From positions 3,808,501 through 3,872,500 of the forward strand of contig NZ_CP014841.1 of assembly GCF_001641285.1 (NCBI RefSeq): a stretch of DNA of 64,000 nucleotides. The letters are read 5' to 3'. Made by a program: the position numbers and the translations under genes. Shown here one piece after another: positions 1 through 64,000 of this stretch. Below the pieces are notes generated by a model. It worked only from the letters and a program-made list of their open reading frames with translations. It made no database searches and was not told the DNA's origin. How positions within the stretch are numbered: position 1 is the first letter of the stretch; each line of letters begins with the position of its first letter. The DNA comes from Dyella thiooxydans (GTDB taxonomy: Bacteria > Pseudomonadota > Gammaproteobacteria > Xanthomonadales > Rhodanobacteraceae).

Positions 1-1
1 C

Positions 2-790
2 GACACCACGGGCTTTTCGCCGGACATCCGTTTCGAAGGCCCCACCGGCGTGGCCGATGGCGTGGACGCGGTCCGTGCGCGCGTGCGCGAGGACGTCAAG
101 CGCGGCGCCGACGTGATCAAGTTCATGGCCAGCGCCGGCGTACTCAGCAACGAGGCCTCGGTGGGCGCGCCGCAGTACACCCAGGCGGAGATGGACGCGA
201 TCGTCGACGAGGCGCACCGCTGGGGCAAGAAGGTGGCGGCGCACGCGCACGGCGCCGAGGCGATCAAGATGGCGATCCGCGCCGGCGTCGATTCGGTCGA
301 GCACTGCAGCTTCATCGACGCCGAGGGCCTGAAGATGGCCAAGGCGCGCGGCACCTACCTCGACTTCGACATCTACAACGACGACTACATCCTGGCCGAG
401 TACGCCAAGCTCGGCACGCCGCCGGCGCAGATCGCCAAGGAGAAGCTGGTTGGCCGCGTGCAGCGGGAGAACTTCCGCAAGGCGGTTGAGGCCGGCGAGA
501 AGATGGCCTTCGCCACCGATGCCGGCGTGTATCCGCACGGCTGGAATGGCAAGCAGTTCGCCAAGATGGTGCAGTGGGGCATGACGCCGATGCAGGCGAT
601 CCAGTCCGCTACCTGGAATGCCGCCGACCTGCTCGGCTGGCGCGACCGCGTGGGCGCGATCAAGCCGGGCCTTTACGCCGACCTCGTCGCGGTGAAGGCC
701 GATCCGCTCAAGGACGTCAGCGTGCTCGAGCATGTCGACTTCGTGATGAAGGGCGGCGTGGTCGATCGCAGCGACATCGGCGAACGTTGA
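2..790 (+). CDS. Amidohydrolase family protein, 5'-truncated by the window edge
   Basis: This is the C-terminal part of a metal-dependent amidohydrolase (TIM barrel), the group that includes Xaa-Pro dipeptidases and imidazolonepropionase-like enzymes. The frame is open from base 2, so the start lies outside the window. Visible landmarks are a VIKFMASAGV stretch whose lysine is the usual carboxylated metal bridge, AHAHG and VEHCSF histidine motifs on successive strands, and FATDAGVYPHG with the catalytic aspartate. The C-terminus (IKPGLYADLVAV) is the usual beta-sandwich return of this superfamily. The substrate cannot be told from sequence. No signal peptide can be judged because the N-terminus is missing. 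Confidence 0.88.
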   Translation, partial: DTTGFSPDIRFEGPTGVADGVDAVRARVREDVKRGADVIKFMASAGVLSNEASVGAPQYTQAEMDAIVDEAHRWGKKVAAHAHGAEAIKMAIRAGVDSVEHCSFIDAEGLKMAKARGTYLDFDIYNDDYILAEYAKLGTPPAQIAKEKLVGRVQRENFRKAVEAGEKMAFATDAGVYPHGWNGKQFAKMVQWGMTPMQAIQSATWNAADLLGWRDRVGAIKPGLYADLVAVKADPLKDVSVLEHVDFVMKGGVVDRSDIGER

Positions 791-953
791 TCTCGGGTGT
801 CCCTGGGGCTGTGGCGTTCCGCCACGCCCCAGGAACGCACTATCGTGCGAACGCGAATGCGTGTTGACGCGAGTCAATTCGGATCCGGTCGCGCAGGCCG
901 ATGCTTCCTCCAAGGCCGCCAAACAGGGGCGGTGATGCCTGGAGGATTCCAAA

Positions 954-2339
954 ATGAAAGCTGTGTCTCCCGGAAGGGGCAAGCGCGTGTTGCGCGCAGG
1001 TGGCGGCCTCGCGCTGCTCGGACTGGTCGTGGCCATGTTCGGCACGGCGGCCAGCCGGGTCGATGCAGTGCCGTCTTTCGCTCGCCAGACCAAGCTGCCG
1101 TGCAGTGCCTGCCACATCGGCGGCTTCGGCCCGCAGCTCACCAGCTTCGGTCGCCAGTTCAAGCTGATGGGCTACACCATGAAGACCGGCGACGGCCCCG
1201 ACGTGCCGCTGTCGGCGATGCTGGTCGAGTCCTTCACGCATACCGCGAAGGCGCAGACCGACCCGCCGGCCGACGGCTTCAGTCGCAACAACAACGCTGA
1301 ACTGCAGCAGGCCTCGGTGTTCCTGGCCGGGCGCGTCAGCCAGCACGTGGGCGTGTTCGCGCAGGCCACCTACTCGGAGAATGGCGGGCTGCTTGGCTGG
1401 GACAACATGGACGTGCGCTACGCCAACAGCTTCACTTCGGGCGCGCACAACGCGATCTGGGGCGTCTCGCTCAACAACAACCCGACCGTCACCGACGTGT
1501 TCAACACCGCGCCGGCCTGGCAGTTCCCGTACATGAGCGCCGACCTGGCTCCCGGTGCACCGGCGATGCCGATGCTGTTCGGCGGACTCGGCGGGCAGGT
1601 GATCGGCGTCAACGGCTACCTGCAGCTGGACGGCAAGTGGTACGGCGAGGTCGGTGCCTACCGTTCGCTGTCGCCTTCGTTCCTGCGTGACGTGAACGCA
1701 GACTTCGACGGTCGCCTCGCCTCGACCGCGCCGTATGCGCGAGCGGCCTACACCTGGAATCTGCCGGCCGGAAACCTCGAGGTGGGTGGCTTCTACCTGC
1801 ATGCCCGCCGCGGACTGCCGGGGACCAACGCTGCCGGAGACGCGGTGGCCGTGGCCGGGCCGTCGGACCGCTTCGACGACCTCGGCGTCGATGCCAGCTA
1901 CCAGCGCGCCTTCGGCAGCAACCACCAGATCACCGTCAATGCGCTGTACGTCGACGAGCGCCAGAAGCTCGACGCCACCTACGGTTCGGGCGGATCGAGC
2001 AACCTCAAGGGGCGTCTGGACGCGCTCAACCTCGATGGCAGCTACTGGTACCGCAACACCTGGGGCGCCACGCTGGACCTGTTCGCCGACAACGGCCGCA
2101 GCGACACGATCCTCTACGGGGATGCCGGCAAGCCGGACACCCGCGGCGGAACGATCGAGGCCGACTGGAATCCGTTCGGCGAGTCCGACTCGTGGGAGCA
2201 GCCGTGGGCCAATGTGCGCGTCGGCCTGGAGTACACCTTCTACACCCGCTTCGCCGGGCGCGTGCACAACGTGGATGGCGCTGGCCGCAGCGCCAGCGAC
2301 AACAACACGACCTACCTGTACGTCTGGCTGGCGATCTGA
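954..2339 (+). CDS. Outer-membrane monoheme cytochrome-porin, Cyc2-like
   Basis: A 461-residue exported protein. A signal peptide (about residues 1-38) is followed at once by PSFARQTKLPCSACH, a single CxxCH c-heme site at residues 50-54, then LTSFGRQFKLMGYT. The remaining ~370 residues alternate polar and aromatic residues in the manner of a beta-barrel and end in aromatic-rich strands (TTYLYVWLAI). A single N-terminal heme fused to a barrel of about this length is the layout of Cyc2, the outer-membrane iron-oxidation cytochrome, and of related uncharacterised porin-cytochromes. A GGAGGA ribosome site lies 8 bases before the ATG. The gene is monocistronic and is followed by a terminator-like hairpin. 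Fe(II) oxidation is possible but unproven; other members of this broad family have no known role. Confidence 0.72.
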   Translation: MKAVSPGRGKRVLRAGGGLALLGLVVAMFGTAASRVDAVPSFARQTKLPCSACHIGGFGPQLTSFGRQFKLMGYTMKTGDGPDVPLSAMLVESFTHTAKAQTDPPADGFSRNNNAELQQASVFLAGRVSQHVGVFAQATYSENGGLLGWDNMDVRYANSFTSGAHNAIWGVSLNNNPTVTDVFNTAPAWQFPYMSADLAPGAPAMPMLFGGLGGQVIGVNGYLQLDGKWYGEVGAYRSLSPSFLRDVNADFDGRLASTAPYARAAYTWNLPAGNLEVGGFYLHARRGLPGTNAAGDAVAVAGPSDRFDDLGVDASYQRAFGSNHQITVNALYVDERQKLDATYGSGGSSNLKGRLDALNLDGSYWYRNTWGATLDLFADNGRSDTILYGDAGKPDTRGGTIEADWNPFGESDSWEQPWANVRVGLEYTFYTRFAGRVHNVDGAGRSASDNNTTYLYVWLAI

Positions 2340-2362
2340 CCGCCACCGCAGCGTGCAGGACG

Positions 2363-2392
2363 AGGGGGACACCGGCTAAGGTGTTCCCCTTT
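2363..2392 (+). terminator. Rho-independent terminator candidate after the Cyc2-like gene
   Basis: An 11-bp stem (arms 2363-2373 and 2380-2390, one G-T pair) with a 6-base loop is followed by a short T-rich stretch. It lies 24 bases after the stop of the cytochrome-porin gene. Confidence 0.55.
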
Positions 2393-2423
2393 CCATTTCC
2401 GGTGCACGGACGGTGAGGTCGGC

Positions 2424-2798
2424 ATGAAGTTCCTGGTGATGATCTACAGCGACGACCAGCTGCTCGGCGAACTGCCCTCGGGCCAGTTCGACCAGATGAT
2501 GCAGGGGTGTTTCCGTCACGCCGACGAGCTGGCGGCCGAGGGCAGCCTGCTCGGCTCGCAGCAGCTCGAGCATCCGGTCACCGCGCGTACGGTGCGCGTG
2601 CGCGACGGCAAGACGGCGGTGTTCGACGGCCCGTTCGCCGAGACCCGCGAGTACCTGGCCGGCTTCAACCTGATCGAGGCCGCGGACATGGACGAGGCGG
2701 TGCGTATCGCACAGAGCTTCCCGTGGTCGCGCACCGGCGCGATCGAGGTGCGGCCGATCCGCGACATGGATGCCGTGCGCCAGCGCGTCGGCGCCTGA
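2424..2798 (+). CDS. YCII-family (DGPF-domain) protein
   Basis: A 124-residue cytoplasmic protein of the YCII-related/DGPF family: MKFLVMIYSDD at the start, the signature VFDGPFAETREYLAGF in the middle and IEVRPI near the end. These ferredoxin-fold proteins are common in proteobacteria and often sit beside ECF sigma factors, but no sigma factor is present here. Function is not established. The gene stands alone between two hairpins. Confidence 0.85.
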   Translation: MKFLVMIYSDDQLLGELPSGQFDQMMQGCFRHADELAAEGSLLGSQQLEHPVTARTVRVRDGKTAVFDGPFAETREYLAGFNLIEAADMDEAVRIAQSFPWSRTGAIEVRPIRDMDAVRQRVGA

Positions 2799-2802
2799 GC
2801 AC

Positions 2803-2835
2803 AAAAAAGGCCGCGCCGGGTCGGCCGGCGCGGCC
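2803..2835 (-). terminator. Rho-independent terminator of the pncA-endonuclease unit
   Basis: An 11-bp GC-rich perfect stem (arms 2809-2819 and 2825-2835) is preceded on the plus strand by six A residues (2803-2808). Read on the minus strand this is a strong hairpin followed by a T run. It lies about 110 bases past the stop of the minus-strand endonuclease-fold gene, which suggests a 3' untranslated tail. Confidence 0.7.
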
Positions 2836-2942
2836 AAGGGGTTTGAACCGACCACTGCCATGGACGGAGCCGTTGCCGGAGGGGGATCCGCAGCGGCCCA
2901 CGCAGTATCGGGAGCGGGTGTCTCAGATGCCGCGACGGGCGC

Positions 2943-3788
2943 TCAGGGCTGTTTCCAGTCCAGTACCGCGACCACCGGGAAGTGGTCCGACGGGTACACC
3001 TTGCCGTCATGCGCCGTGATCGTGTCGGCGCTCCGCGCGGTGAAGCCGCGGGTGAGGATCCAGTCGATCTGCTCGGTCGGCTGGCCGGTGAAGGCATGGA
3101 AGGTCTTGTCCGGGCCGGCGTGCTCCGGCGCGGTGGCGCGCGCATCGGTGAGCATCGTGGCGAGCAGGGCGTGGGCCTGGCTGGTCGGGGTGGTGTTGAA
3201 GTCGCCCACCAGCACCACCGGCACGGTCTTCGGCAGGGCCTCGATGCGCGCGAGGATCTCCTTCGCGCCCTTGGTGCGCGCCGCTTCGTCCTCGTCGCGG
3301 TAGGGCAGGTGGGTATCGAAGAAGTAGAAGCGGCGGCCGTCGGCTTTCCGTTCGAACAGCGCCCAGGTGACCATGCGCGGGAACGGGTGGCCCCAGGAAA
3401 CACTGCCCGGCACGTCCGGGGTGTCGGACAGCCAGAAATTGCCGGACTTCAGCACCTCCAGACGATCGGTGCGGTAGAACACGCCCATGTGCTCGTCGCC
3501 ATCGCCGCCGCGACGACCCTCGCCGAACCAGGCGTAGTGCGGCAGCTTCGCCACCACGTAGTCGCCCTGTTCCTTGTGCAGCTCCTGCGTGCCGAACACG
3601 TCCGGGTCGGCGTCGCGGACGGTGCGTACGAACAAATCGCGCCGGTTCTCCCACACGTTCACCCCGTCGGGCGAGGGCGTGCGCACGTTGAAGGTCATCA
3701 CGCGCAGCGGTGCGACGGTCGCCGCCCCCGCCGATCCGGCGAGGGCGAGCAGCAGGACGGCGAGCAACCAGGTGAGGGAACGATGCAT
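2943..3788 (-). CDS. Secreted endonuclease/exonuclease/phosphatase-fold protein
   Basis: A 281-residue exported member of the EEP superfamily. A signal peptide (MHRSLTWLLAVLLLALAGSAGA) precedes the fold. Catalytic landmarks are present in order: MTFNVRT, GTQELH (metal-binding Glu), DTHLPYRDE, LVGDFNTTP and the terminal SDHFPVVAVLDW with the catalytic His. The start is set at the second ATG, because a GGAG lies 7 bases upstream of it; a start 4 codons earlier is possible. It follows pncA by 24 bases on the same strand. Substrate (nucleic acid, phospholipid or phosphoinositide) cannot be told. Confidence 0.85.
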   Translation of the reverse strand: MHRSLTWLLAVLLLALAGSAGAATVAPLRVMTFNVRTPSPDGVNVWENRRDLFVRTVRDADPDVFGTQELHKEQGDYVVAKLPHYAWFGEGRRGGDGDEHMGVFYRTDRLEVLKSGNFWLSDTPDVPGSVSWGHPFPRMVTWALFERKADGRRFYFFDTHLPYRDEDEAARTKGAKEILARIEALPKTVPVVLVGDFNTTPTSQAHALLATMLTDARATAPEHAGPDKTFHAFTGQPTEQIDWILTRGFTARSADTITAHDGKVYPSDHFPVVAVLDWKQP

Positions 3789-3812
3789 GGGAAGCTCCAT
3801 CTGAGCGGGGGA

Positions 3813-4463
3813 TCAGCCGGCCAGGGCGGCGGCATCGGCCACCGCGATGCCGTCGCGGGCGAGTGCGGCGCGGGTGGGTTCGTCGCCGGCCGGCGTCACC
3901 GGTCGGCACAGGTCCCACAATACCCGCGTGCGGAAACCCAGGCGGGCGGCATCCTGCGCGCTCCACAGCACGCAGACGTCGCGTGCCAGGCCGCACAGGT
4001 AGACGGTGTCCACGCCGCGTTCGCGCAGCCAGCCCGCCAGGCCGGTCGAGGGACGTGCGCCGCCCGGTCCATGGTTCTCGCGGAACGCGCTGTAGGAGTC
4101 CACGCGCGGGTCGTTGCCCTTGCGGATCACCATGCCTACGCCGGACCAGTCCACCCCGGGGTGCAGCGCCGCCCCCGGCGTGCCCTGCACGCAGTGGTCC
4201 GGCCACAGCGTCTGCGGGTGGTCGTAGAGGTCGATGCTCTCGAACGGTGCGCGGTCGGGGTGCGAACTGGCGAACGAGACGTGGCCGGGCGGATGCCAGT
4301 CCTGGGTGGCGACCACATGGCCGAAGCAGCGCGTGCGCAGCAGCGCGTCGATGCCCGGCACGATCGTGTCGCCCTCGTGGCAGGCCAGCGCGCCGCCGGG
4401 CATGAAATCCCGCTGCAGGTCGATGACGAGAAGCGCGGCACGGGAGAGATGGGTGGTGGCCAT
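3813..4463 (-). CDS. pncA: Nicotinamidase
   Basis: Hydrolyses nicotinamide to nicotinate and ammonia in the NAD salvage pathway, in the cytoplasm. The 216-residue length fits the family. The catalytic triad is visible: Asp15 in VIDLQRDF, Lys115 in VIRKGND and Cys164 in CGLARDVCVLWSA. The metal site residues Asp55 and His57 lie in TQDWHPPGH. It is the first gene of a two-gene minus-strand unit with the EEP-fold gene. Confidence 0.95.
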   Translation of the reverse strand: MATTHLSRAALLVIDLQRDFMPGGALACHEGDTIVPGIDALLRTRCFGHVVATQDWHPPGHVSFASSHPDRAPFESIDLYDHPQTLWPDHCVQGTPGAALHPGVDWSGVGMVIRKGNDPRVDSYSAFRENHGPGGARPSTGLAGWLRERGVDTVYLCGLARDVCVLWSAQDAARLGFRTRVLWDLCRPVTPAGDEPTRAALARDGIAVADAAALAG

Positions 4464-4610
4464 GGCGGCAGCCCGGGAGAGACCAGCCCCGATGATGCCT
4501 GTTCAACGGCCCCGGCGGCGAGTCGGCGACGCCGCCGGAGGCTTCTGCGACAATCCATGTCCCCGCCGGCGGCGGGCAGTACTGCCATACACCCAGGGAC
4601 AGGCGCATCC

Positions 4611-5327
4611 ATGATCAAGATGGTCGGCTTCGACGGCGACGACACCCTCTGGCACAGCGAGGGCTATTACCAGGCCGCCCATGCAGCTTTCTCGGAAATC
4701 CTCGGGCACTACGTGGACCTGGGCGACCGCGGCCTGCACGACGACATGCTGCTGACCGAGCGGCGCAACCTGGCGCTGTTCGGCTACGGCGCCAAGGGCA
4801 TGACGCTGTCGATGGTCGAGACCGCGATCGCACTCACCGACGCGCGCATCTCGGCGAAGGACATCCACCGGCTGGTGGAGATCGGCAAGGGCGTGCTGCA
4901 GCATCCGGTCGAGCTGCTGCCGGGCATCCGCGAGGCAGTGGAGGCGGTGGCGGACGAGCACGCGCTGGTGCTGATCACCAAGGGCGACCTGTTCCACCAG
5001 GAGAAGAAGGTCGCCCGGTCGGGCCTGGCCGACCTGTTCCGCCGCATCGAGATCGTGTCGGAAAAGAATGCCGACACCTACCGCCGGCTGTTCGAGGAAT
5101 TCGCCGTGACCCCGGCGCAGTTCGCGATGGTCGGCAACTCGCTGCGCTCGGACATCGAGCCGGTGGTGCGCCTGGGCGGCTGGGGCGTACACGTGCCCTA
5201 CCACGTGACCTGGAGCCACGAGCTCGATCACGGGCTGGGCGACTCGCACGAACGGATGCTCACGGTGGAGTCCCCGGCGGGTATTCCCGCGGCGGTGCGG
5301 GCACTGGGCGAACTGGCCGGCGGCTGA
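4611..5327 (+). CDS. HAD-superfamily hydrolase
   Basis: A 238-residue cytoplasmic phosphohydrolase. The four HAD motifs are clear: DGDDTLW (nucleophile Asp), VLITKGD (motif II), SEKNAD with the motif III lysine, and MVGNSLRSDIEP (motif IV metal ligands). The long helical insert after motif I is a C1-type cap. The start is the ATG before IKMVGF; the open frame extends far upstream but only as antisense to pncA. It is divergent from pncA. The substrate is unknown. Confidence 0.9.
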   Translation: MIKMVGFDGDDTLWHSEGYYQAAHAAFSEILGHYVDLGDRGLHDDMLLTERRNLALFGYGAKGMTLSMVETAIALTDARISAKDIHRLVEIGKGVLQHPVELLPGIREAVEAVADEHALVLITKGDLFHQEKKVARSGLADLFRRIEIVSEKNADTYRRLFEEFAVTPAQFAMVGNSLRSDIEPVVRLGGWGVHVPYHVTWSHELDHGLGDSHERMLTVESPAGIPAAVRALGELAGG

Positions 5328-5449
5328 ACGCGCCACGCTCCCTGCACACAGGTGAAGGTTCCGCTGGCGCGGGCTTCACCCGCAAGCGCAGGCATCGCAG
5401 CCAGCATGCGGACAAAGGGCGTATTGCCCCGCCCATCGAGGAGCGTCCC

Positions 5450-5905
5450 ATGCCAGCCAGCCAGCACGATGTCGATCGACTGACCACCCTGATCGCCTAT
5501 GCCAGCGCCAATGCCGACGCCTGCTTCGAGGCGGCGAACGACGCGGAGGGATTCCGCGTCGCCGCGTCGCTGACGCATCGCGCGCAGGAGCGCCGGGCAG
5601 TCGCCGCGCATCTGCGGGGCTGCCTCCAGCAGGACGGCTCCGGGGAGGCGCCTTCGTCGATCTCATCCCCCGCCCCGGTTGCTCCCAGGTTCGAGGCCCG
5701 GCGCGGTGTCGCGCCGGCCGATGCCAGGGTGGTCGAAATGGCGGGACGCGACGATGAGGAGCTGCAGGCAGCGTTCGAGTCGGCGCTCGACGACGATGCG
5801 CTGTCGCCGCAGGCGCGGATGGTCGTGCTCAAGGCCTACGTTGCCGTGCGTACAGGGGGCGACCAGATGCGCGACCTGCATCGCTCGCTGCAGAACGGCG
5901 CCTGA
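5450..5905 (+). CDS. Putative four-helix-bundle protein (DUF2383-like)
   Basis: A 151-residue hydrophilic, mostly helical protein. It resembles the PA2169/DUF2383 family: a first helical pair (RLTTLIAYASANADACFEAAND), a Ser/Pro/Ala-rich linker, and a second helical pair ending in VAVRTGGDQMRDLHRSL. These ferritin-like bundles are often stress-linked, but the assignment rests on general resemblance. A GAGGAG ribosome site precedes the ATG. It has no clear operon partner. Confidence 0.6.
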   Translation: MPASQHDVDRLTTLIAYASANADACFEAANDAEGFRVAASLTHRAQERRAVAAHLRGCLQQDGSGEAPSSISSPAPVAPRFEARRGVAPADARVVEMAGRDDEELQAAFESALDDDALSPQARMVVLKAYVAVRTGGDQMRDLHRSLQNGA

Positions 5906-5962
5906 CCCGGCGAGGTCGCTTGGGCTAAAGTGCGGCCGCCTCCGCATGCCAGCCCATCCGCC

Positions 5963-6448
5963 ATGTCCCACGAGTCCCGCGATGCCGTGCCGCGCATCGT
6001 GCTCGATACCAACGTCTGCCTGGACCTGTTCCTGTTCCGGGATCCCGCCTGCGCACCGCTGGCGGGCGCGCTGACCGCGGGCCGGGTCCGCGCGGTGGCC
6101 GATGCCGCCTGCCGCGACGAGTGGCTGCGCGTGCTGGAGTATCCCAGCGTGCCGATCCGCCCGGAGCAGCGCGACGGCCTGCGCGAGCGTTTCGATGCCA
6201 CGCTGGAGCAGCTCGTCGGGCTTCCCGATCCGGCTGGCCTCGGGCCATTGCCGGTGTGTCGCGACCCCGACGATCAGAAGTTTCTCGAGCTGGCCCTGGC
6301 GAGCGGGGCGCAATGGCTGCTCAGCAAGGATCGCCACCTGCTCAAGCTGGCGCGACGTACCCGCAAGGCGGGCCAGTTCCTGATTCTCAGACCGGACCAG
6401 TGGTCCGAGGCGCTGCTCGGACGGACGCTTTTGCGCGAGGCGGGCTGA
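5963..6448 (+). CDS. PIN-domain protein (COG1569-type putative toxin)
   Basis: A 161-residue PIN-fold RNase-like protein. VLDTNVCLDLF carries the first acidic residue, CRDEWLRVLEYP the second and CRDPDDQKFLELALASGA the third cluster, followed by LLSKDRHLL. This pattern fits the family annotated as toxin-antitoxin toxin of the PIN type. The start is the ATG at MSHES; an earlier in-frame ATG at 5930 lies in non-conserved sequence. No antitoxin-sized gene is adjacent. Its 3' end overlaps the convergent sulfotransferase gene by 62 bases. Confidence 0.75.
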   Translation: MSHESRDAVPRIVLDTNVCLDLFLFRDPACAPLAGALTAGRVRAVADAACRDEWLRVLEYPSVPIRPEQRDGLRERFDATLEQLVGLPDPAGLGPLPVCRDPDDQKFLELALASGAQWLLSKDRHLLKLARRTRKAGQFLILRPDQWSEALLGRTLLREAG

Positions 6449-7331
6449 AGCCCCCGGGGCTGGCCGGCGCATCGTCGTTGTCGGCCTCGCGGCACCGCTG
6501 CCGGAGCGGCTCGATCGACACCAGCCGCTGCGACAGCCAGTCGAGCAAGCCCGGGCCGAACAGCGTGTGCGCCTTGCTCTGCGGGGCGCGCAGGTTGCCC
6601 TGGATGGCGTGGCGCTTCCACGGCTCGTCGGCCAGGTCGGCGATCGGCCGGGCGCAGGCCTCGGCCAGCGGGGCACCGGGATCCAGCGCCAGCGCCTCGC
6701 AGAGCCGTCGCCATTCGCGCGGGGTATCGGCGACGAAATCGTCGAGGAACACGAAATGGTGATTCGGCTTGCCGACCTGCCGACCATGCAGGTTGGTCGC
6801 GCGGTTCCAGCGTTGCGCCCACAGCTTCGCGCCGCCGCCGAAGCCATGGTTGTCGTCGTAGTGGAGGTTGGCGTCGGCGATCGACGCGACCACGTCCAGA
6901 CCATCGCGGATCACATGGACGAAACGGGCATCCGGCACGTGCCGCTCGATCTCGGGGATGTACAGCAGGTGGTTCGGCGTCTTCTCGATCCACATCGAGT
7001 GCCCGCCCGCCGCGGCGTAATCGTCGAGCAGCCCGACGAAGCGTTCGATGCATCCGGCCAGCCGCAATGGCACCGCCACGTCGCCGCCGCCCAGCCGTCC
7101 CTGCAACTGCTGCAGCACGTGCCGGCCGTGCCTGCGGGCGAAGCCCATCTCGACCGCGCGCCGCCGCCGGTGCGGGACGCCATGGTCCCGCCAGCGCCAG
7201 TGCAGCTCGCCGTACAGGTGCTCGAAGAACGCCGTCTCCGGCAGGGTGGCGACCTCGGGGTGGCGCGCCAGCATGGCCTGGACGATGGTCGTGCCCGAGC
7301 GGGGGCATCCGACGATGAAGGTGCGGCGCAT
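6387..7331 (-). CDS. Sulfotransferase family protein
   Basis: A 314-residue PAPS-dependent sulfotransferase-like protein. FIVGCPRSGTTIVQ at the N-terminus is the 5'-phosphosulfate-binding loop. FVHVIRDGLDVVASI holds the 3'-phosphate-binding Arg and Asp. A WNRATNLHGRQVGK stretch and an FLDDFVADTPREW stretch follow as usual. The start chosen has a GGAG before the ATG. The C-terminal tail is proline- and alanine-rich and overlaps the end of the PIN gene on the other strand. The acceptor (sugar, peptide or lipid) is unknown. Confidence 0.85.
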   Translation of the reverse strand: MRRTFIVGCPRSGTTIVQAMLARHPEVATLPETAFFEHLYGELHWRWRDHGVPHRRRRAVEMGFARRHGRHVLQQLQGRLGGGDVAVPLRLAGCIERFVGLLDDYAAAGGHSMWIEKTPNHLLYIPEIERHVPDARFVHVIRDGLDVVASIADANLHYDDNHGFGGGAKLWAQRWNRATNLHGRQVGKPNHHFVFLDDFVADTPREWRRLCEALALDPGAPLAEACARPIADLADEPWKRHAIQGNLRAPQSKAHTLFGPGLLDWLSQRLVSIEPLRQRCREADNDDAPASPGGFSPPRAKASVRAAPRTTGPV

Positions 7332-7480
7332 GGGCGGCTCCGGTGTGGCAGCGGCGTGGATCGGCCCTGTCCGAACGTTCCCGCGGGGATCGGGTTGACG
7401 CATCCGGCGGCCGGCCCGACGGTCGGCGCGTCGCAGGCGATATGGTTCAATCGCAGCTCCCCCGAAGTGCCGAGGCCTGC

Positions 7481-7669
7481 ATGCTGGATGCCGTGATCAT
7501 CGATTGTCCTTACTGCGGCGAGCCGATCGAACTTCTGATCGAGCCGGCGGAGGCTTCATACAGCTACGTCGAGGATTGCCACGTGTGCTGCCGCCCCATC
7601 GACGTCTCGGTGCAGGTGGATCCTGCGGGTGGAATCGCGGTGAGCGTGGGGTCGCAGGACGATGTCTGA
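7481..7669 (+). CDS. CPXCG-motif cysteine-rich small protein
   Basis: A 62-residue zinc-ribbon protein: CPYCGEPIELLIEP at the N-terminus and CHVCCRPIDVSV in the middle give the CPXCG...CxxC pattern of the CPXCG family, conserved in gammaproteobacteria without known function. The start is the ATG at MLDAV; the longer open frame upstream is antisense to the sulfotransferase start region. It is followed after 29 bases by a membrane protein gene on the same strand. Confidence 0.82.
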   Translation: MLDAVIIDCPYCGEPIELLIEPAEASYSYVEDCHVCCRPIDVSVQVDPAGGIAVSVGSQDDV

Positions 7670-7698
7670 GTACCTTTCCGCCTGCCCTGGAGCGCCCC

Positions 7699-8085
7699 AT
7701 GCCGTATGACCAGTCCTGGATGGGTTACGGCTTCGTTGGAGGGCTGGAGGCCGGCGCCATCAGTGCCGTCGCCGGGGCCCTGCTGTTCGCGCTGTTCCAC
7801 GCCATTGGCCGCCGTGGTGGCTGGAGCGAGGCGAGGAAGATCGGCTGGTCGTACCTGCTCGGCGTGGTGCTGAGCGCCGGTGCGGACATCGGCAACCTGT
7901 TCTATTTCAACTACGGCCGGCTGCAGTCGCTGGCCCTGTTGCGCGCCAAGCTGGCCGAGGTGCACGACCCGGACAACCTGGGCACGCGGGTGTTCTGCGA
8001 ACTGGTCGGGGTCGGCGTGGGGATCTGGCTGGCCTGGCTGGCGATCGACTGGCGCAGGCGGCGCGGCCGCGGGCCCGCCCGCTAG
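7699..8085 (+). CDS. Small integral membrane protein, unknown function
   Basis: A 128-residue protein with about three hydrophobic segments (near residues 10-35, 45-65 and 95-118) and a strongly basic C-terminus (WRRRRGRGPAR). I do not recognise a family. It follows the CPXCG gene closely and may share its transcript. Its last 4 bases overlap the convergent phospholipase D-family gene. Confidence 0.65.
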   Translation: MPYDQSWMGYGFVGGLEAGAISAVAGALLFALFHAIGRRGGWSEARKIGWSYLLGVVLSAGADIGNLFYFNYGRLQSLALLRAKLAEVHDPDNLGTRVFCELVGVGVGIWLAWLAIDWRRRRGRGPAR

Positions 8086-9461
8086 AGAATCGGGTCGAAC
8101 AGCCGCGCCACGTGCATGGCCACACGGCGCAGGTAGGGGGCCTGGCGGTATTCGGCCTCGGTGACCGGACGGCATAACGCCAGATCTTTTTGCAGCATGG
8201 CTTCCACCGCGCGCGCGAAGCCATCGTCGACGGCGATCGCGCTCAGCTCGAAGTTCAGCCGGAACGACCGGCTGTCCAGGTTCATGCTGCCGATGGCGGC
8301 GGTGTGGCCGTCGACCAGCAGGGCTTTCTGGTGCAGGAAGCCCGGCTGGTAGCGATAGATGCCGATGCCGCGCTGTACCGCCTCGTGTGCGTGCAGGGTG
8401 GAGGCGAGAAACACGCCGCGGTGATCGGGGCGCGAGGGGATCAGCACGCGCACGTCGACGCCCCGCAGCACCGCCAGCTGCAGCGCGGCCATCACCGCTG
8501 CGTCGGGCACGAAATAGGGCGTGCTCAGCCACAGCCGCTCGCGTGCGGCATGGATCAGCGCGGTGAAGCAGAGTGAGCCGGTTTCCTGCGGATCGGCGGG
8601 GCCGCTGGTCACCACCAGCAGGCTGGCATCCCCTTGCGGTGGCGTGGGGGTGCCGTCGGGGAGCCGCATGCCGGTGGTCCAGCGCCAGTCGTCGGCGAAC
8701 GCCTGGCGCAGGTCGGTCACGGCCGGCCCGGCAAAGCCCAGGTGGGTGTCGCGCCACGGCGACAGGGGCGGGCGTGCGCCGAGGTATTCGTCACCCACGT
8801 TGAGCCCGCCGACGAAGCCCTGCGCTCCGTCGATCACCAGCAGCTTGCGGTGGTTGCGGAAGTTGAGCTGGAAGCGGTTGCGCCAGCGCCGTCCGGCGAA
8901 GGCGTGTACCTCGACGCCGCCGCTACGCAACGCGTCGACGTACGACTCCGGCAGCTCATGGCTGCCGATGCCGTCGTACAGCAGGTGCACGCGCACGCCC
9001 GCGGCCGCCCGGTCCAGCAGGGCCCGGGCGAAGCGCTTGCCCAGGGTGTCGTCGTGGACGATGAAGAACTGCGCCAACACCTCGTGGCGAGCGGAGGCGA
9101 TCGCGGCGAACATCGCATCGAACGCCGCCTCGCCGTTCACCAGCAGCTCGAGCGCGTGGCCGCGCCGGAACGGGCGCCCGGCCAGCGTGGCGAGCGCATC
9201 CAGGCGCAGGCAGGCCGGATGCGTGCCGGCTTCCACCGGCGGAGCGCCGGGCAGTCGCCGCGGCGTTTCCAGGTAACCATGCACCTGGCTCGAGCCGAGG
9301 TAGAGGTAGGGCACCAGCGTCACGTACGGCAGCAGTACCAGGCCGAGTGCCCATGCCATCGCTCCCTGCGGCGTGCGCGCATGCACCACCGCGTGCATCG
9401 CCACGATCGCGCCCAACACGTGCAGGCAGAGTGCCGACAGGGCGATGAGGTCGGTGAGCAT
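8082..9461 (-). CDS. cls: Cardiolipin synthase-like phospholipase D family protein
   Basis: A 459-residue membrane enzyme of the bacterial cardiolipin synthase type, which joins phosphatidylglycerol units. It has two N-terminal transmembrane segments (IALSALCLHVLGAIVAMHAVV and MAWALGLVLLPYVTLVPYLY). Both HKD catalytic motifs are intact: HRKLLVIDGAQGFVGGLN and HQKALLVDGHTAAIGSMN. The PYF...P stretch between them is usual. The start is the ATG at MLTDLI; the frame upstream of it lacks family features. The exact paralogue (ClsA, ClsB or ClsC type) is not resolved, though two N-terminal helices fit ClsA. Confidence 0.88.
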   Translation of the reverse strand: MLTDLIALSALCLHVLGAIVAMHAVVHARTPQGAMAWALGLVLLPYVTLVPYLYLGSSQVHGYLETPRRLPGAPPVEAGTHPACLRLDALATLAGRPFRRGHALELLVNGEAAFDAMFAAIASARHEVLAQFFIVHDDTLGKRFARALLDRAAAGVRVHLLYDGIGSHELPESYVDALRSGGVEVHAFAGRRWRNRFQLNFRNHRKLLVIDGAQGFVGGLNVGDEYLGARPPLSPWRDTHLGFAGPAVTDLRQAFADDWRWTTGMRLPDGTPTPPQGDASLLVVTSGPADPQETGSLCFTALIHAARERLWLSTPYFVPDAAVMAALQLAVLRGVDVRVLIPSRPDHRGVFLASTLHAHEAVQRGIGIYRYQPGFLHQKALLVDGHTAAIGSMNLDSRSFRLNFELSAIAVDDGFARAVEAMLQKDLALCRPVTEAEYRQAPYLRRVAMHVARLFDPIL

Positions 9462-9744
9462 GTCAGCGCCCTCCGCGCCGCGGAAGCACGGCCGCGCCGA
9501 TCGCCGCACCTGGTCCGGTGCCGGCGCGGTGCCGATGCCATGCGCGCGTGCCGTGGTCCATGCGGGTCGGGATCTCGCGGGAAGGGCGGCTGCAGTCTGG
9601 CCAGTCGGTGGCCCCCGCGGCAAGCGGCCCCGCGTCCCTGCCTGCCGCCGGGACCCCGGTCCTCCGGCTTTGGTCGGGCATGACGCGTCGCAGGGTCGCG
9701 GTTAGCCTTGGTCCCCCGCGCCCCCGCCTCCCTCGAGAAACGCC

Positions 9745-10761
9745 ATGAAAGCCGTTGCCTATCGCCATTCGCTGCCGATCGACGATGTCCGCAGCCTGAT
9801 CGACGTCGAACTGCCGGATCCACCGGCACCCACCGGCCGGGATCTGCTGGTGCGGGTGCATGCGGTGTCGGTCAATCCGGTGGATACCAAGATCCGCCGC
9901 AACGTGGACCCGGCCGGTGCCGACAAGGTGCTGGGCTGGGACGCGGCCGGCGTGGTGGTGGCGGTTGGTCCCGAGGCCTCGCTGTTCAAGCCCGGCGACG
10001 AGGTCATCTACGCCGGCGCCATCGACCGCGCCGGCAGCAATGCCGAGCTGCAACGGGTCGATGAGCGCATCGTCGGACGCAAGCCGTCCTCGCTGGATTT
10101 CGCCCAGGCGGCGGCGCTGCCGCTGACTTCGGTGACCGCCTGGGAGCTGCTGTTCGACCGGCTCGGCGTGGCGCGCGGCGAGGCCAGCGGGACGCTGCTG
10201 GTGGTCGGTGCGGCGGGCGGCGTGGGTTCGATGGCGGTGCAGATGGCGCGCAAGCTCACCGGGCTGACCGTGATCGGCTCGGCGTCGCGGCCGGAAACCC
10301 AGGCCTGGGTGCGCGAGCTGGGCGCCCATCATGTGGTCGATCATCGCCATGGCCTGCTTGAACCGGTGCGTGCGGTGGCGCCGGAGGGCGTCGACTACGT
10401 GATGAGCCTGACCCACACCGAGCAGCACTACGAGGCGCTGGTCGAACTGCTCAGGCCGCAGGGGAAGCTGGGACTGATCGACGACCCGGCCACGCCGATC
10501 GACATCCGCGCGATGAAGCGCAAGAGCATCTCGCTGCATTGGGAATTCATGTACACGCGCTCGCTGTTCCACACCGCGGACATGGCGGCCCAGCACAGGT
10601 TGCTGCAGGAAGTGGCCGACCTGGTCGATGCCGGCGCGTTGCGGGGCACGATGCGCGAGCACTTCGGCACCATCAATGCGGCCAACCTGCGCCGCGCGCA
10701 CGCCCAGCTGGAGAGCGGCAGCACCATCGGCAAGATCGTCCTGGAAGGATTTGGCGGCTGA
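9745..10761 (+). CDS. Zinc-type alcohol dehydrogenase-like / quinone oxidoreductase
   Basis: A 338-residue MDR-superfamily NAD(P)H oxidoreductase of the subgroup named zinc-binding alcohol dehydrogenase family protein, close to quinone oxidoreductases. MKAVAYRHSLP, VSVNPVDTKIR and LGWDAAGVVVAVG mark the catalytic domain. LLVVGAAGGVGSMAVQMAR is the nucleotide-binding loop. The zinc ligands of classical alcohol dehydrogenases are not apparent. The gene is monocistronic. The 283 bases upstream hold no gene I can see. Confidence 0.87.
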   Translation: MKAVAYRHSLPIDDVRSLIDVELPDPPAPTGRDLLVRVHAVSVNPVDTKIRRNVDPAGADKVLGWDAAGVVVAVGPEASLFKPGDEVIYAGAIDRAGSNAELQRVDERIVGRKPSSLDFAQAAALPLTSVTAWELLFDRLGVARGEASGTLLVVGAAGGVGSMAVQMARKLTGLTVIGSASRPETQAWVRELGAHHVVDHRHGLLEPVRAVAPEGVDYVMSLTHTEQHYEALVELLRPQGKLGLIDDPATPIDIRAMKRKSISLHWEFMYTRSLFHTADMAAQHRLLQEVADLVDAGALRGTMREHFGTINAANLRRAHAQLESGSTIGKIVLEGFGG

Positions 10762-10837
10762 GCCTGCAACCCTTTCCTCGCCGTCCGCATCTGAAGGATG
10801 CGGGCGCCCGGTCGGCGCCGATCGAAGGAGCAGGACG

Positions 10838-11128
10838 ATGGTCACCCTGGCCGTGCTGGTGATGGTGGTGGGTTTCCTGTGGCTGGCGGCGTCGCTGGTC
10901 GGGTTCGTGTTCAAGCTGGCGTTCGCCGTAGTGGGCGGCGTGATCGGCCTGATGGCCGGTCTGCTGGGCCTGCTGGTGGGCGCGCTGGCGCTGTTGCTGG
11001 TGGCGCCCGTGGTGCTGCTGGCGCTGTTGCCGGTGATGCTGCCGGTGCTGGCGCTGGGCGGCCTGGTGTGGCTGGTGGTGCGGGCCTCGCGCCGTCCGAC
11101 GCCGGTGCCGGTCAACGCCGGTCGCTGA
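10838..11128 (+). CDS. Small hydrophobic membrane protein, unknown function
   Basis: A 96-residue protein that is almost wholly hydrophobic, with Gly/Leu/Val-rich helices from residue 3 to about 80 and a short basic tail (RASRRPTPVPVNAGR). A GAAGGAG ribosome site lies 8 bases upstream of the ATG, which decides the start in a longer open frame. I do not recognise the family. A strong hairpin follows directly. Confidence 0.65.
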   Translation: MVTLAVLVMVVGFLWLAASLVGFVFKLAFAVVGGVIGLMAGLLGLLVGALALLLVAPVVLLALLPVMLPVLALGGLVWLVVRASRRPTPVPVNAGR

Positions 11129-11133
11129 TACGC

Positions 11134-11161
11134 GAAGCCCCCGGCAGTCGCCGGGGGCTTC
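11134..11161. terminator. Bidirectional terminator-like hairpin
   Basis: An 11-bp perfect stem (arms 11134-11144 and 11151-11161) with GAAG/CTTC ends sits between the convergent small membrane protein gene and the TonB gene. The arms end in AA/TT, but there is no long T run, so termination strength is uncertain. Confidence 0.55.
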
Positions 11162-11171
11162 ATGCCTGCCG

Positions 11172-11840
11172 CTACTCGCCGCGCAGGTCGAAATTCACCG
11201 GTACCCGCGCCCACGCGCGCACCGGCTTGCCATCGACCATGGCGGGCTGGAATGCCCAGCCACCCAGCACCTGCGAGCGTGCGCTGCGGTCGAGCAGCGT
11301 GTAGCCGCTGCTCCGCTCGATCTCCACGTCGATCGGCTTTCCCTGCTCGTCCACCAGCACGCGCAGCAGCACAGTGCCGTGCATGCGCTGGCGCACCGCC
11401 TGAACGGGGAAGCTCAACGGCGCGCGCCGATAAGCCAGACTGGCTTCGATCGGTGCGGGTGCCGCAGTGACTTCATGGGTCGGCGGTGACAGCGTCGGCA
11501 CGGAGACCGGCGGAGCCTGCACATTGCCGCTCTCGATCGGCGCCACCACGGGCGGAGTCACGGGTGCCGGCTTGACCCGGGTGACCGGGGCCGGTGGTAC
11601 CGGGACCGGCAATGGCTTGACGTCCAGCACCGGTGGCTGCGGCGGGATCGGCGGAGGCGGCTCGTGCCAGCGGATGGTAAGCGTGCGCGGTTCGGACGCC
11701 GGGGGGCTCAATTGCGGGGCCAGCGGCCGCATGGCGTTGACCAGCACGGCGAGGTTGAGGGCGATGGCGGCACTCAGTGCGGCGACGCGCAACTGGTCCG
11801 GACGGGAGCGACGGGCAACAGCCAGGCTTGCGGACGACAT
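11172..11840 (-). CDS. TonB family protein
   Basis: A 222-residue inner-membrane energy-transducing protein. It has one N-terminal transmembrane segment (VAALSAAIALNLAVLVNAM), then a long Pro-rich spacer (PPPPIPPQPPV and repeated PVPVPPAPVT-type runs) that spans the periplasm, and a C-terminal TonB domain (LSFPVQAVRQRMHGTVLLRV ... VEIERSSGYTLLD ... AWARVPVNF). It would couple the proton-motive force to outer-membrane receptors, but no exbB/exbD or receptor gene lies nearby. AGGAGG lies 7 bases before the chosen ATG. Confidence 0.9.
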   Translation of the reverse strand: MSSASLAVARRSRPDQLRVAALSAAIALNLAVLVNAMRPLAPQLSPPASEPRTLTIRWHEPPPPIPPQPPVLDVKPLPVPVPPAPVTRVKPAPVTPPVVAPIESGNVQAPPVSVPTLSPPTHEVTAAPAPIEASLAYRRAPLSFPVQAVRQRMHGTVLLRVLVDEQGKPIDVEIERSSGYTLLDRSARSQVLGGWAFQPAMVDGKPVRAWARVPVNFDLRGE

Positions 11841-12128
11841 GGGCGACCTCCTGACGATCATCGATGCGGGTTGTGTGGCGCCGCCGCGCTGCCGGGGATG
11901 GCAGTGGGGACCGCGGAGACGCGACCCGAGCCTATGCCGGAAGTCATGGTCCGGGCAAGTGGACGTCTGGACGTCCAATCGTTTCATCTGCAACCAGATA
12001 GGCCGTGACTGCCGCCGCGAGCAACGGCTGCTCGTCGTCGCCGGGACGACGAGGCGCTTCCGCTCAGGCCGATGCGCCACAATGCAGCACGACCGGCCAG
12101 GCGCCGGCCAACCCGACGGAGCAGACCC

Positions 12129-12563
12129 ATGACGATGCGAACCCTCCCGGCTGCCGCGGCCCTGCTGGCCGGGCTGGCATTCCTGCCATCCCTCGCGCGG
12201 GCAGGGGATATTTCCTGCAGCATGACCTTCCAGCTGTCCGGCTGGTCGGTGTTCTACAAGACCGCCACCGGCAGCGGCACCGTCACCTGCAGCAACGGCC
12301 AGAGCATGCATGTGAAGCTGCGGGCCAAGGGCGGCGGCCTCACCTTCGGCAAGACCCGGATCGACCACGGCATCGGCAAGTTCACCGGCGTCGACAGCAT
12401 CGCCGACATCAAGGGGCACTACGCCAACGCAGAGGCCCACGCCGGCGCCGAACGATCGGCCGACGCACAGGTGGTCACCAAGGGCAGCGTGTCGCTGGCG
12501 CTCAGCGGCAAGGGCAAGGGCTGGAACCTGGGTATCGCCTTCGGTGCCTTCATCATCGAGTGA
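12129..12563 (+). CDS. Small secreted protein, unknown function
   Basis: A 144-residue protein with a typical Sec signal peptide (residues 1-24, cleavage after SLARA). The mature part has two cysteines (ISCSMTF, VTCSNG) that could form a disulfide and a Gly/Lys-rich beta pattern ending in LGIAFGAFIIE. I do not recognise the family with confidence. It is divergent from tonB, with a 288-base gap between them. Confidence 0.6.
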   Translation: MTMRTLPAAAALLAGLAFLPSLARAGDISCSMTFQLSGWSVFYKTATGSGTVTCSNGQSMHVKLRAKGGGLTFGKTRIDHGIGKFTGVDSIADIKGHYANAEAHAGAERSADAQVVTKGSVSLALSGKGKGWNLGIAFGAFIIE

Positions 12564-12678
12564 GCCGGGCGACCGCGCAGCGTGCGCTGACGCCGATTTC
12601 CGTGCGCAGGCGTATGCAGGCGCGGTCATCCGCGCTATGGTGCGGCGCACTAGAGGCCGCGAGGCGGCCGGTGGAGAG

Positions 12679-13350
12679 ATGGTCGTGACCGCACAACCCT
12701 TCGTCGCAGTGCCGCGATACAGCTTTGGCGACGAGCTGGCCAGCAGCATCGTGCATGGCATCGGCGTGCTGCTGGCGATCGCCGGCCTGGCGGCGCTGGT
12801 GGTGGTGTCCTCGCGCTACGGCGAGGCTCGCGACGTGATCGCCAGTGCGGTGTACGGCACGACCCTGGTGCTGCTGTACACCGCATCCACGCTCTATCAC
12901 GCGGTGCCCGTGCCATCGGCCAAGCCGGTGCTGCGTACGCTCGATCACATTGCGATCTACCTGCTGATCGCCGGCACCTACACGCCCTTCACCCTGATCG
13001 CCCTGCCGGGCCGCTGGGGGTGGAGCCTGTTCGCCGCAGTGTGGACGCTGGCGGCGATCGGCAGCGTGCTGGAGTTCGGCATGTTCCGCCGCTACCGCAA
13101 GCTGTCGGTGCTGCTCTACGTGGCGATGGGCTGGATCGGCATGGTCGCCTTCCGGCCGCTGGCGGCGCATCTGCAGGGCGGCGGCATGGCGCTGCTGATC
13201 GCCGGCGGCGTCGCCTACACCGCCGGCGTGCCGTTCTACCTCTGGCGGCGGCTCCCGTACCACCATTCGGTGTGGCACTGTTTCGTCCTGGCCGGCAGCG
13301 TGCTGCACTACCTGGCGATCCTGCTCTACGTGATCCCGGCCGCGGGCTGA
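12679..13350 (+). CDS. Hemolysin III family membrane protein
   Basis: A 223-residue protein with seven transmembrane segments of the HlyIII/YqfA (PAQR-like) family. Landmarks are FGDELASSIVHGIGVLLAI, STLYHAVP (metal-ligand His), LRTLDHIAIYLLIAGTYTPF and the C-terminal HSVWHCFVLAGSVLHY with further His ligands. The usual length fits. The start is the ATG after GGAGAG. Despite its name the family is not shown to be a toxin in most bacteria. It converges on the DUF456 gene with a 3-base gap. Confidence 0.9.
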   Translation: MVVTAQPFVAVPRYSFGDELASSIVHGIGVLLAIAGLAALVVVSSRYGEARDVIASAVYGTTLVLLYTASTLYHAVPVPSAKPVLRTLDHIAIYLLIAGTYTPFTLIALPGRWGWSLFAAVWTLAAIGSVLEFGMFRRYRKLSVLLYVAMGWIGMVAFRPLAAHLQGGGMALLIAGGVAYTAGVPFYLWRRLPYHHSVWHCFVLAGSVLHYLAILLYVIPAAG

Positions 13351-13353
13351 GCG

Positions 13354-13839
13354 TCAGCCCAGCAGCATTCCCAGCGCGAACAGCCCGAGCATCGCGAACG
13401 ACACCACCAGCTTGACCAGGGTGCCGAACAGCAGGCCGAGCCAGGTGCCGACGCCGACGTGGGTGGACCGCAGCACGCTCTGGCCGGCCAGCAGCTCGCC
13501 GGCGAGCGCCCCGGCGAAAGGGCCCAGCAGCAATCCGGGAATACCGAAGAACAGGCCGGCGAACGTACCCAGCGTGGCGCCCCATATGGCCTGACGGCTG
13601 GCGCCCACCCGCCTGGCACCGAGCGCGCCGGCGATGAAGTCCACGGCTACGCCGAAGGTGCCGAGCACGCCGAGTCCGATGAGCCACCACAGGCCGAGGT
13701 GGCGGTAGCCGTCCACCGCAGCGGCCAGCCAGATGCCGGCGAAGATCATCGGGATACCGGGCAGCGCCGGCAGCACGGCACCGGCCAGGCCGCCGAGCAT
13801 CAGCAGGGCGGCGAAGACATACAGGGCGATGTCGAACAC
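13354..13839 (-). CDS. DUF456 family membrane protein
   Basis: A 161-residue integral membrane protein of the DUF456 family. It has several hydrophobic helices, with internal repeats rich in Gly (GGLAGAVLPALPGIPMIFAGI near the N-terminus and GIPGLLLGPFAGALAGEL in the middle). The function is unknown. It is transcribed away from fpr's 3' end. Confidence 0.85.
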   Translation of the reverse strand: MFDIALYVFAALLMLGGLAGAVLPALPGIPMIFAGIWLAAAVDGYRHLGLWWLIGLGVLGTFGVAVDFIAGALGARRVGASRQAIWGATLGTFAGLFFGIPGLLLGPFAGALAGELLAGQSVLRSTHVGVGTWLGLLFGTLVKLVVSFAMLGLFALGMLLG

Positions 13840-13907
13840 GGCGAGCCCGGGACGGCGCGGCCAGTCGCCGCCTGGCCACGGTAACGCGGCGGGCGGCTGG
13901 CGTCAGG

Positions 13908-14684
13908 TCACTTCTCGACGAAGGCCCGTTCGATCACGTAGTCGCCCGGCTCGCGGGTGCGCGGAGAGACCTGGAAGCCGCGCGCGTCGAGAATCGCCGC
14001 AGTGTCGTCGAGCATGTGCTGACTGCCGCACAGCATGGCGCGGTCCATCGCCGGATCCAGCGGCGGCAGGCCGATCGCCTGGGCCATGCGGCCGTCGACG
14101 ATGGCGTCCGTGATGCGGCCCTGGTGGCGGAACGGTTCGCGCGACACGCTGGGGTAGTAGATGAGCTTCTCGCGCACCATCTCGCCCAGGTACTCGTGCT
14201 GCGGCAGCTCGTTCTGCAGGTAGTCGCCGTAGGCCAGGTCGCTGATCTCGCGCACGCCGTGGGCGACCACCACCTTGTCGAAGCGCTCGTAGGTCTCCGG
14301 ATCGCGCACCAGGCTCATGAACGGCGCCAGGCCGGTGCCGGTGCTGAGCAGGTACAGCCGCTTGCCGGGCTTGAGGTCGTTCAGCACCAGGGTGCCGGTG
14401 GGCTTGCGGCTGACGATGACCTCGTCGCCGGGCTTGAGGTGCTGCAGGCGCGAGGTCAGCGGGCCGTTCGGCACCTTGATCGAGAAGAACTCCAGGTGCT
14501 CCTCCCAGTTGGCGCTGGCGATCGAATAGGCGCGCATCAGCGGACGCCCGTCCACCTCCAGGCCGATCATCACGAACTGGCCGCTGTCGAAGCGGAAGCC
14601 CGGGTCGCGGGTCGTGCGGAAGCTGAAGAGCGAATCGTTCCAGTGGTGCACGTCGATGACGCGCTCGGTTGCGAGAGCCACCAT
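13908..14684 (-). CDS. fpr: Ferredoxin--NADP+ reductase
   Basis: A 258-residue FAD flavoprotein that moves electrons between NADPH and ferredoxin or flavodoxin. RAYSIASANWEEHLEF is the FAD-binding RxYS motif. LYLLSTGTGLAPFMSLVRD is the NADPH-binding GTGxAP loop. MLCGSQHMLDDTAAIL is the C-terminal NADP motif. The C-terminus ERAFVEK is the characteristic Fpr ending. It is divergent from the EPS region, with 186 bases between the starts. Confidence 0.95.
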   Translation of the reverse strand: MVALATERVIDVHHWNDSLFSFRTTRDPGFRFDSGQFVMIGLEVDGRPLMRAYSIASANWEEHLEFFSIKVPNGPLTSRLQHLKPGDEVIVSRKPTGTLVLNDLKPGKRLYLLSTGTGLAPFMSLVRDPETYERFDKVVVAHGVREISDLAYGDYLQNELPQHEYLGEMVREKLIYYPSVSREPFRHQGRITDAIVDGRMAQAIGLPPLDPAMDRAMLCGSQHMLDDTAAILDARGFQVSPRTREPGDYVIERAFVEK

Positions 14685-14809
14685 GGGGAGTACCGTTGTC
14701 CGTCGCAGTAGATGGGGCCGGCGCGCTTCCGAAGCGGCGCAGGCAGCCGCTCATTATCGCATTGCAGCGCAAAACCGTCAGATACCTGCGTCACACTGTC
14801 CGATGCCCG

Positions 14810-14840
14810 GTGACAGCGGTGGGGCAGGGACCGGTATCAT
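14810..14840 (+). promoter_or_regulatory. Possible sigma70-type promoter for the tviB cluster
   Basis: GTGACA (14810-14815) and TATCAT (14835-14840) are separated by 19 bases. This is the best -35/-10 pair I find in the fpr-tviB gap. A start site near 14847 would leave too little leader for the ATG at 14853, which supports the ATG at 14871. The spacing is longer than optimal. Confidence 0.3.
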
Positions 14841-14870
14841 TCGGCGAATTTCATGGGTTCAGGGGGCGGC

Positions 14871-16147
<1,277 letters not shown>

Positions 16148-16148
<1 letters not shown>

Positions 16149-17197
16149 TGGAGCGCAACGAGGTGTTCATTCCTGCCGCATTGCAGGCGCGCGTGCGCGC
16201 CGCACAGGGCCCCTGGCTGGTGACCGGCGCGGCGGGTTTCATCGGTTCCAACCTGGTGGAGACGCTGTTGCGGCTCGACCAGCAGGTGATCGGCCTGGAC
16301 AATTTCGCCACCGGCTACCAGCACAACCTCGACGAGGTGCGGGAGGTCGTCGGGCCGGACGCCTGGTCGCGCTTCCGCTTCATCGAGGGCGACATCCGGG
16401 CGTTCGAGGACTGCCAGGCGGCCTGTGCCGGGGTCGCCCATGTGCTGCACCAGGCTGCGCTGGGTTCGGTGCCGCGCTCGATCGAAGATCCCCTGGCCAC
16501 CCACGCGGCCAACGCGACGGGTTTCCTCAACATGCTGACGGCGGCGCGCGATGCCGGTGTATCCAGCTTCACCTATGCGGCCTCCAGCTCGACCTACGGA
16601 GACGAGCCGACCCTGCCGAAGGTGGAGGACCGCATCGGCCGCCCGCTGTCGCCGTATGCCGCCACCAAGCTGATCAACGAGATCTACGCCGAGGTCTACG
16701 CGCGCTGCTACGGTTTCCGCGCGATCGGCCTGCGCTACTTCAACGTGTTTGGTCGCCGCCAGGATCCGGATGGTGCCTACGCCGCGGTGATCCCGCAGTG
16801 GATCGCCTCGCTGATCCGCGGCGACGACCTGTTCATCAACGGCGATGGCGAGACCACCCGCGACTTCTGTCATGTCGCCAATGCGGTGCAGGCCAACCTG
16901 CTGGCCGCGTTGTCCGCCGACGAGGCGCGTGACCGCGTCTACAACGTGGCGGTCGGCCAGCGCACCAGCCTCAACCAGTTGTTCGACCTGCTGGTGGGCG
17001 GCCTGCGGGAGCAAGGGGTGAATTACGATCGCCGGCCGGTCTACCGCGATTTCCGCGCTGGCGACGTGCGCCATTCCCTGGCGGATATCGCCCTTGCCGC
17101 CAAGCATCTCGGCTACGCACCCACCCACACCATCGCCGATGGCCTGCATGACGCGATGCCCTGGTACCTGCAGTTCATCGCCCGGCAAGCTGGCTGA
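16148..17197 (+). CDS. UDP-N-acetylhexosaminuronate/hexosamine 4-epimerase (WbpP/TviC type)
   Basis: A 349-residue extended [19 protein letters not shown] is the NAD loop. [29 protein letters not shown] and SPYAATK (catalytic Tyr and Lys) follow. [19 protein letters not shown] is the typical WbpP/TviC substrate-binding segment. With the preceding dehydrogenase it would give UDP-GlcNAcA and UDP-GalNAcA for polymer assembly. Start and stop of the pair overlap (TGATG), so translation is coupled. Whether it acts before or after oxidation is not determinable. Confidence 0.88.
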
Positions 17198-17217
17198 TTT
17201 CGGCCAGGCCCTGGGCG

Positions 17218-17991
17218 ATGGAGACGAGGGGTGGGCAGTTCGCCCGGCGGGTCGATGTGGCTCTGGAGCAGGCGGGGATCGGGCGGGTGGCCGGGGCGCA
17301 GGCCTGGGTGGTGGTGTTCGACACCGCCGAGTGGTTGGACGGTCTGCAGCAGGCGGCTTTGACGCTGGATGCGTGGGAGCGGGCGCGCGCCGCGCGCTTC
17401 CGGTTCGAGGGCGACCGCACCAGTTACGTTCTCGCCCACGCGCTCTGGCGCCGGGTGCTCCGGATGTGCCTCGGCACCGGTCCGGTGCTGCCGCGTGTGT
17501 CGCCTGACGCGCTGGGGCGGCCGCTGCTTCCCGACCATCCCGGTCATGTGACCAGCTTGAGCCGATCCGGACCATTCGCGGCAGTCGCCGTGGCCCGGAT
17601 GGCAGCCGTTGGCTTGGATATCGAGTGCTTTCCGGCGCGCCACGCGCTGGACGACGTGTTGGCGGCGATCGGTACGCCGGCCGAGCGGCAGGCGCTGGCC
17701 GGGCTTGCCGGCGAGCCCTGGCAGCGGGCGGTGCTGGGGCTATGGACAGCCAAGGAGGCGGTGCTCAAGGCCTGGGGCACCGGACTCAGATTCGATCCGG
17801 CCCTGGTCGACACGTCGCGAAGCCCGCTACCCGACCCCTCCGGGCGACCGTTGGCATGGAGGCTGCTTCGGCTGTCGTTGCCGGCCGGCCTGATCGGTGC
17901 CATCGCCGTCCCCGGCGAACCCGAGGCGCTCAGCATCTGCTGGCTCGGCGCCGCCGGGAACATCGTCACATATGCCGACTGGACACTGTAA
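17218..17991 (+). CDS. 4'-phosphopantetheinyl transferase (Sfp type)
   Basis: Attaches the phosphopantetheine arm of CoA to a serine of carrier-protein domains. It is 257 residues, the Sfp/EntD size class. AVGLDIECF holds the metal-binding Asp and Glu of the first core motif. WTAKEAVLKAWGTGL is the second (WxxKEAxxKA). ALWRRVLR upstream is the usual basic patch. It lies 20 bases after the epimerase gene, and its natural partners are the three carrier domains encoded 7-17 kb downstream (Ser555 of the adenylation-carrier protein, Ser954 and Ser2555 of the hybrid synthase). Finding it inside the EPS cluster ties the assembly line to this locus. Confidence 0.87.
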   Translation: METRGGQFARRVDVALEQAGIGRVAGAQAWVVVFDTAEWLDGLQQAALTLDAWERARAARFRFEGDRTSYVLAHALWRRVLRMCLGTGPVLPRVSPDALGRPLLPDHPGHVTSLSRSGPFAAVAVARMAAVGLDIECFPARHALDDVLAAIGTPAERQALAGLAGEPWQRAVLGLWTAKEAVLKAWGTGLRFDPALVDTSRSPLPDPSGRPLAWRLLRLSLPAGLIGAIAVPGEPEALSICWLGAAGNIVTYADWTL

Positions 17992-18061
17992 CAAAATCGT
18001 GACTAACATGTCGGTCCGGCGTGTGTAAAGCGAACTGAGTCACAGTACAGGGGGTAGTGCC

Positions 18062-19462
18062 ATGTTTCGCTCATCCAAGAATAGCGGCCTTCGCTGGCTG
18101 CTATTGCTTGCCGTCATCGAACTGCTGCTACTGAGCGTGTCGCTCTACGTAGCTGCACGTCTTCGCTACCCGGGGGCGCCTGAAGATCTCGCGCGCTTCA
18201 CCCGCTCGCTGGTGCTGCGATCGCTGGTGTTTGCCGCCGTGCTCATGCTCGGACTGGCTGCGCTGGGGCAGTACCAGTTGAACATGCGGACCAGCTGGTT
18301 CGGCCTGCTGGCCAGGCAGGCCGTCGGCTTCTGCTTCGGCGCGGTGATGCTGGTGGTGTTGTACTACGTCTTTCCCCAGGCATACGTCGGCCGCGGCGTG
18401 TTCGGTATCGGGCTGGCGGTGGGTTTCGCGCTGGTCACCGGATTCCGTCTGGTGTTCCAGCACCTGACCGAAGTCGAGGGTCTCAAGCGCCGGATCCTTA
18501 TCCTTGGCGCGGGCCAGCGTGCGGCCGAGGTGCACAGTCGCATGCGCCGCCGCTCCGATCGCCGTGGGTTCATCGTGGTCGGTTTCCTGCCTCGGGCCAG
18601 CGAGGAGGTCTGCGTGCCGGCCGAGCATCTGCTCGATCCGCAGCACACCCTGCTGCAGTGGGTGAACGAGCGCCAGGTGGACGAGGTCGTGGTGGGCGTG
18701 GAGGATCGTCGCGGCAACCTGCCGATGACCGACCTGCTGGAGTTGCGCCAGATCGGCGTCGAGGTGACCGATCTGACGACCTTCGTCGAGCGCGAGGCCG
18801 GTCGCGTCCAGCTTTCCTTTACCGATCCGTCCTGGCTGGTGTTCTCCGGCGGCTTCGACTCGACCCCGCTGCGCCGTTTCAGCAAGCGCTGTTTCGACCT
18901 GTTTGCCGCGGTCGTCGTGCTGTTGCTGACCTGGCCGTTCATGCTGCTGACGGCGTTGGCGATCCGCATGGAATCCGGTCGCGGCCAGCCCATCCTGTAC
19001 CGGCAGGAGCGGGTCGGTGCCCGTGGCAAGACCTTCTGGCTGACCAAGTTCCGCAGCATGGCGACCGATGCCGAGCGCGATGGCGTCGCCCGCTGGGCGA
19101 GCAAGAACGACGACCGCGTGACGCGGGTGGGGCGCTTCATCCGCAAGACGCGCCTGGACGAGCTGCCGCAGCTGTGGAACGTGGTGAAGGGCGACATGAG
19201 TTTCATCGGTCCGCGGCCGGAGCGTCCCCAGTTCGTGGCCGACCTGAGCCGCAAGATCCGCTATTACGAGGTCCGGCACTGCCTCAAGCCCGGTCTCGCA
19301 GGCTGGGCGCAACTGCGTTACCCGTATGGCGCCTCGGATGAGGATGCCGCGGAAAAGCTCAAGTACGACCTCTACTACGTCAAGAACCACAATCTCTTGT
19401 TCGACCTGCTGATCCTCATCCAGACCGTAGAGGTCGTCCTGTTCGGTCGCGGCGCGCGTTGA
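18062..19462 (+). CDS. Initiating polyprenyl-phosphate sugar-phosphate transferase (EpsB/TIGR03013-like)
   Basis: A 466-residue inner-membrane enzyme that starts repeat-unit assembly by moving a sugar-1-phosphate to undecaprenyl phosphate. It has four to five N-terminal helices, a Rossmann-like middle (RRILILGAGQRAAEV) and a C-terminal bacterial sugar transferase domain: RFSKRCFDLFAA, ILYRQERVGARGKTFWLTKFRSM, TRLDELPQLWNVVKGDMSFIGPRPE. The form matches sugar transferases associated with PEP-CTERM/exosortase loci. The 70 bases upstream (17992-18061) may hold its own promoter. The sugar moved is unknown. Confidence 0.9.
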   Translation: MFRSSKNSGLRWLLLLAVIELLLLSVSLYVAARLRYPGAPEDLARFTRSLVLRSLVFAAVLMLGLAALGQYQLNMRTSWFGLLARQAVGFCFGAVMLVVLYYVFPQAYVGRGVFGIGLAVGFALVTGFRLVFQHLTEVEGLKRRILILGAGQRAAEVHSRMRRRSDRRGFIVVGFLPRASEEVCVPAEHLLDPQHTLLQWVNERQVDEVVVGVEDRRGNLPMTDLLELRQIGVEVTDLTTFVEREAGRVQLSFTDPSWLVFSGGFDSTPLRRFSKRCFDLFAAVVVLLLTWPFMLLTALAIRMESGRGQPILYRQERVGARGKTFWLTKFRSMATDAERDGVARWASKNDDRVTRVGRFIRKTRLDELPQLWNVVKGDMSFIGPRPERPQFVADLSRKIRYYEVRHCLKPGLAGWAQLRYPYGASDEDAAEKLKYDLYYVKNHNLLFDLLILIQTVEVVLFGRGAR

Positions 19463-19604
19463 CGGATGCTGAACGACCACGGATGGGACAGAGACGAGGG
19501 CATGCGCGATGCCACAAAACGGCGCATGCTGACCGGGCGCTGCCCAGGCCCCTCCGTTCTCTGTGATCAGGGAATGCACACGCGTACCCAAGGGACTCGC
19601 CCAG

Positions 19605-22600
19605 ATGAACGCCGATGACGTCGAAACCGTCCGTGCCGACGACACCTCCCGACCCCGCCGCTGGCCTCGCGGACCGCGTATAGGCGCCACGATCGTGCTG
19701 CTTCTTTCGGTGGCATTCGGCATCGCCGGCATGGTCCGACCCGACCTTGTGGCTCCCCTCGGCTCGGGCGGGACCGGTCATGCCCAGGCCCTATCCACAC
19801 CGGCCGCTGCAGCTTCCGTGGCCAGGACGGGCGAGGGCGTCCTGGCGCCATCGGAGGATTCCACTGCCGCCGCGGCGGACGCTCCCGTGACAAACCAGGT
19901 CCGGGGCGACGCGACCGCGCGGTCGGGACACCTGCTCCAGCGTTATGCCGAAGCCGTTACGCCGGGCAGTGCCGGCGCCGCGTGGCCCTGCAGCGCCAGC
20001 GGGCCGGCGCTCGGGTTCACGCCGGTCGGCAATGGAGTGCTGCGGCGCGGCCAGGCGAACGACTGCTCGTCGGCCGTCACTTGGTCGCGCGCACTGTTTC
20101 CCACCGCGGCGAGCAGCCTTGGCATGGCGCTGTCGGCCAGGGTGCTGGTTGCCGGCGCGTCTGCGGCATCGGCATCGACAGGGGCCGGCAGTTCGCTGAC
20201 CTCCGGCAGCGGGACCCGCTCCGGCATCGTGGCCGCGTCGGTCGGTGGCGCCACACCGGCTGCCGTGGGCCCGACCATCACCGCCGCGCACCCGCGCATG
20301 ATCCTGGACTCGGCGACGCTGGCCACGCTGCGCCAGCACGCGACCGCCAACACCACCGAATGGCAGGCGCTGAAGGCGACCTGCGACAGCTATATCGGCG
20401 GCTCGGTGCAGTATCCGAACGGGAACGCCTACCCGAACCTGCCCAACCTCGGTTCCGGCTATCAGGGCGAAGACTATCTCCCGGCCCTGCTCGCCGAGGC
20501 GATGTGCTACCAGGTGCTGCACGCCACGAACGCCGGCCAGGCGGCGACCTACGGGGCCAAGGCGGTGGACATCCTGATGAAGATGTCCTCGCCCTTCGGC
20601 ACCGGGCAGGGCACCGATCCCTGCACGGACAGTGGCTACGGCATCCGCTTCTACGGTGTGGGCTTCGGTCTTGGCTACGATTGGCTGTACGACCTGCTCT
20701 CCAGCAGCCAGCGCACGCAGGTCTACACTACGGCCAATGCCTGGCTCACCGCCTGGGAGCAGCCCGGAGGCTGCGCGGCATTCGAGTACGCGCATCCGCA
20801 GAGCAACTATTACGCCGGCTATTTCCACGCCAAGGCGGTGATCGCGATCGGCACCTATGGCGAGAACCCTTCGGCGTCCGCCGAGTGGGACGACTGGTAC
20901 GGCAACCAGTTCACCGCGCGCGTGCTGCCCTACTACAACCTCCATCTGGCAGGTGGTGGCTGGCCGGAAGGCTTCGCCAACTATGCGCCACTGGGCATCT
21001 TCAACATGAGCCTTCCGGCGCGCGAGGTGAAGACCGCCACGGGGGTCGATCTGGTGCACGCCTCGACCGCGTATACCTTCCCGACCGACAATGCCGCATA
21101 CCTGATGCATTTCACCTGGCCGTCGCGCGGTTACATCGACGACCGTGACACCAATCGCTCGTCGGGCAGCCTTCCGGATCCGGGGACGGCGCAGCTGAGT
21201 GTGTTCCAGCAGGTCTACGGCGAGGCGGCCTACTGGGGGTCGTCGCTGGCGCCGGTGCTTCTGCAGTATCTGGGCCAGGTATCCAGCGCCACGTCCGGCT
21301 ACAGCCCCGCGGCACCATGGCTGGCTTTCCTGGAGAGCGCGCCGGGCGGAGCGACGGCTTCGGTCAGCACGCTGCCCCTGTCGTACTTCGCCAGCGGCCT
21401 GAATGCGGTGTCCGCACGTTCGGACTGGACCACTGCCGCGGTGTGGATGTCGTTCCGCGCCGGTCCCTATGTCAACAATCCCGGCCAGGGCGAGGAATAC
21501 TTCGACCAGGGTTCGCTTGCCCTGGTCCGCGGCGCCACGCCGCTGCTGCTGAACGCGACCGGCTGGCTGGTGCACAGCCCGAACGGCAGCGCCGACGAGA
21601 GCCGCATCTACGACGACAACTACGGCAGCTTCGACGGCACGCCCTACAAGGGCAACCGGCAGATCTACAACGTGTTCTACGTGCGCAGCATGAGCGGTTC
21701 GACCGTCCAGAGCGCGTACGGGCAGGGTGCCTACACGACCGAGAGCGATGGTGTGCGGACGGCGGTCAGCGCCTTCGAGGACGGCAGCGACTACGTCTAT
21801 CTCCGGGCGACCCACCTGGAGGACATGTACCGCTCGTCAGGTGGTTCGCTCGGCAAGGGCGTCAGTGCGTGGTCGCGCGAGGTCACCTATCTGCGGCCCG
21901 GCCGCTTCGTCGTGCACGACCGCACGACCGCCAGCAGCGCCTCGCTGGACCAGTACATGGCCTGGCACTTTCCGGCCAGCCCGACGAGTCAGGTCACGTC
22001 GTCCGGCGGCACCCGCTTCGATGTCACCTACAACGGCACCTACGCCGGCGCGATGACCGTGGTGACGCCGGTCAACCCGGTCACCACCACCCTGGCGATG
22101 TATCCGGCCAGCAACCCGACCAAGGCATGGCAGGTGCAGGTGCGGCCGGCGACCGCGGCGGCCAGCAACCAGTGGCTCACCGTATTCGATCTCTCCGGCA
22201 CGGCTGCCGCGGTGGCGGCAGCGTCGCCGGTGACGATCAACCAGGGCAGCATCGTCGGCGTGCGACTGGCGGGCACCGATGGCGTCAGCGTGGTGATCAA
22301 CAACGCCGGCACCCCGGGCACGCCGATCAGCGGGACGATCGCCTACTTCGTGCCGGCCGAATCCGCGCACCACGTGGTCACCGGGCTGGCTCCGTACACC
22401 GGCTACAGCATCACCGCGGCTTCCCAGGGAGGCGGGCGCGTGGTGACCATCGCTCCGGGCGGCACGTTCACGAGCAGCGGCAAAGGGGTGCTGGATTTCT
22501 ACGTGACCGGTGCCGGGGCCGTGCAGATGAACACGCCCGGCTACGTCAACCTGCCGATCAGCACGATCCCGGTCGGCAATCCGACGCCCTACACGCCGGG

Positions 22601-22607
22601 AGGCTGA
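19605..22607 (+). CDS. Membrane-anchored heparinase II/III-like polysaccharide lyase
   Basis: A 1000-residue protein. A short basic cytoplasmic tail and one helix (IGATIVLLLSVAFGIAGMV, about residues 29-47) anchor it as a type II protein. A low-complexity Ala/Ser/Gly region to about residue 225 could be a periplasmic stalk. From HPRMILDSATLATL onward it reads as an alpha-toroid domain (GFGLGYDWLYDLL, SNYYAGYFHAKAVIAIG, GGGWPEGFANY), then a beta-sandwich heparinase II/III-like domain (DQGSLALVRGATPLLLNATGW, YLRPGRFVVHDRT). Its likely job is cleaving uronic-acid-containing polymer in the periplasm. The family call is by fold pattern, so the exact class is uncertain. It ends 21 bases before the convergent methyltransferase gene. 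Confidence 0.68.
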   Translation: MNADDVETVRADDTSRPRRWPRGPRIGATIVLLLSVAFGIAGMVRPDLVAPLGSGGTGHAQALSTPAAAASVARTGEGVLAPSEDSTAAAADAPVTNQVRGDATARSGHLLQRYAEAVTPGSAGAAWPCSASGPALGFTPVGNGVLRRGQANDCSSAVTWSRALFPTAASSLGMALSARVLVAGASAASASTGAGSSLTSGSGTRSGIVAASVGGATPAAVGPTITAAHPRMILDSATLATLRQHATANTTEWQALKATCDSYIGGSVQYPNGNAYPNLPNLGSGYQGEDYLPALLAEAMCYQVLHATNAGQAATYGAKAVDILMKMSSPFGTGQGTDPCTDSGYGIRFYGVGFGLGYDWLYDLLSSSQRTQVYTTANAWLTAWEQPGGCAAFEYAHPQSNYYAGYFHAKAVIAIGTYGENPSASAEWDDWYGNQFTARVLPYYNLHLAGGGWPEGFANYAPLGIFNMSLPAREVKTATGVDLVHASTAYTFPTDNAAYLMHFTWPSRGYIDDRDTNRSSGSLPDPGTAQLSVFQQVYGEAAYWGSSLAPVLLQYLGQVSSATSGYSPAAPWLAFLESAPGGATASVSTLPLSYFASGLNAVSARSDWTTAAVWMSFRAGPYVNNPGQGEEYFDQGSLALVRGATPLLLNATGWLVHSPNGSADESRIYDDNYGSFDGTPYKGNRQIYNVFYVRSMSGSTVQSAYGQGAYTTESDGVRTAVSAFEDGSDYVYLRATHLEDMYRSSGGSLGKGVSAWSREVTYLRPGRFVVHDRTTASSASLDQYMAWHFPASPTSQVTSSGGTRFDVTYNGTYAGAMTVVTPVNPVTTTLAMYPASNPTKAWQVQVRPATAAASNQWLTVFDLSGTAAAVAAASPVTINQGSIVGVRLAGTDGVSVVINNAGTPGTPISGTIAYFVPAESAHHVVTGLAPYTGYSITAASQGGGRVVTIAPGGTFTSSGKGVLDFYVTGAGAVQMNTPGYVNLPISTIPVGNPTPYTPGG

Positions 22608-22628
22608 ACAGCCTGCGGCGTGCGGAGT

Positions 22629-23579
22629 TCAGGGGGGGGGGGCGCTGGTGGCGGTCATCGCCAGCCAGCGCAGGCCGCCATCGGTGCACTCCCGGCGCTC
22701 CAGCAGGGTGAAACCGGATTGCGCCAGCAGTCGGGGATAGTTGTGCGACAGCGACAGCTCATCGCCGTAAGGGCGTGAGTGGGCATCGCGCTCAAGGTCG
22801 TGATCGAGGGCGATCGGCTCGATCAGCATCAGGGCGGCCGGCGCGAGCGAGGCGATGTCCTGCAGGAGCGCTCGCATCGCGGACTCGGCGAAATACTCGA
22901 ACACGCCGCCGTACGTCATGAAGATCGTCCCGGGACGGGCATGCCGCGGAATCCATTGGCAGGCGTCGCCGTGAGCGAACGCGAAACGCGGGTCGCGATG
23001 GCGCGAACGATTGATCGCGGTCTGTTCTGCCGACAGGTCCAGGCCGATCAGCTCGTGCAGTTGCGGCAGTGCCGAACCGAGCTCGGCCAGGACCACGCCC
23101 GAACCGCAGCCGATCTCGCAGATCGAGCGCAGCCCCGTGGCTTCCGTCAAACGGCCGAGCATGTCCGGGACGAAGCCGTGCACGCGGTGAAACTCGTCCC
23201 GGCAGCGGGCTTCGGTCACCGCGTGGAACAGCACGGCCGATTCGCCTTCCCAATAGCGGCTGTGCTGCGGCATCAGGCGATCCATGCTCCCCGATGACCG
23301 ATAGCGGGCCACCAGCCCCGCCAGCACCAGCCGCTCGATCCGGTTGCGGGGTGCGGATCCCGCTTCCAGCTTCCGTGCGATGTCCGGGCGCAGGACCGAC
23401 AGAACGTAGCCAGCGGCCGCCTTGGCCAGCCGGCGCGGTCGCGAATCGTGGGTCTGCAGCGGGAAATCCCCCGGCGAGGCGGGCGAGTCGCTCGCGGTCT
23501 TTTCATCCACCAAGGTACGACCCTCCGAGGAGCGATGCCGGCACGGGGCCGGATGGAGCCCGGGGTAGCGCGATCGCAT
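22629..23579 (-). CDS. SAM-dependent methyltransferase
   Basis: A class I methyltransferase of up to 316 residues. ICEIGCGSGVVLAELG is the SAM-binding motif I, IGLDLSAEQTAIN motif post-I, and GTIFMTYGGVFEYF the motif II region. The real start may be a TTG or GTG near 23510-23513, since GGAGG lies about 8 bases upstream of that TTG while the annotated ATG has no ribosome site. The last codons are a run of 11 C bases encoding PPP just before the stop. The acceptor is unknown; a sugar or lipid-linked intermediate is plausible given its neighbours. Confidence 0.75.
   Translation of the reverse strand: MRSRYPGLHPAPCRHRSSEGRTLVDEKTASDSPASPGDFPLQTHDSRPRRLAKAAAGYVLSVLRPDIARKLEAGSAPRNRIERLVLAGLVARYRSSGSMDRLMPQHSRYWEGESAVLFHAVTEARCRDEFHRVHGFVPDMLGRLTEATGLRSICEIGCGSGVVLAELGSALPQLHELIGLDLSAEQTAINRSRHRDPRFAFAHGDACQWIPRHARPGTIFMTYGGVFEYFAESAMRALLQDIASLAPAALMLIEPIALDHDLERDAHSRPYGDELSLSHNYPRLLAQSGFTLLERRECTDGGLRWLAMTATSAPPP
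22632..22642. repeat. G11/C11 mononucleotide tract
   Basis: Eleven consecutive G on the plus strand, which are C on the coding strand of the methyltransferase. The tract lies immediately before its stop codon. Slippage would replace the stop and extend the protein. Confidence 0.9.
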
Positions 23580-23631
23580 CCCGGGCCGGTTCGATGATCG
23601 TGCACGCCTGGCGCATGTGGATGACTCCGTG

Positions 23632-24258
23632 TCAGGGGGTGCTGGTGGACCTCACGGGAAGCGGGCGCAGCGGCGAGCTGTACCAGTCGACGACGCGGTC
23701 GTCCCTGAAGCGGACCCATGACGGGCCGTAGTCCCAGCGATCGCCGGCATCGAGTTGCGGCTGACCGGCGAGGTCCAGCACCTCGCGGCGCGTGGATCCG
23801 GCATCGATGAAGGACTCCGGGGTCGCCCTGCCGTCTGCGCCATCCTTCCTGGGGGATGGCGTGGACGGGGGTGGTGATGCCGCGGGCATGCCGGTTTCGG
23901 TCGGGGCGGGCCATGCGTGCCAGAGCAGCAGTCCGGCGGCGACCAGTGCGACCAGCAGGAGGCCGTGTGCCTTTTTCTTTCCGCGCCTGCGGGAGGGGGC
24001 TGGCGCGGGGGGCGGGGTGGCACGCGCGGGGGCAGACCCCGGGAGGTGCCCGCGCTCGCGATAGAACGCCATGGCGGCGGCGAACATGGCGGTCACCTGT
24101 TGGACCTCGGCCAGCTCCATGGCCGGGCGCTCGCGCTGGCGGTCCGGATGCCTGTCGGCGATATAGCGGCGGTAGGCCTGGCGCAGCTCGGCCTCGCTGC
24201 AGTCGGCATCGAGGCCGAGGCGCCCGTACATGGCAAGGAAGTTGTTGATCTGCGCCAT
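23632..24258 (-). CDS. Membrane protein with J domain and BamE-like tail
   Basis: A 208-residue protein. The N-terminal J domain (residues 1 to about 70) carries the essential HPD at 37-39 (YIADRHPDR) and would recruit an Hsp70 in the cytoplasm. A basic linker (SRRRGKKKAHG) precedes one helix (LLLVALVAAGLLLWHAW). The outer part ends in a segment with the spacing of SmpA/BamE-like domains: DAGSTRREVLDLAGQPQL, WDYGPSWVRF, VVDWYSSP. The start is the ATG preceded by GGAGAG. It lies in the EPS region on the reverse strand. Function is unknown; the combination of parts is unusual. Confidence 0.7.
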   Translation of the reverse strand: MAQINNFLAMYGRLGLDADCSEAELRQAYRRYIADRHPDRQRERPAMELAEVQQVTAMFAAAMAFYRERGHLPGSAPARATPPPAPAPSRRRGKKKAHGLLLVALVAAGLLLWHAWPAPTETGMPAASPPPSTPSPRKDGADGRATPESFIDAGSTRREVLDLAGQPQLDAGDRWDYGPSWVRFRDDRVVDWYSSPLRPLPVRSTSTP

Positions 24259-24674
24259 CCGTCTCTCCGGGATCGCGGCGAGCCATGTGAAAGTCGCACC
24301 GACCGGTCGATTCCGCTGTCCTGTCGCGTGCATGTCGCCTCATTGAAGCGGTGACGTACTAGAATGCGAGCTGCGACACGGTTTTGTATCGGCTGCTAAT
24401 GTAACGCCTCTTCATCTTAAAGGCGGTCAGTTTCAGGGGGATTCGTGACGAGGGAAAGGTCGCCCACGCTGAGTGAGACGGCGGGGTGGGCGGTGCCGCT
24501 CGGCATCGGCCCCGGTCTCCCGCCATGTCGCTTCCGCCGGGCCGGAAGCGGCCGGGCTGGTCGGTCCGGCACAGTGCCGGGGTGGATCGCTGCGCCGACG
24601 GGTGACGCGGCCTCCTGCCACGGCCGCAGCGGTCGCCATCGGGCAGCCGTCGACGTATCCGCCGGCGTATCGGC
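24259..24674. other. 416-base intergenic region upstream of the 12-gene EPS/PKS-NRPS operon
   Basis: No protein gene with family features is visible. The part 24360-24430 is clearly richer in A and T than its surroundings and holds the extended -10 element described separately. The rest (about 24430-24674) is GC-rich and would be a long 5' leader of the operon. I see no attenuator with a T run and no riboswitch I can name. The ATG at 24675 has no clear Shine-Dalgarno sequence. Confidence 0.5.
24373..24402 (+). promoter_or_regulatory. Extended -10 promoter candidate for the PKS-NRPS/EPS operon
   Basis: TGC (24394-24396) directly precedes TAATGT (24397-24402), giving an extended -10 (TGn plus hexamer). 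GCGACA (24373-24378), 18 bases upstream, matches TTGACA at four of six positions. The 10-mer GGCTGCTAAT here (24391-24400) recurs upstream of the export operon on the other strand. A transcript from near 24409 would carry a leader of about 266 bases. Confidence 0.4.
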
Positions 24675-26552
24675 ATGATCGCCGCCAACGACCACGCGCT
24701 GGATTTCCTCGATTGGGCCGACCGGTCACCCGGCATCATCGCCCTGGCTGACGAGAGCCGGGCCCTCGACTACGCCGGGTTGCGCGTCAGGGTCATGACA
24801 TGGGCGGCGCGGCTGGGCGCCATGGGGATTGGGCCGGGCGATGTGGCCGGCGTGGCGTGCGACCGCTCCCTCGACAGCGTCGTGGCGATCCTCGCCGTGC
24901 TTGCCGCTGGTGCCGCCTACCTTCCGCTGGACCTTGGCTATCCCTCAACGCGCCTGGCCCAGATGGTCGAGGACGCGCGCCCGCGGGCGATGCTGCTGCG
25001 CTCCACGTCGGCCACGGCGGAACTGGCCGGCCTCGGCGTGGCGATGTTCGACATCGACGCGCCGGCGACGGTCGAGCCGCTGGCGGCACCGGTGACCGTC
25101 GATGCCTCGTGCGCCGCGTACGTGCTGTTCACCTCCGGCTCGACCGGTCGTCCGAAGGGGGCCGTGTTGTCGCGGCGGGCGCTCGGCCACATGGTCGCCT
25201 GGCATCTGCGGCATCCGCGCCTGGCCGCGCCGGCGCGCACCCTGCAGTTCGCCACCCTGGGCTTCGACTCCTCGGTGCGGGACCTGTTCGCCACCTTCGC
25301 CACCGGTGGGACGCTGGTGCTCGCCGGCGAGGCCGACCGCCGCGATCCGTTCCGCCTGCTCGCGATGATGCGCGAGCAGCGCATCGAGCGGGCGTTCCTT
25401 CCCTACGTGGAGTTGCGCGCCATCGCCAACGCCCACGCCGGGGGCGGACCGCTGCCCGCCGCGCTGCGCGACCTGATGACCGGCGGCGAGGCACTGGCGA
25501 TCACGCCGGCGATCCGCCGGCTGTTCGCCGAGCTGCCCGATGCGGTGCTGTACAACGAGTACGGCCCGACCGAGTCCTGCGTATTCGTGACCAGCAAGCC
25601 GCTGACGGGCGATCCGGCCGCCTGGCCGGACCGTCCGGATATCGGCGATCCGCTGGATCATGTGCGCCTGTACGTGGCCGACGACGAGCTGCGCGTGCTT
25701 CCGGATGGAAGCGAGGGCGAACTGCTGATTGGCGGCGAAAGCCTGGCCGACGGCTACGCACACCGTCCCGACCTGACCGCCGAGCGCTTCGTGCAGGTTC
25801 GTACCGGTGGCGAGGATGATGAGCGGGTCTACCGCAGCGGGGACCGCGTGCGGCGAGAGGCGGATGGCCGCCTGGTGTTCCTCGGGCGCGCGGACGACCA
25901 GGTGAAGATCGCCGGTTACCGGGTCGAGCTGGGCGAGGTCGAGGCCGCCCTGGCTGCGCATCCGCTGGTCGCCGAAGCAGCCGTGGTGGCGCCGGCTGGC
26001 GCGGAGGGGCGCCGACTGGTCGCCCACGTGGTCGCCAGGCCCGGAGCGCCGGCGGATTCCGAGCTGCTCGACGCGCTGAAACGTCACCTGGCCGAACGGC
26101 TTCCCGCCTTTGCGCGCCCGCAGCGACTGGTGCTCCACGACCGACTGCCGCTGACGCCCAACGGCAAGGCGGATCGACGGCGGCTGGAGGCGGAGTCCGT
26201 GGTGGCGCACGCACCCGCCGCGGCGACGCTGCCTGAGCATGCGACCGCGGAACAGCGCATCCTTGCCGCGTGGCGCGAGCTGCTCGAGCTCCCCTCGCTT
26301 CGAGCCGAGGACAACGTGTTCGACCATGGCGCCGATTCGCTGCGGGTGATGGCGGTGCTTCCGCGCCTGCAGGCGCTGGGCGTGGAGGGGTTGTCGGCCA
26401 CGCGCGTCTACGAATTTCCGACCGCGCGGCAGCAGGCGCAGGCGCTGGCCGGCCATGCAGCCACCCAGCCGGCGCCATCACCGGTCAGGGGCGCCCAGCA
26501 GCGCGATGCCCTTGCGCGCCTGCGCGACCGTCACAGGAAGACGAACGGATGA
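24675..26552 (+). CDS. Stand-alone NRPS adenylation-carrier protein (A-PCP)
   Basis: A 625-residue NRPS loading-type protein. The adenylation domain (about 10-500) shows YVLFTSGSTGRPKGAV (A3), LGFDSSVRDLF (A4), YNEYGPTES (A5), YRSGDRV (A7), GRADDQVKIAGYRVELGEVE (A8) and PLTPNGKADRR (A10 lysine). The carrier domain follows, with attachment Ser555 in DHGADSLRV. There is no condensation domain. Residues at the substrate-pocket positions read D-S-R-F-M-G-E-V-F by my alignment to GrsA, a code I do not recognise. The Asp at the first position suggests an amino-acid substrate. It probably supplies the starter to the KS of the next gene, which overlaps it by ATGA. Confidence 0.87.
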   Translation: MIAANDHALDFLDWADRSPGIIALADESRALDYAGLRVRVMTWAARLGAMGIGPGDVAGVACDRSLDSVVAILAVLAAGAAYLPLDLGYPSTRLAQMVEDARPRAMLLRSTSATAELAGLGVAMFDIDAPATVEPLAAPVTVDASCAAYVLFTSGSTGRPKGAVLSRRALGHMVAWHLRHPRLAAPARTLQFATLGFDSSVRDLFATFATGGTLVLAGEADRRDPFRLLAMMREQRIERAFLPYVELRAIANAHAGGGPLPAALRDLMTGGEALAITPAIRRLFAELPDAVLYNEYGPTESCVFVTSKPLTGDPAAWPDRPDIGDPLDHVRLYVADDELRVLPDGSEGELLIGGESLADGYAHRPDLTAERFVQVRTGGEDDERVYRSGDRVRREADGRLVFLGRADDQVKIAGYRVELGEVEAALAAHPLVAEAAVVAPAGAEGRRLVAHVVARPGAPADSELLDALKRHLAERLPAFARPQRLVLHDRLPLTPNGKADRRRLEAESVVAHAPAAATLPEHATAEQRILAAWRELLELPSLRAEDNVFDHGADSLRVMAVLPRLQALGVEGLSATRVYEFPTARQQAQALAGHAATQPAPSPVRGAQQRDALARLRDRHRKTNG

Positions 26553-29500
26553 ATGAGAAGGACGCCATCGAAGGCATCGCCATCGTCGGCATGGCCGGGC
26601 GGTTTCCCGGCGCGGCCTCGGTGCGCGAGCTGTGGGACAACCTGCTCGCCGGCCGGGAGGGCATCACGCGCTTCGGGCCCGGCGAACTCTCGCCAGGGTT
26701 GCCGGCGGCGCAGACCCGGCATCCGCGTTACGTGCCGGCGCGCGGCGTGCTGTCCGATGCCGATCGCTTCGACGCCGGGTTCTTCGGCATCGCTTCGCGC
26801 GAGGCGGTGCTGATCGATCCCCAGCAGCGGGTGTTCCTCGAGCTGGCCTGGAATGCACTGGAGGACGCCGGTATCGACCCGGCCCGCTTCCCGGGGAGCA
26901 TCGGGGTCTATGCGGGCACCTCAAACAATACGTATCGGAAGCTGGTCGAATCGCGGTCCGATCTGCTGGAGGCGGCGGGCGAATTCGCCGCGGCGATCGC
27001 CAGCGAAAAGGACTACGTGGCCACCCGCGTGGCACATCGCCTCGATCTCACCGGGCCCGCGGTGAGCGTTCACACCGCCTGTTCCACCTCGCTGGTGGCG
27101 GTGGCGCAGGCCTGGTGGGCGCTGATGAGCTACCAGTGCGATCTCGCACTGGCCGGCGGGATAAACATCGTCGTGCCGCAGGAGTCGGGCTATGTCCCGG
27201 TGGATGGCGGCATCGAGTCGGAGGACGGGCATTGCCGGCCTTTCGACGCGGCGGCCACCGGCACGGTGTTCTCCTCCGGCGGTGGCGCCGTGGTGCTCAA
27301 GCGGCTGGCCGACGCGCTCGCCGACGGCGACACCGTCTACGCGGTGATCCGTGGCGTGGGCGTCAACAACGACGGTGGCGACAAGGCCAGCTTCGGCGCG
27401 CCCAGCGTGCGCGGGCAGGCCGCGGTGATCCGCCAGGCGCTCGACTGCGCGGGCGTCAGCGCCGCATCGATCGGCTACGTCGAAGGCCACGGCACCGCCA
27501 CGCCGCTGGGGGATCCGATCGAGGTCGCCGCGCTCGACCGCGCATTCGCCGAGGGCGGTGCCGCGCCGGGGAGCTGCTGGCTCGGCTCGGTGAAAAGCAA
27601 CTTCGGTCATCTCAATGCCGCCAGTGGCATCGCCGGACTGATCAAGGCGGCGCTGGCGCTGCACCACGAATGCATCCCGGCGACGCTGCATTACCGCACG
27701 CCCAATCCGCAGATCGATTTCGCCGCCAGCCCGTTCCGGGTGGCCGACCGCCAAGTCGCCTGGCCCCGCGGCGGCGAGCCGCGGCGGGCCGGCGTCAGCT
27801 CCTTCGGCGTCGGTGGCACCAACGCCCACGTCATCCTGGAGGAGGCACCACCGATGCCCGCGTCGGGGCCGGGACGCCGCCTGAACCTGTTGCCGCTCTC
27901 GGCTCGCGACGAGGCGGCGTTGCAGCGACGCGCGGAGCAACTCGCCGTGGCCATGGCGGACGACGATGCCCCGGCGCTGCCGGACGTGGCCTGGACGCTG
28001 GCGATGGGCCGGCAGCCTATGGCCGCGCGTGGCTTCGTGGTTGCCGCCGATGTCCACCAGGCAAGCGAGCGCCTGCCGCGGATGGCCGCGCACGTCGCAC
28101 CGGCGGAACCGCCATCGCTGGTGATGCTGTTCCCCGGGCAGGGAGCGCAACACGCAGGCATGGCAAGGGAACTGGCGGAGCACGAGCCGGTGTTCCGTCA
28201 TGCATTCGAGCGGGGCTGCGCGCTCGCCAGCAGCTTGCTGGGTGAAGACCTGCGTGCGTTGATCCTTCCGGCAGCGGAGGGCGAGGACGAGGCCGCGCGG
28301 CGGCTGGCCGAGACGCGATTCACCCAGCCGGCACTGTTCGTGGTCGAGTACGCGCTGGCCGAGTTGTGGGCGGCATGGGGCCTGCATCCGGTGGCGATGA
28401 TCGGCCACAGCATCGGCGAGTACGTGGCGGCCTGCCGGGCCGGCGTGTTTTCGCTGGAGGACGCGTTGCGGCTGGTGGTCGCCCGCGGCGCGGCGATGTT
28501 CGCGCAGCCGCCGGGTGCGATGCTGGTGGTGCGGGAGGACGCCGAGGCGCTGCGCGCCCGTCTGCCGCAGGGTGTGGAGATCGTCGGTTGCAATGCGCCG
28601 ACCCAGACCGTGCTCGGCGGCACCGACGCGGTCATCGACGCGTTCGCCGCCAGCCTGGCTGCCGGGGACGTCGCCTGCACCCGGCTGCGGGTCAGCCATG
28701 CCTTCCACAGCCACCTGATGGAGGGCGCCCTGCCGTTGTTCCGCCGGGCCTTCGATGGCGTCGTGCTGCACCCGCCGGAGCGGACTTTCTATTCCTGCGT
28801 CAGCGGCCTGCCGGTCACCGTGGAACAGGCAACCTCGATCGACTACTGGTGCCGGCAGTTGCGCGCGCCGGTGCGTTTCGCCGATGCCGTGCGCCATGTG
28901 CTCGAACAGGGCCCCGCGTTGCTGCTGGAGGCCGGACCGTCCCAGGCACTCAGCGGGCTGGTCCGCGGCATGCTCGACGGGCGCGGCAGCGCGGTGGCCA
29001 GCCTCGGGCCGGCCTCGCGCGCAGGCGACGCCCAGGAGCAGGTACTGCGGGCGCTCGGTGAATGCTGGTGCGCCGGACTCACCCCGGACTGGCAGGCCTT
29101 CCACGGCGAGGTGCCGCGGCGTCGTGTGCCGCTGCCCGGCTACCCGTTCCACGGCAAGCGCTACTGGGTCGAGCCGGCGGCGTCCGCACCCGCCGCCATC
29201 GACATGACACCGGCGGCAGCGACCAAGTCCGCGGCCTCGCCATCCCCGGAGGAAACCGCAAGCATGCCGTCCGCCGCACCTTCCCCGAGTGCCATGCCAC
29301 GACCGCTGCGACTGGCCGCCGAACTGCGCGAGCTGTTCGGCAACCTTGGGGGCGAGCCGCTGGATGCCCGGCACGACGCCGAGAGCTTCCTCGACCTCGG
29401 CTTCGATTCGCTGTCCCTGACCCAGGCCGCGCTCGCCGTCGAGCAGCAATATGGCGTGAAGATCAAGTTCCGCCGCCTGATGGAGGACGTGGACAGCATC

Positions 29501-32500
29501 GGAAACCTGGCAGGGATGCTCGACGCCACCCTGCCGCCCGACGCCCTGCCGCCGGCGGCCATCGCCGCGGCTCCAGTCCAGGGCCAGGCGGCGGGCGCAG
29601 CCATGCCGTCCACGCTGGCCCAGCTGATCCAGAACCAGATGGCGCTGCTGCAGCAGCAGAGCGCGCTGCTGGCGAGTCTGTCCGGTCAGCCGTCGGGCGG
29701 CCTGCCCGCCGGATCGGTCCCGGCCGCTGCACCTGCGTTGCCCGCCATGGCGGCCGACGAGTTCGCCCCGGCCAACCTGAAAGAGCGTCCGTTCGGCGCG
29801 TCCGCGCGCATCACCACCGACCGCCACGGTGACGTCTCTCCTGCCCAGCGCGCCTGGCTGGAGACCTTCACCGAGGCGTACTGCCGGCGTACCCGCAGGT
29901 CGAAGGACTTCGCCCAGCAGCATCGTGCGCTGATGGCCGATCCCCGCGTGGTGACCGGCTTCAATCCGCAATGGAAGGAACTGGTCTACCCGATCACCGC
30001 CGAGCGCTCGCTCGGCGCCCGGCTGTGGGACCTGGACGGCAACGTCTACATCGACCTGCTCAACGGCTTCGGCGTGAACTTCCTCGGCTACCAGCCGGCG
30101 TTCGTCACCGCGGCGCTGCATGCGCAGGTCGATACCGGCGTCGAGATCGGTCCGCAGCACCCGCTGGCCGCCGAGGTGGCGCAGCTGATCAGCGACATGA
30201 CCGGGATGGCCCGCGTCGGCTTCTGCAACACCGGTTCGGAAGCGGTGATGGGCGCCATGCGTGTGGCGCGCACGGTCACCGGGCGCAAGACCATCGTGGT
30301 GTTCCGCGACTCCTACCACGGCATCTTCGACGAGGTGATCGTGCGTGGTACCCGCACGCTGCGTTCGATCGCTGCGGCGCCGGGTATCCTCGCCAACGCG
30401 GTGGAAAACGTGCTGGTGCTGGACTACGGCACCGACGAGGCGCTGCGCATCATCGGCGAGCGCGGCCAAGAACTGGCCGCGGTGCTGGTCGAGCCGGTGC
30501 AGAGCAAGCATCCGGAGCTGCAGCCGAAGGCGTTCCTGCAGGCCCTGCGCGGTCTGTGCGACCAGGCCGGCTGCGCGCTGATCTTCGACGAGATCATCAC
30601 CGGCTTCCGCATGGCCCCGGGGGGCGCGCAGGAGGCATTCGGCGTGCGCGCGGATCTGGCCACCTACGGCAAGATCATCGGCGGTGGCCTGCCGTTCGCC
30701 GCGATCGCCGGCAGCGCGAAATGGATGGATGCGCTGGACGGCGGCTTCTGGCAATTCGGCGACGACAGCTACCCGGGTGCCGGCGTCACCTATTTCGCCG
30801 GCACCTTCGTGCGGCATCCGCTGGCGCTGGCCGCGGCGAAGGCCGCGCTGCAGTGGATCCGGGAACAGGGGCCGCAGTTGCAGGCCTCGCTCAATGCACG
30901 CACGCAGGACATGGTGGCGCGGCTCAATGCGCTCTTCGACGCGCGGCAGGCCCCGGTGACGGCGGTGGGTTACAGCTCGTTGTGGAAGCTGCGCGTCGAT
31001 GACGGCCAGCCGTTCGCCAGCCTGCTGTGGTACCGGCTGCGCCATGCCGGGCTGCATGTGTTCGAGCAGTTCAACTGCTTCCTCTCCGTGGCGCATGGCG
31101 ATGCCGAGGTCGAGGCTATCGTCGCGGCGGTCACCGAGTCGGTGGACGACCTGCTGGGCGCCGGCATGCTGCTGCCGCGTCATGCCGCGGCCATGCCCGC
31201 GCCTGCGCCGGAGATCGATCGACTTCCGGCCAAGGTGCCGCTCACCGACGCGCAGCTCGGGCGCTGGCTTGGCATGCACTTCAGCGACGATATCGCGCCG
31301 GCCTTCAACGAATCGACGCAACTCAGCTTCCGGGGTCCATTGGATGCCGATGTGCTGCGGCGCGCCTTCGATACGGTGGTGGCACGCCACGAAATCTTCT
31401 CGATGCGCTTTGCCGAGGACGGCAGCGGGCAGACGTTCGAACCGCCCGCCGCGGTGCGCCTCGAGTCGCTTGATCTCAGTGGTGACGCCGATCGGCAGCA
31501 GCGGCTCGACGCCTTCGTGGCCGAGCAGTCGGCACGCCCGTTCGATCGCCTGCAGCCGCCCCTGCTGCGCGCCTGGCTGGTCAAGCTCGCCGACCAGGAG
31601 CACACCCTGGTGATGGTGTCCCATCACATCGTGATGGACGGCTGGTCGCTCAGCGTGTTCCTGCGCGAGCTGGCCACGGGCTACAACGCGTTCCGCCAGG
31701 GCACGGCGCCGGCGTGGCCGTCGGCGGATGCCTGGCGCCGGTTCGTGCTGGACGAGCGCGCGCGCCGCGACGGCGCGGAAGGTCGCGAATCGCTGGACTG
31801 GTGGCAGGCGCAGTACCGCACGCTGCCCGACCCGCTGGCGCTGCCGCTGGACCGTCCGCGCGGGCGCGATGGCGGCTTCCGCGGCGCGACCCTGGGCGGC
31901 CATCTGGACGGCGACGTGGCCAGGACCCTGCGTGAGGCGGCGCGGTCGCAGCGGGTCACCCTGTTCGCGCTGCTGCTCGGTGGCTTCTATGCGCTGCTGC
32001 AGCGTTTGTCCGGACAGGACGACCTGGTCTGCGGCATCCCCTTCGCCGGGCAGGCGGTGAGTCGTTACGGCCAGACGGTCGGCGATGCGGACAACACGTT
32101 GCCGCTGCGCATGGCGGTGGATCCGGACGAGTCGTTCGGTGCGCTGGTCAAGCGCGTGCAGGGCCGCCTGCTGGACGCCGGCGAGCACCAGGACGTCTCG
32201 ATCGCCCGCATCGCGCAGGCGCTGAAGCTGCCGCGCGACACCGGACGCCTGCCGTTGGCGGAGGTGCTGTTCAACTTCAATCCGGCGGTGGCGGATACGC
32301 CTTGGGATGGTGTTGCGGTGACCCACGGGGACCTGCCCAAGCGCCACATGAACTGGGACATCGAGTTCCATTTCACCGAGCACGAAGGGCGGCTGGACTT
32401 CCTGTTCCACTACAACCCGGGCCTGTTCGACGCGGCGACGATCGAACGCTGGAGCGGCTACCTGGGCGGGATCCTGCGCCAGGGTGCGGCGCGACCGGAG

Positions 32501-34432
32501 CAGGCCGTCGGCGACTTCGTGCTGATGGACGAAGCCGAGCGCCGCCGGGTGCTGGAAGGCTGGAACGACACCGACGCGCCGCTGGACCGGCGGCAGTCCC
32601 TGGTCGAGCTGATCGGTGCGACCATGCGCGAGCATCCGTTCCGCACCGCGGTGAGCGGCAGCGGCATTTCGGTGGACTACGCCGGCCTCGACGCCGCCTC
32701 GCGTGCGCTGGCGCTGGCGCTGGGGCGACGCGGCATCGGTCGCGGCGACTACGTCGGCGTGTGCGTGCCGCGCACCGTGGACATGCTGGTGGCGGTGCTC
32801 GGCGTCCTGCGCAGCGGCGCCGCCTACGTGCCGCTGGATCCGGAGTTTCCGCCCGAGCGGCTGCGTTACATGGCGGACAAGGCCGCTGTCCGCTCGATCC
32901 TTTGCGGACCGGCCGCGGCCGTGCCGGAGGTATTGAGGCAGGGGGCACAACTGCTGGAGGTGACGCAGCTGATGCGCGAGCCGGACGACGGCGGCGAACT
33001 GCCGGCGGTCCACGGCGACGATCAGGCCTATGTGCTGTTCACTTCCGGCTCGACCGGCCAGCCCAAGGGCGTGCGCATCCTGCACCGGAACCTGGTGAAC
33101 TTCCTGCGCTCGATGCAGCGCGATCCGGGGTTCGCCACCGCCGACGTGCTCTGCGCGGTGACCACGCTCTCGTTCGATATCGCCGGCCTGGAGATGTACC
33201 TGCCACTGATCTGCGGTGGCCAGGTGGTGGTGGCCACCGAGGCCGATCACCGCGACCCGCAGGCCTTGTGCGAGCTGATCGAGCGCAGCGGCTGCACCGT
33301 GCTGCAGACCACACCGTCGCTGCTCAAGCTGGTGGAGGAGATCGGTTACGACAGCGTCTTCGCCGGGCTGCGCCTGCTGGTCGGTGGCGAGGCATTGCCG
33401 CTGGCGCTGGCGCGCTCGCTCGCTGCGCGTTGCCGTGGCATGTGGAATCTGTACGGTCCCACCGAGACCACGATCTGGTCCACGGTGGCACCGATCGAAG
33501 CGGGCGTGGAGGTGGTGCCGCTGGGCCGGCCGATCGCCAACACGCGGATCTACGTGCTCGACCGCCGTGGCCAGCCGGTGCCGCCCGGGGTGATCGGGGA
33601 GATCATGATCGCCGGCGACGGCGTGGCCGATGGTTACCTGGGAGAGCCCGCGCTGACCGCCCAGCGCTTCGTGCCCGAGTCGTTCCACGCCGGCGACGGG
33701 CGCATGTACCGCACCGGCGACCTGGGCGCCTGGCGCGACGGCGTGCTGTATTTCCACGGCCGCGTCGACCATCAGATCAAGATCCGTGGCTTCCGCATCG
33801 AACCGGGCGACATCGAGGCGGTGGCCGGCGCCGATCCGTCGGTGCGCGAATGCGTGGTGGTGGCGCATCGCTTCGGGGACAACGATCTGCGCCTGGTGCT
33901 CTATGCAGTGGTCGACGGCGATCGGCTGGAGGTGTCCGAGCGCCTGCGCGGCACGCTGCGCGAGAAGCTGCCCGCCTACATGGTGCCGCAGCTGGTGGAG
34001 GTGCTGGACCGGTTGCCGAAGACCGCCAACGGCAAGATCGACCGGAAAGCCCTGCCGGCGCCGACGGCAGCGATCGAGTCGCCGGCGGTCGATGCCGCAC
34101 CGGCGGTGTTCGACGATGCCCGCCAGGCCTATCTGGCCTCGTTGTGGCGCGAACTGATCGGTGCACCGACCGTGCGGGCCAGCGACAACTTCTTCGATGT
34201 CGGTGGCCATTCGCTGCTTGCGGTGGCTTTCACCACGCGCGTGCAGCGCGAGACAGGGGTGCGCATCAACCTGCTCGACGTGGCGACCAGTACGCTGGCG
34301 GCGCTGGCCGCGGCACTGCCGGAGCCGGCGGAAGCGGCCGAGGCGTCCCCCGAAGCGCAGGACAGCTCGCTTCGCGCGCGGATGTCGCGCCTGTTCGGGC
34401 GCTCCAGAGACGGTGGGAAGCACGGTCGATGA
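26549..34432 (+). CDS. Hybrid PKS-NRPS with embedded aminotransferase (KS-AT-ACP-AmT-C-A-PCP)
   Basis: A 2627-residue megasynthase. KS about 7-430 with catalytic Cys178 (TACSTS), His314 and His354. AT about 525-815 with Ser621 (GHSIGEY) and HAFH at 717-720, which predicts malonyl-CoA. ACP with Ser954 (LGFDSLS). Class III PLP aminotransferase about 1090-1535 with Lys1375 (TYGKIIGGGLPFA). Condensation domain about 1560-1995 with HHIVMDG at 1692-1698. Adenylation domain about 2024-2504 whose pocket positions read D-I-L-Q-L-G-L-I-W, the glycine code. PCP with Ser2555 (DVGGHSLLA). There is no KR, DH, ER or thioesterase. The predicted action is to extend a starter by two carbons, aminate the beta-keto group and join it to glycine. 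The order ACP-AmT-C-A-PCP recalls iturin/mycosubtilin synthetases. ATGA overlaps on both sides. Confidence 0.93.
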   Translation: MNEKDAIEGIAIVGMAGRFPGAASVRELWDNLLAGREGITRFGPGELSPGLPAAQTRHPRYVPARGVLSDADRFDAGFFGIASREAVLIDPQQRVFLELAWNALEDAGIDPARFPGSIGVYAGTSNNTYRKLVESRSDLLEAAGEFAAAIASEKDYVATRVAHRLDLTGPAVSVHTACSTSLVAVAQAWWALMSYQCDLALAGGINIVVPQESGYVPVDGGIESEDGHCRPFDAAATGTVFSSGGGAVVLKRLADALADGDTVYAVIRGVGVNNDGGDKASFGAPSVRGQAAVIRQALDCAGVSAASIGYVEGHGTATPLGDPIEVAALDRAFAEGGAAPGSCWLGSVKSNFGHLNAASGIAGLIKAALALHHECIPATLHYRTPNPQIDFAASPFRVADRQVAWPRGGEPRRAGVSSFGVGGTNAHVILEEAPPMPASGPGRRLNLLPLSARDEAALQRRAEQLAVAMADDDAPALPDVAWTLAMGRQPMAARGFVVAADVHQASERLPRMAAHVAPAEPPSLVMLFPGQGAQHAGMARELAEHEPVFRHAFERGCALASSLLGEDLRALILPAAEGEDEAARRLAETRFTQPALFVVEYALAELWAAWGLHPVAMIGHSIGEYVAACRAGVFSLEDALRLVVARGAAMFAQPPGAMLVVREDAEALRARLPQGVEIVGCNAPTQTVLGGTDAVIDAFAASLAAGDVACTRLRVSHAFHSHLMEGALPLFRRAFDGVVLHPPERTFYSCVSGLPVTVEQATSIDYWCRQLRAPVRFADAVRHVLEQGPALLLEAGPSQALSGLVRGMLDGRGSAVASLGPASRAGDAQEQVLRALGECWCAGLTPDWQAFHGEVPRRRVPLPGYPFHGKRYWVEPAASAPAAIDMTPAAATKSAASPSPEETASMPSAAPSPSAMPRPLRLAAELRELFGNLGGEPLDARHDAESFLDLGFDSLSLTQAALAVEQQYGVKIKFRRLMEDVDSIGNLAGMLDATLPPDALPPAAIAAAPVQGQAAGAAMPSTLAQLIQNQMALLQQQSALLASLSGQPSGGLPAGSVPAAAPALPAMAADEFAPANLKERPFGASARITTDRHGDVSPAQRAWLETFTEAYCRRTRRSKDFAQQHRALMADPRVVTGFNPQWKELVYPITAERSLGARLWDLDGNVYIDLLNGFGVNFLGYQPAFVTAALHAQVDTGVEIGPQHPLAAEVAQLISDMTGMARVGFCNTGSEAVMGAMRVARTVTGRKTIVVFRDSYHGIFDEVIVRGTRTLRSIAAAPGILANAVENVLVLDYGTDEALRIIGERGQELAAVLVEPVQSKHPELQPKAFLQALRGLCDQAGCALIFDEIITGFRMAPGGAQEAFGVRADLATYGKIIGGGLPFAAIAGSAKWMDALDGGFWQFGDDSYPGAGVTYFAGTFVRHPLALAAAKAALQWIREQGPQLQASLNARTQDMVARLNALFDARQAPVTAVGYSSLWKLRVDDGQPFASLLWYRLRHAGLHVFEQFNCFLSVAHGDAEVEAIVAAVTESVDDLLGAGMLLPRHAAAMPAPAPEIDRLPAKVPLTDAQLGRWLGMHFSDDIAPAFNESTQLSFRGPLDADVLRRAFDTVVARHEIFSMRFAEDGSGQTFEPPAAVRLESLDLSGDADRQQRLDAFVAEQSARPFDRLQPPLLRAWLVKLADQEHTLVMVSHHIVMDGWSLSVFLRELATGYNAFRQGTAPAWPSADAWRRFVLDERARRDGAEGRESLDWWQAQYRTLPDPLALPLDRPRGRDGGFRGATLGGHLDGDVARTLREAARSQRVTLFALLLGGFYALLQRLSGQDDLVCGIPFAGQAVSRYGQTVGDADNTLPLRMAVDPDESFGALVKRVQGRLLDAGEHQDVSIARIAQALKLPRDTGRLPLAEVLFNFNPAVADTPWDGVAVTHGDLPKRHMNWDIEFHFTEHEGRLDFLFHYNPGLFDAATIERWSGYLGGILRQGAARPEQAVGDFVLMDEAERRRVLEGWNDTDAPLDRRQSLVELIGATMREHPFRTAVSGSGISVDYAGLDAASRALALALGRRGIGRGDYVGVCVPRTVDMLVAVLGVLRSGAAYVPLDPEFPPERLRYMADKAAVRSILCGPAAAVPEVLRQGAQLLEVTQLMREPDDGGELPAVHGDDQAYVLFTSGSTGQPKGVRILHRNLVNFLRSMQRDPGFATADVLCAVTTLSFDIAGLEMYLPLICGGQVVVATEADHRDPQALCELIERSGCTVLQTTPSLLKLVEEIGYDSVFAGLRLLVGGEALPLALARSLAARCRGMWNLYGPTETTIWSTVAPIEAGVEVVPLGRPIANTRIYVLDRRGQPVPPGVIGEIMIAGDGVADGYLGEPALTAQRFVPESFHAGDGRMYRTGDLGAWRDGVLYFHGRVDHQIKIRGFRIEPGDIEAVAGADPSVRECVVVAHRFGDNDLRLVLYAVVDGDRLEVSERLRGTLREKLPAYMVPQLVEVLDRLPKTANGKIDRKALPAPTAAIESPAVDAAPAVFDDARQAYLASLWRELIGAPTVRASDNFFDVGGHSLLAVAFTTRVQRETGVRINLLDVATSTLAALAAALPEPAEAAEASPEAQDSSLRARMSRLFGRSRDGGKHGR

Positions 34433-35556
34433 CTTATCTGCACGGGCTGTTCTGGCTATGTGCCCTGGCGCTGGGGCACACCTTCGTTGGCTACCCGGCC
34501 TGGGTGGTGGCGAAGGCACGCTGGGGCCCGCGCCCGGTGCGCCGCGGCGAGTGGACGCCGACGGTATCGATCGTCGTTGCCGTTCACAACGCCGGGGCAC
34601 AGGCGGAGGCGCGGTTGGCCAATCTCGCCGCGCTGGACTATCCGCCGGGTCTGATCGACATCGTGGTGGTCTGCGATGGCTGCGAGGACGACTCGGCCGA
34701 GCGCTGCCGACGCTTCGGCGACGAGCGGGTGCGCGTGCTGGAGTTCGTCCGGCGACGCGGCAAGGCGGCGTGTCTCAACGACGCCATCGCGGCGGCCCGC
34801 GGCGAGGTGCTGCTGATGCTCGACGTGCGCCAGCGCCTGGAGCCCCAGGCGCTGCGCGAGCTGGTCGCCAACCTCGCCGATCCGGAGGTGGGTGTGGTCG
34901 GCGGCGAGCTGTGTTTCGAGGATCCGGAGACGGGCTTCGCGCGCAGCGTGGATGCCTACTGGCGTTACGAGACCCTGATCCGACGCAGCGAGAGCACATC
35001 CGGCTCGATGATCGGAGTCAGCGGAGCGCTGTACGCGATGCGCCGCGAGGTGTTCCAGCCGCTGCCGGAGGGGACGGTACTCGACGACGTGCTGGTGCCG
35101 ATGCGCGCCGCCCGCGCCGGCTGGCGCGTGGTGTTCGAGCCGGGTGCCCGAGCCTGGGACCGGCCGTCGACCGAGCCGGTGCAGGAGCAGCGTCGCAAGA
35201 TCCGCACCCTGGCGGGCAATTTCCAGCTGGTGCAGCTGTCTCCCTGGCTGCTGCGGCCCGGGCGCAATCCGCTGTGGTTCCGCTTCGTCAGTCACAAGCT
35301 GCTGCGCCTGGCCGCGCCGTGGATGGTCCTGCTGCTGGGTCTGACCGCCGCCGTACTGGCCACGCGGCATGTGTGGTGCGCGCTGACCCTGGTGGCATTG
35401 CTTGCCGGAGTGGCCATGGTGCTGGCGTCGCGTCTGCTGCCGGTGCTGGGTCGCTGGTTGCCGGTGCGCCTGAGTGTGGCCTTCTTCTACATGAACGCGT
35501 ACGCGGCACTGGCCCTGCTGACCTTCGCCCGCAACCGGCGCCTGCACCTATGGTGA
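34429..35556 (+). CDS. Glycosyltransferase family 2, membrane
   Basis: A 375-residue processive-type GT2. One N-terminal helix, then the GT-A domain: TVSIVVAVHNAG, IVVVCDGCEDDS (first Asp), GKAACLNDAI, LLMLDVRQRLEP (DxR in place of the usual DxD), GSMIGVSGALYAMRREVF, and EQRRKIRTLAGNFQ in the position of the QxxRW motif. Two to three C-terminal helices follow. It lies directly after the hybrid synthase with an ATGA overlap. Donor and acceptor are unknown. The DVR variant may affect metal binding. Confidence 0.87.
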   Translation: MTYLHGLFWLCALALGHTFVGYPAWVVAKARWGPRPVRRGEWTPTVSIVVAVHNAGAQAEARLANLAALDYPPGLIDIVVVCDGCEDDSAERCRRFGDERVRVLEFVRRRGKAACLNDAIAAARGEVLLMLDVRQRLEPQALRELVANLADPEVGVVGGELCFEDPETGFARSVDAYWRYETLIRRSESTSGSMIGVSGALYAMRREVFQPLPEGTVLDDVLVPMRAARAGWRVVFEPGARAWDRPSTEPVQEQRRKIRTLAGNFQLVQLSPWLLRPGRNPLWFRFVSHKLLRLAAPWMVLLLGLTAAVLATRHVWCALTLVALLAGVAMVLASRLLPVLGRWLPVRLSVAFFYMNAYAALALLTFARNRRLHLW

Positions 35557-36647
35557 GCGTCCGCAAGGTGATTCCCTGGCGCGGCGACCTGCGGGTGCGG
35601 CTGGGCACGTGGTGCTATCGGACCGGGTTGCTGGGGCCGCTGCGCCAGGTGCGCGGCTGGCGGATCCGGGACCTGCGCATCCTCGCCTACCACCGCGTGC
35701 TGACCTTGGCCGACCCGGAGCTTTTCGAGTTCGACCTCGAAGTTGTCAGTGCCTCGGCCGAGCGCTTTCGCGAGCAGATGCTGCTGCTCAGGCGCAAGTT
35801 CCACCCGATCTCGCTGGGCGAGGTGGTCAGGCGCATCGAGGCCGGTCAGCCGATGCCCCGCAATGCGGTGGCGGTGACATTCGACGACGGTTACGACGAC
35901 AACTACCGTGTCGCGTTCCCGATCCTGCGCGAGCTCGGCGTGCCGGCCACCTTTTTCGTCTCCACCGGTCACGTCGACGACGGCCTGCCGTTTGCCTATG
36001 ACTGGTTGGCGCACATGGTGCTGCGTTCCACCGAGCCGCGCCTGCAACTGCCCGAGGTGGGCCTGGACGTGCGGCTGCCGGCGCGCCGGGATCTGCGGCG
36101 CAAGCTGGTCGAGAACCTGCTCGACCGGTTGAAGAGTCTCGACGATGCCGCGCAGGCCGCGTTGATCACCGGGCTGGAGAAGGCCTGGAACATGCCGCGT
36201 GACCGCGTGGTGGCGGATTGCCGTCCGATGGGCTGGTCGCAGCTGCGCGAGATGCATCAGGCCGGTTTCGAGATCGGGTCGCACGGGGTCACCCATCGCA
36301 TGCTGGCCAAGCTGCCGCAGGAAGAGCTGGAGTGGGAGTTGTTCGAGTCCCACCGGGTGCTGGAGCGCGAGCTGGGAAGCGCCCCGAGCCTGTTGTCGTA
36401 CCCCGTGGGTGGCGATCGTGCGTTCGACGCACGGGTGATCCAGGCGTCCCGCGCCGCGGGATACCGGCTCGCCTGCAGCTACATCAGCGGTACCAACCCC
36501 GACCCCGCGGTCAACCGCTACGCCCTTTACCGGTTACCGGTGGAGCGCCAGATGGGCCCAGGCTGGTTCGCCGCCATGGTTTCGCTTCCCGGCCTGATGG
36601 CTTACCCCACGGCCCGTCGTACCGGCGCTTCCGCCGGGGAGTCCTGA
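35550..36647 (+). CDS. Polysaccharide deacetylase family protein (NodB fold)
   Basis: A 365-residue CE4-type protein. LRILAYHRVL near the N-terminus, VAVTFDDGYDDNY (catalytic Asp and metal Asp), TFFVSTGHVDDG, and FEIGSHGVTHRML with the metal-binding His pair. LSYPVGG is motif 4. The fold is extended by a helical insert between motifs 1 and 2. No signal peptide is obvious. It overlaps the GT2 gene by 7 bases. It could remove N-acetyl groups from the repeat unit, which would free amines for other substituents. Confidence 0.88.
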   Translation: MVSVRKVIPWRGDLRVRLGTWCYRTGLLGPLRQVRGWRIRDLRILAYHRVLTLADPELFEFDLEVVSASAERFREQMLLLRRKFHPISLGEVVRRIEAGQPMPRNAVAVTFDDGYDDNYRVAFPILRELGVPATFFVSTGHVDDGLPFAYDWLAHMVLRSTEPRLQLPEVGLDVRLPARRDLRRKLVENLLDRLKSLDDAAQAALITGLEKAWNMPRDRVVADCRPMGWSQLREMHQAGFEIGSHGVTHRMLAKLPQEELEWELFESHRVLERELGSAPSLLSYPVGGDRAFDARVIQASRAAGYRLACSYISGTNPDPAVNRYALYRLPVERQMGPGWFAAMVSLPGLMAYPTARRTGASAGES

Positions 36648-37912
36648 TGTTTCCGCTGATCATTCTCTACCTCTCGCTGACCATCCTGCGCCCGCAGGAT
36701 TACCTGCCTTCGCTGGCCGGATTCCCGCTGCTGCCGATCGTGCTGGCGATGGCCCTGCTGGCCTGGATGGCCTCGCGCTACAAGACGTTCGGGGCGCCGC
36801 ATTTCGTGCTGCTGCCGGTGTTCATGCTGGCGTTGATGATGTCGGAGGTCGCCAACGGCTGGATCGGCGGGGCCATCGAGCAGTTCAGCGGCTTCGCGCC
36901 GGTGATCGTCGCCTTCGCGATCCTCGCGGCGGGGGTGAGTGCCAGCCAGAAGCGGGTGTCGGCCACGTTCGCGGTGTTCGCGCTCTGCTCGTGCGTGCTG
37001 GCGCTGCACGGCGTGGAGCAGAAGCACCTGGGCGTGGGCTGGACCGGCATGGGCCTGTCCGAGGACGGGCGCATCCAGTACGTGGGCATCTTCAACGACC
37101 CGAATGACCTCGGCCTGCTGTTCGTCACCGCGGTGCCGATGGCCGTGTACATGGCCGGCCGCTCGCGGTTCCTGATGCGGCTGGTGTGGCTGGCCGGCAC
37201 CTGCCTGCTGCTCTATGGCGTGTACCTCACCAACTCGCGTGGCGCGATGCTGGCATTGCTGATGGAGGGTGGGGTCTACATCTGGATGCGGCGCGGCATG
37301 GTCGTGGCCGGCATGCTCGGCGGTATCGGCCTGGTGGCCATGCGCATGCTGTCCTCGCGCATGGACGAACTGGACGCGGGGGAAGAGTCTGCCGCCGGTC
37401 GCGTGGACGCCTGGTACGAAGGCCTGCACATGTTCACCTCGCATCCGCTGTTCGGCGTGGGCGCGGGCAACTTCACCGACTACAACTACCTCACTGCGCA
37501 CAATTCCTTCATCCTGGTGCTGGCCGAGACCGGCTTCTTCGGCTATGTCACCTGGCTGGCACTGGTCGGCTACAGCTTCCTGATGCTGCGCCAGGTGCTG
37601 CTGCACCGACCGTCCGAGGAAGCGTTGCGCGACCAGGAGATCGACTGGCCGGCCGAGAAGACCATCGCGCGCACGCTGCTGCTTTCGCTGTGCGGCCTGT
37701 TCACCGCGGCGTTCTTCCTCAGCCGCAGTTACACCGTGATCCTCTATCTCACCCTGGCCATCGTGGTGGGCGCCTATGTCGGCATCCGCCGCCGCGTCCC
37801 GGACCTGCCGCCGATGCGGCTGGGCCGCTCGTGGTGGACCTGGGTTCCCGCGGCGATCGGCAGCATCGCGTTCTTCTTCGTCCTCGTCGCCGTCCTGTTG
37901 CATTCCGAATGA
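36647..37912 (+). CDS. O-antigen ligase/polymerase family protein (Wzy-like)
   Basis: A 421-residue protein with about ten transmembrane helices. It resembles the Wzy_C/O-antigen ligase group. A typical motif is YLTNSRGAMLALLMEGG, and the large periplasmic loop includes RVDAWYEGLHMFTSHPLFGVGAGNFTDYNYLTAHNSFILVLAETG (seen between about residues 245 and 295). In this locus it is the best candidate for the polymerase that joins lipid-linked repeat units. It overlaps the deacetylase gene by 1 base (TGATG). Confidence 0.85.
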   Translation: MFPLIILYLSLTILRPQDYLPSLAGFPLLPIVLAMALLAWMASRYKTFGAPHFVLLPVFMLALMMSEVANGWIGGAIEQFSGFAPVIVAFAILAAGVSASQKRVSATFAVFALCSCVLALHGVEQKHLGVGWTGMGLSEDGRIQYVGIFNDPNDLGLLFVTAVPMAVYMAGRSRFLMRLVWLAGTCLLLYGVYLTNSRGAMLALLMEGGVYIWMRRGMVVAGMLGGIGLVAMRMLSSRMDELDAGEESAAGRVDAWYEGLHMFTSHPLFGVGAGNFTDYNYLTAHNSFILVLAETGFFGYVTWLALVGYSFLMLRQVLLHRPSEEALRDQEIDWPAEKTIARTLLLSLCGLFTAAFFLSRSYTVILYLTLAIVVGAYVGIRRRVPDLPPMRLGRSWWTWVPAAIGSIAFFFVLVAVLLHSE

Positions 37913-39471
37913 ACGACCGTCGCAATACCCTTCGCAACACCGCGTTCTCGTCGATCGGGATCTACGCCGAGTATTTCCTAGGCATGGTCGCGTCGATTGT
38001 GATCGCCCGGCACCTGGGGCCGGGCCACTACGGCGTGTACAGCATGTTCATCTGGTTCGCCGCGATCGGCATCGTGGTGACCAACTCGGGGATCACCACC
38101 GGCGTGATCAAGTTCATCTCCGAGTTCCGCGGCAACGGCAACGAGGCGATGATCCGGCCGCTGCTGACCTATATGCGCCGGGTGCAGGCCTGGCACATGG
38201 TGCTGGTGGTCGGCCTGGCCGGAGCGGGCCTGGCGCTGGCCGGGCATCGCTGGGCGAATACGCCGGATCTGGTGGAGTTCCTGCTGCTCGCCGCCGCCGT
38301 GGCGATGCGTGCGCCGTACATGTTCAACATCGCCGTGGCGAAAGGTTTCGAAGCCTTCGACGCCACGGCGCGGGTATCGATGGTCGCCGCGCCGCTGAAC
38401 CTGGCTCTGGTGGTCGGCGCGGTGCTGCTGAAGGCGTCGATGTTCTGGTTCCTGGTGGTGTATGCCACCTCCAGTGCGATCTTCCTCGGCATTTCCTGGT
38501 GGCAGGCGCGGCGGCTGGTGGCCACGGTGCCGCCGGCCGCGCCGATGGCCAGCGAGCTGAACCAGCGCATCCGCCGCCATCTGCGGATCGTGTCGGTCAC
38601 CATCGTGGTGGGCTTCCTGATCACCAGCGACGTGGAGATCGTCTTCCTCAACACCTTCGCCACCTCGGCCGACGCCGGCTACTTCAAGGTCGCCTATCAG
38701 CTGGCGACCGGCATGATGCTGCTGGTGCCCGGGGTGTTCGCTGCGGTGCTGCTGCCGATGATGTCCAAGGCACTCAGCCGCGGGCGCGACCAGGCCGCGC
38801 AGAAGTTCGTGGCGGTGACGACCTACCTGGTGATGTTGTCTGCACCGGTGGTGATCTTCGGCGTGTGCTTCGCTGCGCCGATCATCCAGCTGCTCTACGG
38901 CAGCCGCTACGGTGCCGCTGCGCCGGTGTTCGCCGTGGCGATCCTGGCCAGTGCGATCGCCACCTCCAACCAGGGGGCGACGAGCCTGCTGGTGAGTGCG
39001 GACCGGCAGCAGACGATTCTCGTCATGGTGGTCGTGTTCGGCGTGATCAAACTCACCCTGGACGCCCTGTTGATCCACCAGTTCGCGCTACGCGGCGCGA
39101 TGGTGGCGATCCTGACCGAAGCGGTCTCCAGCACCACCGCCTACGTGTTGATCGGCCTGCGGGTGAGCGGCGCGCGGCTGGACGGTCGGCGTCTGGCGGC
39201 GGTGGCGCTGGCCTCGGTCGGTGCCGCGCTGTTGTCGCTGCCGGTGCTGCTGCTTGGGATGCCCGTGTTGCTGACCGTGCTGCTGGGGGGAGTGGTCGTG
39301 CTGGGAAGTTATGGGGTGCTCACCCTGCTGCTGCCGTGCTGGAGCCCGGGCGACATCGCGCAGTTGCAGGAACTGCACGCGCGCTTCGCACGCAACTGGC
39401 CACAGCCCCTGCACCGGCTGTTGCTGCGCGCCGGCGAGCGCGCCAGCGCGCGGGCGGAGCGGCCGGCATGA
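37909..39471 (+). CDS. Flippase, oligosaccharide translocase (Wzx-like)
   Basis: A 520-residue protein with about 12-14 transmembrane helices of the polysaccharide exporter/MATE-like MOP superfamily. RNTAFSSIGIYAEYFLGMVASIVIARHLGPGHYGVYSM is the family's N-terminal pattern (residues 7 to about 44). It would flip undecaprenyl-linked repeat units across the inner membrane for the polymerase encoded just upstream. ATGA overlap with the previous gene. Confidence 0.88.
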   Translation: MNDRRNTLRNTAFSSIGIYAEYFLGMVASIVIARHLGPGHYGVYSMFIWFAAIGIVVTNSGITTGVIKFISEFRGNGNEAMIRPLLTYMRRVQAWHMVLVVGLAGAGLALAGHRWANTPDLVEFLLLAAAVAMRAPYMFNIAVAKGFEAFDATARVSMVAAPLNLALVVGAVLLKASMFWFLVVYATSSAIFLGISWWQARRLVATVPPAAPMASELNQRIRRHLRIVSVTIVVGFLITSDVEIVFLNTFATSADAGYFKVAYQLATGMMLLVPGVFAAVLLPMMSKALSRGRDQAAQKFVAVTTYLVMLSAPVVIFGVCFAAPIIQLLYGSRYGAAAPVFAVAILASAIATSNQGATSLLVSADRQQTILVMVVVFGVIKLTLDALLIHQFALRGAMVAILTEAVSSTTAYVLIGLRVSGARLDGRRLAAVALASVGAALLSLPVLLLGMPVLLTVLLGGVVVLGSYGVLTLLLPCWSPGDIAQLQELHARFARNWPQPLHRLLLRAGERASARAERPA

Positions 39472-40856
39472 GCGCCCCGGTGTTCGCGCGGATCTACGAG
39501 GCGGCCTTCCGCCACGTGCTGTTCCCGGCCTACGAAAGCGGCCTGCGCCGCCGGCATACGCTGCGCTGGCTGGCCGGGTACGAGCGCGACCAGTGGCTGT
39601 CGGCCGACGAGGTGCAGGCGCTGCAGTGGCAGCGGCTGAAGGCCTTGCTGGAACATTGCTACCGCGAGGTGCCGTTCTACCGCGAGCGCTTCAAGACGAT
39701 CGGCGCGACGCCGGACGACATCCGCAGCCGGGCCGACTACGCGCGCCTGCCGCGGCTGACCAAGGCCGACATCCGTGCGCATTTCGCCGAGCTGCAGGCG
39801 CCGTCGCTGGCCGGGCAGATGGTCTACAAGGCCACCGGCGGTTCCACCGGCGAACCGCTGCGCTTCGGTTGCGACCGCGGCAGCAACGACCGGCGCACCG
39901 CGGTGATGTGGCGCGGCTACGGCTGGGCCGGCGCGCGCATGGGCCGGCGCACGCTGTACCTGTGGGGCGGCGCGGTGGGCCAGCCCAGCCGCGCCAAGCT
40001 GCTGAAGGACCGCCTCTACAACGCCGCCTTCGCCCGCCGCATGCTCGACAGCTTCGGCATGAGCGAGGCGACCATGGCCGACTACGCCACGGCGATCGAC
40101 CGCTACCGGCCGGAGATCATCGTCTCCTACGTCGGGCCGCTGGTGCGGCTGGCCGAGTGGATGCTCGCCACCGGGCGCCGCGTGCATGCGCCGGTGGCGA
40201 TCCTCGGCGCGGCCGAGGCGCTGCACGAATTCCAGCGCGAGCTGCTGGAGCGCGCGTTCGGCTGCCCGGCGTTCAACACCTACGGCTGCCGCGAATTCAT
40301 GCTGGTGGCCGCCGAGTGCGAGCATCGCCAGGGTCTGCACGTGAACGCCGACCACCTGCTGGTGGAACTGGAGCCGATGCCCGGCGGGCACGGTCCGGCC
40401 GAGGTGGTGGTGACCGACCTGTTCAACTACGGCATGCCGTTCCTGCGCTATGCCAACGGCGACGCGGCCACGCCGTCCGAGCGCACCTGCGTCTGCGGGC
40501 GCGGGCTGCCGCTGGTGGAGCGCGTCGACGGCCGGGTGCTCGATGCGATCCGCACGCCGGCCGGCCACGTGCTGCCGGGCGAATTCTTCCCGCACATGCT
40601 CAAGGACGTGCCGGGGGTCGAGCGCTTCCAGCTGGTGCAGCGCCGGCTGGACCGACTCGACCTGTCGATCGTGCGTACCGACGGCTTCGACGAGGCCTCG
40701 CTGGCCTACATCCGCCGCGAGGTGGGCAAGAAGCTCGGCGACAGCGTGGCGCTGGACGTGCACTTCGTCGACGACATCCCGCTCACCCCCAGCGGCAAAC
40801 TGCGGGTGACGGTGTCCGAGCTGCCGCCGGGCGCACATGCCACGGGGGCGCCGTGA
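39468..40856 (+). CDS. PaaK/CapK-like AMP-dependent ligase
   Basis: A 462-residue member of the phenylacetate-CoA ligase-like family, often called CapK in capsule loci. YKATGGSTGEPLRF is the phosphate-binding loop. FNTYGCREFMLVAAECEHRQGLHVN is the adenylate-forming core (YGxxE-like, here YGCRE). FLRYANGDAATP and the C-terminal LTPSGKLRVTVSE with the catalytic-type Lys complete the fold. ERTCVCGRGLPLVERVDGR holds the usual cysteine segment. Its substrate is unknown. It could activate a carboxylate for amide or ester transfer to the polymer, or act with the synthase product. ATGA overlap with the flippase gene. Confidence 0.85.
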   Translation: MSAPVFARIYEAAFRHVLFPAYESGLRRRHTLRWLAGYERDQWLSADEVQALQWQRLKALLEHCYREVPFYRERFKTIGATPDDIRSRADYARLPRLTKADIRAHFAELQAPSLAGQMVYKATGGSTGEPLRFGCDRGSNDRRTAVMWRGYGWAGARMGRRTLYLWGGAVGQPSRAKLLKDRLYNAAFARRMLDSFGMSEATMADYATAIDRYRPEIIVSYVGPLVRLAEWMLATGRRVHAPVAILGAAEALHEFQRELLERAFGCPAFNTYGCREFMLVAAECEHRQGLHVNADHLLVELEPMPGGHGPAEVVVTDLFNYGMPFLRYANGDAATPSERTCVCGRGLPLVERVDGRVLDAIRTPAGHVLPGEFFPHMLKDVPGVERFQLVQRRLDRLDLSIVRTDGFDEASLAYIRREVGKKLGDSVALDVHFVDDIPLTPSGKLRVTVSELPPGAHATGAP

Positions 40857-41971
40857 ACGTCACGCACGTGGTGGAAAACCTCAACCGCGGCGGGCTCGAG
40901 CGGATGGTGCTCGACCTGGTCGGCTTGCAGCAGCGGCAGGGCCTGAAGCCCCAAGTGGTGTGCGTATTCGAGGCCGGCTCGCTCGCCGGGGAACTCGATG
41001 CCCTCGGCGTGCCGCTGCGGGTCTGCGGCAAACGCAGGGGGCCGGACCTGCGCGCGCTGCACCGCCTGCGTCGTGCCGTGCGCGACCATCGCACCGAGGT
41101 GCTGCACACCCACAACGCCGCCGCGCATTACCAGGCGGTACTGGCGACGCTCGGTCTGCCCGGACGGCGCCGCGTGATCAACACCCGGCACGGCATGGGA
41201 GCCGGCCCCAGCGCGTCGCGTCGCGATGCGCTGTATCGCGCCGCGATGGGGCGCACCGACGCGGTGGTGACCGTCTGCGAGGCCGCCCGCCGCGACGCGG
41301 TGGCGCGTGGCCTGGTGCCCGAGTCGCGCGCGGTGGTGGTTCCCAACGGGATCCGGGTCGAGCGCTTCGCCGCCGCCGGCGAGGCTGCCCGCCGGGCGTT
41401 CAGGCAGGCGATCGGCGTCGCGCCTGAGACCCGCCTGATCGGCACGGTCGGCCGGCTGAACTGGGCCAAGGACCAGGACAGCCTGATCCGCGCCTTCGCC
41501 CGCGTGCACGCGACCCGTCCCGATACGGCGCTGGTACTGGTCGGTCAGGGCGAACTGCGCGGCGACCTGGAAGATCGCGCCCGGCTGGAGGGGGTGGCGT
41601 CGGCGGTGCATTTTCTCGGCGACCGCAATGACGTGGTGCAACTGCTGCAGGGCTTCGATCTGTTCGCGCTGTCTTCGGTCAGCGAGGGCTATTCGATGGC
41701 GCTGCTGGAAGCGTCGGCCAGCGCGCTGCCCATCGTCGCCACCGATGTGGGCGGCAATGCCGAGATCGTCCACCACGGGAAGACCGGCATGCTGGTGCCG
41801 GCCGGCGCGCCGGAATCGCTGGCCGTGACGCTGGGCGCACTGCTGGATGCGCCGGACCTGGCGATCGCACTGGGTGACGCCGCGCGCGCCTGGGTGCTCG
41901 AACATGGCTCGCTGGAGGCGATGGCATCCCGCTACGCCCGTCTGTATGCCGGGGAGGGCGTGCCGGCATGA
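40853..41971 (+). CDS. Glycosyltransferase family 4
   Basis: A 372-residue GT-B glycosyltransferase. The N-terminal domain has VTHVVENLNRGGLERMVLDL and the C-terminal domain has IGTVGRLNWAKDQDSLIRAF and SSVSEGYSMALLEASASALPIVATDVGGNAEI (the EX7E segment). It starts with GTG, overlapping the stop of the ligase gene (GTGA), with a G-rich ribosome site. Cytoplasmic, adding a sugar to the lipid-linked repeat unit. The sugar is unknown. Confidence 0.9.
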   Translation: MNVTHVVENLNRGGLERMVLDLVGLQQRQGLKPQVVCVFEAGSLAGELDALGVPLRVCGKRRGPDLRALHRLRRAVRDHRTEVLHTHNAAAHYQAVLATLGLPGRRRVINTRHGMGAGPSASRRDALYRAAMGRTDAVVTVCEAARRDAVARGLVPESRAVVVPNGIRVERFAAAGEAARRAFRQAIGVAPETRLIGTVGRLNWAKDQDSLIRAFARVHATRPDTALVLVGQGELRGDLEDRARLEGVASAVHFLGDRNDVVQLLQGFDLFALSSVSEGYSMALLEASASALPIVATDVGGNAEIVHHGKTGMLVPAGAPESLAVTLGALLDAPDLAIALGDAARAWVLEHGSLEAMASRYARLYAGEGVPA

Positions 41972-43152
41972 GCCTGCGCATCCTCGTCCTCACCAATCTG
42001 TTTCCGACCCGCTGGGATCCCCATCGCGGTGCGTTCAATCGCCAGCAGTTCGAGCGCCTGGGGCAGCGCCACGAGGTGGAGGTGATCACCGCGGTGCCGC
42101 TGCCGGAGCGTCTGCGTGGACGCGGCGCGGGCGAGCCCCTGAAGATTGCCGGTCTGCGCCTGCGCACCTTCGTCTTCGTCTACCTGCCGCGCGTCGCCCG
42201 CTCGCTGCACGCGCTCTTCTGGGCCGTATCGCTGTTGGCGCAGCAGGGATGGCACCTGCTGCGCGGGCGCTACGACTGCGTACTGGCCAGCTGGGCCTAC
42301 CCCGATGCCGCCGCCGCCGGCTGGCTGGCGCGGCGCATGGGCTGGCCCTACGTGGTCAAGGTGCACGGCAGCGACCTCAACGTGCAGGCAGAGGACCCGG
42401 CCCGGCGGCCGCAGATCCGCAAGGCGCTGGTGGAGGCGCGGGCCGTGGTGGCGGTGAGCCGGGCGCTGGCCGACAAGGCGGTGGCGCTCGGGGTCGCGCC
42501 GGCGCGGGTCCACGTGGTCTACAACGGCGTCGACCATGCGCGCTTCTCGCCCGGCTCGCAGCCGGAGGCGCGTCGTCGTCTCGACCTGCCGGGCGACGTG
42601 CCGGTGCTGCTCTACGTCGGCAACCTCAAGGCAAGCAAGGGCTGCATGGACCTGCTCGAGGCCTTTGCGCCGGTCGCAGAGGCGCGACCGGGCGCCCAGC
42701 TCGTGTTCGTCGGCGCCGGCGAGTGCCGTGACGCGCTGCGCGCGCGCGCCGATGAACTCGGTCTTGGCGCAGCTGTCCGTCTGGTCGGGGCGACACCGCA
42801 TGCCGATCTGCCGGACTGGTTCCGCTCAGCGACCCTGCTTTGCCTGCCCAGCCACAACGAGGGCGTGCCCAACGTGGTGCTGGAGGCGATGGCCTGCGGC
42901 ATCCCCGTGGTGGCCACGCGCGTGGGCGGGATTCCCGAAGTGGTTCCGGGCGAGGCCGGATTGCTGGTTCCGGTGCGCGATCGCGATGCGCTTGCCGAGG
43001 CGCTGGTCGAAGCCATTGCCCTTCCATGGGACACTGGACGCATCCTGGAACACGCCAGGCAGTTCAGTTGGGAACGGAATCTGCAATCGCTGTCGGACAT
43101 TCTCGAGGCTGCGGCAGCCGACTCCCCTCTCCCCACTTCGCTCCCGACATGA
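41968..43152 (+). CDS. Glycosyltransferase family 4
   Basis: A 394-residue GT-B enzyme. It opens with RILVLTNLFPTRWDPHRGAF, shows YVVKVHGSDLNV in the acceptor domain, and carries VLLYVGNLKASKGCMDLLEAF and PSHNEGVPNVVLEAMACGIPVVATRVGGIPE in the donor domain. ATGA overlaps at both ends. It probably adds a further sugar of the repeat unit. Specificity is not evident. Confidence 0.9.
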   Translation: MSLRILVLTNLFPTRWDPHRGAFNRQQFERLGQRHEVEVITAVPLPERLRGRGAGEPLKIAGLRLRTFVFVYLPRVARSLHALFWAVSLLAQQGWHLLRGRYDCVLASWAYPDAAAAGWLARRMGWPYVVKVHGSDLNVQAEDPARRPQIRKALVEARAVVAVSRALADKAVALGVAPARVHVVYNGVDHARFSPGSQPEARRRLDLPGDVPVLLYVGNLKASKGCMDLLEAFAPVAEARPGAQLVFVGAGECRDALRARADELGLGAAVRLVGATPHADLPDWFRSATLLCLPSHNEGVPNVVLEAMACGIPVVATRVGGIPEVVPGEAGLLVPVRDRDALAEALVEAIALPWDTGRILEHARQFSWERNLQSLSDILEAAAADSPLPTSLPT

Positions 43153-43796
43153 ACATCCGGCCCAAGAAACACCAGATTCTCGGTCTGCTGCCGCGCTCGA
43201 TCGTGCAGACGCACGGCGATCGCGCCGGCACCGGCCGCTTCCTCAGCTTCGACGATGGTCCGCATCCCGAGCACACCCCGCGCCTGCTCGATCTGCTCGC
43301 GGCACATGGCGTGCGGGCGAGCTTTTTCGTGGTGGGCCGCCACGCCGAGCAGTATCCGTCGATCGTCGAGCGGATCGTCCGGGACGGACACCTGCTGGGC
43401 AACCACTCCTACAGCCATACCCGTTTCGCACACATGAGCACCGCGGACCAGGTCGCGGACCTGGAACGTGCCGACCGGCTGCTGGCGGCCTTCGACGGAC
43501 GCACGCGGCACCGGATCCGCACGCCGCAGGGGCATGTGACGCTGCCCCTGTTGCTGCATTTCGCACGCAGCGGCCGCAGCCTGGCCTACTGGTGCTACGA
43601 CAGCATGGACTACCACGACGACGATGCCGCAGTCGTCGTGAGGCGCCTGCAGACACAGCCTCCGCAGGTCGGCGACATCGTGCTGATGCACGACGACGGG
43701 GCTGCCGGCATGCATGCCCTGGCCGAGCTGTTGCCGGCGTGGTGCCGGGACGGATGGACCTTCCACGCCCTCGAACAGGATGCTGCATGCGAGTGA
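43149..43796 (+). CDS. Polysaccharide deacetylase family protein, short
   Basis: A 215-residue NodB-fold protein. RFLSFDDGPHPEHTPRLLDLL holds the catalytic Asp pair, ASFFVVGRHAEQ follows, LLGNHSYSHTRFAHM supplies the metal-binding His residues, and VLMHDDG closes the site. RIRTPQGH takes the place of the RxPxG motif. No signal peptide is seen. It is the second deacetylase-type gene of the operon, overlapping its neighbours by 4 and 10 bases. Confidence 0.87.
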   Translation: MNIRPKKHQILGLLPRSIVQTHGDRAGTGRFLSFDDGPHPEHTPRLLDLLAAHGVRASFFVVGRHAEQYPSIVERIVRDGHLLGNHSYSHTRFAHMSTADQVADLERADRLLAAFDGRTRHRIRTPQGHVTLPLLLHFARSGRSLAYWCYDSMDYHDDDAAVVVRRLQTQPPQVGDIVLMHDDGAAGMHALAELLPAWCRDGWTFHALEQDAACE

Positions 43797-44959
43797 TCTA
43801 CCACCACCGCACCCGCGGTCGCGACGTCGAGGGCGTGCACATCCGCGGCATCGTCGGCGCACTGCGCGGGCTGGGGCACGACGTCACCATCGTCTCGTTT
43901 CCCGGCGCGGATCCGGAGCAGGCGTCGTCGGCAGGCGACAGCGCTCCGCGGCGCAGGGGGCGGCTGGCCACGCTGGTCACGCGGCTGCCCGGCATAGTCT
44001 TCGAGCTGGCCGAGCTGGCCTACAACGCGGTGACCCTGGTGCGGATGGGCCGCGTGCTGAAGCGCGCGCGGCCGGACATGGTCTACGAGCGCTACTCGCT
44101 GTTCCTGTTCGCCACGGTGTGGCTGGCGCGCCGCCATGGCGTGCCGATCGTGCTGGAGATCAACGATTCGGCGCTGGTCGAGCGCGTGCGTCCGCTTTAC
44201 ATGAAGGGGCTGGCGCGGCGGATCGAGCGCTGGTGCATGAAGCACAGCACCGGGCTGGTGTTCATCTCCAGCTACTTCCGCGACCAGGCGCAGGCCGCCT
44301 ATGGCGACATCGCGCCCTGCGTGATTTCGCCGAATGCGGCCGACCTGGCGCATTTCGATCCGGCGCGTTTCGACCGCGAGGCACTACGGCGCGAGCGCGG
44401 GCTGGAGGGCAGGGTGGTGTGCGGCTTCATCGGTTCGTTCGCCCGCTGGCACGGGGTGGATGGCTTCGTGCGCGCGATCGCCCCGCAACTGGCGCGGGCG
44501 CCGGAACTGACCCTGTTGCTGGTTGGCGATGGCGTCACCCTGCCGGAGGTGCGCGATCTGGTCGACCGTGAACGGCTCGGCCTGCAGGTGCGTCTGCCGG
44601 GCCGCGTGCCGCACCCGGACATCGCCAGTTGGGTCGCCTGCATGGACTACGCCGTGCTGCCCGATTCCAACGAGTATGGTTCGCCGATGAAGCTGTTCGA
44701 GTTCATGGCGATGGGCGTGGCGGTGGTCGCGCCGGACTACGCGCCGGTGGCCGAGGTCACCGACGATGGCCGCACCGGCTGGCTGTTCCCGCGGCGTGAT
44801 ACGCCGGCGTGCATCGAGCGCCTGCTGGCGCTGGCGCCACGCGACGAGGAGTGTCGGCGCGTCGGTGCCGCGGCGCGTGAGTACATCGCGCGCGAGCGGC
44901 AGTGGCGCAACAACGCCGAGCAGCTGCTGGCACTGGCATTCGGAGGGAAGGGCGGATGA
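43787..44959 (+). CDS. Glycosyltransferase family 4
   Basis: A 390-residue GT-B enzyme: MRVIYHHRTRGRDVEGVHIRGI at the N-terminus, PNAADLAHFDP between the domains, CGFIGSFARWHGVDGFVRAI and LPDSNEYGSPMKLFEFMAMGVAVVAPDYAPVAEV in the donor domain. It overlaps the deacetylase gene by 10 bases and the next gene by 4 (ATGA). It probably acts on the growing repeat unit in the cytoplasm. Confidence 0.88.
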   Translation: MRVIYHHRTRGRDVEGVHIRGIVGALRGLGHDVTIVSFPGADPEQASSAGDSAPRRRGRLATLVTRLPGIVFELAELAYNAVTLVRMGRVLKRARPDMVYERYSLFLFATVWLARRHGVPIVLEINDSALVERVRPLYMKGLARRIERWCMKHSTGLVFISSYFRDQAQAAYGDIAPCVISPNAADLAHFDPARFDREALRRERGLEGRVVCGFIGSFARWHGVDGFVRAIAPQLARAPELTLLLVGDGVTLPEVRDLVDRERLGLQVRLPGRVPHPDIASWVACMDYAVLPDSNEYGSPMKLFEFMAMGVAVVAPDYAPVAEVTDDGRTGWLFPRRDTPACIERLLALAPRDEECRRVGAAAREYIARERQWRNNAEQLLALAFGGKGG

Positions 44960-46116
44960 TGGTCGTGGCAATCGGCGTGCTGGTGGTGCTGGTCGGCGGC
45001 TTGCTCGCCCTGGCGAAGTTGCTGCGCGGGCGCAACATGCACATCTGGCTGGGCGGCTATCTGCGTCGCCGCGTCCCCAGGGTCGATGGGCCCGTGCACG
45101 TGATGTTCTGTTTCGTCGACCACTACGAGCCGGCTTGGGGCAAGGTCGATCTGGCCACCCAGCGCGCCCGCGTCGACCGCTGGTGCACCGACTACCGCGC
45201 GATGGCCTCCAGACACCGCGATGCCGACGGTCGCCATCCGCAGCACAGCTTCTTCTACCCGGAGGAGGAGTACCTCCCCGAGCACCTGGACAAGCTGGCC
45301 GCGCTCTGCGCCGACGGCTTCGGCGAGATCGAGATCCACCTGCACCACGACAACGACACGCCGGAGAACTTCCGACAGACCATCGCCGGTTTCTGCCAGA
45401 CGCTGCACGATCGCCACGGCGCGCTGAGCCGCGACCCGGCCACCGGCGAGCTCACCTTCGGCTTCATCCACGGCAACTGGAGCCTGGACAACTCGCGCGC
45501 TGACGGTCGCTGGTGCGGCCTCAACAACGAGCTGATCCTGCTGCGCGAGCTGGGCTGCTACGCGGACTTCACCCTGCCGTCGGCGCCCAGCGACACGCAG
45601 ACGCGCCTGAGCAACGCGATCTACTACGCCACCGACGATCCGGCGCGGCCCAAGTCGCACGACACCGGCGTGCCGGTGCGGGTGGGCGGCACGCCCAGCG
45701 GCGACCTGATGATCGTGCAGGGGCCGCTGGGGCTGAACTGGGCCGAGCGGCGCAAGGGCATCGTGCCGCGCATCGAGAACGCCGACGTGCGCCGCGCCTG
45801 CCCGCCGACCCGTGCCCGCGTCGACCTGTGGGTGCGCACCGGCATCCATGTCGAGGGGCGGCCGGACTGGGTGTTCATCAAGGTGCACACCCATGGCACC
45901 CAAGAGCGCGACATGGACACCCTGCTGGGCCAGGCCATGCATGACATGCACAGCTACCTGGAGAGTGCCTACAACGACGGCAAGCGCCACGTGCTGCATT
46001 ACGTGACCGCACGCGAGGCCTACAACATCATCAAGGCGGCCGAAGCGGGCAAGTCGGGCAATCCCAACGATTGGCGCGACCTCGTGCTGCCGCCGCCGCC
46101 GCATCGCGCCGGGTAG
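44956..46116 (+). CDS. Unknown protein with N-terminal anchor, possible glycoside hydrolase/deacetylase fold
   Basis: A 386-residue protein. One N-terminal helix (MVVAIGVLVVLVGGLLALAKLL) anchors it. The rest has a run of conserved-looking acid/His segments: HVMFCFVDHYEPAWG, HSFFYPEEEYLPEHLDKLA, GEIEIHLHHDNDTPENF, FGFIHGNWSLDNSR and IFIKVHTHGT-like FIKVHTHGTQERDMDTL. The His/Asp arrangement recalls the NodB/polysaccharide-deacetylase superfamily, but I cannot assign a family. GGAGGG lies 8 bases upstream of the first of two adjacent ATGs. It is the last gene of the forward operon. Confidence 0.65.
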   Translation: MMVVAIGVLVVLVGGLLALAKLLRGRNMHIWLGGYLRRRVPRVDGPVHVMFCFVDHYEPAWGKVDLATQRARVDRWCTDYRAMASRHRDADGRHPQHSFFYPEEEYLPEHLDKLAALCADGFGEIEIHLHHDNDTPENFRQTIAGFCQTLHDRHGALSRDPATGELTFGFIHGNWSLDNSRADGRWCGLNNELILLRELGCYADFTLPSAPSDTQTRLSNAIYYATDDPARPKSHDTGVPVRVGGTPSGDLMIVQGPLGLNWAERRKGIVPRIENADVRRACPPTRARVDLWVRTGIHVEGRPDWVFIKVHTHGTQERDMDTLLGQAMHDMHSYLESAYNDGKRHVLHYVTAREAYNIIKAAEAGKSGNPNDWRDLVLPPPPHRAG

Positions 46117-46128
46117 GCAGCCGCGGGA

Positions 46129-46944
46129 TCAGAACGACTGCTGCATCCAGTCGGCGATAAACTCCCGCAGCCGTGCCCGGTCGCCTGCCAGGATGAAGGT
46201 GTGGTCGGCCTCCGGGAATGTCCGCACCTGCACGTTCGGATCGGCGGCAAGCGAGCCGAAACACTCGCCGAACTGCCGTGGGTGGTTGAAATAGCCCAGG
46301 GCGCCGCCGCTGTAGATGAAGCAGAGCTTCCGGCCCTGCTGCGCCATGCCGGTCAGTTCCGAGATCACCTGCTGCCTGGACGGCCATTCCACGGCGAAGC
46401 CCGGCAGGTCCACATCGTCTCGCCGGCCGATGCGTCGCAGCTGCCGCCAGGCCGCCCGGACCACCCGGACGGGGTGGAGCAGCCGCGGCAGGTAGTGACG
46501 CAGGTAGAAGCCGCGCGTCCGGTACGCGTAGCCATCCATGAACACGGTGCCGACCACGCGCGGGTCGATGCTCGCCACGTGGTGGGCGTTCTGCGCCCCG
46601 GAGCAAAGACCCATCAACACGAAGCGCGAGCAGCCGGCATGCTGCTGCAGTACCGCCATGGCGTCCTGCACATCGGCCAGCACCTGGTCCTCGCGCGAGC
46701 CGGCGTCGGCGGTGCCGCTGCTGTCGCCGATGGTGGAAAGGTCGAACCGGAGCGCCGCGTATCCCTGACCGGCAAGCATACGCGCCAGCTCCACCGTCAT
46801 CCGGAAGGGGCCGATGCGATGCACCAGTCCCGCGTTGAGCAGGATGATTCCCGGACGGGGCGCGGCAGCGTCGCGGGAGTCCGGCGTGGAGAGCACCCCG
46901 ATCAGGTGATCGTGTCGGCCGAAGCGGTAGGCCGCCTCCGTCAT
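46129..46944 (-). CDS. Alpha/beta hydrolase, exosortase A system-associated type 1
   Basis: A 271-residue alpha/beta hydrolase. GIILLNAGLVHRIGPFRMTVELARMLA is the distinctive N-terminal pattern of the hydrolase 1 family found beside exosortase-A EPS clusters. LRFDLSTIGDSSG and VLMGLCSGAQNAHH (nucleophile elbow GLCSG, Ser or Cys) follow, and EADHTF near the end carries the catalytic His. Last gene of the reverse operon; its start overlaps the previous stop (ATGA). The substrate is unknown. It could release or transfer an acyl or peptidyl group. Confidence 0.82.
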   Translation of the reverse strand: MTEAAYRFGRHDHLIGVLSTPDSRDAAAPRPGIILLNAGLVHRIGPFRMTVELARMLAGQGYAALRFDLSTIGDSSGTADAGSREDQVLADVQDAMAVLQQHAGCSRFVLMGLCSGAQNAHHVASIDPRVVGTVFMDGYAYRTRGFYLRHYLPRLLHPVRVVRAAWRQLRRIGRRDDVDLPGFAVEWPSRQQVISELTGMAQQGRKLCFIYSGGALGYFNHPRQFGECFGSLAADPNVQVRTFPEADHTFILAGDRARLREFIADWMQQSF

Positions 46945-47693
46945 TGCAGCGTCTCCATATGGCGCTGCACGCGGGCGATCAGCTCGTGCGACTGGATGGC
47001 CACCTCGAGGCGGTCGAGGTCGTCCCAGCCGAGCGGCTCGTCCAGCGCCACGATGTTTCCGGCGCGGGGGAACACGTGGGCCGAGTCGAGCAGCAACGCG
47101 GCAGGAGGAACGGACAGGTGCATCGCCGCCAGCTCGTCCCCGAATTGTTCGCCGTGCGGAAAGCCCAGCCACTGGCCGGCACCTTCCGCCGCAGTCCGCG
47201 GACGGGCGAAGCGGCGGGTGTCGGCAAGCATCTCGGCATGCAACGCCTCGAGCTGCGCCCGATGCGCGACGCCATCGAGGATCGGATCGCACAGCATCAG
47301 CGCGTCGAACGGCTGCCGGTCATGCGCCTGCAGCGCGACGCTGCCGCCGAGCCGTGCGCCGAAGGCGAGCAGGCGGCGGCAGCGGCTACGCTGGCGCAGT
47401 TCCCCGGCCGCGACCAGGGCGTCATCGACGCAGCGGGCGAGCGTGGTCTGGTCGGCGTCGCCGCAGGAGTCGCCGCTGCCGTAGTAGTCGAAGCGCATGA
47501 CGGCCAGTCCCCGCCGTACGAACATGTGCGCGAGCTGGCGGTACAGGCGATGGCTGCGGATCAGGTCCTGCCCCAGCGGTGGGCAGAGCAGGACCGCTGT
47601 GCTGGGCGGGTAGGCCGGTTCGGCCATGAGGCCGAACAGCGATCCTTGCGGCCCGAAGTAACCGGGTATCTCCTTGAGGAGCTCGCCACTCAT
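46941..47693 (-). CDS. Alpha/beta hydrolase-like protein, exosortase A system-associated type 2
   Basis: A 250-residue hydrolase-fold protein. AVLLCPPLGQDLIRSHRLYRQLAHMF and VMRFDYYGSGDSCGD are the patterns of the hydrolase 2 family of exosortase-A EPS clusters. The nucleophile elbow position reads LLAFGARLGGSVAL, with Arg where a Ser would be expected in GxSxG, so catalysis by the standard triad is doubtful. It is coupled by ATGA overlaps to genes on both sides. The role is unknown. Confidence 0.78.
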   Translation of the reverse strand: MSGELLKEIPGYFGPQGSLFGLMAEPAYPPSTAVLLCPPLGQDLIRSHRLYRQLAHMFVRRGLAVMRFDYYGSGDSCGDADQTTLARCVDDALVAAGELRQRSRCRRLLAFGARLGGSVALQAHDRQPFDALMLCDPILDGVAHRAQLEALHAEMLADTRRFARPRTAAEGAGQWLGFPHGEQFGDELAAMHLSVPPAALLLDSAHVFPRAGNIVALDEPLGWDDLDRLEVAIQSHELIARVQRHMETLQ

Positions 47694-49003
47694 CGCCGGA
47701 AGATCACCCCGACATAGATCCGGTTCTCGTGAAAGCTCTGGCCCGCCGCGTCGCTATGCCGCTGCTGGTGCAGGAAGGACACGCGCCACGACCAGTGCAC
47801 CGTGCGCTGGTCGGTAAGGGCGACCTCGTAGCTGACCGTGCGGTCCAGGCGATTGAGGGTGTCGTAGCGCAGCCGCTCGCCGTTGACATAGGCCGAGAGC
47901 AGCAGCGTGGGACGGAACTTGTAGTCCAGACCGACGTTGGCGCCCTTGCCGACCTGATCGTAGGTCGTGTCGTTCACGTAGCTCAGCTTGCGATAGTAGG
48001 GAGCGAGCGAGAACGTCAGGCGGTCCGAGCGCCAGGCATAGGCGAGCTCGCCACGGCGCTCCAGATAGACCTGCGGCCCCACCACGGTCTGCCCGGTCAC
48101 GATGCCGCCACGCCCCTCGACCGGCGAGGTGAGGTCCGGCTCGAGCATGCTCTGCGCCGCATCGGTGTATTGCCGCGCCAGGTTCACGCTCAGCGAATTG
48201 GTCTCGCTGGGGTGCCAGGTACCGGTGGCGCTCAGCATCGAGCCGGAATACGAGCGGGGCGAGCCCTGGTCGAACTGAAGGTGCGTCCAGCCGGCCGACA
48301 CGTCCAGCTCGGTATGGGCGGAGCTGCCCTGGTAGCGGCCGAAGAACTGGTCGCGTCGGTAATCCGATCCCGGCAGCGCCGAGGTGTAGTGGACCTTCTG
48401 GGTCTCGGCGTTCAGCGATCCCACGTCGCTGTGGCTGAAGTCGTGGATCAGCCGGGCGGCGAACTGGCCGCGCTGCGAGTCGAACTGCTTGGTCTTCTGC
48501 GCCCGGCTGTCGATGTAGCGGGCATCCACCTGGCCATGCCAGGCCGACGCGAGATCGAAGCGCAGGGTCGGCCCCAGGCTGAGCACGTTGGTCTGCTGGA
48601 GGTTGGTCGGCGAATTGCTGACCGTCGAGTCGACCGGCTGCACCGCGGCGTAATCCTCTACCACGAAATCCAGGCGCTGCGGCGAAATGGACCAGTTGGC
48701 CTGGCCGGAGAGCTGGGTCTGGGTCTGGTTGCTGAAACGCGAACCGAGGTAGTCCCGGTATTCGATGCTGCCGAGCACATGGGCCTGCAGGTCCTCGCCC
48801 TGCTGGTCGAAGCGGAACGTGGCGCCCGGAATCAGCGTGCTCTGGCTGATCGGATCGGTCGCGCTCAGCGTGATGTTGTCGCTGTGCTCGATGCCGGTGT
48901 AAAGGGTGTAATCCAGTTGCCCGGCCCGGGCTCCGGCGCAGGCGAACAGGCTGGTGATCGTGGCGGCGAGGATGCGCCGTGAGCAGCGATGATGTGCGGA
49001 CAT
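47690..49003 (-). CDS. Outer-membrane beta-barrel protein of the EPS cluster
   Basis: A 437-residue exported protein. A signal peptide (to about residue 28, ARAG) is followed by YTLYTGIEHSDNITLSATDP and alternating amphipathic strands throughout. It ends in an aromatic-basic strand (HENRIYVGVIFRR). This pattern fits the outer-membrane barrels found in exosortase-type and other EPS export loci. The start is set by a GAAGGGG upstream of MSAHH. It may form the polymer's exit channel together with the OPX lipoprotein. A 155-base gap separates it from the kinase-like gene. Confidence 0.8.
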   Translation of the reverse strand: MSAHHRCSRRILAATITSLFACAGARAGQLDYTLYTGIEHSDNITLSATDPISQSTLIPGATFRFDQQGEDLQAHVLGSIEYRDYLGSRFSNQTQTQLSGQANWSISPQRLDFVVEDYAAVQPVDSTVSNSPTNLQQTNVLSLGPTLRFDLASAWHGQVDARYIDSRAQKTKQFDSQRGQFAARLIHDFSHSDVGSLNAETQKVHYTSALPGSDYRRDQFFGRYQGSSAHTELDVSAGWTHLQFDQGSPRSYSGSMLSATGTWHPSETNSLSVNLARQYTDAAQSMLEPDLTSPVEGRGGIVTGQTVVGPQVYLERRGELAYAWRSDRLTFSLAPYYRKLSYVNDTTYDQVGKGANVGLDYKFRPTLLLSAYVNGERLRYDTLNRLDRTVSYEVALTDQRTVHWSWRVSFLHQQRHSDAAGQSFHENRIYVGVIFRR

Positions 49004-49098
49004 AGTCTTACCCCTTCCGGGCCAGGATGCGGGGATGCGCGTGCTTCTCCCACCGGGCATGCCGATGGAAAACAGCTCACCTGCTCCCCTGTTTTGGG

Positions 49099-49126
49099 CC
49101 GCGCCGCCCTTGCGGGCGTCGCGCGG
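49099..49126 (-). other. Long GC-rich hairpin in the kinase-barrel gap
   Basis: Two stacked stems (6 bp and 5 bp, with a 2-base bulge on one side) around a TTGC loop. It lies in the 155-base gap between the BY-kinase-like gene and the barrel gene. It lacks a T run on the minus strand, so it is not a classical terminator. It could be a partial attenuator or a processing site. Confidence 0.4.
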
Positions 49127-49158
49127 GTATCACGCGAAAACCTTGGCCAGTCGTCCTC

Positions 49159-49935
49159 TCAAGGAGCCTGGTTGAAGATCACGCCCGCCAGCTTGGACCG
49201 GTCGAACCTGCTGGCGGCCTGCATGATCGCTGCGGGTGTGTCCTTGCCGTAGCCGGCCACGAGCACGACGAAGTCCGCCAGTTCGGCCAGGATGCGGGCA
49301 TCCGGCGACCCCTTCACGGCAGGGCCGTCGAGGAAAATGTAGCGGTCGTTGTAGCGGCTCCGCAGCGAGTCCACCATCGCCCGCATGCGGAACGAGGAAA
49401 AGTACTCGCCGACATTCTCGCGCGCAGTGCCGGCGGGAATCAGCCGCACGTGGCGCAGCACGGTCGGATAGATCACCGACTGGATTCCGCGCGAGGGATG
49501 GTCGAGGAAGTCGATCAGGCCGCCGTTGTCGGTATCCACACCGAGCACGCGGTGCTGCTCGGGATAGCGCAGGTTGCAGTCGATCAGCAGGCTGGTCTTG
49601 GACTGGTCGAATGCAAAGGCCGCGGCCAGGTTGCGCGCCACGAAGCTTGCGCCGCAGCCGGGGCTCACGGCCACCACCAGGGTGATGAAGTTCTGGTCGT
49701 TGGCCAGTTCCAGGAGCCGGGTGCGGATCTCGCGGAACACGTCGGCCTGGCTGCGCGAGGACTGCTCGGCATGGATCAGCCGCCGCTGCTCGAGCTGGGA
49801 CGGCACCAGGGCACGCGTCTCCTCCATGAGTGCGATCGACTGGCTGTCGCTCTTGCGCGGAAGCTGGTCGCCCGGTCCGTTGTTGGAACCGACCGGCAAC
49901 TGGCCTTCCCCGGTATGGTCGTCGCGCATGTTCAT
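49159..49935 (-). CDS. BY-kinase-like P-loop protein lacking the Walker A lysine
   Basis: A 258-residue cytoplasmic protein of the CpsD/CapB-like family, normally a tyrosine autokinase partnering the chain-length protein. FITLVVAVSPGCGASFVARNLAAAF is the Walker A region (about residues 83-107), but Ala96 replaces the nucleotide-binding lysine. Walker A' (LLIDCNLRYPEQH) and Walker B (RYIFLDGPAV) are recognisable. The C-terminus (GVIFNQAP) has no tyrosine cluster. It may be a pseudokinase scaffold. The start at 49935 overlaps the chain-length gene stop by ATGA. Confidence 0.82.
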   Translation of the reverse strand: MNMRDDHTGEGQLPVGSNNGPGDQLPRKSDSQSIALMEETRALVPSQLEQRRLIHAEQSSRSQADVFREIRTRLLELANDQNFITLVVAVSPGCGASFVARNLAAAFAFDQSKTSLLIDCNLRYPEQHRVLGVDTDNGGLIDFLDHPSRGIQSVIYPTVLRHVRLIPAGTARENVGEYFSSFRMRAMVDSLRSRYNDRYIFLDGPAVKGSPDARILAELADFVVLVAGYGKDTPAAIMQAASRFDRSKLAGVIFNQAP

Positions 49936-51482
49936 GCTGCAGCCCTCAGGTTGATCCATACCGAAACGAGGTAGGCCAGCACGATGGCGAAGGCGACCGC
50001 TCCCAGCAGGATGAACTGCATCTGCTGGCGACGACGGTCCTGCGGCGCCTGGTAGTACGGAATGGTCGCCAGCATGGGCAGCCCGGTGAGCTGCTCGAGC
50101 TGTTCGGCCGAGCGGACGCGGGGATCGAACCGTACCAGCAGGAACAGCAGTCCGAGCGGTACGCCGATGGCCATCACGATGCCGACCAGGGCGAAATGGA
50201 TGAAGCGCAGTCCGGATGGCGCCAGCGGCAGCGTGGCGGGGTCCTGCACGATGAAGTTCAGTCCCTGCTGGGTGGCGTCCAGGTTCATCGAGACGCGCGC
50301 GTTCTCCCGGCGCTTGAGCAGATCCTGGTAGACGTCGCGGTTGACGTCGTAATCGCGGGTCAGCTCGGCGACCACGTTCTCCGAACCGGCCACGCGCTTG
50401 GCGCGCTCGAGCTCGTCGTTGAGCATGGCCTGGCTGGCGCTCAGGCGCGCGCCGGTGGCGGCGATGTCTCCGCGCAGCGCGGCGAGCTGGCTCTTCAGTT
50501 GCTGGTACAGCGGGTTGAACTGCGCATTGCCGTCGATCGCCACTGGTGTGCCGGCGAGCTTGGCGGCCTGCCGCTTGGCGTCTTCGGCCTGGATCTGCCG
50601 TTTGATGTCGTCCATCTGGTGGCGGGTCCGCACCACGTCCGGATATTCGTTGGTGTAGTTGAGCAGCAGCTTGTCCAGTTTCGCCTGCAGGTCGGCCAGT
50701 TGGGCGCGGTAGACGCCGTCGGTGGTCTGCACGGCGGTCACTTCGGATTCGCCCGAGAGCTGGGACATCAGCGACGCTTCCTGCGAGCGCTTCTGCATCA
50801 GGTCGAGCTTGGCGGTCTCCACCTGGGTGCGCAGCTCGCTGATGCGCGAATTGATGTTGGCGTCGCTGCCGGGCCGCGCGTCGATGTTGTTCTCGCGATA
50901 GCGCTTGAGGTTTTCCTCGGCGGCCGTCAGTTTCTGCCGGTACGCCTCGACCTGGCTGTCGATGAACTTGTACGCGTCGCGGCTCTCGCGCTGCTTGGAC
51001 GCGAGGCTTTCGCTGATGAACAGCTTGCTGAAGTCGCGGGTCACCTCGAACGCGCGCTTCGGATCGGAATCGTGATAGCTGATGGTGATCAGGTTGCCGT
51101 GGCTCAGATTGACCACGGTGCGAGCCTTGATGCCGTCGATGATGCGGTCGATCTCGGCCGGGGACGGTTTGTCCTGGAGCAGACCGGCGTCGGCGAGCAC
51201 CTGGTTCATCACCGGGCGACTGAAGATCACGTCACGCGCGATGTTGGCGCGATTCTTGGTGCCCGTCGGCGAGGCGGCGCCCTCCATCAGCGGCGTGATG
51301 ATGCTGCTCTCCTGCGCGAGGATCGTGGTGCTCGCGTCGTAGCGCTTTGGCCACGCAAGACCCAGTGCGAGCGCGCCGAGCGCGATCACCACGAAGATCA
51401 GGATCATCGTGCCCAGCCGGCGCCTCGCCTCGGTCAACAGCACCGGTAGCAAGGACTGCAGGCTCGGTTGTTCGTCCTTCAT
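49932..51482 (-). CDS. Polysaccharide chain-length determinant (Wzz/XrtA-associated type)
   Basis: A 516-residue polysaccharide co-polymerase. Two transmembrane helices bracket a long periplasmic coiled-coil domain: one near residues 23-45 (LGTMILIFVVIALGALALGLAW) and one near 440-465 (FIHFALVGIVMAIGVPLGLLFLLV), plus a third hydrophobic segment near the C-terminus. The helical middle (FIDSQVEAYRQKLTAAEENLKRY and DKLLLNYTNEYPDVVRTRHQ) matches the form found in exosortase-A EPS clusters. It would control polymer length together with the kinase-like protein encoded next. Confidence 0.9.
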   Translation of the reverse strand: MKDEQPSLQSLLPVLLTEARRRLGTMILIFVVIALGALALGLAWPKRYDASTTILAQESSIITPLMEGAASPTGTKNRANIARDVIFSRPVMNQVLADAGLLQDKPSPAEIDRIIDGIKARTVVNLSHGNLITISYHDSDPKRAFEVTRDFSKLFISESLASKQRESRDAYKFIDSQVEAYRQKLTAAEENLKRYRENNIDARPGSDANINSRISELRTQVETAKLDLMQKRSQEASLMSQLSGESEVTAVQTTDGVYRAQLADLQAKLDKLLLNYTNEYPDVVRTRHQMDDIKRQIQAEDAKRQAAKLAGTPVAIDGNAQFNPLYQQLKSQLAALRGDIAATGARLSASQAMLNDELERAKRVAGSENVVAELTRDYDVNRDVYQDLLKRRENARVSMNLDATQQGLNFIVQDPATLPLAPSGLRFIHFALVGIVMAIGVPLGLLFLLVRFDPRVRSAEQLEQLTGLPMLATIPYYQAPQDRRRQQMQFILLGAVAFAIVLAYLVSVWINLRAAA

Positions 51483-51514
51483 GAGTACCGCTCCCCCTGT
51501 CGGGCTTTCCTGGT

Positions 51515-52135
51515 TCAGAACGAGCGCTGCGGCACGGTGATGACGTCGCCCGGCTGGACCGGATAGTTGGTGCCCAGCTTGCCGTCCTGAAGGATCTGAC
51601 CCAGCTGCACCGCGTAGGACGAGGTGGTCGACTTGGTCTTGCGATAGAGCTCGGTCCGGTCCGGTGCCGCGAACTCGGTGATGCCGCCTGCGGCCAACAC
51701 CGCATCGAGCACCGTCATGCCCTGGTGGTAGGGAATCGAGACCGGATTGCGTACAGCGCCGGTCACGCGGACCCGCAGCAGATACTCGTGGCTGCGCAGC
51801 TCGGTCACGATGACCGCCACCTGCGGATCGCGGATGAAGCTCTTCAGGCGCTCCTTGATGTCGGCCGACACCTGGTCCGGCGTCTTGCCGCCCGCCACCA
51901 CGTCTCCGATCAGTGGCACCGTGATGCGGCCGTCCGGACGGACCGGCACCTTCACGCTGAGGTCGGGATTGTTCCAGACCGAGACTTCGAGCAGGTCATC
52001 GACGCCGATGTGGTACTGCGTCATGGCCTGCGCATCGGGGTTGAACACGGGCGCGTCGGTCGAGCCCTGGGTGGTCGCACATGCGGCGAGCACGAGGCTG
52101 AAGAGCGCTGCAAGTAGAGCCTGATAGATCTTCAT
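51515..52135 (-). CDS. Polysaccharide export lipoprotein (OPX, Wza-like short form)
   Basis: A 206-residue outer-membrane lipoprotein. The lipobox LVLAACATT places the lipidated Cys after a short signal. The polysaccharide export domain (YHIGVDDLLEVSVWNNPDLSVKVPVRPDGRITVPLIGDVVAGGKTP) is followed by a SLBB-like segment (LLRVRVTGAVRNPVSIPYHQGMTVLDAVLAAGG). It is shorter than E. coli Wza, as in exosortase-A-type loci. The start is the ATG at MKIYQ. First gene of the reverse operon, 32 bases before the chain-length gene. Confidence 0.92.
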   Translation of the reverse strand: MKIYQALLAALFSLVLAACATTQGSTDAPVFNPDAQAMTQYHIGVDDLLEVSVWNNPDLSVKVPVRPDGRITVPLIGDVVAGGKTPDQVSADIKERLKSFIRDPQVAVIVTELRSHEYLLRVRVTGAVRNPVSIPYHQGMTVLDAVLAAGGITEFAAPDRTELYRKTKSTTSSYAVQLGQILQDGKLGTNYPVQPGDVITVPQRSF

Positions 52136-52172
52136 AAATGTGAACCAGTTCCATTGACTCGTTGTTAACCGG

Positions 52173-52181
52173 ATATTAGCA
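52173..52181 (-). promoter_or_regulatory. Extended -10 promoter candidate for the export operon
   Basis: On the minus strand TGC is followed directly by TAATAT, an extended -10. The start site would lie near 52166, about 31 bases before the ATG of the OPX gene. The GGCTGCTAAT 10-mer around it (52175-52184 on the minus strand) is identical to that upstream of the forward PKS-NRPS/EPS operon. Confidence 0.45.
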
Positions 52182-52263
52182 GCCAATTGTTTCCGGGAGC
52201 CATGCCGGGGTGCCGGGAGCGCAGATCGGTTCCGACCCCAAGCGGTCGGTTTTCGGCGACCAT

Positions 52264-53274
52264 ATGCCGATGCCAATCGCGATCCCGCCCTCTGCCACCC
52301 CCTGGCGCGTCTGTGTCGCCCCGATGATGGACTGGACCGACCGGCATTGCCGGTATTTCCACCGTCTGCTGTCCCCCCACGCGCGGCTTTACACGGAAAT
52401 GGTCACCAGCGCGGCGCTGGTGCGCGGCGGGCAGCTCCGGCTGCTCGAGCACAGCCAGCAGGAACACCCCGTGGCACTGCAGCTGGGCGGCAGCGAGCCG
52501 GAAGAGCTGGCGCAGGCCGCGGTGTTCGGCGCCCAGGCCGGCTACGACGAGATCAACCTCAACGTCGGCTGCCCCTCCGATCGCGTCCAGTCCGGCCGCT
52601 TCGGTGCCTGCCTGATGCTGGACCCGGGGCTGGTGGGACAGTGCGTCCGGGCCATGCGTGATGCTGTGCAGGCCGCGGGCTCAAGCATTCCGGTCACGGT
52701 CAAATGCCGCATCGGGGTGGACGACCAGGACGCTTACGCCGGCCTGCAGCGCTTCACCGAGGCGATGGTGGAGGCCGGTGTGCAGATCCTTGTCGTGCAT
52801 GCCCGCAAGGCGTGGCTGCAGGGGCTGAGCCCGAAGGAGAACCGCGAGATCCCGCCGCTGGATTACGACCGGGTCTACCGCCTCAAGCGGGAGTTCGCCG
52901 GCCTCACCGTGGTGATCAACGGTGGCATCACCACGGTGGCCCAGGTGCGCGAGCACCTGCAGTCCGTCGATGGCGTGATGCTCGGGCGGGCGGCGTACCA
53001 CGATCCTTTCCTGCTGGCGGAACTGGAGACCGCCCTGTACGGCGAACCGCTGCCGGCCCGCGAGGCGGTGCTGAGCCACCTGCGGCCCTACGTGGAGGCG
53101 GAGCTGGCCCGGGGCACGGCGCTGAAGCACATCACCCGGCACCTGCTGGGTCTCTATCAGGGTCAGCCGGGGGCGCGCGCTTTCCGCCGCATACTGAGCG
53201 AGGGGGCCCATCGACCGGGGGCGGGCTGGAGTCTGCTGGAAGAGGCGATGGATCCGGTACGCGTCGCGGCATGA
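52264..53274 (+). CDS. dusA: tRNA-dihydrouridine(20/20a) synthase
   Basis: A flavoenzyme of 336 residues that reduces uridine to dihydrouridine in the tRNA D-loop. VCVAPMMDWTDRHCRYFHRLL is the DusA N-terminus. EINLNVGCPSDRVQSGRFGACLM contains the catalytic Cys. VVHARKAWLQGLSPKENREIPPL is the tRNA/FMN-site segment specific to DusA, and VVINGGITT binds FMN phosphate. The start is taken at 52264; another ATG lies 2 codons on. Divergent from the EPS export operon. Confidence 0.94.
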   Translation: MPMPIAIPPSATPWRVCVAPMMDWTDRHCRYFHRLLSPHARLYTEMVTSAALVRGGQLRLLEHSQQEHPVALQLGGSEPEELAQAAVFGAQAGYDEINLNVGCPSDRVQSGRFGACLMLDPGLVGQCVRAMRDAVQAAGSSIPVTVKCRIGVDDQDAYAGLQRFTEAMVEAGVQILVVHARKAWLQGLSPKENREIPPLDYDRVYRLKREFAGLTVVINGGITTVAQVREHLQSVDGVMLGRAAYHDPFLLAELETALYGEPLPAREAVLSHLRPYVEAELARGTALKHITRHLLGLYQGQPGARAFRRILSEGAHRPGAGWSLLEEAMDPVRVAA

Positions 53275-53363
53275 CAGGGGGTGTCGTTCGGGCCACTATT
53301 CAGGCCGCGGCCCTTAACCTCGGGCGCTCCTCGGATTCCCCGTCGAGGTCGGATCACGAACGT

Positions 53364-53687
53364 ATGACACCCAAGACGCTTATCCTGACGCGCCTGCTGG
53401 TCGTGCCGCTGTTGTTGGCGGCCGCTGGTCCCTGCCTGGCCAAGCAGGACACGAATCTCACGCTGGACCAGGCGGTGGAGCAGGTGCAGCACGACACGGG
53501 GGGCAAGGTGCTGTCGGCGGATCGCCGCGAGTTCGGGCGCAGGACCGAGTACCGCATCAAGGTACTCACGCCCGGCGGTTACGTCCGCACCGTCACGGTG
53601 CCCTCCGAATCGGACCGGCGCCCGGCGCCGGCCCAGTCAACCAAGAATCCGGCCGGAAACGGCCGGGGCAACAAGGAGAAACACTGA
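53364..53687 (+). CDS. Small exported PepSY-like protein
   Basis: A 107-residue protein with a signal peptide (residues 1 to about 26, cleavage near PCLA). The mature part LTLDQAVEQVQHDTGGKVLSADRREFGRRTEYRIKVLTPGG has the PepSY pattern. The C-terminal tail is basic and Gly/Asn-rich. Its stop overlaps the response-regulator start (TGATG), so it is part of that operon and could be a periplasmic modulator of the sensor. Confidence 0.8.
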   Translation: MTPKTLILTRLLVVPLLLAAAGPCLAKQDTNLTLDQAVEQVQHDTGGKVLSADRREFGRRTEYRIKVLTPGGYVRTVTVPSESDRRPAPAQSTKNPAGNGRGNKEKH

Positions 53688-54379
53688 TGCGCATCCTTTT
53701 GGTGGAGGACGAGGCTCCGCTGCGTGAGACGCTTGCCGCGCGGCTGAAGCGCGACGGGTTCGCCGTGGACACCGCCCAGGATGGCGAGGAGGGCATGTAT
53801 CTGGGTCGCGAGGTGCCGTTCGACCTGGCGATCATCGATCTGGGCCTGCCGAAGATGTCCGGCATGGACCTGATCAAGTCGCTGCGCGAGGCCGGCCAGC
53901 GCTACCCGATCCTGATCCTGACCGCCCGCGGCGGCTGGCAGGACAAGGTGGAAGGGCTCAAGCACGGTGCCGACGACTACCTGGTCAAGCCGTTCCATGT
54001 CGAGGAGCTGCTGGCGCGCATCAACGCCCTGGTGCGCCGCGCCAGCGGCTGGTCCAAGCCGGTGCTCGCCTGTGGCCCGATCAAGCTCGACACCACCGCG
54101 CAGACGGTCTCGGTCGAGGGCAAGGTGGTCGACCTCACCAGCTACGAGTACAAGGTGCTCGAATATCTGATGCTGCACGCCGGCGAACTGGTCTCCAAGG
54201 CCGACCTGACCGAGCACATCTACCAGCAGGATTTCGACCGCGACTCCAACGTGCTCGAGGTGTTCATCGGTCGCCTGCGCCGCAAGCTCGATCCCGAGAG
54301 CACCATCAAACCCATCGAGACCGTACGTGGACGCGGATACCGTTTTGCCATCCCCCGAAGCGACGGCGACGAGGACTGA
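53687..54379 (+). CDS. phoP: OmpR/PhoP-family response regulator
   Basis: A 230-residue two-component regulator. The receiver domain has acidic residues Glu7/Asp8, phosphoacceptor Asp51 (IIDLGLPKMSG), Thr79 and Lys101 (YLVKPF). The C-terminal winged-helix DNA-binding domain ends in NVLEVFIGRLRRKLD and VRGRGYRF. Its order and partner resemble the PhoP-PhoQ systems of xanthomonads, though regulation by Mg2+ or peptides is not shown by sequence. The kinase gene overlaps it by 53 bases if the GTG start is right. Confidence 0.88.
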   Translation: MRILLVEDEAPLRETLAARLKRDGFAVDTAQDGEEGMYLGREVPFDLAIIDLGLPKMSGMDLIKSLREAGQRYPILILTARGGWQDKVEGLKHGADDYLVKPFHVEELLARINALVRRASGWSKPVLACGPIKLDTTAQTVSVEGKVVDLTSYEYKVLEYLMLHAGELVSKADLTEHIYQQDFDRDSNVLEVFIGRLRRKLDPESTIKPIETVRGRGYRFAIPRSDGDED

Positions 54380-55760
54380 GCCCTCGTCCACGCGCCGCCC
54401 GCTGTCGCTGGCGGCGCGTGCGGCGATGGCGACCGGCCTGGCGCTGGCCGGCTTCCTCGGCATCATCGGCGTCACCCTGTCCCAGGCCAAATACCAGACC
54501 GCACTGAGCGGGCTGCGCGACCGGCTGGAAAACGACGTGCTGGCCTATCTGGCGCTGATCGACGTGGGCCGCAACGGGCGGCTGCTGATGCCGTACTCCT
54601 CGCCGGATCCGAGCTTCTCGCGCCCCGGTTCCGGGCTGTATGCGGTAGCGACCGGCGAGAACGGGTTCCACTGGGAATCCTCCTCGGCGATCGGCCGGGA
54701 CTTCGGCTTCCTGTCACCGCTGAAGCCGGGCGAGACGCGCTTCGTCGGACCGATCGATACCCGCATGGGTCGGCTGTACTACTACAGCTACGGCGTGGTG
54801 TTCGAGTCGCAGGACGACCGGAAGGTGCCACTGACGTTCACCGTCGCCCAGACCGAGGACCAGTTCAAGGGCGAGAACGCGACCTACCGGCGCTCGCTGA
54901 TCGTCTATCTCTCGACCCTCGGGGTGATGCTGATCGTGCTGCAGATGCTGCTGCTGCGCTGGAGCCTCACGCCGCTGCGCAAGGTGGCGGCGGACATGAG
55001 CCGGGTCGAACGCGGCAAGAGCGATTCGCTGGACAGCCAGTACCCGCTCGAACTGACCGGACTCACCGAGCGCATCAACGGTTTCATCGAGAGCGAGCGC
55101 GAACAGCGCACGCGCTACCGCAACACGCTGGCCGACCTGGCGCACAGCCTGAAGACGCCGCTGGCGGTGATCCGCTCCCGGCTGGAGTCTTCCAGCGAAG
55201 CCCCCCAGCTGGCCCATGACGTGCTGGACCAGGTTCGCCGCATGGACGAGCTGGTCGCCTATCAGCTCGCGCGGGCGGCCACGACCGGGCGCCAGCCGTT
55301 CGCCACGGCGATCCCGCTCGGTGGGCATGCCGAAGACCTGGTGCAGAGCCTGGAAAAGGTCTACGCGGCAAAGAACGTGCTGTGCGAGTTCGAGATCGAG
55401 GAGGGCGTTGCCTTCTACGGCGAGCAGGGTGACCTGCTCGAGCTGATGGGCAACCTGCTGGAGAACGCCTTCAAGTGGTCGCGCCACCGGGTGTTGCTGA
55501 TGGCCAGTGCACGGACCCAGCCGGGCAAGCAGCGTCCCGGGCTGTCGCTCAGTGTCGAGGACGATGGCCCGGGTATCGAGCCGGACCAGATCGAGCGGAT
55601 CCTGCAGCGTGGCGTGCGCGGCGACGAGCGGGTCCAGGGCCATGGCATCGGCCTGTCCATCGTGCAGGACATCGTCAGGGCCTATCGGGGCGAACTGGTC
55701 GTGGACCGTTCGCCAGAACTGGGCGGAGCGCGATTCAGCGTGGAACTGCCGCCGGGCTGA
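54327..55760 (+). CDS. Sensor histidine kinase (PhoQ-like)
   Basis: A membrane kinase of up to 477 residues. Two transmembrane helices (AAMATGLALAGFLGIIGVTL and LIVYLSTLGVMLIVLQMLLL) bracket a periplasmic sensor domain of about 140 residues. A HAMP-like linker (RWSLTPLRKVAADMSRVERG) leads to LADLAHSLKTPLAVIRSRL with phosphorylated His273 and an ATPase domain (GNLLENAFKWSRH, VEDDGPGIEPDQ, GHGIGLSIVQDIV). The GTG start at 54327 lies within the regulator gene; an ATG at residue 34 is an alternative. The pair forms a two-component system. Confidence 0.88.
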   Translation: MDADTVLPSPEATATRTEPSSTRRPLSLAARAAMATGLALAGFLGIIGVTLSQAKYQTALSGLRDRLENDVLAYLALIDVGRNGRLLMPYSSPDPSFSRPGSGLYAVATGENGFHWESSSAIGRDFGFLSPLKPGETRFVGPIDTRMGRLYYYSYGVVFESQDDRKVPLTFTVAQTEDQFKGENATYRRSLIVYLSTLGVMLIVLQMLLLRWSLTPLRKVAADMSRVERGKSDSLDSQYPLELTGLTERINGFIESEREQRTRYRNTLADLAHSLKTPLAVIRSRLESSSEAPQLAHDVLDQVRRMDELVAYQLARAATTGRQPFATAIPLGGHAEDLVQSLEKVYAAKNVLCEFEIEEGVAFYGEQGDLLELMGNLLENAFKWSRHRVLLMASARTQPGKQRPGLSLSVEDDGPGIEPDQIERILQRGVRGDERVQGHGIGLSIVQDIVRAYRGELVVDRSPELGGARFSVELPPG

Positions 55761-55775
55761 CCGGCGAAGCCGCGG

Positions 55776-56123
55776 TTACTGGATCGAGCCGGGCAGCAGC
55801 GACTGCCAGCCCGGGCTGGCGTGGTGCGGTGCGGCTTGGCGCGCGCTGCCGCTGACGGGCAGGTTGCCGGTCGGATCGCTGTCGGCGTCGCTCGAGCTGC
55901 TCGCCGGAGCGCTTGCACTGGTGTGCTGCGGGAGGCTGGTGACGTCGCCACCGCCGGATGCCGATGTGCTGTTGACCAGGGTTCGTGAGGACGTGCTGTC
56001 CGAGCTGGACTGCTGTCCGCCGCCGTTGAGACCGCCGAGATCCGAAGACGCCGCGGACGCGAGCGCGGGCAGCGACAAGGCCGCCGCGAGGGCACTTCCG
56101 ACGATCCAGTGCGGTGCGTTCAT
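55776..56123 (-). CDS. Small secreted Ser-rich protein, unknown function
   Basis: A 115-residue protein. A clear signal peptide (MNAPHWIVGSALAAALSLPALASA) is followed by a low-complexity Ser/Gly/Ala/Asp-rich body (GGGQQSSSDSTSSRTLVNST and SASAPASSSSDADSD). The C-terminus HHASPGWQSLLPGSIQ is the only part that looks structured. It converges on the sensor kinase gene with a 15-base gap. I do not recognise the family. Confidence 0.6.
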   Translation of the reverse strand: MNAPHWIVGSALAAALSLPALASAASSDLGGLNGGGQQSSSDSTSSRTLVNSTSASGGGDVTSLPQHTSASAPASSSSDADSDPTGNLPVSGSARQAAPHHASPGWQSLLPGSIQ

Positions 56124-56317
56124 GGCGACTCAACCCCTTGATTCGCATGATCCAGACCACCGAGGGTGACAGAAAGCCCGACCCGCCGCCAGTGTCGCGC
56201 CCGGGTGTCGGGGCGCGCCGGATGGGGCTGCGCGAAAGCTCGGGATAGAATCGGCCGCCATGCATGCCATCCCGTTTCCCCCCGGTGCGTTCGTGCCGAT
56301 CACGCTCCCGTCCCCCG

Positions 56318-57292
56318 ATGCAAGCGCCTGACCTGCTCGCCGCGCTGGCCGGTGGCCACCCCGTGTCCGGTGCACGGCTCGCCGAGGCCGCCGGGGTGAC
56401 CCGCGCCGCGATCTGGAAACAGGTCGAGGCCTTGCGCGCCCGTGGCGTTCCGGTCGAATCCCACGGCAGCGCCGGCTACTGCCTGCCCTGGGCGGTGGAC
56501 TTGCTCGACGCGGACCGCATCGCAGCCCTGCTGCCGTCATCCGTGCGCAACCGGCTCGGCGCGCTGGAGGTGTTCTGGGAGCTGGACTCGACATCCAGCG
56601 AGCTGCAGCGCCGCGGTGCGGCGACGCCCGACCTCAGCATCGTGCTGGCGGAGACCCAGACGGCCGGTCGCGGTCGACGCGGACGTACCTGGCTGTCGCC
56701 GCCGGGGCTCAATCTGTACCTGTCGTGCCTGAAGCGTTTCGAGTCCGGGATGGCCGGGCTGGGCGGCCTCTCGCTGGCGGTGGGCGTGATCGCGATGCGT
56801 GCGCTCGATGCGCTCGGAGTGCGGGGCGCCGGGCTGAAGTGGCCGAACGATGTGCTGGCCGACGCCGGCAAGCTGGCCGGCATCCTGGTCGAGGTCAGCG
56901 GCGAATACCAGGGCCCCTGTGCGGCGGTGATCGGTATCGGCCTGAACCTGCGACTGACGCCCGCGCTGCGCGAGCAGGCCGGTCAGCCGGTGGCCGATCT
57001 GGCCGGCCTGTGCAGCGACGACCCGCCCTCGCGCATCCGCACGGCGGCAGCCCTGATCGAGGCACTGGCCGAGGGCCTGGAGGCTTTCGAGCGGGACGGC
57101 TTCGCCGCCTTCGTCGATGACTACGCCCGCCACGATCTGCTGCGCGACCAGCCGTTGGCGCTCAGTGGCGCACAGGGCGACCTGCGCGGCACCGGTGCCG
57201 GCGTCGATGCACGTGGCGCGCTGTGCCTGCGACTGGACGATGGCCGCATGCAGCGGATCGACAGCGCCGAAGTCACGGTGCGCCGCGCATGA
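56318..57292 (+). CDS. birA: Biotin--[acetyl-CoA-carboxylase] ligase / biotin operon repressor
   Basis: A 324-residue bifunctional enzyme. The N-terminal helix-turn-helix (SGARLAEAAGVTRAAIWKQVEALRARG) gives DNA binding. The catalytic domain has AETQTAGRGRRGRTWLSPPG (biotinyl-AMP loop), LKWPNDVLA, and KLAGILVEVSGE. A C-terminal SH3-like domain completes it. It biotinylates the carboxylase carrier protein in the cytoplasm. The start is the ATG at MQAPDL; an ATG 18 codons upstream gives a basic, non-conserved extension. ATGA overlap with coaX. Confidence 0.95.
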   Translation: MQAPDLLAALAGGHPVSGARLAEAAGVTRAAIWKQVEALRARGVPVESHGSAGYCLPWAVDLLDADRIAALLPSSVRNRLGALEVFWELDSTSSELQRRGAATPDLSIVLAETQTAGRGRRGRTWLSPPGLNLYLSCLKRFESGMAGLGGLSLAVGVIAMRALDALGVRGAGLKWPNDVLADAGKLAGILVEVSGEYQGPCAAVIGIGLNLRLTPALREQAGQPVADLAGLCSDDPPSRIRTAAALIEALAEGLEAFERDGFAAFVDDYARHDLLRDQPLALSGAQGDLRGTGAGVDARGALCLRLDDGRMQRIDSAEVTVRRA

Positions 57293-58047
57293 GGCTGCTG
57301 CTCGATCTGGGCAATACCCGGCTGAAGTGGTGGGCACTGGACGCGGGCCGGCGGCTCGGCGAGGGAGCGGTCGCCTGGGCCGAGCCGGTCGCCGAACGTC
57401 TGGCGGCCGCCTGGGCCGGTCTGCCAGAGCCGGAGGCGGTGTTCGGCGCGTCGGTGGTCGACAGCGAACGCGAGCGACTGGTCGACGCGCAGGTTCGTCG
57501 GTGCGGCGGGGGGGCGATCGTCTGGGTGCGCAGTCCGGCCGAAGCCTGCGGCGTGCGCAGCGCCTACGCCGATCCCTCGCGCCTGGGCGTGGACCGTTTC
57601 CTGGCCATGGTCGCGGCGCATGCCGACGGCCGCTCGCCCTGTGTACTGGTCGGCGTCGGCACCGCGCTCACGCTGGACGCCCTGCGCGGTGATGGCCGCC
57701 ACCTGGGCGGGCTGATCGCGCCGGGGCCCCAGCTGATGCAGCACTCCCTGCTCGGCGCCACCGTGCAGGTGCGGCCGGAGCGCCCGGGCGAAGTCGCCGC
57801 GCTGGCCGACAACACCGCCGATGCGGTCGCTTCCGGTTGCTGGGGCGCCTGCGTGGCGCTGGTCGAGCGATTCGCGGTGCAGGTCGAGCCGATGCTCGGG
57901 GCCGGTTCGACCCTTCTCTTCGGCGGCGGCGACGCGCCCCTGCTGCGGGAACTCGTCGCCCGGCCCGGCGAGCTGGTGGTCGATGGCGTGTTGCGTGGCC
58001 TGGCAGTGTGGAGCGGTACCGCGTTGCCGCCCGTCGTGGCCGACTAG
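57289..58047 (+). CDS. coaX: Type III pantothenate kinase
   Basis: A 252-residue ASKHA-fold kinase that phosphorylates pantothenate in the first step of CoA synthesis. LLLDLGNTRLKWW is the N-terminal phosphate motif, PSRLGVDRFLAMVAAH the pantothenate/monovalent-cation segment, and VGVGTALTLDALRGDGRHLGG the second phosphate motif. It is coupled to birA by a 4-base overlap, the standard arrangement in this lineage. CoA made here is also the arm donor for the carrier proteins. Confidence 0.95.
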   Translation: MRLLLDLGNTRLKWWALDAGRRLGEGAVAWAEPVAERLAAAWAGLPEPEAVFGASVVDSERERLVDAQVRRCGGGAIVWVRSPAEACGVRSAYADPSRLGVDRFLAMVAAHADGRSPCVLVGVGTALTLDALRGDGRHLGGLIAPGPQLMQHSLLGATVQVRPERPGEVAALADNTADAVASGCWGACVALVERFAVQVEPMLGAGSTLLFGGGDAPLLRELVARPGELVVDGVLRGLAVWSGTALPPVVAD

Positions 58048-58078
58048 AATCCACGGCAGTACCGGAAGAGATCTCTGG

Positions 58079-58816
58079 ATGTTCCTGCGACTCCTGTTCG
58101 TTCTGCTGATCGCACTCAACATCGCCGTGGGTGCCTGGCTGGTGCTCGGGCAGGACGATGTGACCGTGCCGAGCGCCGCCGATCCGGGCGTGCCCGTGCT
58201 GCACCTGCTGACCGAGCGGCCGGACCTGTCCGCCGCCACTCCTGCGCAGGGCACCAGCGCTCCGGCCGATCCTTCCGCAGCGGATGGCGTCGCGATCGCC
58301 GCCTCTTCGCCGGCCGCCGGCCGGTCGGCGCCCCAGCCGGTCGGCGGCTCCACCGCGGCAAGCTACCAGTGCCTGGCGCTGGGGCCGTTCCCCAGCCTGC
58401 AGTCCCTGCGCAGCGCGCGCGAACGACTGGCGCCGGAGCTGGCGCGCAGCCAGTCGCGCCAGGAGCAGTCGCAGCAGTCGCGTGGCTGGTGGGTCTACCT
58501 GCCGGCGCAGACCAGTCGCGCGCAGGCGCTCGCCGTGGCGCAGCGGCTCGCCGATGCGCACTTCAGCGACTATTTCGTGGTCAGCTCCGGCGACCAGCCC
58601 AACACGATTTCGCTCGGCCTGTTCAAGGATCCGGCCAACGCGCGCAAGCGCCGCGAAGACCTGGTGGCGGCCGGTTTCCCCGCCCAGATGACCGAGCGGG
58701 TGGAGACCGTGCCCGAGTACTGGCTCGACGTCGTCGTGCCCGATGCCAACTCGGCAACCTGGCGCCAGCGCGTGCACGAGCTGGCCGTCGGTTCGCACAG
58801 TACCGGCTGCTTCTGA
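58079..58816 (+). CDS. SPOR-domain membrane protein
   Basis: A 245-residue protein with one N-terminal helix (FLRLLFVLLIALNIAVGAWLVL), a flexible Ala/Pro/Ser-rich region and a C-terminal SPOR-like domain (CLALGPFPSLQSLRSARERL, GWWVYLPAQTSRAQALAVAQ, ISLGLFKDPANARKRREDL). SPOR domains bind denuded peptidoglycan at division sites. It follows coaX after 31 bases, with GGAAGAG before the ATG. The birA-coaX-SPOR order is typical of xanthomonads. Confidence 0.85.
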   Translation: MFLRLLFVLLIALNIAVGAWLVLGQDDVTVPSAADPGVPVLHLLTERPDLSAATPAQGTSAPADPSAADGVAIAASSPAAGRSAPQPVGGSTAASYQCLALGPFPSLQSLRSARERLAPELARSQSRQEQSQQSRGWWVYLPAQTSRAQALAVAQRLADAHFSDYFVVSSGDQPNTISLGLFKDPANARKRREDLVAAGFPAQMTERVETVPEYWLDVVVPDANSATWRQRVHELAVGSHSTGCF

Positions 58817-58858
58817 GCCGGTGCGCGGCGCACGTCGCCTGCTAGAATGAGCGGCGAT

Positions 58859-58934
58859 GCCGGTATAGCTCAGTTGGTAGAGCAACTGATTTGTAATCAG
58901 TAGGTCGCGGGTTCGATTCCTGCTGCCGGCACCA
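58859..58934 (+). tRNA. tRNA-Thr (anticodon TGT)
   Basis: A complete 76-base tRNA with encoded CCA. The acceptor stem GCCGGTA pairs with TGCCGGC (one G-T pair), the D-arm AGCTCAGTTGGTAGAGC and the T-loop GGTTCGATTCC are standard, and the anticodon loop TTTGTAA places TGT at 34-36. It reads ACN threonine codons, mainly ACA. Confidence 0.98.
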
Positions 58935-58946
58935 GGTTGTGCAGCG

Positions 58947-58970
58947 AAGGCCGCGCTTGCGCGGCCTTTT
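58947..58970 (+). terminator. Rho-independent terminator after tRNA-Thr
   Basis: A 9-bp stem (arms AAGGCCGCG and CGCGGCCTT) with a CTTG loop, followed by further T residues. It lies 12 bases after the tRNA CCA end. Confidence 0.8.
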
Positions 58971-58993
58971 CGCTTTCGGGTGCGCGGTGCTGC

Positions 58994-61894
58994 CTATCCC
59001 GCGTCGGATCGCGGCTCGACCGGACGTTGCCCAGTTGCCGGCAGGGTAGGGTCCCGCCCGGTCTTCCTGGCCGGCCGCTTCATCGAATGCGGTGCGGGCG
59101 TCGTGCCATCGCTGCGTTGCCCGAGCAGTTCGTCCAGCGGCATCGGACGGGCCACGCCGTGCCCCTGGACATAGTCGACGCCGATCTCGCGAAGCAGGTC
59201 GCGAGTCGCGTCGTTCTCGACGAACTCGGCGATCGTCCGCAAGCCGAAGATCTTGCCGATCTGGTTGATCGAATCGACCATGGCGCGGTCGGCCCGGTCC
59301 GAGCGCATCTGGCGCACGAAGGCGCCGTCGATCTTCAGGTAGTCGAGCGGCAGATGTTTGAGGTAGCCGAAAGACGCCATGCCGGAGCCGAAGTCGTCCA
59401 GCGCGAAGCGGAACCCGCGTGCGCGCAGGAGTCCGATGAATTTCTGCGCCTTGTAGATTTCCGAGATCACGGCGGTCTCGGTGACCTCGAAGCAGATGCG
59501 TGCGGGCGACACCTGCTGTTCCGCCGCCATGGCCAGGATGCTTTCGGCAAAGCGCAGATCGCCGAGGCTGGCGCCGGAAAGGTTGATCGCACAGGTGTGC
59601 ACGTTCTCCATGCCGATCCGTCGCAATGCCCTGAAGGTGGCGCGGACCACCCAGCGATCCACCGCCTGGATGAGTCCGTAGCGCTCGGCGGCGGGGAGGA
59701 ACACCGAGGGCGGGACCAGCCGGCCTCCCGGTTCGCGCATGCGCAGCAGCACCTCGAAGTGCAACGGGGCACCGATGGCCGGGGCGGCAGGCTCGATCCG
59801 CTGCGCGTACAGACAGAAAAGGTCCTGATCCAGTGCTTCGCGAACGCGGGCCGTCCACTGCACCATGCCGCGCCGTCGGCTCAGGTCGGTATCGGTGGCG
59901 CGGTAGATCTGGATGCGGTCGCGTCCTTTTTCCTTGGCCAGATAGCAGGCCGCGTCGGCCGCACGGATGATCGCGGACAAGTCCTCGAAGTCGGTGCCGA
60001 TGCCGACCAGTCCGATGCTCACGCCGACCGAGAACGCGCGGCCATCGGCGTAGAAGCGGAAGCGCGATACCTGTTCGCGCAGCGCTTCGGCGACGCGCGC
60101 GGCATGCCGGAGCGTGCAGTCGTGCAGCAGTACGCCGAATTCGTCGCCGCCGAGCCGGGCCAGCGTATCGCCGTTGCGGAGGCTGCCCGGCATCAGGCAG
60201 GAAAGCTGGCGCAGCAACTCGTCGCCGGCGACGTGCCCGCAGGTGTCGTTGACGATCTTGAACTGGTCCAGGTCGAGGAACATCAGGGCATGGGGTACCC
60301 CGGTGCGGCGGACCTGCTCCAGCGCCGCGCCCACGCGGTGTTCGAACTCGCTGCGGTTGATCAGGCCGGTCAGCGGGTCGTGCGTCGCCTGGTAGGTGAT
60401 CTGTGCGGCGCTGGCCCGTTCCTGCCGCGCGTCGCGCAGCACCAGCACCGCGCCCCGGGTGCTGCCGTCCTGGCCCAGGATCAGCGAAGACGAGGCGTCG
60501 GCGGGGATCTCGCTGCCGTCGGGAAGCAGCAGTGCGGCACGGGCGGCCAGCGTCACCGGGTGCGACTCGGCCAGCGCCAGCGCGACCGGGTTGTCCAGCT
60601 CCTGCCGCGAGGCCTCGTCGATGAAGCGACACAGCGACGTCGCGGGTGCGCCGTGCACGGACTCCCCGCTGGTCTGCAACAGTGCCTCGGCGCTCGGGTT
60701 CATGTAATCCACCCGCCCCTGGGCGTCGGTGGTGATGACCGCCTCGCGGATCGACTGCAGGGTCACGAGGGCCCGCGCCTTCTGTTCGAACAGCTGCTGC
60801 TCGGCCAGTCGCTGCTCGGTGATGTCCCGCATCGCGCCGGCCAGGCGGGTGCGCCGACCGTGTTCGTCGCGCATGGCCCCGCCCTGCAGGCGGATCCAGC
60901 GGATCTCGCCGTGCGCCGACAGCAGGCGGTAGTCGCATTCGTGCCCGTCGTCGTCGCTGTCGTCGACGCTCACGCGGCGGGCGAACAGGGGGCGGTCGAC
61001 GGGGTGGAACAGCTCCAGCATGCGCGCCAGCGGAACCTGGTCGGGCCAACCCGGGTAGCCCAATGCCGCCATGAAGCCCGGCGAGACGTGCACGGCGGCC
61101 CGGTCGACGTCGATGTCCCAGATCCCGTGCCTGCTGGCCGCGATGGCGAGCTTCTGCCGCGCCTCGCTGAATTCCAGCGAAGCCGCCATCCGTCGCTCGC
61201 TGGCAACGGTACCCCGTGCCCGGACCAGTCCCGCCCCCGTGAGCAGGGCTGCGCACATCAGCGTCACCAGCTGCAGCAGGGCCTCGGCCTGGCGCGACGC
61301 CTCGCCGAGTGCGGCGGAGAACTGCTTCTCCAGCGGAGTGGTGGCGCGATCGATGGCGCGGACCCGTTCCAGCGCCAGCACGGCGCGCGCCTGCCCGCCA
61401 TGTTCGACCTGCTCGCGGATCTCCGTCGCGACCCGCATCAGGTCCAGGATCCGGGCGTCCGCCTCGCGCCAGATGGCAACGGCGCGCGCCACCGGGCCGT
61501 AGCCGTGGAAATAGCGGTAGAGCCGGATCATCCGCGGGAAATCGCCGGGATGATTGCCACCCTGCCCGAAGCCGTGCTCGACGATGCCGGGGTCCGGTGC
61601 CGGCTTGTCCAGCTCCACCCGTGCGGCATGGTCGCCGAGCGGAACCGCGATCGCCTGCAGGTATCCCGCATAGTGCCGCGCATCGCCGGTGCGGACATAC
61701 AGCTCCAGCTGTCGCACGGCTTCTTTCTGTCCCTTGGTCCACAGGCTCTCGCCGCCGACGTACGCGCGCGCGGCCGAGAGGGTGTCCATGCTGAAGAAGG
61801 ACAGCAGGACGAGGAACGTGATGATCGACAGGAAGGGCCAGGTGATGGCCAGGACCCCTTTCGCGACCGTCCTGGCCGTTGGATAGGTGGACAT
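58994..61894 (-). CDS. Membrane PAS-GGDEF-EAL protein (c-di-GMP signalling)
   Basis: A 966-residue protein. An N-terminal helix (ITWPFLSIITFLVLLSFFSM), a periplasmic region of about 165 residues and a second helix (LLQLVTLMCAALLTGAGLV) form the sensor. Two PAS-like domains follow (WDIDVDRAAVHVSPGF and AVITTDAQGRVDYMNPSAEALL). GGDEF is intact at 582-586 with NDTCGHVAGDELL, so it may make c-di-GMP. The EAL signature reads EVL (714-716), with DDFGSGMASFGYLKHLPLDYLKIDG (about residues 840-864) and AEFVEN present, so hydrolysis is plausible. Monocistronic. Possibly relevant to EPS control, but no direct link is seen. Confidence 0.92.
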   Translation of the reverse strand: MSTYPTARTVAKGVLAITWPFLSIITFLVLLSFFSMDTLSAARAYVGGESLWTKGQKEAVRQLELYVRTGDARHYAGYLQAIAVPLGDHAARVELDKPAPDPGIVEHGFGQGGNHPGDFPRMIRLYRYFHGYGPVARAVAIWREADARILDLMRVATEIREQVEHGGQARAVLALERVRAIDRATTPLEKQFSAALGEASRQAEALLQLVTLMCAALLTGAGLVRARGTVASERRMAASLEFSEARQKLAIAASRHGIWDIDVDRAAVHVSPGFMAALGYPGWPDQVPLARMLELFHPVDRPLFARRVSVDDSDDDGHECDYRLLSAHGEIRWIRLQGGAMRDEHGRRTRLAGAMRDITEQRLAEQQLFEQKARALVTLQSIREAVITTDAQGRVDYMNPSAEALLQTSGESVHGAPATSLCRFIDEASRQELDNPVALALAESHPVTLAARAALLLPDGSEIPADASSSLILGQDGSTRGAVLVLRDARQERASAAQITYQATHDPLTGLINRSEFEHRVGAALEQVRRTGVPHALMFLDLDQFKIVNDTCGHVAGDELLRQLSCLMPGSLRNGDTLARLGGDEFGVLLHDCTLRHAARVAEALREQVSRFRFYADGRAFSVGVSIGLVGIGTDFEDLSAIIRAADAACYLAKEKGRDRIQIYRATDTDLSRRRGMVQWTARVREALDQDLFCLYAQRIEPAAPAIGAPLHFEVLLRMREPGGRLVPPSVFLPAAERYGLIQAVDRWVVRATFRALRRIGMENVHTCAINLSGASLGDLRFAESILAMAAEQQVSPARICFEVTETAVISEIYKAQKFIGLLRARGFRFALDDFGSGMASFGYLKHLPLDYLKIDGAFVRQMRSDRADRAMVDSINQIGKIFGLRTIAEFVENDATRDLLREIGVDYVQGHGVARPMPLDELLGQRSDGTTPAPHSMKRPARKTGRDPTLPATGQRPVEPRSDAG

Positions 61895-62212
61895 GCGGAC
61901 TCCGGGAGCTTCGCGACCTCCAAGGGGGATTTCAGATGGTTCGGATACCTGCTCCGGTCGGCGGGGCGGCCTCGCCGGGGCCGGATCCGGGCCATGTCAC
62001 GCTTTCGGCATCGACATGGCGTCACTTGAGTCGCCGGGCCGGTCTCGGTGCGATGCGCCTGAAAGGCCGCCTCACGCGGGTTAGAATGGGCGTTCGTAAA
62101 TGCTGGGCGTGCCTCGCACGTCCGGCACGGCGGGGCCGCGGTTCCCGCTTTCACCGCGCAACGCCCGCGCCCCGTCAGACGGGGTGCGGACGCACCGAGA
62201 CGACGAGGCATC
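61895..62212. other. 318-base divergent intergenic region
   Basis: Lies between the divergent PAS-GGDEF-EAL and arginase genes. No coding features are visible. The segment GGTTAGAATGGG near 62080-62092 contains a TTAGAAT that could be a -10 element for arginase, leaving a leader of roughly 120 bases; no good -35 is seen. Confidence 0.35.
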
Positions 62213-63127
62213 ATGAGCAAGCAGAGCATTTCCCTGATTGGCGTTCCCACCGATATCGGCGCGGGTCATCGTGGCGCTTCGATGGGGCCGGAGGCTTTGC
62301 GTGTGGCCCGGCTGGGCGAGAAGCTGACCAGGCGCGGGCTGCAGGTGCACGACCGGGGCAACCTGGTCGGTCCGCTCAATCCGTGGCAGCCGCCGACGGA
62401 TGGCTACCGCCACCTGGCCGAAGTCGCCGCCTGGAACCAGGCGGTGTTTACCGCGGTGCAGACCGAGCTCGCGGCCGGGCACCTGCCGATCATGCTCGGC
62501 GGCGACCACTGCCTGGCGATCGGCTCGATTGCCGCGGTCGCCGCGCACTGCCGGGCGCAGGGCAAGTCGCTGCGCGTGCTCTGGCTGGACGCGCATTCGG
62601 ATTTCAACACCGCGCTGGCCACGCCCTCGGGCAACATCCACGGCATGCCGGTGGCCTGCCTGTGCGGCAACGGCCCGAGGGAGTTGGTGCAGATCGGCGG
62701 CCACGTACCGGCGACCTCGCCGGACGTGTTCCGGCAGATCGGCATCCGCTCGGTGGACGATATCGAGAAGCAGCTGATCCGCGACGCCCAGGTGCAGGTG
62801 TTCGACATGCGCCACATCGACGAGAACGGCATGAAGCGCACGATGGAGCTGGCGCTGTCCGGCATGGACGAGGACACCCACCTGCACGTGAGCTTCGACG
62901 TGGATTTCCTCGACCCGACCATCGCGCCGGGCGTGGGCACCACGGTGCGCGGCGGCCCGAACTACCGCGAGGCGCAGCTGTGCATGGAGATGATCGCCGA
63001 CACCGGCCGCCTCGGCTCGCTCGACATCGTCGAGCTCAACCCGGCCTACGACAAGCGCAACCAGACCGCCAAGCTGGCAGTGGACCTGGTCGAATCGCTG
63101 TTCGGCAAGTCCACCCTGATCCACTGA
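62213..63127 (+). CDS. rocF: Arginase
   Basis: Hydrolyses L-arginine to ornithine and urea, with two Mn2+ ions, in the cytoplasm. It is 304 residues. Metal ligands are visible in [21 protein letters not shown] and [17 protein letters not shown]; the substrate loop is [10 protein letters not shown]. The N-terminus [25 protein letters not shown] is typical of true arginases rather than agmatinases. trpS follows 16 bases later on the same strand. Confidence 0.94.
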
Positions 63128-63143
63128 GCGGCAGCGTCCACGC

Positions 63144-64000
63144 ATGCAGACCCGAGTCCTCACCGGCATCACCACCACCGGCACGCCGCACCTGGGCAAC
63201 TACGTCGGGGCGATCCGCCCGGCGATCGCCGCCAGCCAGCGCGCCGAGGTGGATGCGTTCTACTTCATGGCCGACTACCACGCGCTGATCAAGAGCGACG
63301 ACCCGGCGCGCATCGAGCGCTCGCGGCTGGAGATCGCCGCGACCTGGCTGGCCGCGGGGCTGGATCCGGAGCGCGTCACGTTCTATCGCCAGTCGGACAT
63401 CCCGGAGATCCCGGAGCTGACCTGGTTCCTCACCTGCGTCACCGCCAAGGGCCTGCTCAACCGCGCGCACGCCTACAAGGCGGCAGTGGACAAGAACATC
63501 GCCGAGGGCGAGGACGCCGACGCAGGGATCACCGCCGGCCTGTACATGTACCCGGTGCTGATGGCCGCGGACATCCTCGCCTTCAACGCGCACCAGGTGC
63601 CGGTGGGGCGAGACCAGATCCAGCACATCGAGATGGCGCGCGACATCGCGCAGCGCTTCAACCACATCTACGGCCGCGATTTCTTCGTGTTGCCGGAGGC
63701 GCTGATCGAGGATCAGGTGGCGACGCTGCCCGGCCTGGACGGCCGCAAGATGTCCAAGAGCTACGACAACACCATTCCGCTGTTCGCCGCGGGAGCGAAG
63801 GGCATGCGCGAGGCGATCATGCGCATCGTCACCGACTCGCGGATGCCGGGCGAGCCGAAGGATCCTGACAGCTCGGCGCTGTTCACCATTTTCCGCGCCT
63901 TTGCCAGCGAGGCGGAGAGCCAGGCGTTCCGCACCGCGCTGATCGATGGCATCGGCTGGGGCGAGGCCAAGCAGGTGCTGTGCGAGCGCATCGAGGCCGA
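63144..64000 (+). CDS. trpS: Tryptophan--tRNA ligase, 3' end outside the window
   Basis: Charges tRNA-Trp. The first 285 residues are present. [21 protein letters not shown] is the HIGH-like region (TPHLGNY), [35 protein letters not shown] is the Trp/ATP site (about residues 137-171), and [10 protein letters not shown] is the KMSKS loop. The start is the ATG at MQTRV. The frame is open to the last base, so the gene is cut by the window edge, not broken. Confidence 0.95.

Follow-up and report, generated by a model that had tools for sequence, protein, structure and literature searches.

Does a protein with the fold of a bacterial tyrosine (BY) kinase remain an enzyme when the catalytic lysine of its P-loop is missing, or does it serve as a structural partner of the polysaccharide co-polymerase encoded next to it? 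The question was raised by a gene in a stretch of 64,000 nucleotides from Dyella thiooxydans (hereafter the window). In current models, as far as the accessible text of PMC11986026 goes, Wzc-type systems need a tyrosine phosphorylation cycle both for polymer length and for export. Likewise, PMC3795738 and PMC11340318 are cited below for their accessible portions.

The gene and its locus

The first-pass annotation of the window had described a P-loop reading SPGCGASF, with Ala96 at the place of the invariant lysine, and re-reading of the sequence gave the same result (Table 1). Residues are numbered from the first ATG (266-aa form) unless stated otherwise, so that Ala96 of the shorter, 258-aa form becomes Ala104. 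Walker A' and Walker B, said to remain recognisable, were found as LLIDCNLR (with Asn as the second acid) and YIFLDGP. The C-terminus reads ...GVIFNQAP, a tail without tyrosine, in line with the reported absence of the C-terminal tyrosine cluster. Among the features of an active BY-kinase, the aspartates of Walker A' (the first one) and Walker B were present in the window protein and the lysine and the tyrosine cluster were absent.

Table 1. Positions in the window of the pseudokinase gene, its motifs and the neighbouring genes.
Feature	Position	Strand	Remarks
Putative BY-pseudokinase gene	49159..49959	-	266 aa from first ATG; alternative ATG at 49935 gives 258 aa
Walker A (P-loop), SPGCGASF	49642..49665	-	Ala104 (codon 49648-49650) replaces the catalytic Lys
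Walker A', TSLLIDCNLR	49567..49596	-	Asp127 kept; second acid is Asn129
Walker B, YIFLDGP	49321..49341	-	Asp211 kept
EX2RX2R-type ring-contact motif, DVFREIR	49723..49743	-	
Partner polysaccharide co-polymerase without kinase domain	49932..51482	-	516 aa; TIGR03007, 391 bits, over cut-off
Co-polymerase DPRVR motif	50112..50126	-	Near the co-polymerase C-terminus, between two hydrophobic segments
Wza-like export protein	51515..52276	-	TIGR03027, 202.6 bits, over cut-off
Outer-membrane beta-barrel protein	47690..49060	-	TIGR03016-related (34 bits, below cut-off); Pfam BBP2_2 over cut-off

On the minus strand the genes follow in the order Wza-like export protein, co-polymerase, pseudokinase and outer-membrane protein. 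The exopolysaccharide locus also contains an NRPS module and a large PKS/aminotransferase/NRPS hybrid (24675-34432, plus strand). Positions 14853-19462 (plus strand) carry tviB- and tviC-like nucleotide-sugar genes, a weak match to a phosphopantetheinyl transferase and a TIGR03013 phosphoglycosyltransferase. The PADLOC search gave no match.

The best family match of the pseudokinase was TIGR03018, over the full model length, with a score of 172.8 bits, below the cut-off of 230.65; the Wzc model scored 74.5 bits. The Wzc structure 3la6 from the PDB, which has Met at the place of the lysine, matched the sequence with an E value of 2e-17. Judged by these matches, the window protein is a true BY-kinase homologue. 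The AlphaFold2 (AF2) model of the protein (pLDDT 81.8) has the predicted BY-kinase fold and matched the folds of Wzc and CapAB with Z scores of 23 to 24, the best being Wzc 3la6 (Z 23.9, rmsd 2.8, 205 residues aligned).

Loss of the lysine and the tyrosine tail in one clade

Dyella ginsengisoli LA-4 encodes a protein 100% identical to the pseudokinase over 258 residues, and the lysine was absent in 38 of 38 relatives from a scan of species genomes (L012 was read individually), which argues that the loss is due neither to chance nor to a sequencing error. For a wider sample, 369 genomes from the class were screened with the TIGR03018 profile, and 147 of them had a match. The 30 top loci and 60 among the matches listed, scoring about 258 to 172 bits, were taken from this search blind to the P-loop. 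A clade alignment was then used to search 398 phylum and 200 order genomes, which, together with 15 stretches, supplied further members; 192 domains were aligned once duplicates had been removed. Left out of the counts were L001 and L138 (equal to the window), L003-L006 (P-loop proteins with low scores, encoded in the same genome), L040 (truncated where its contig ends, and lysine-less too), L143 (same place as L199) and the identical domains L135, L145, L159 and L165. The window protein was counted as L007.

A FastTree analysis of the 192 domains without the P-loop columns revealed three clades, with a single origin of clade III, which includes the window protein (support 96); clades I and II were split by the tree, and L119 and L002 fell outside all three. 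A quick mixture-model tree of 128 rows, with the lysine column included, also gave one origin for the 48 lysine-less rows then known (SH-aLRT 98). The clade III gene was detected in 34 of the 200 order genomes (at least 245 bits; next match 152 bits) and in nine of the 398 phylum genomes (best match at least 275 bits; 185 bits in the genome ranked next). A second copy, at 228 bits, was present in one of these nine genomes. All of these proved lysine-less on reading.

Neither the catalytic lysine nor any tyrosine after the domain occurred in the 84 members of clade III (0/84 for each). All 72 members of clade I had the lysine, and 71 had at least two tail tyrosines; the corresponding numbers for clade II were 33 and 16 of 34. 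The trees thus place the loss of the lysine in one clade with a single origin, and it is not a local oddity. The one lysine-less protein of clade II, L204 (G250:C18:50378-56965), has Thr at the Walker A position, an independent loss. Fewer than two tail tyrosines were counted in 18 of the 34 clade II rows, L204 among them and L075, L087 and L093 as examples that keep the lysine. Loss of the tail alone is therefore common.

The ring-contact motif was retained in clade III, with Arg76 and Arg79 in 84 of 84 members and D/E (42/84) or N (40) at the first position. According to the accessible part of PMC3795738, the EX2RX2R motif lies in the octamer interface. Between D. ginsengisoli and D. lutea, dN was 0.002 and dS 0.185 over the domain. 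The median dN/dS was 0.40 in clade III (1252 pairs) versus 0.51 in the lysine-containing clades (656 pairs), medians that are unreliable because most pairs are too diverged.

The co-polymerase partner and a probable scaffold role

In 83 of the 84 clade III loci the gene immediately upstream, in the same orientation, encodes a co-polymerase; in the exception, L010, the contig begins at the pseudokinase gene. In these 83 loci, 105 to 369 bases separate the co-polymerase stop codon from the kinase-like domain that follows. The 516-aa co-polymerase of the window contains no kinase-domain stretch, and no natural fusion of co-polymerase and pseudokinase was present among the fetched loci. Scored against the window's co-polymerase, frames of at least 480 aa gave 252 to 1095 bits in clade III (78 frames), 32 to 195 bits in clade I (33) and 33 to 123 bits in clade II (31); 34 of the 67 clade I frames were shorter than 480 aa, with short flanks, and were left out of this comparison. 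The scores indicate that the co-polymerase has co-diverged with the pseudokinase.

A DPR[VIL]R-type motif ([DNG][PS][RK][VILM]R) was identified within the last 130 residues in 80 of the 83 clade III co-polymerases and in none of the 67 from clade I or the 34 from clade II. In all 80 it had a hydrophobic stretch on each side, and the remaining three (L011, L188 and L190) were near-misses.

Since the catalytic lysine and the tail were lost in every examined member of the lineage, the protein is probably a structural partner and not an enzyme. We consider it likely that it is a BY pseudokinase which transfers no phosphate and, in the cytoplasm, acts as a scaffold for the co-polymerase of the adjoining upstream gene. 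A scaffold in place of a kinase cycle had been suggested in the first-pass annotation, and the suggestion gains support from the clade-wide loss and from the precedent of EcpK and HfsB (PMC12004946). The pseudokinase would dock on the cytoplasmic loop of the co-polymerase, in the DPR[VIL]R region, and would hold or guide the co-polymerase ring around the polymerase. Chain length and export would then be governed by binding and unbinding and not by a tyrosine phosphorylation cycle. A nucleotide may, at a guess, still be held as a structural ligand.

Position 104 and the remaining pocket

Position 104 was occupied in clade III by G (27), A (26), S (15), T (14) or C (2). It changed 25 times (28 times on the tree built without the P-loop), solely among these five residues. 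Among the 49 columns with 20 to 30 changes, column 104 had the second-fewest residue types, and no other column with more than 13 changes was restricted to small residues. Elsewhere in the pocket, G103, S/T105, D127, D211 and N263 (the last presumably the adenine contact) were all kept in 78 of 84 members, L007 included. Taken separately, D127 was kept in 81 of 84 and the Walker B residue D211 in 83. Position 129 was D or N in all 84, the second acid of Walker A' being Asp in 14 and Asn in 70.

The six exceptions were of different kinds. L109, L193 and L194 have Glu in place of D127; the P-loop Gly is missing from L096 and L112, together with S/T105 in L096, and their remaining pocket residues are intact; in L190 four of the five are gone, the P-loop Gly, the Ser/Thr, the Walker B Asp and the terminal Asn all being replaced. 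L190 (L190:3001-3765; G455:C11:416683-417447) is the lower-scoring of the two clade III copies of its genome. The full retention in 78 members and the six exceptions suggest that the pocket is normally maintained and that part of it is dispensable in some members.

Such retention of five pocket residues seems more than a pure scaffold would need, and EcpK, by contrast, is devoid of every Walker motif. The missing tail also counts against a scaffold, since in known kinases the octamer is held together partly by this tail (PMC3795738, PMC11986026, accessible parts) and clade III has none; clade II also commonly lacks it, yet keeps the lysine. In a more tentative reading, possible but in our view rather doubtful, the lysine-free and otherwise intact nucleotide pocket is fixed and selected. 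The protein would then be a nucleotide-clamped ring subunit, whose ligand would have a structural or sensing role and be coupled to the co-polymerase through the DPR[VIL]R loop. The restriction of position 104 to small residues over 25 to 28 changes, with the other pocket residues unchanged, would reflect selection on the lysine-free pocket. Clade III would be the natural counterpart of ADP-bound octameric mutants known from the laboratory. The CapA1B2(K55M) crystal contained an octamer with ADP-Mg although nucleotide had not been added (PMC3795738, accessible part), Wzc K540M forms octamers (PMC11986026, likewise), and the PDB titles describe 3la6 as octameric with bound ADP and 9i2q as carrying MgADP. 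In the BY-kinase fold, accordingly, neither nucleotide binding nor the ring requires the lysine.

Other kinases, exosortase and accessory genes in the genomes

Might the protein instead form mixed oligomers with an active BY-kinase from another locus of the genome and so modulate it? An ordinary Wzc with lysine and tyrosine tail was found in the window's genome, and six other genomes with clade III (G082, G137, G311, G051, G145 and G239) also carry a lysine-containing clade II relative. A similar role was proposed for CapB1 in the accessible part of PMC3795738. However, its own clade-specific co-polymerase stands alongside in 83 of 84 loci, and the authors of the EcpK study argue against reliance on active kinases (PMC12004946). 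Modulation of this kind is thus improbable compared with the scaffold role.

The label "exosortase-associated", used in the first-pass annotation, does not fit the window's genome, where a search with PF09721 (E up to 0.01) detected no exosortase. The enzyme was present in 25 of 40 clade III genomes and 27 of 30 clade I genomes.

A low-molecular-weight (LMW) tyrosine phosphatase gene (PF01451) adjoins the ordinary Wzc of the genome (C1:2537821-2538231) and two more lie elsewhere; none was found within the 64-kb window. Its absence from the locus was considered as a sign of a pseudokinase and rejected: no LMW phosphatase was found beside the clade I kinase in five genomes (G328, G169, G323, G360 and G061) either, and the missing phosphatase does not discriminate.

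A second ATPase (TIGR03015) as supplier of energy was not supported in the window's genome, which had no match at E up to 1e-10. This family was present in 23 of 26 genomes searched. In G082, G311, G137 and G089 the distance between the ATPase and the pseudokinase domain is 1.3 to 1.5 kb and, given this proximity, the ATPase may matter there. We take the AAA+ protein PrmE to be a member of the family. PrmE is required in a Sphingomonas pathway, according to the accessible part of PMC11340318.

Candidate substitutes for the lost lysine

The alignment of the 84 clade III members contained no conserved lysine able to replace the lost one; such a lysine, with measured kinase activity, was what the first-pass annotation had named as speaking against its own reading. 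The only conserved lysines were K121 and K256. In the AF2 model they (K113 and K248 in 258-aa numbering) come just before strands 114-119 and 249-255, which puts both at strand starts, with the phosphate site at the opposite ends and so predicted to be away from them. Moreover, K or R occupies position 121 in 44 of the 72 clade I kinases, which have the catalytic lysine.

Two other basic positions are nearly specific to the clade. K or R was found at position 222 in 79 of 84 clade III members versus 17 of 72 in clade I and 0 of 34 in clade II, and at position 180 in 68 of 84 versus 5 of 72 and 2 of 34. From the order of strands and helices in the model, we infer that R180 and R222 lie on the active-site face of the sheet. 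L096 and L112 retain both R180 and a basic residue at 222 despite the lost P-loop Gly, which suggests that they are not tied to phosphate binding. An atypical nucleotide mode, the other option raised in the first-pass annotation, may still apply, given the otherwise retained pocket and the two nearly clade-specific arginines.

A still-active kinase or ATPase, with another basic residue replacing the lysine, would agree with the intact rest of the pocket and with R180 and R222. Nevertheless, we regard it as very unlikely: no member has a substrate tail, the two basic positions outlast the P-loop Gly, and Wzc and CapB are inactive when the lysine is mutated, according to the accessible parts of PMC3795738 and PMC11986026.

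A decaying gene without function, as the lost lysine and the further losses in L190 could suggest, is scarcely credible in view of the open frame in 84 members, the upstream co-polymerase in 83, the retained pocket and the low dN relative to dS between the two Dyella species.

Comparison with known systems

The window protein shares with the TIGR03018 XrtA-associated tyrosine autokinases the family match and neighbours matching TIGR03027 and TIGR03007. It differs from them in the score below the cut-off, the missing lysine and tyrosine tail, and a genome in which no exosortase was found. Kinase activity should not be assumed for genes matching tyrosine-autokinase models in Dyella, Luteibacter, Pseudoxanthomonas, Marinobacter and others.

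The lineage extends across several gammaproteobacterial groups in which the chemistry would have been lost once and the system kept, and it thus amounts to a natural experiment on the purpose of the phosphorylation cycle. The literature search, with subscription papers mostly outside its reach, recognised no paper on clade III and turned up no biochemical work on it. Cuthbertson et al. are cited in PMC12004946 for a wider sequence survey, and Cuthbertson 2009 may note the clade. As far as our searches went, the clade, its single origin, the retained pocket in which a small residue is enforced, and the signature of the partner are new.

The lysine mutants Wzc K540M and CapAB K55M (PDB 3la6, 7nhr, 9i2q and 2ved) have the same fold and the same lysine removed. 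Unlike clade III, which is tail-less, they are engineered and keep the tyrosine tail (Tyr changed to Glu in some entries).

The closest precedents for the scaffold role are EcpK of Myxococcus xanthus and, as described in the same paper, HfsB of Caulobacter, both BY pseudokinases of bipartite PCP-2 systems that pair with kinase-less co-polymerases (PMC12004946). Like them, clade III combines a stand-alone BY-kinase fold without catalytic lysine or tyrosine tail with a partner co-polymerase without a kinase domain, and by this analogy it probably works in the same way. In EcpK all three Walker motifs (A, A' and B) are gone, and its gene does not adjoin that of its co-polymerase (PMC12004946). 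Clade III, in contrast, keeps Walker A', Walker B and most of the P-loop, the lysine being replaced by small residues only, and its gene adjoins that of the co-polymerase with which it appears to have co-diverged.
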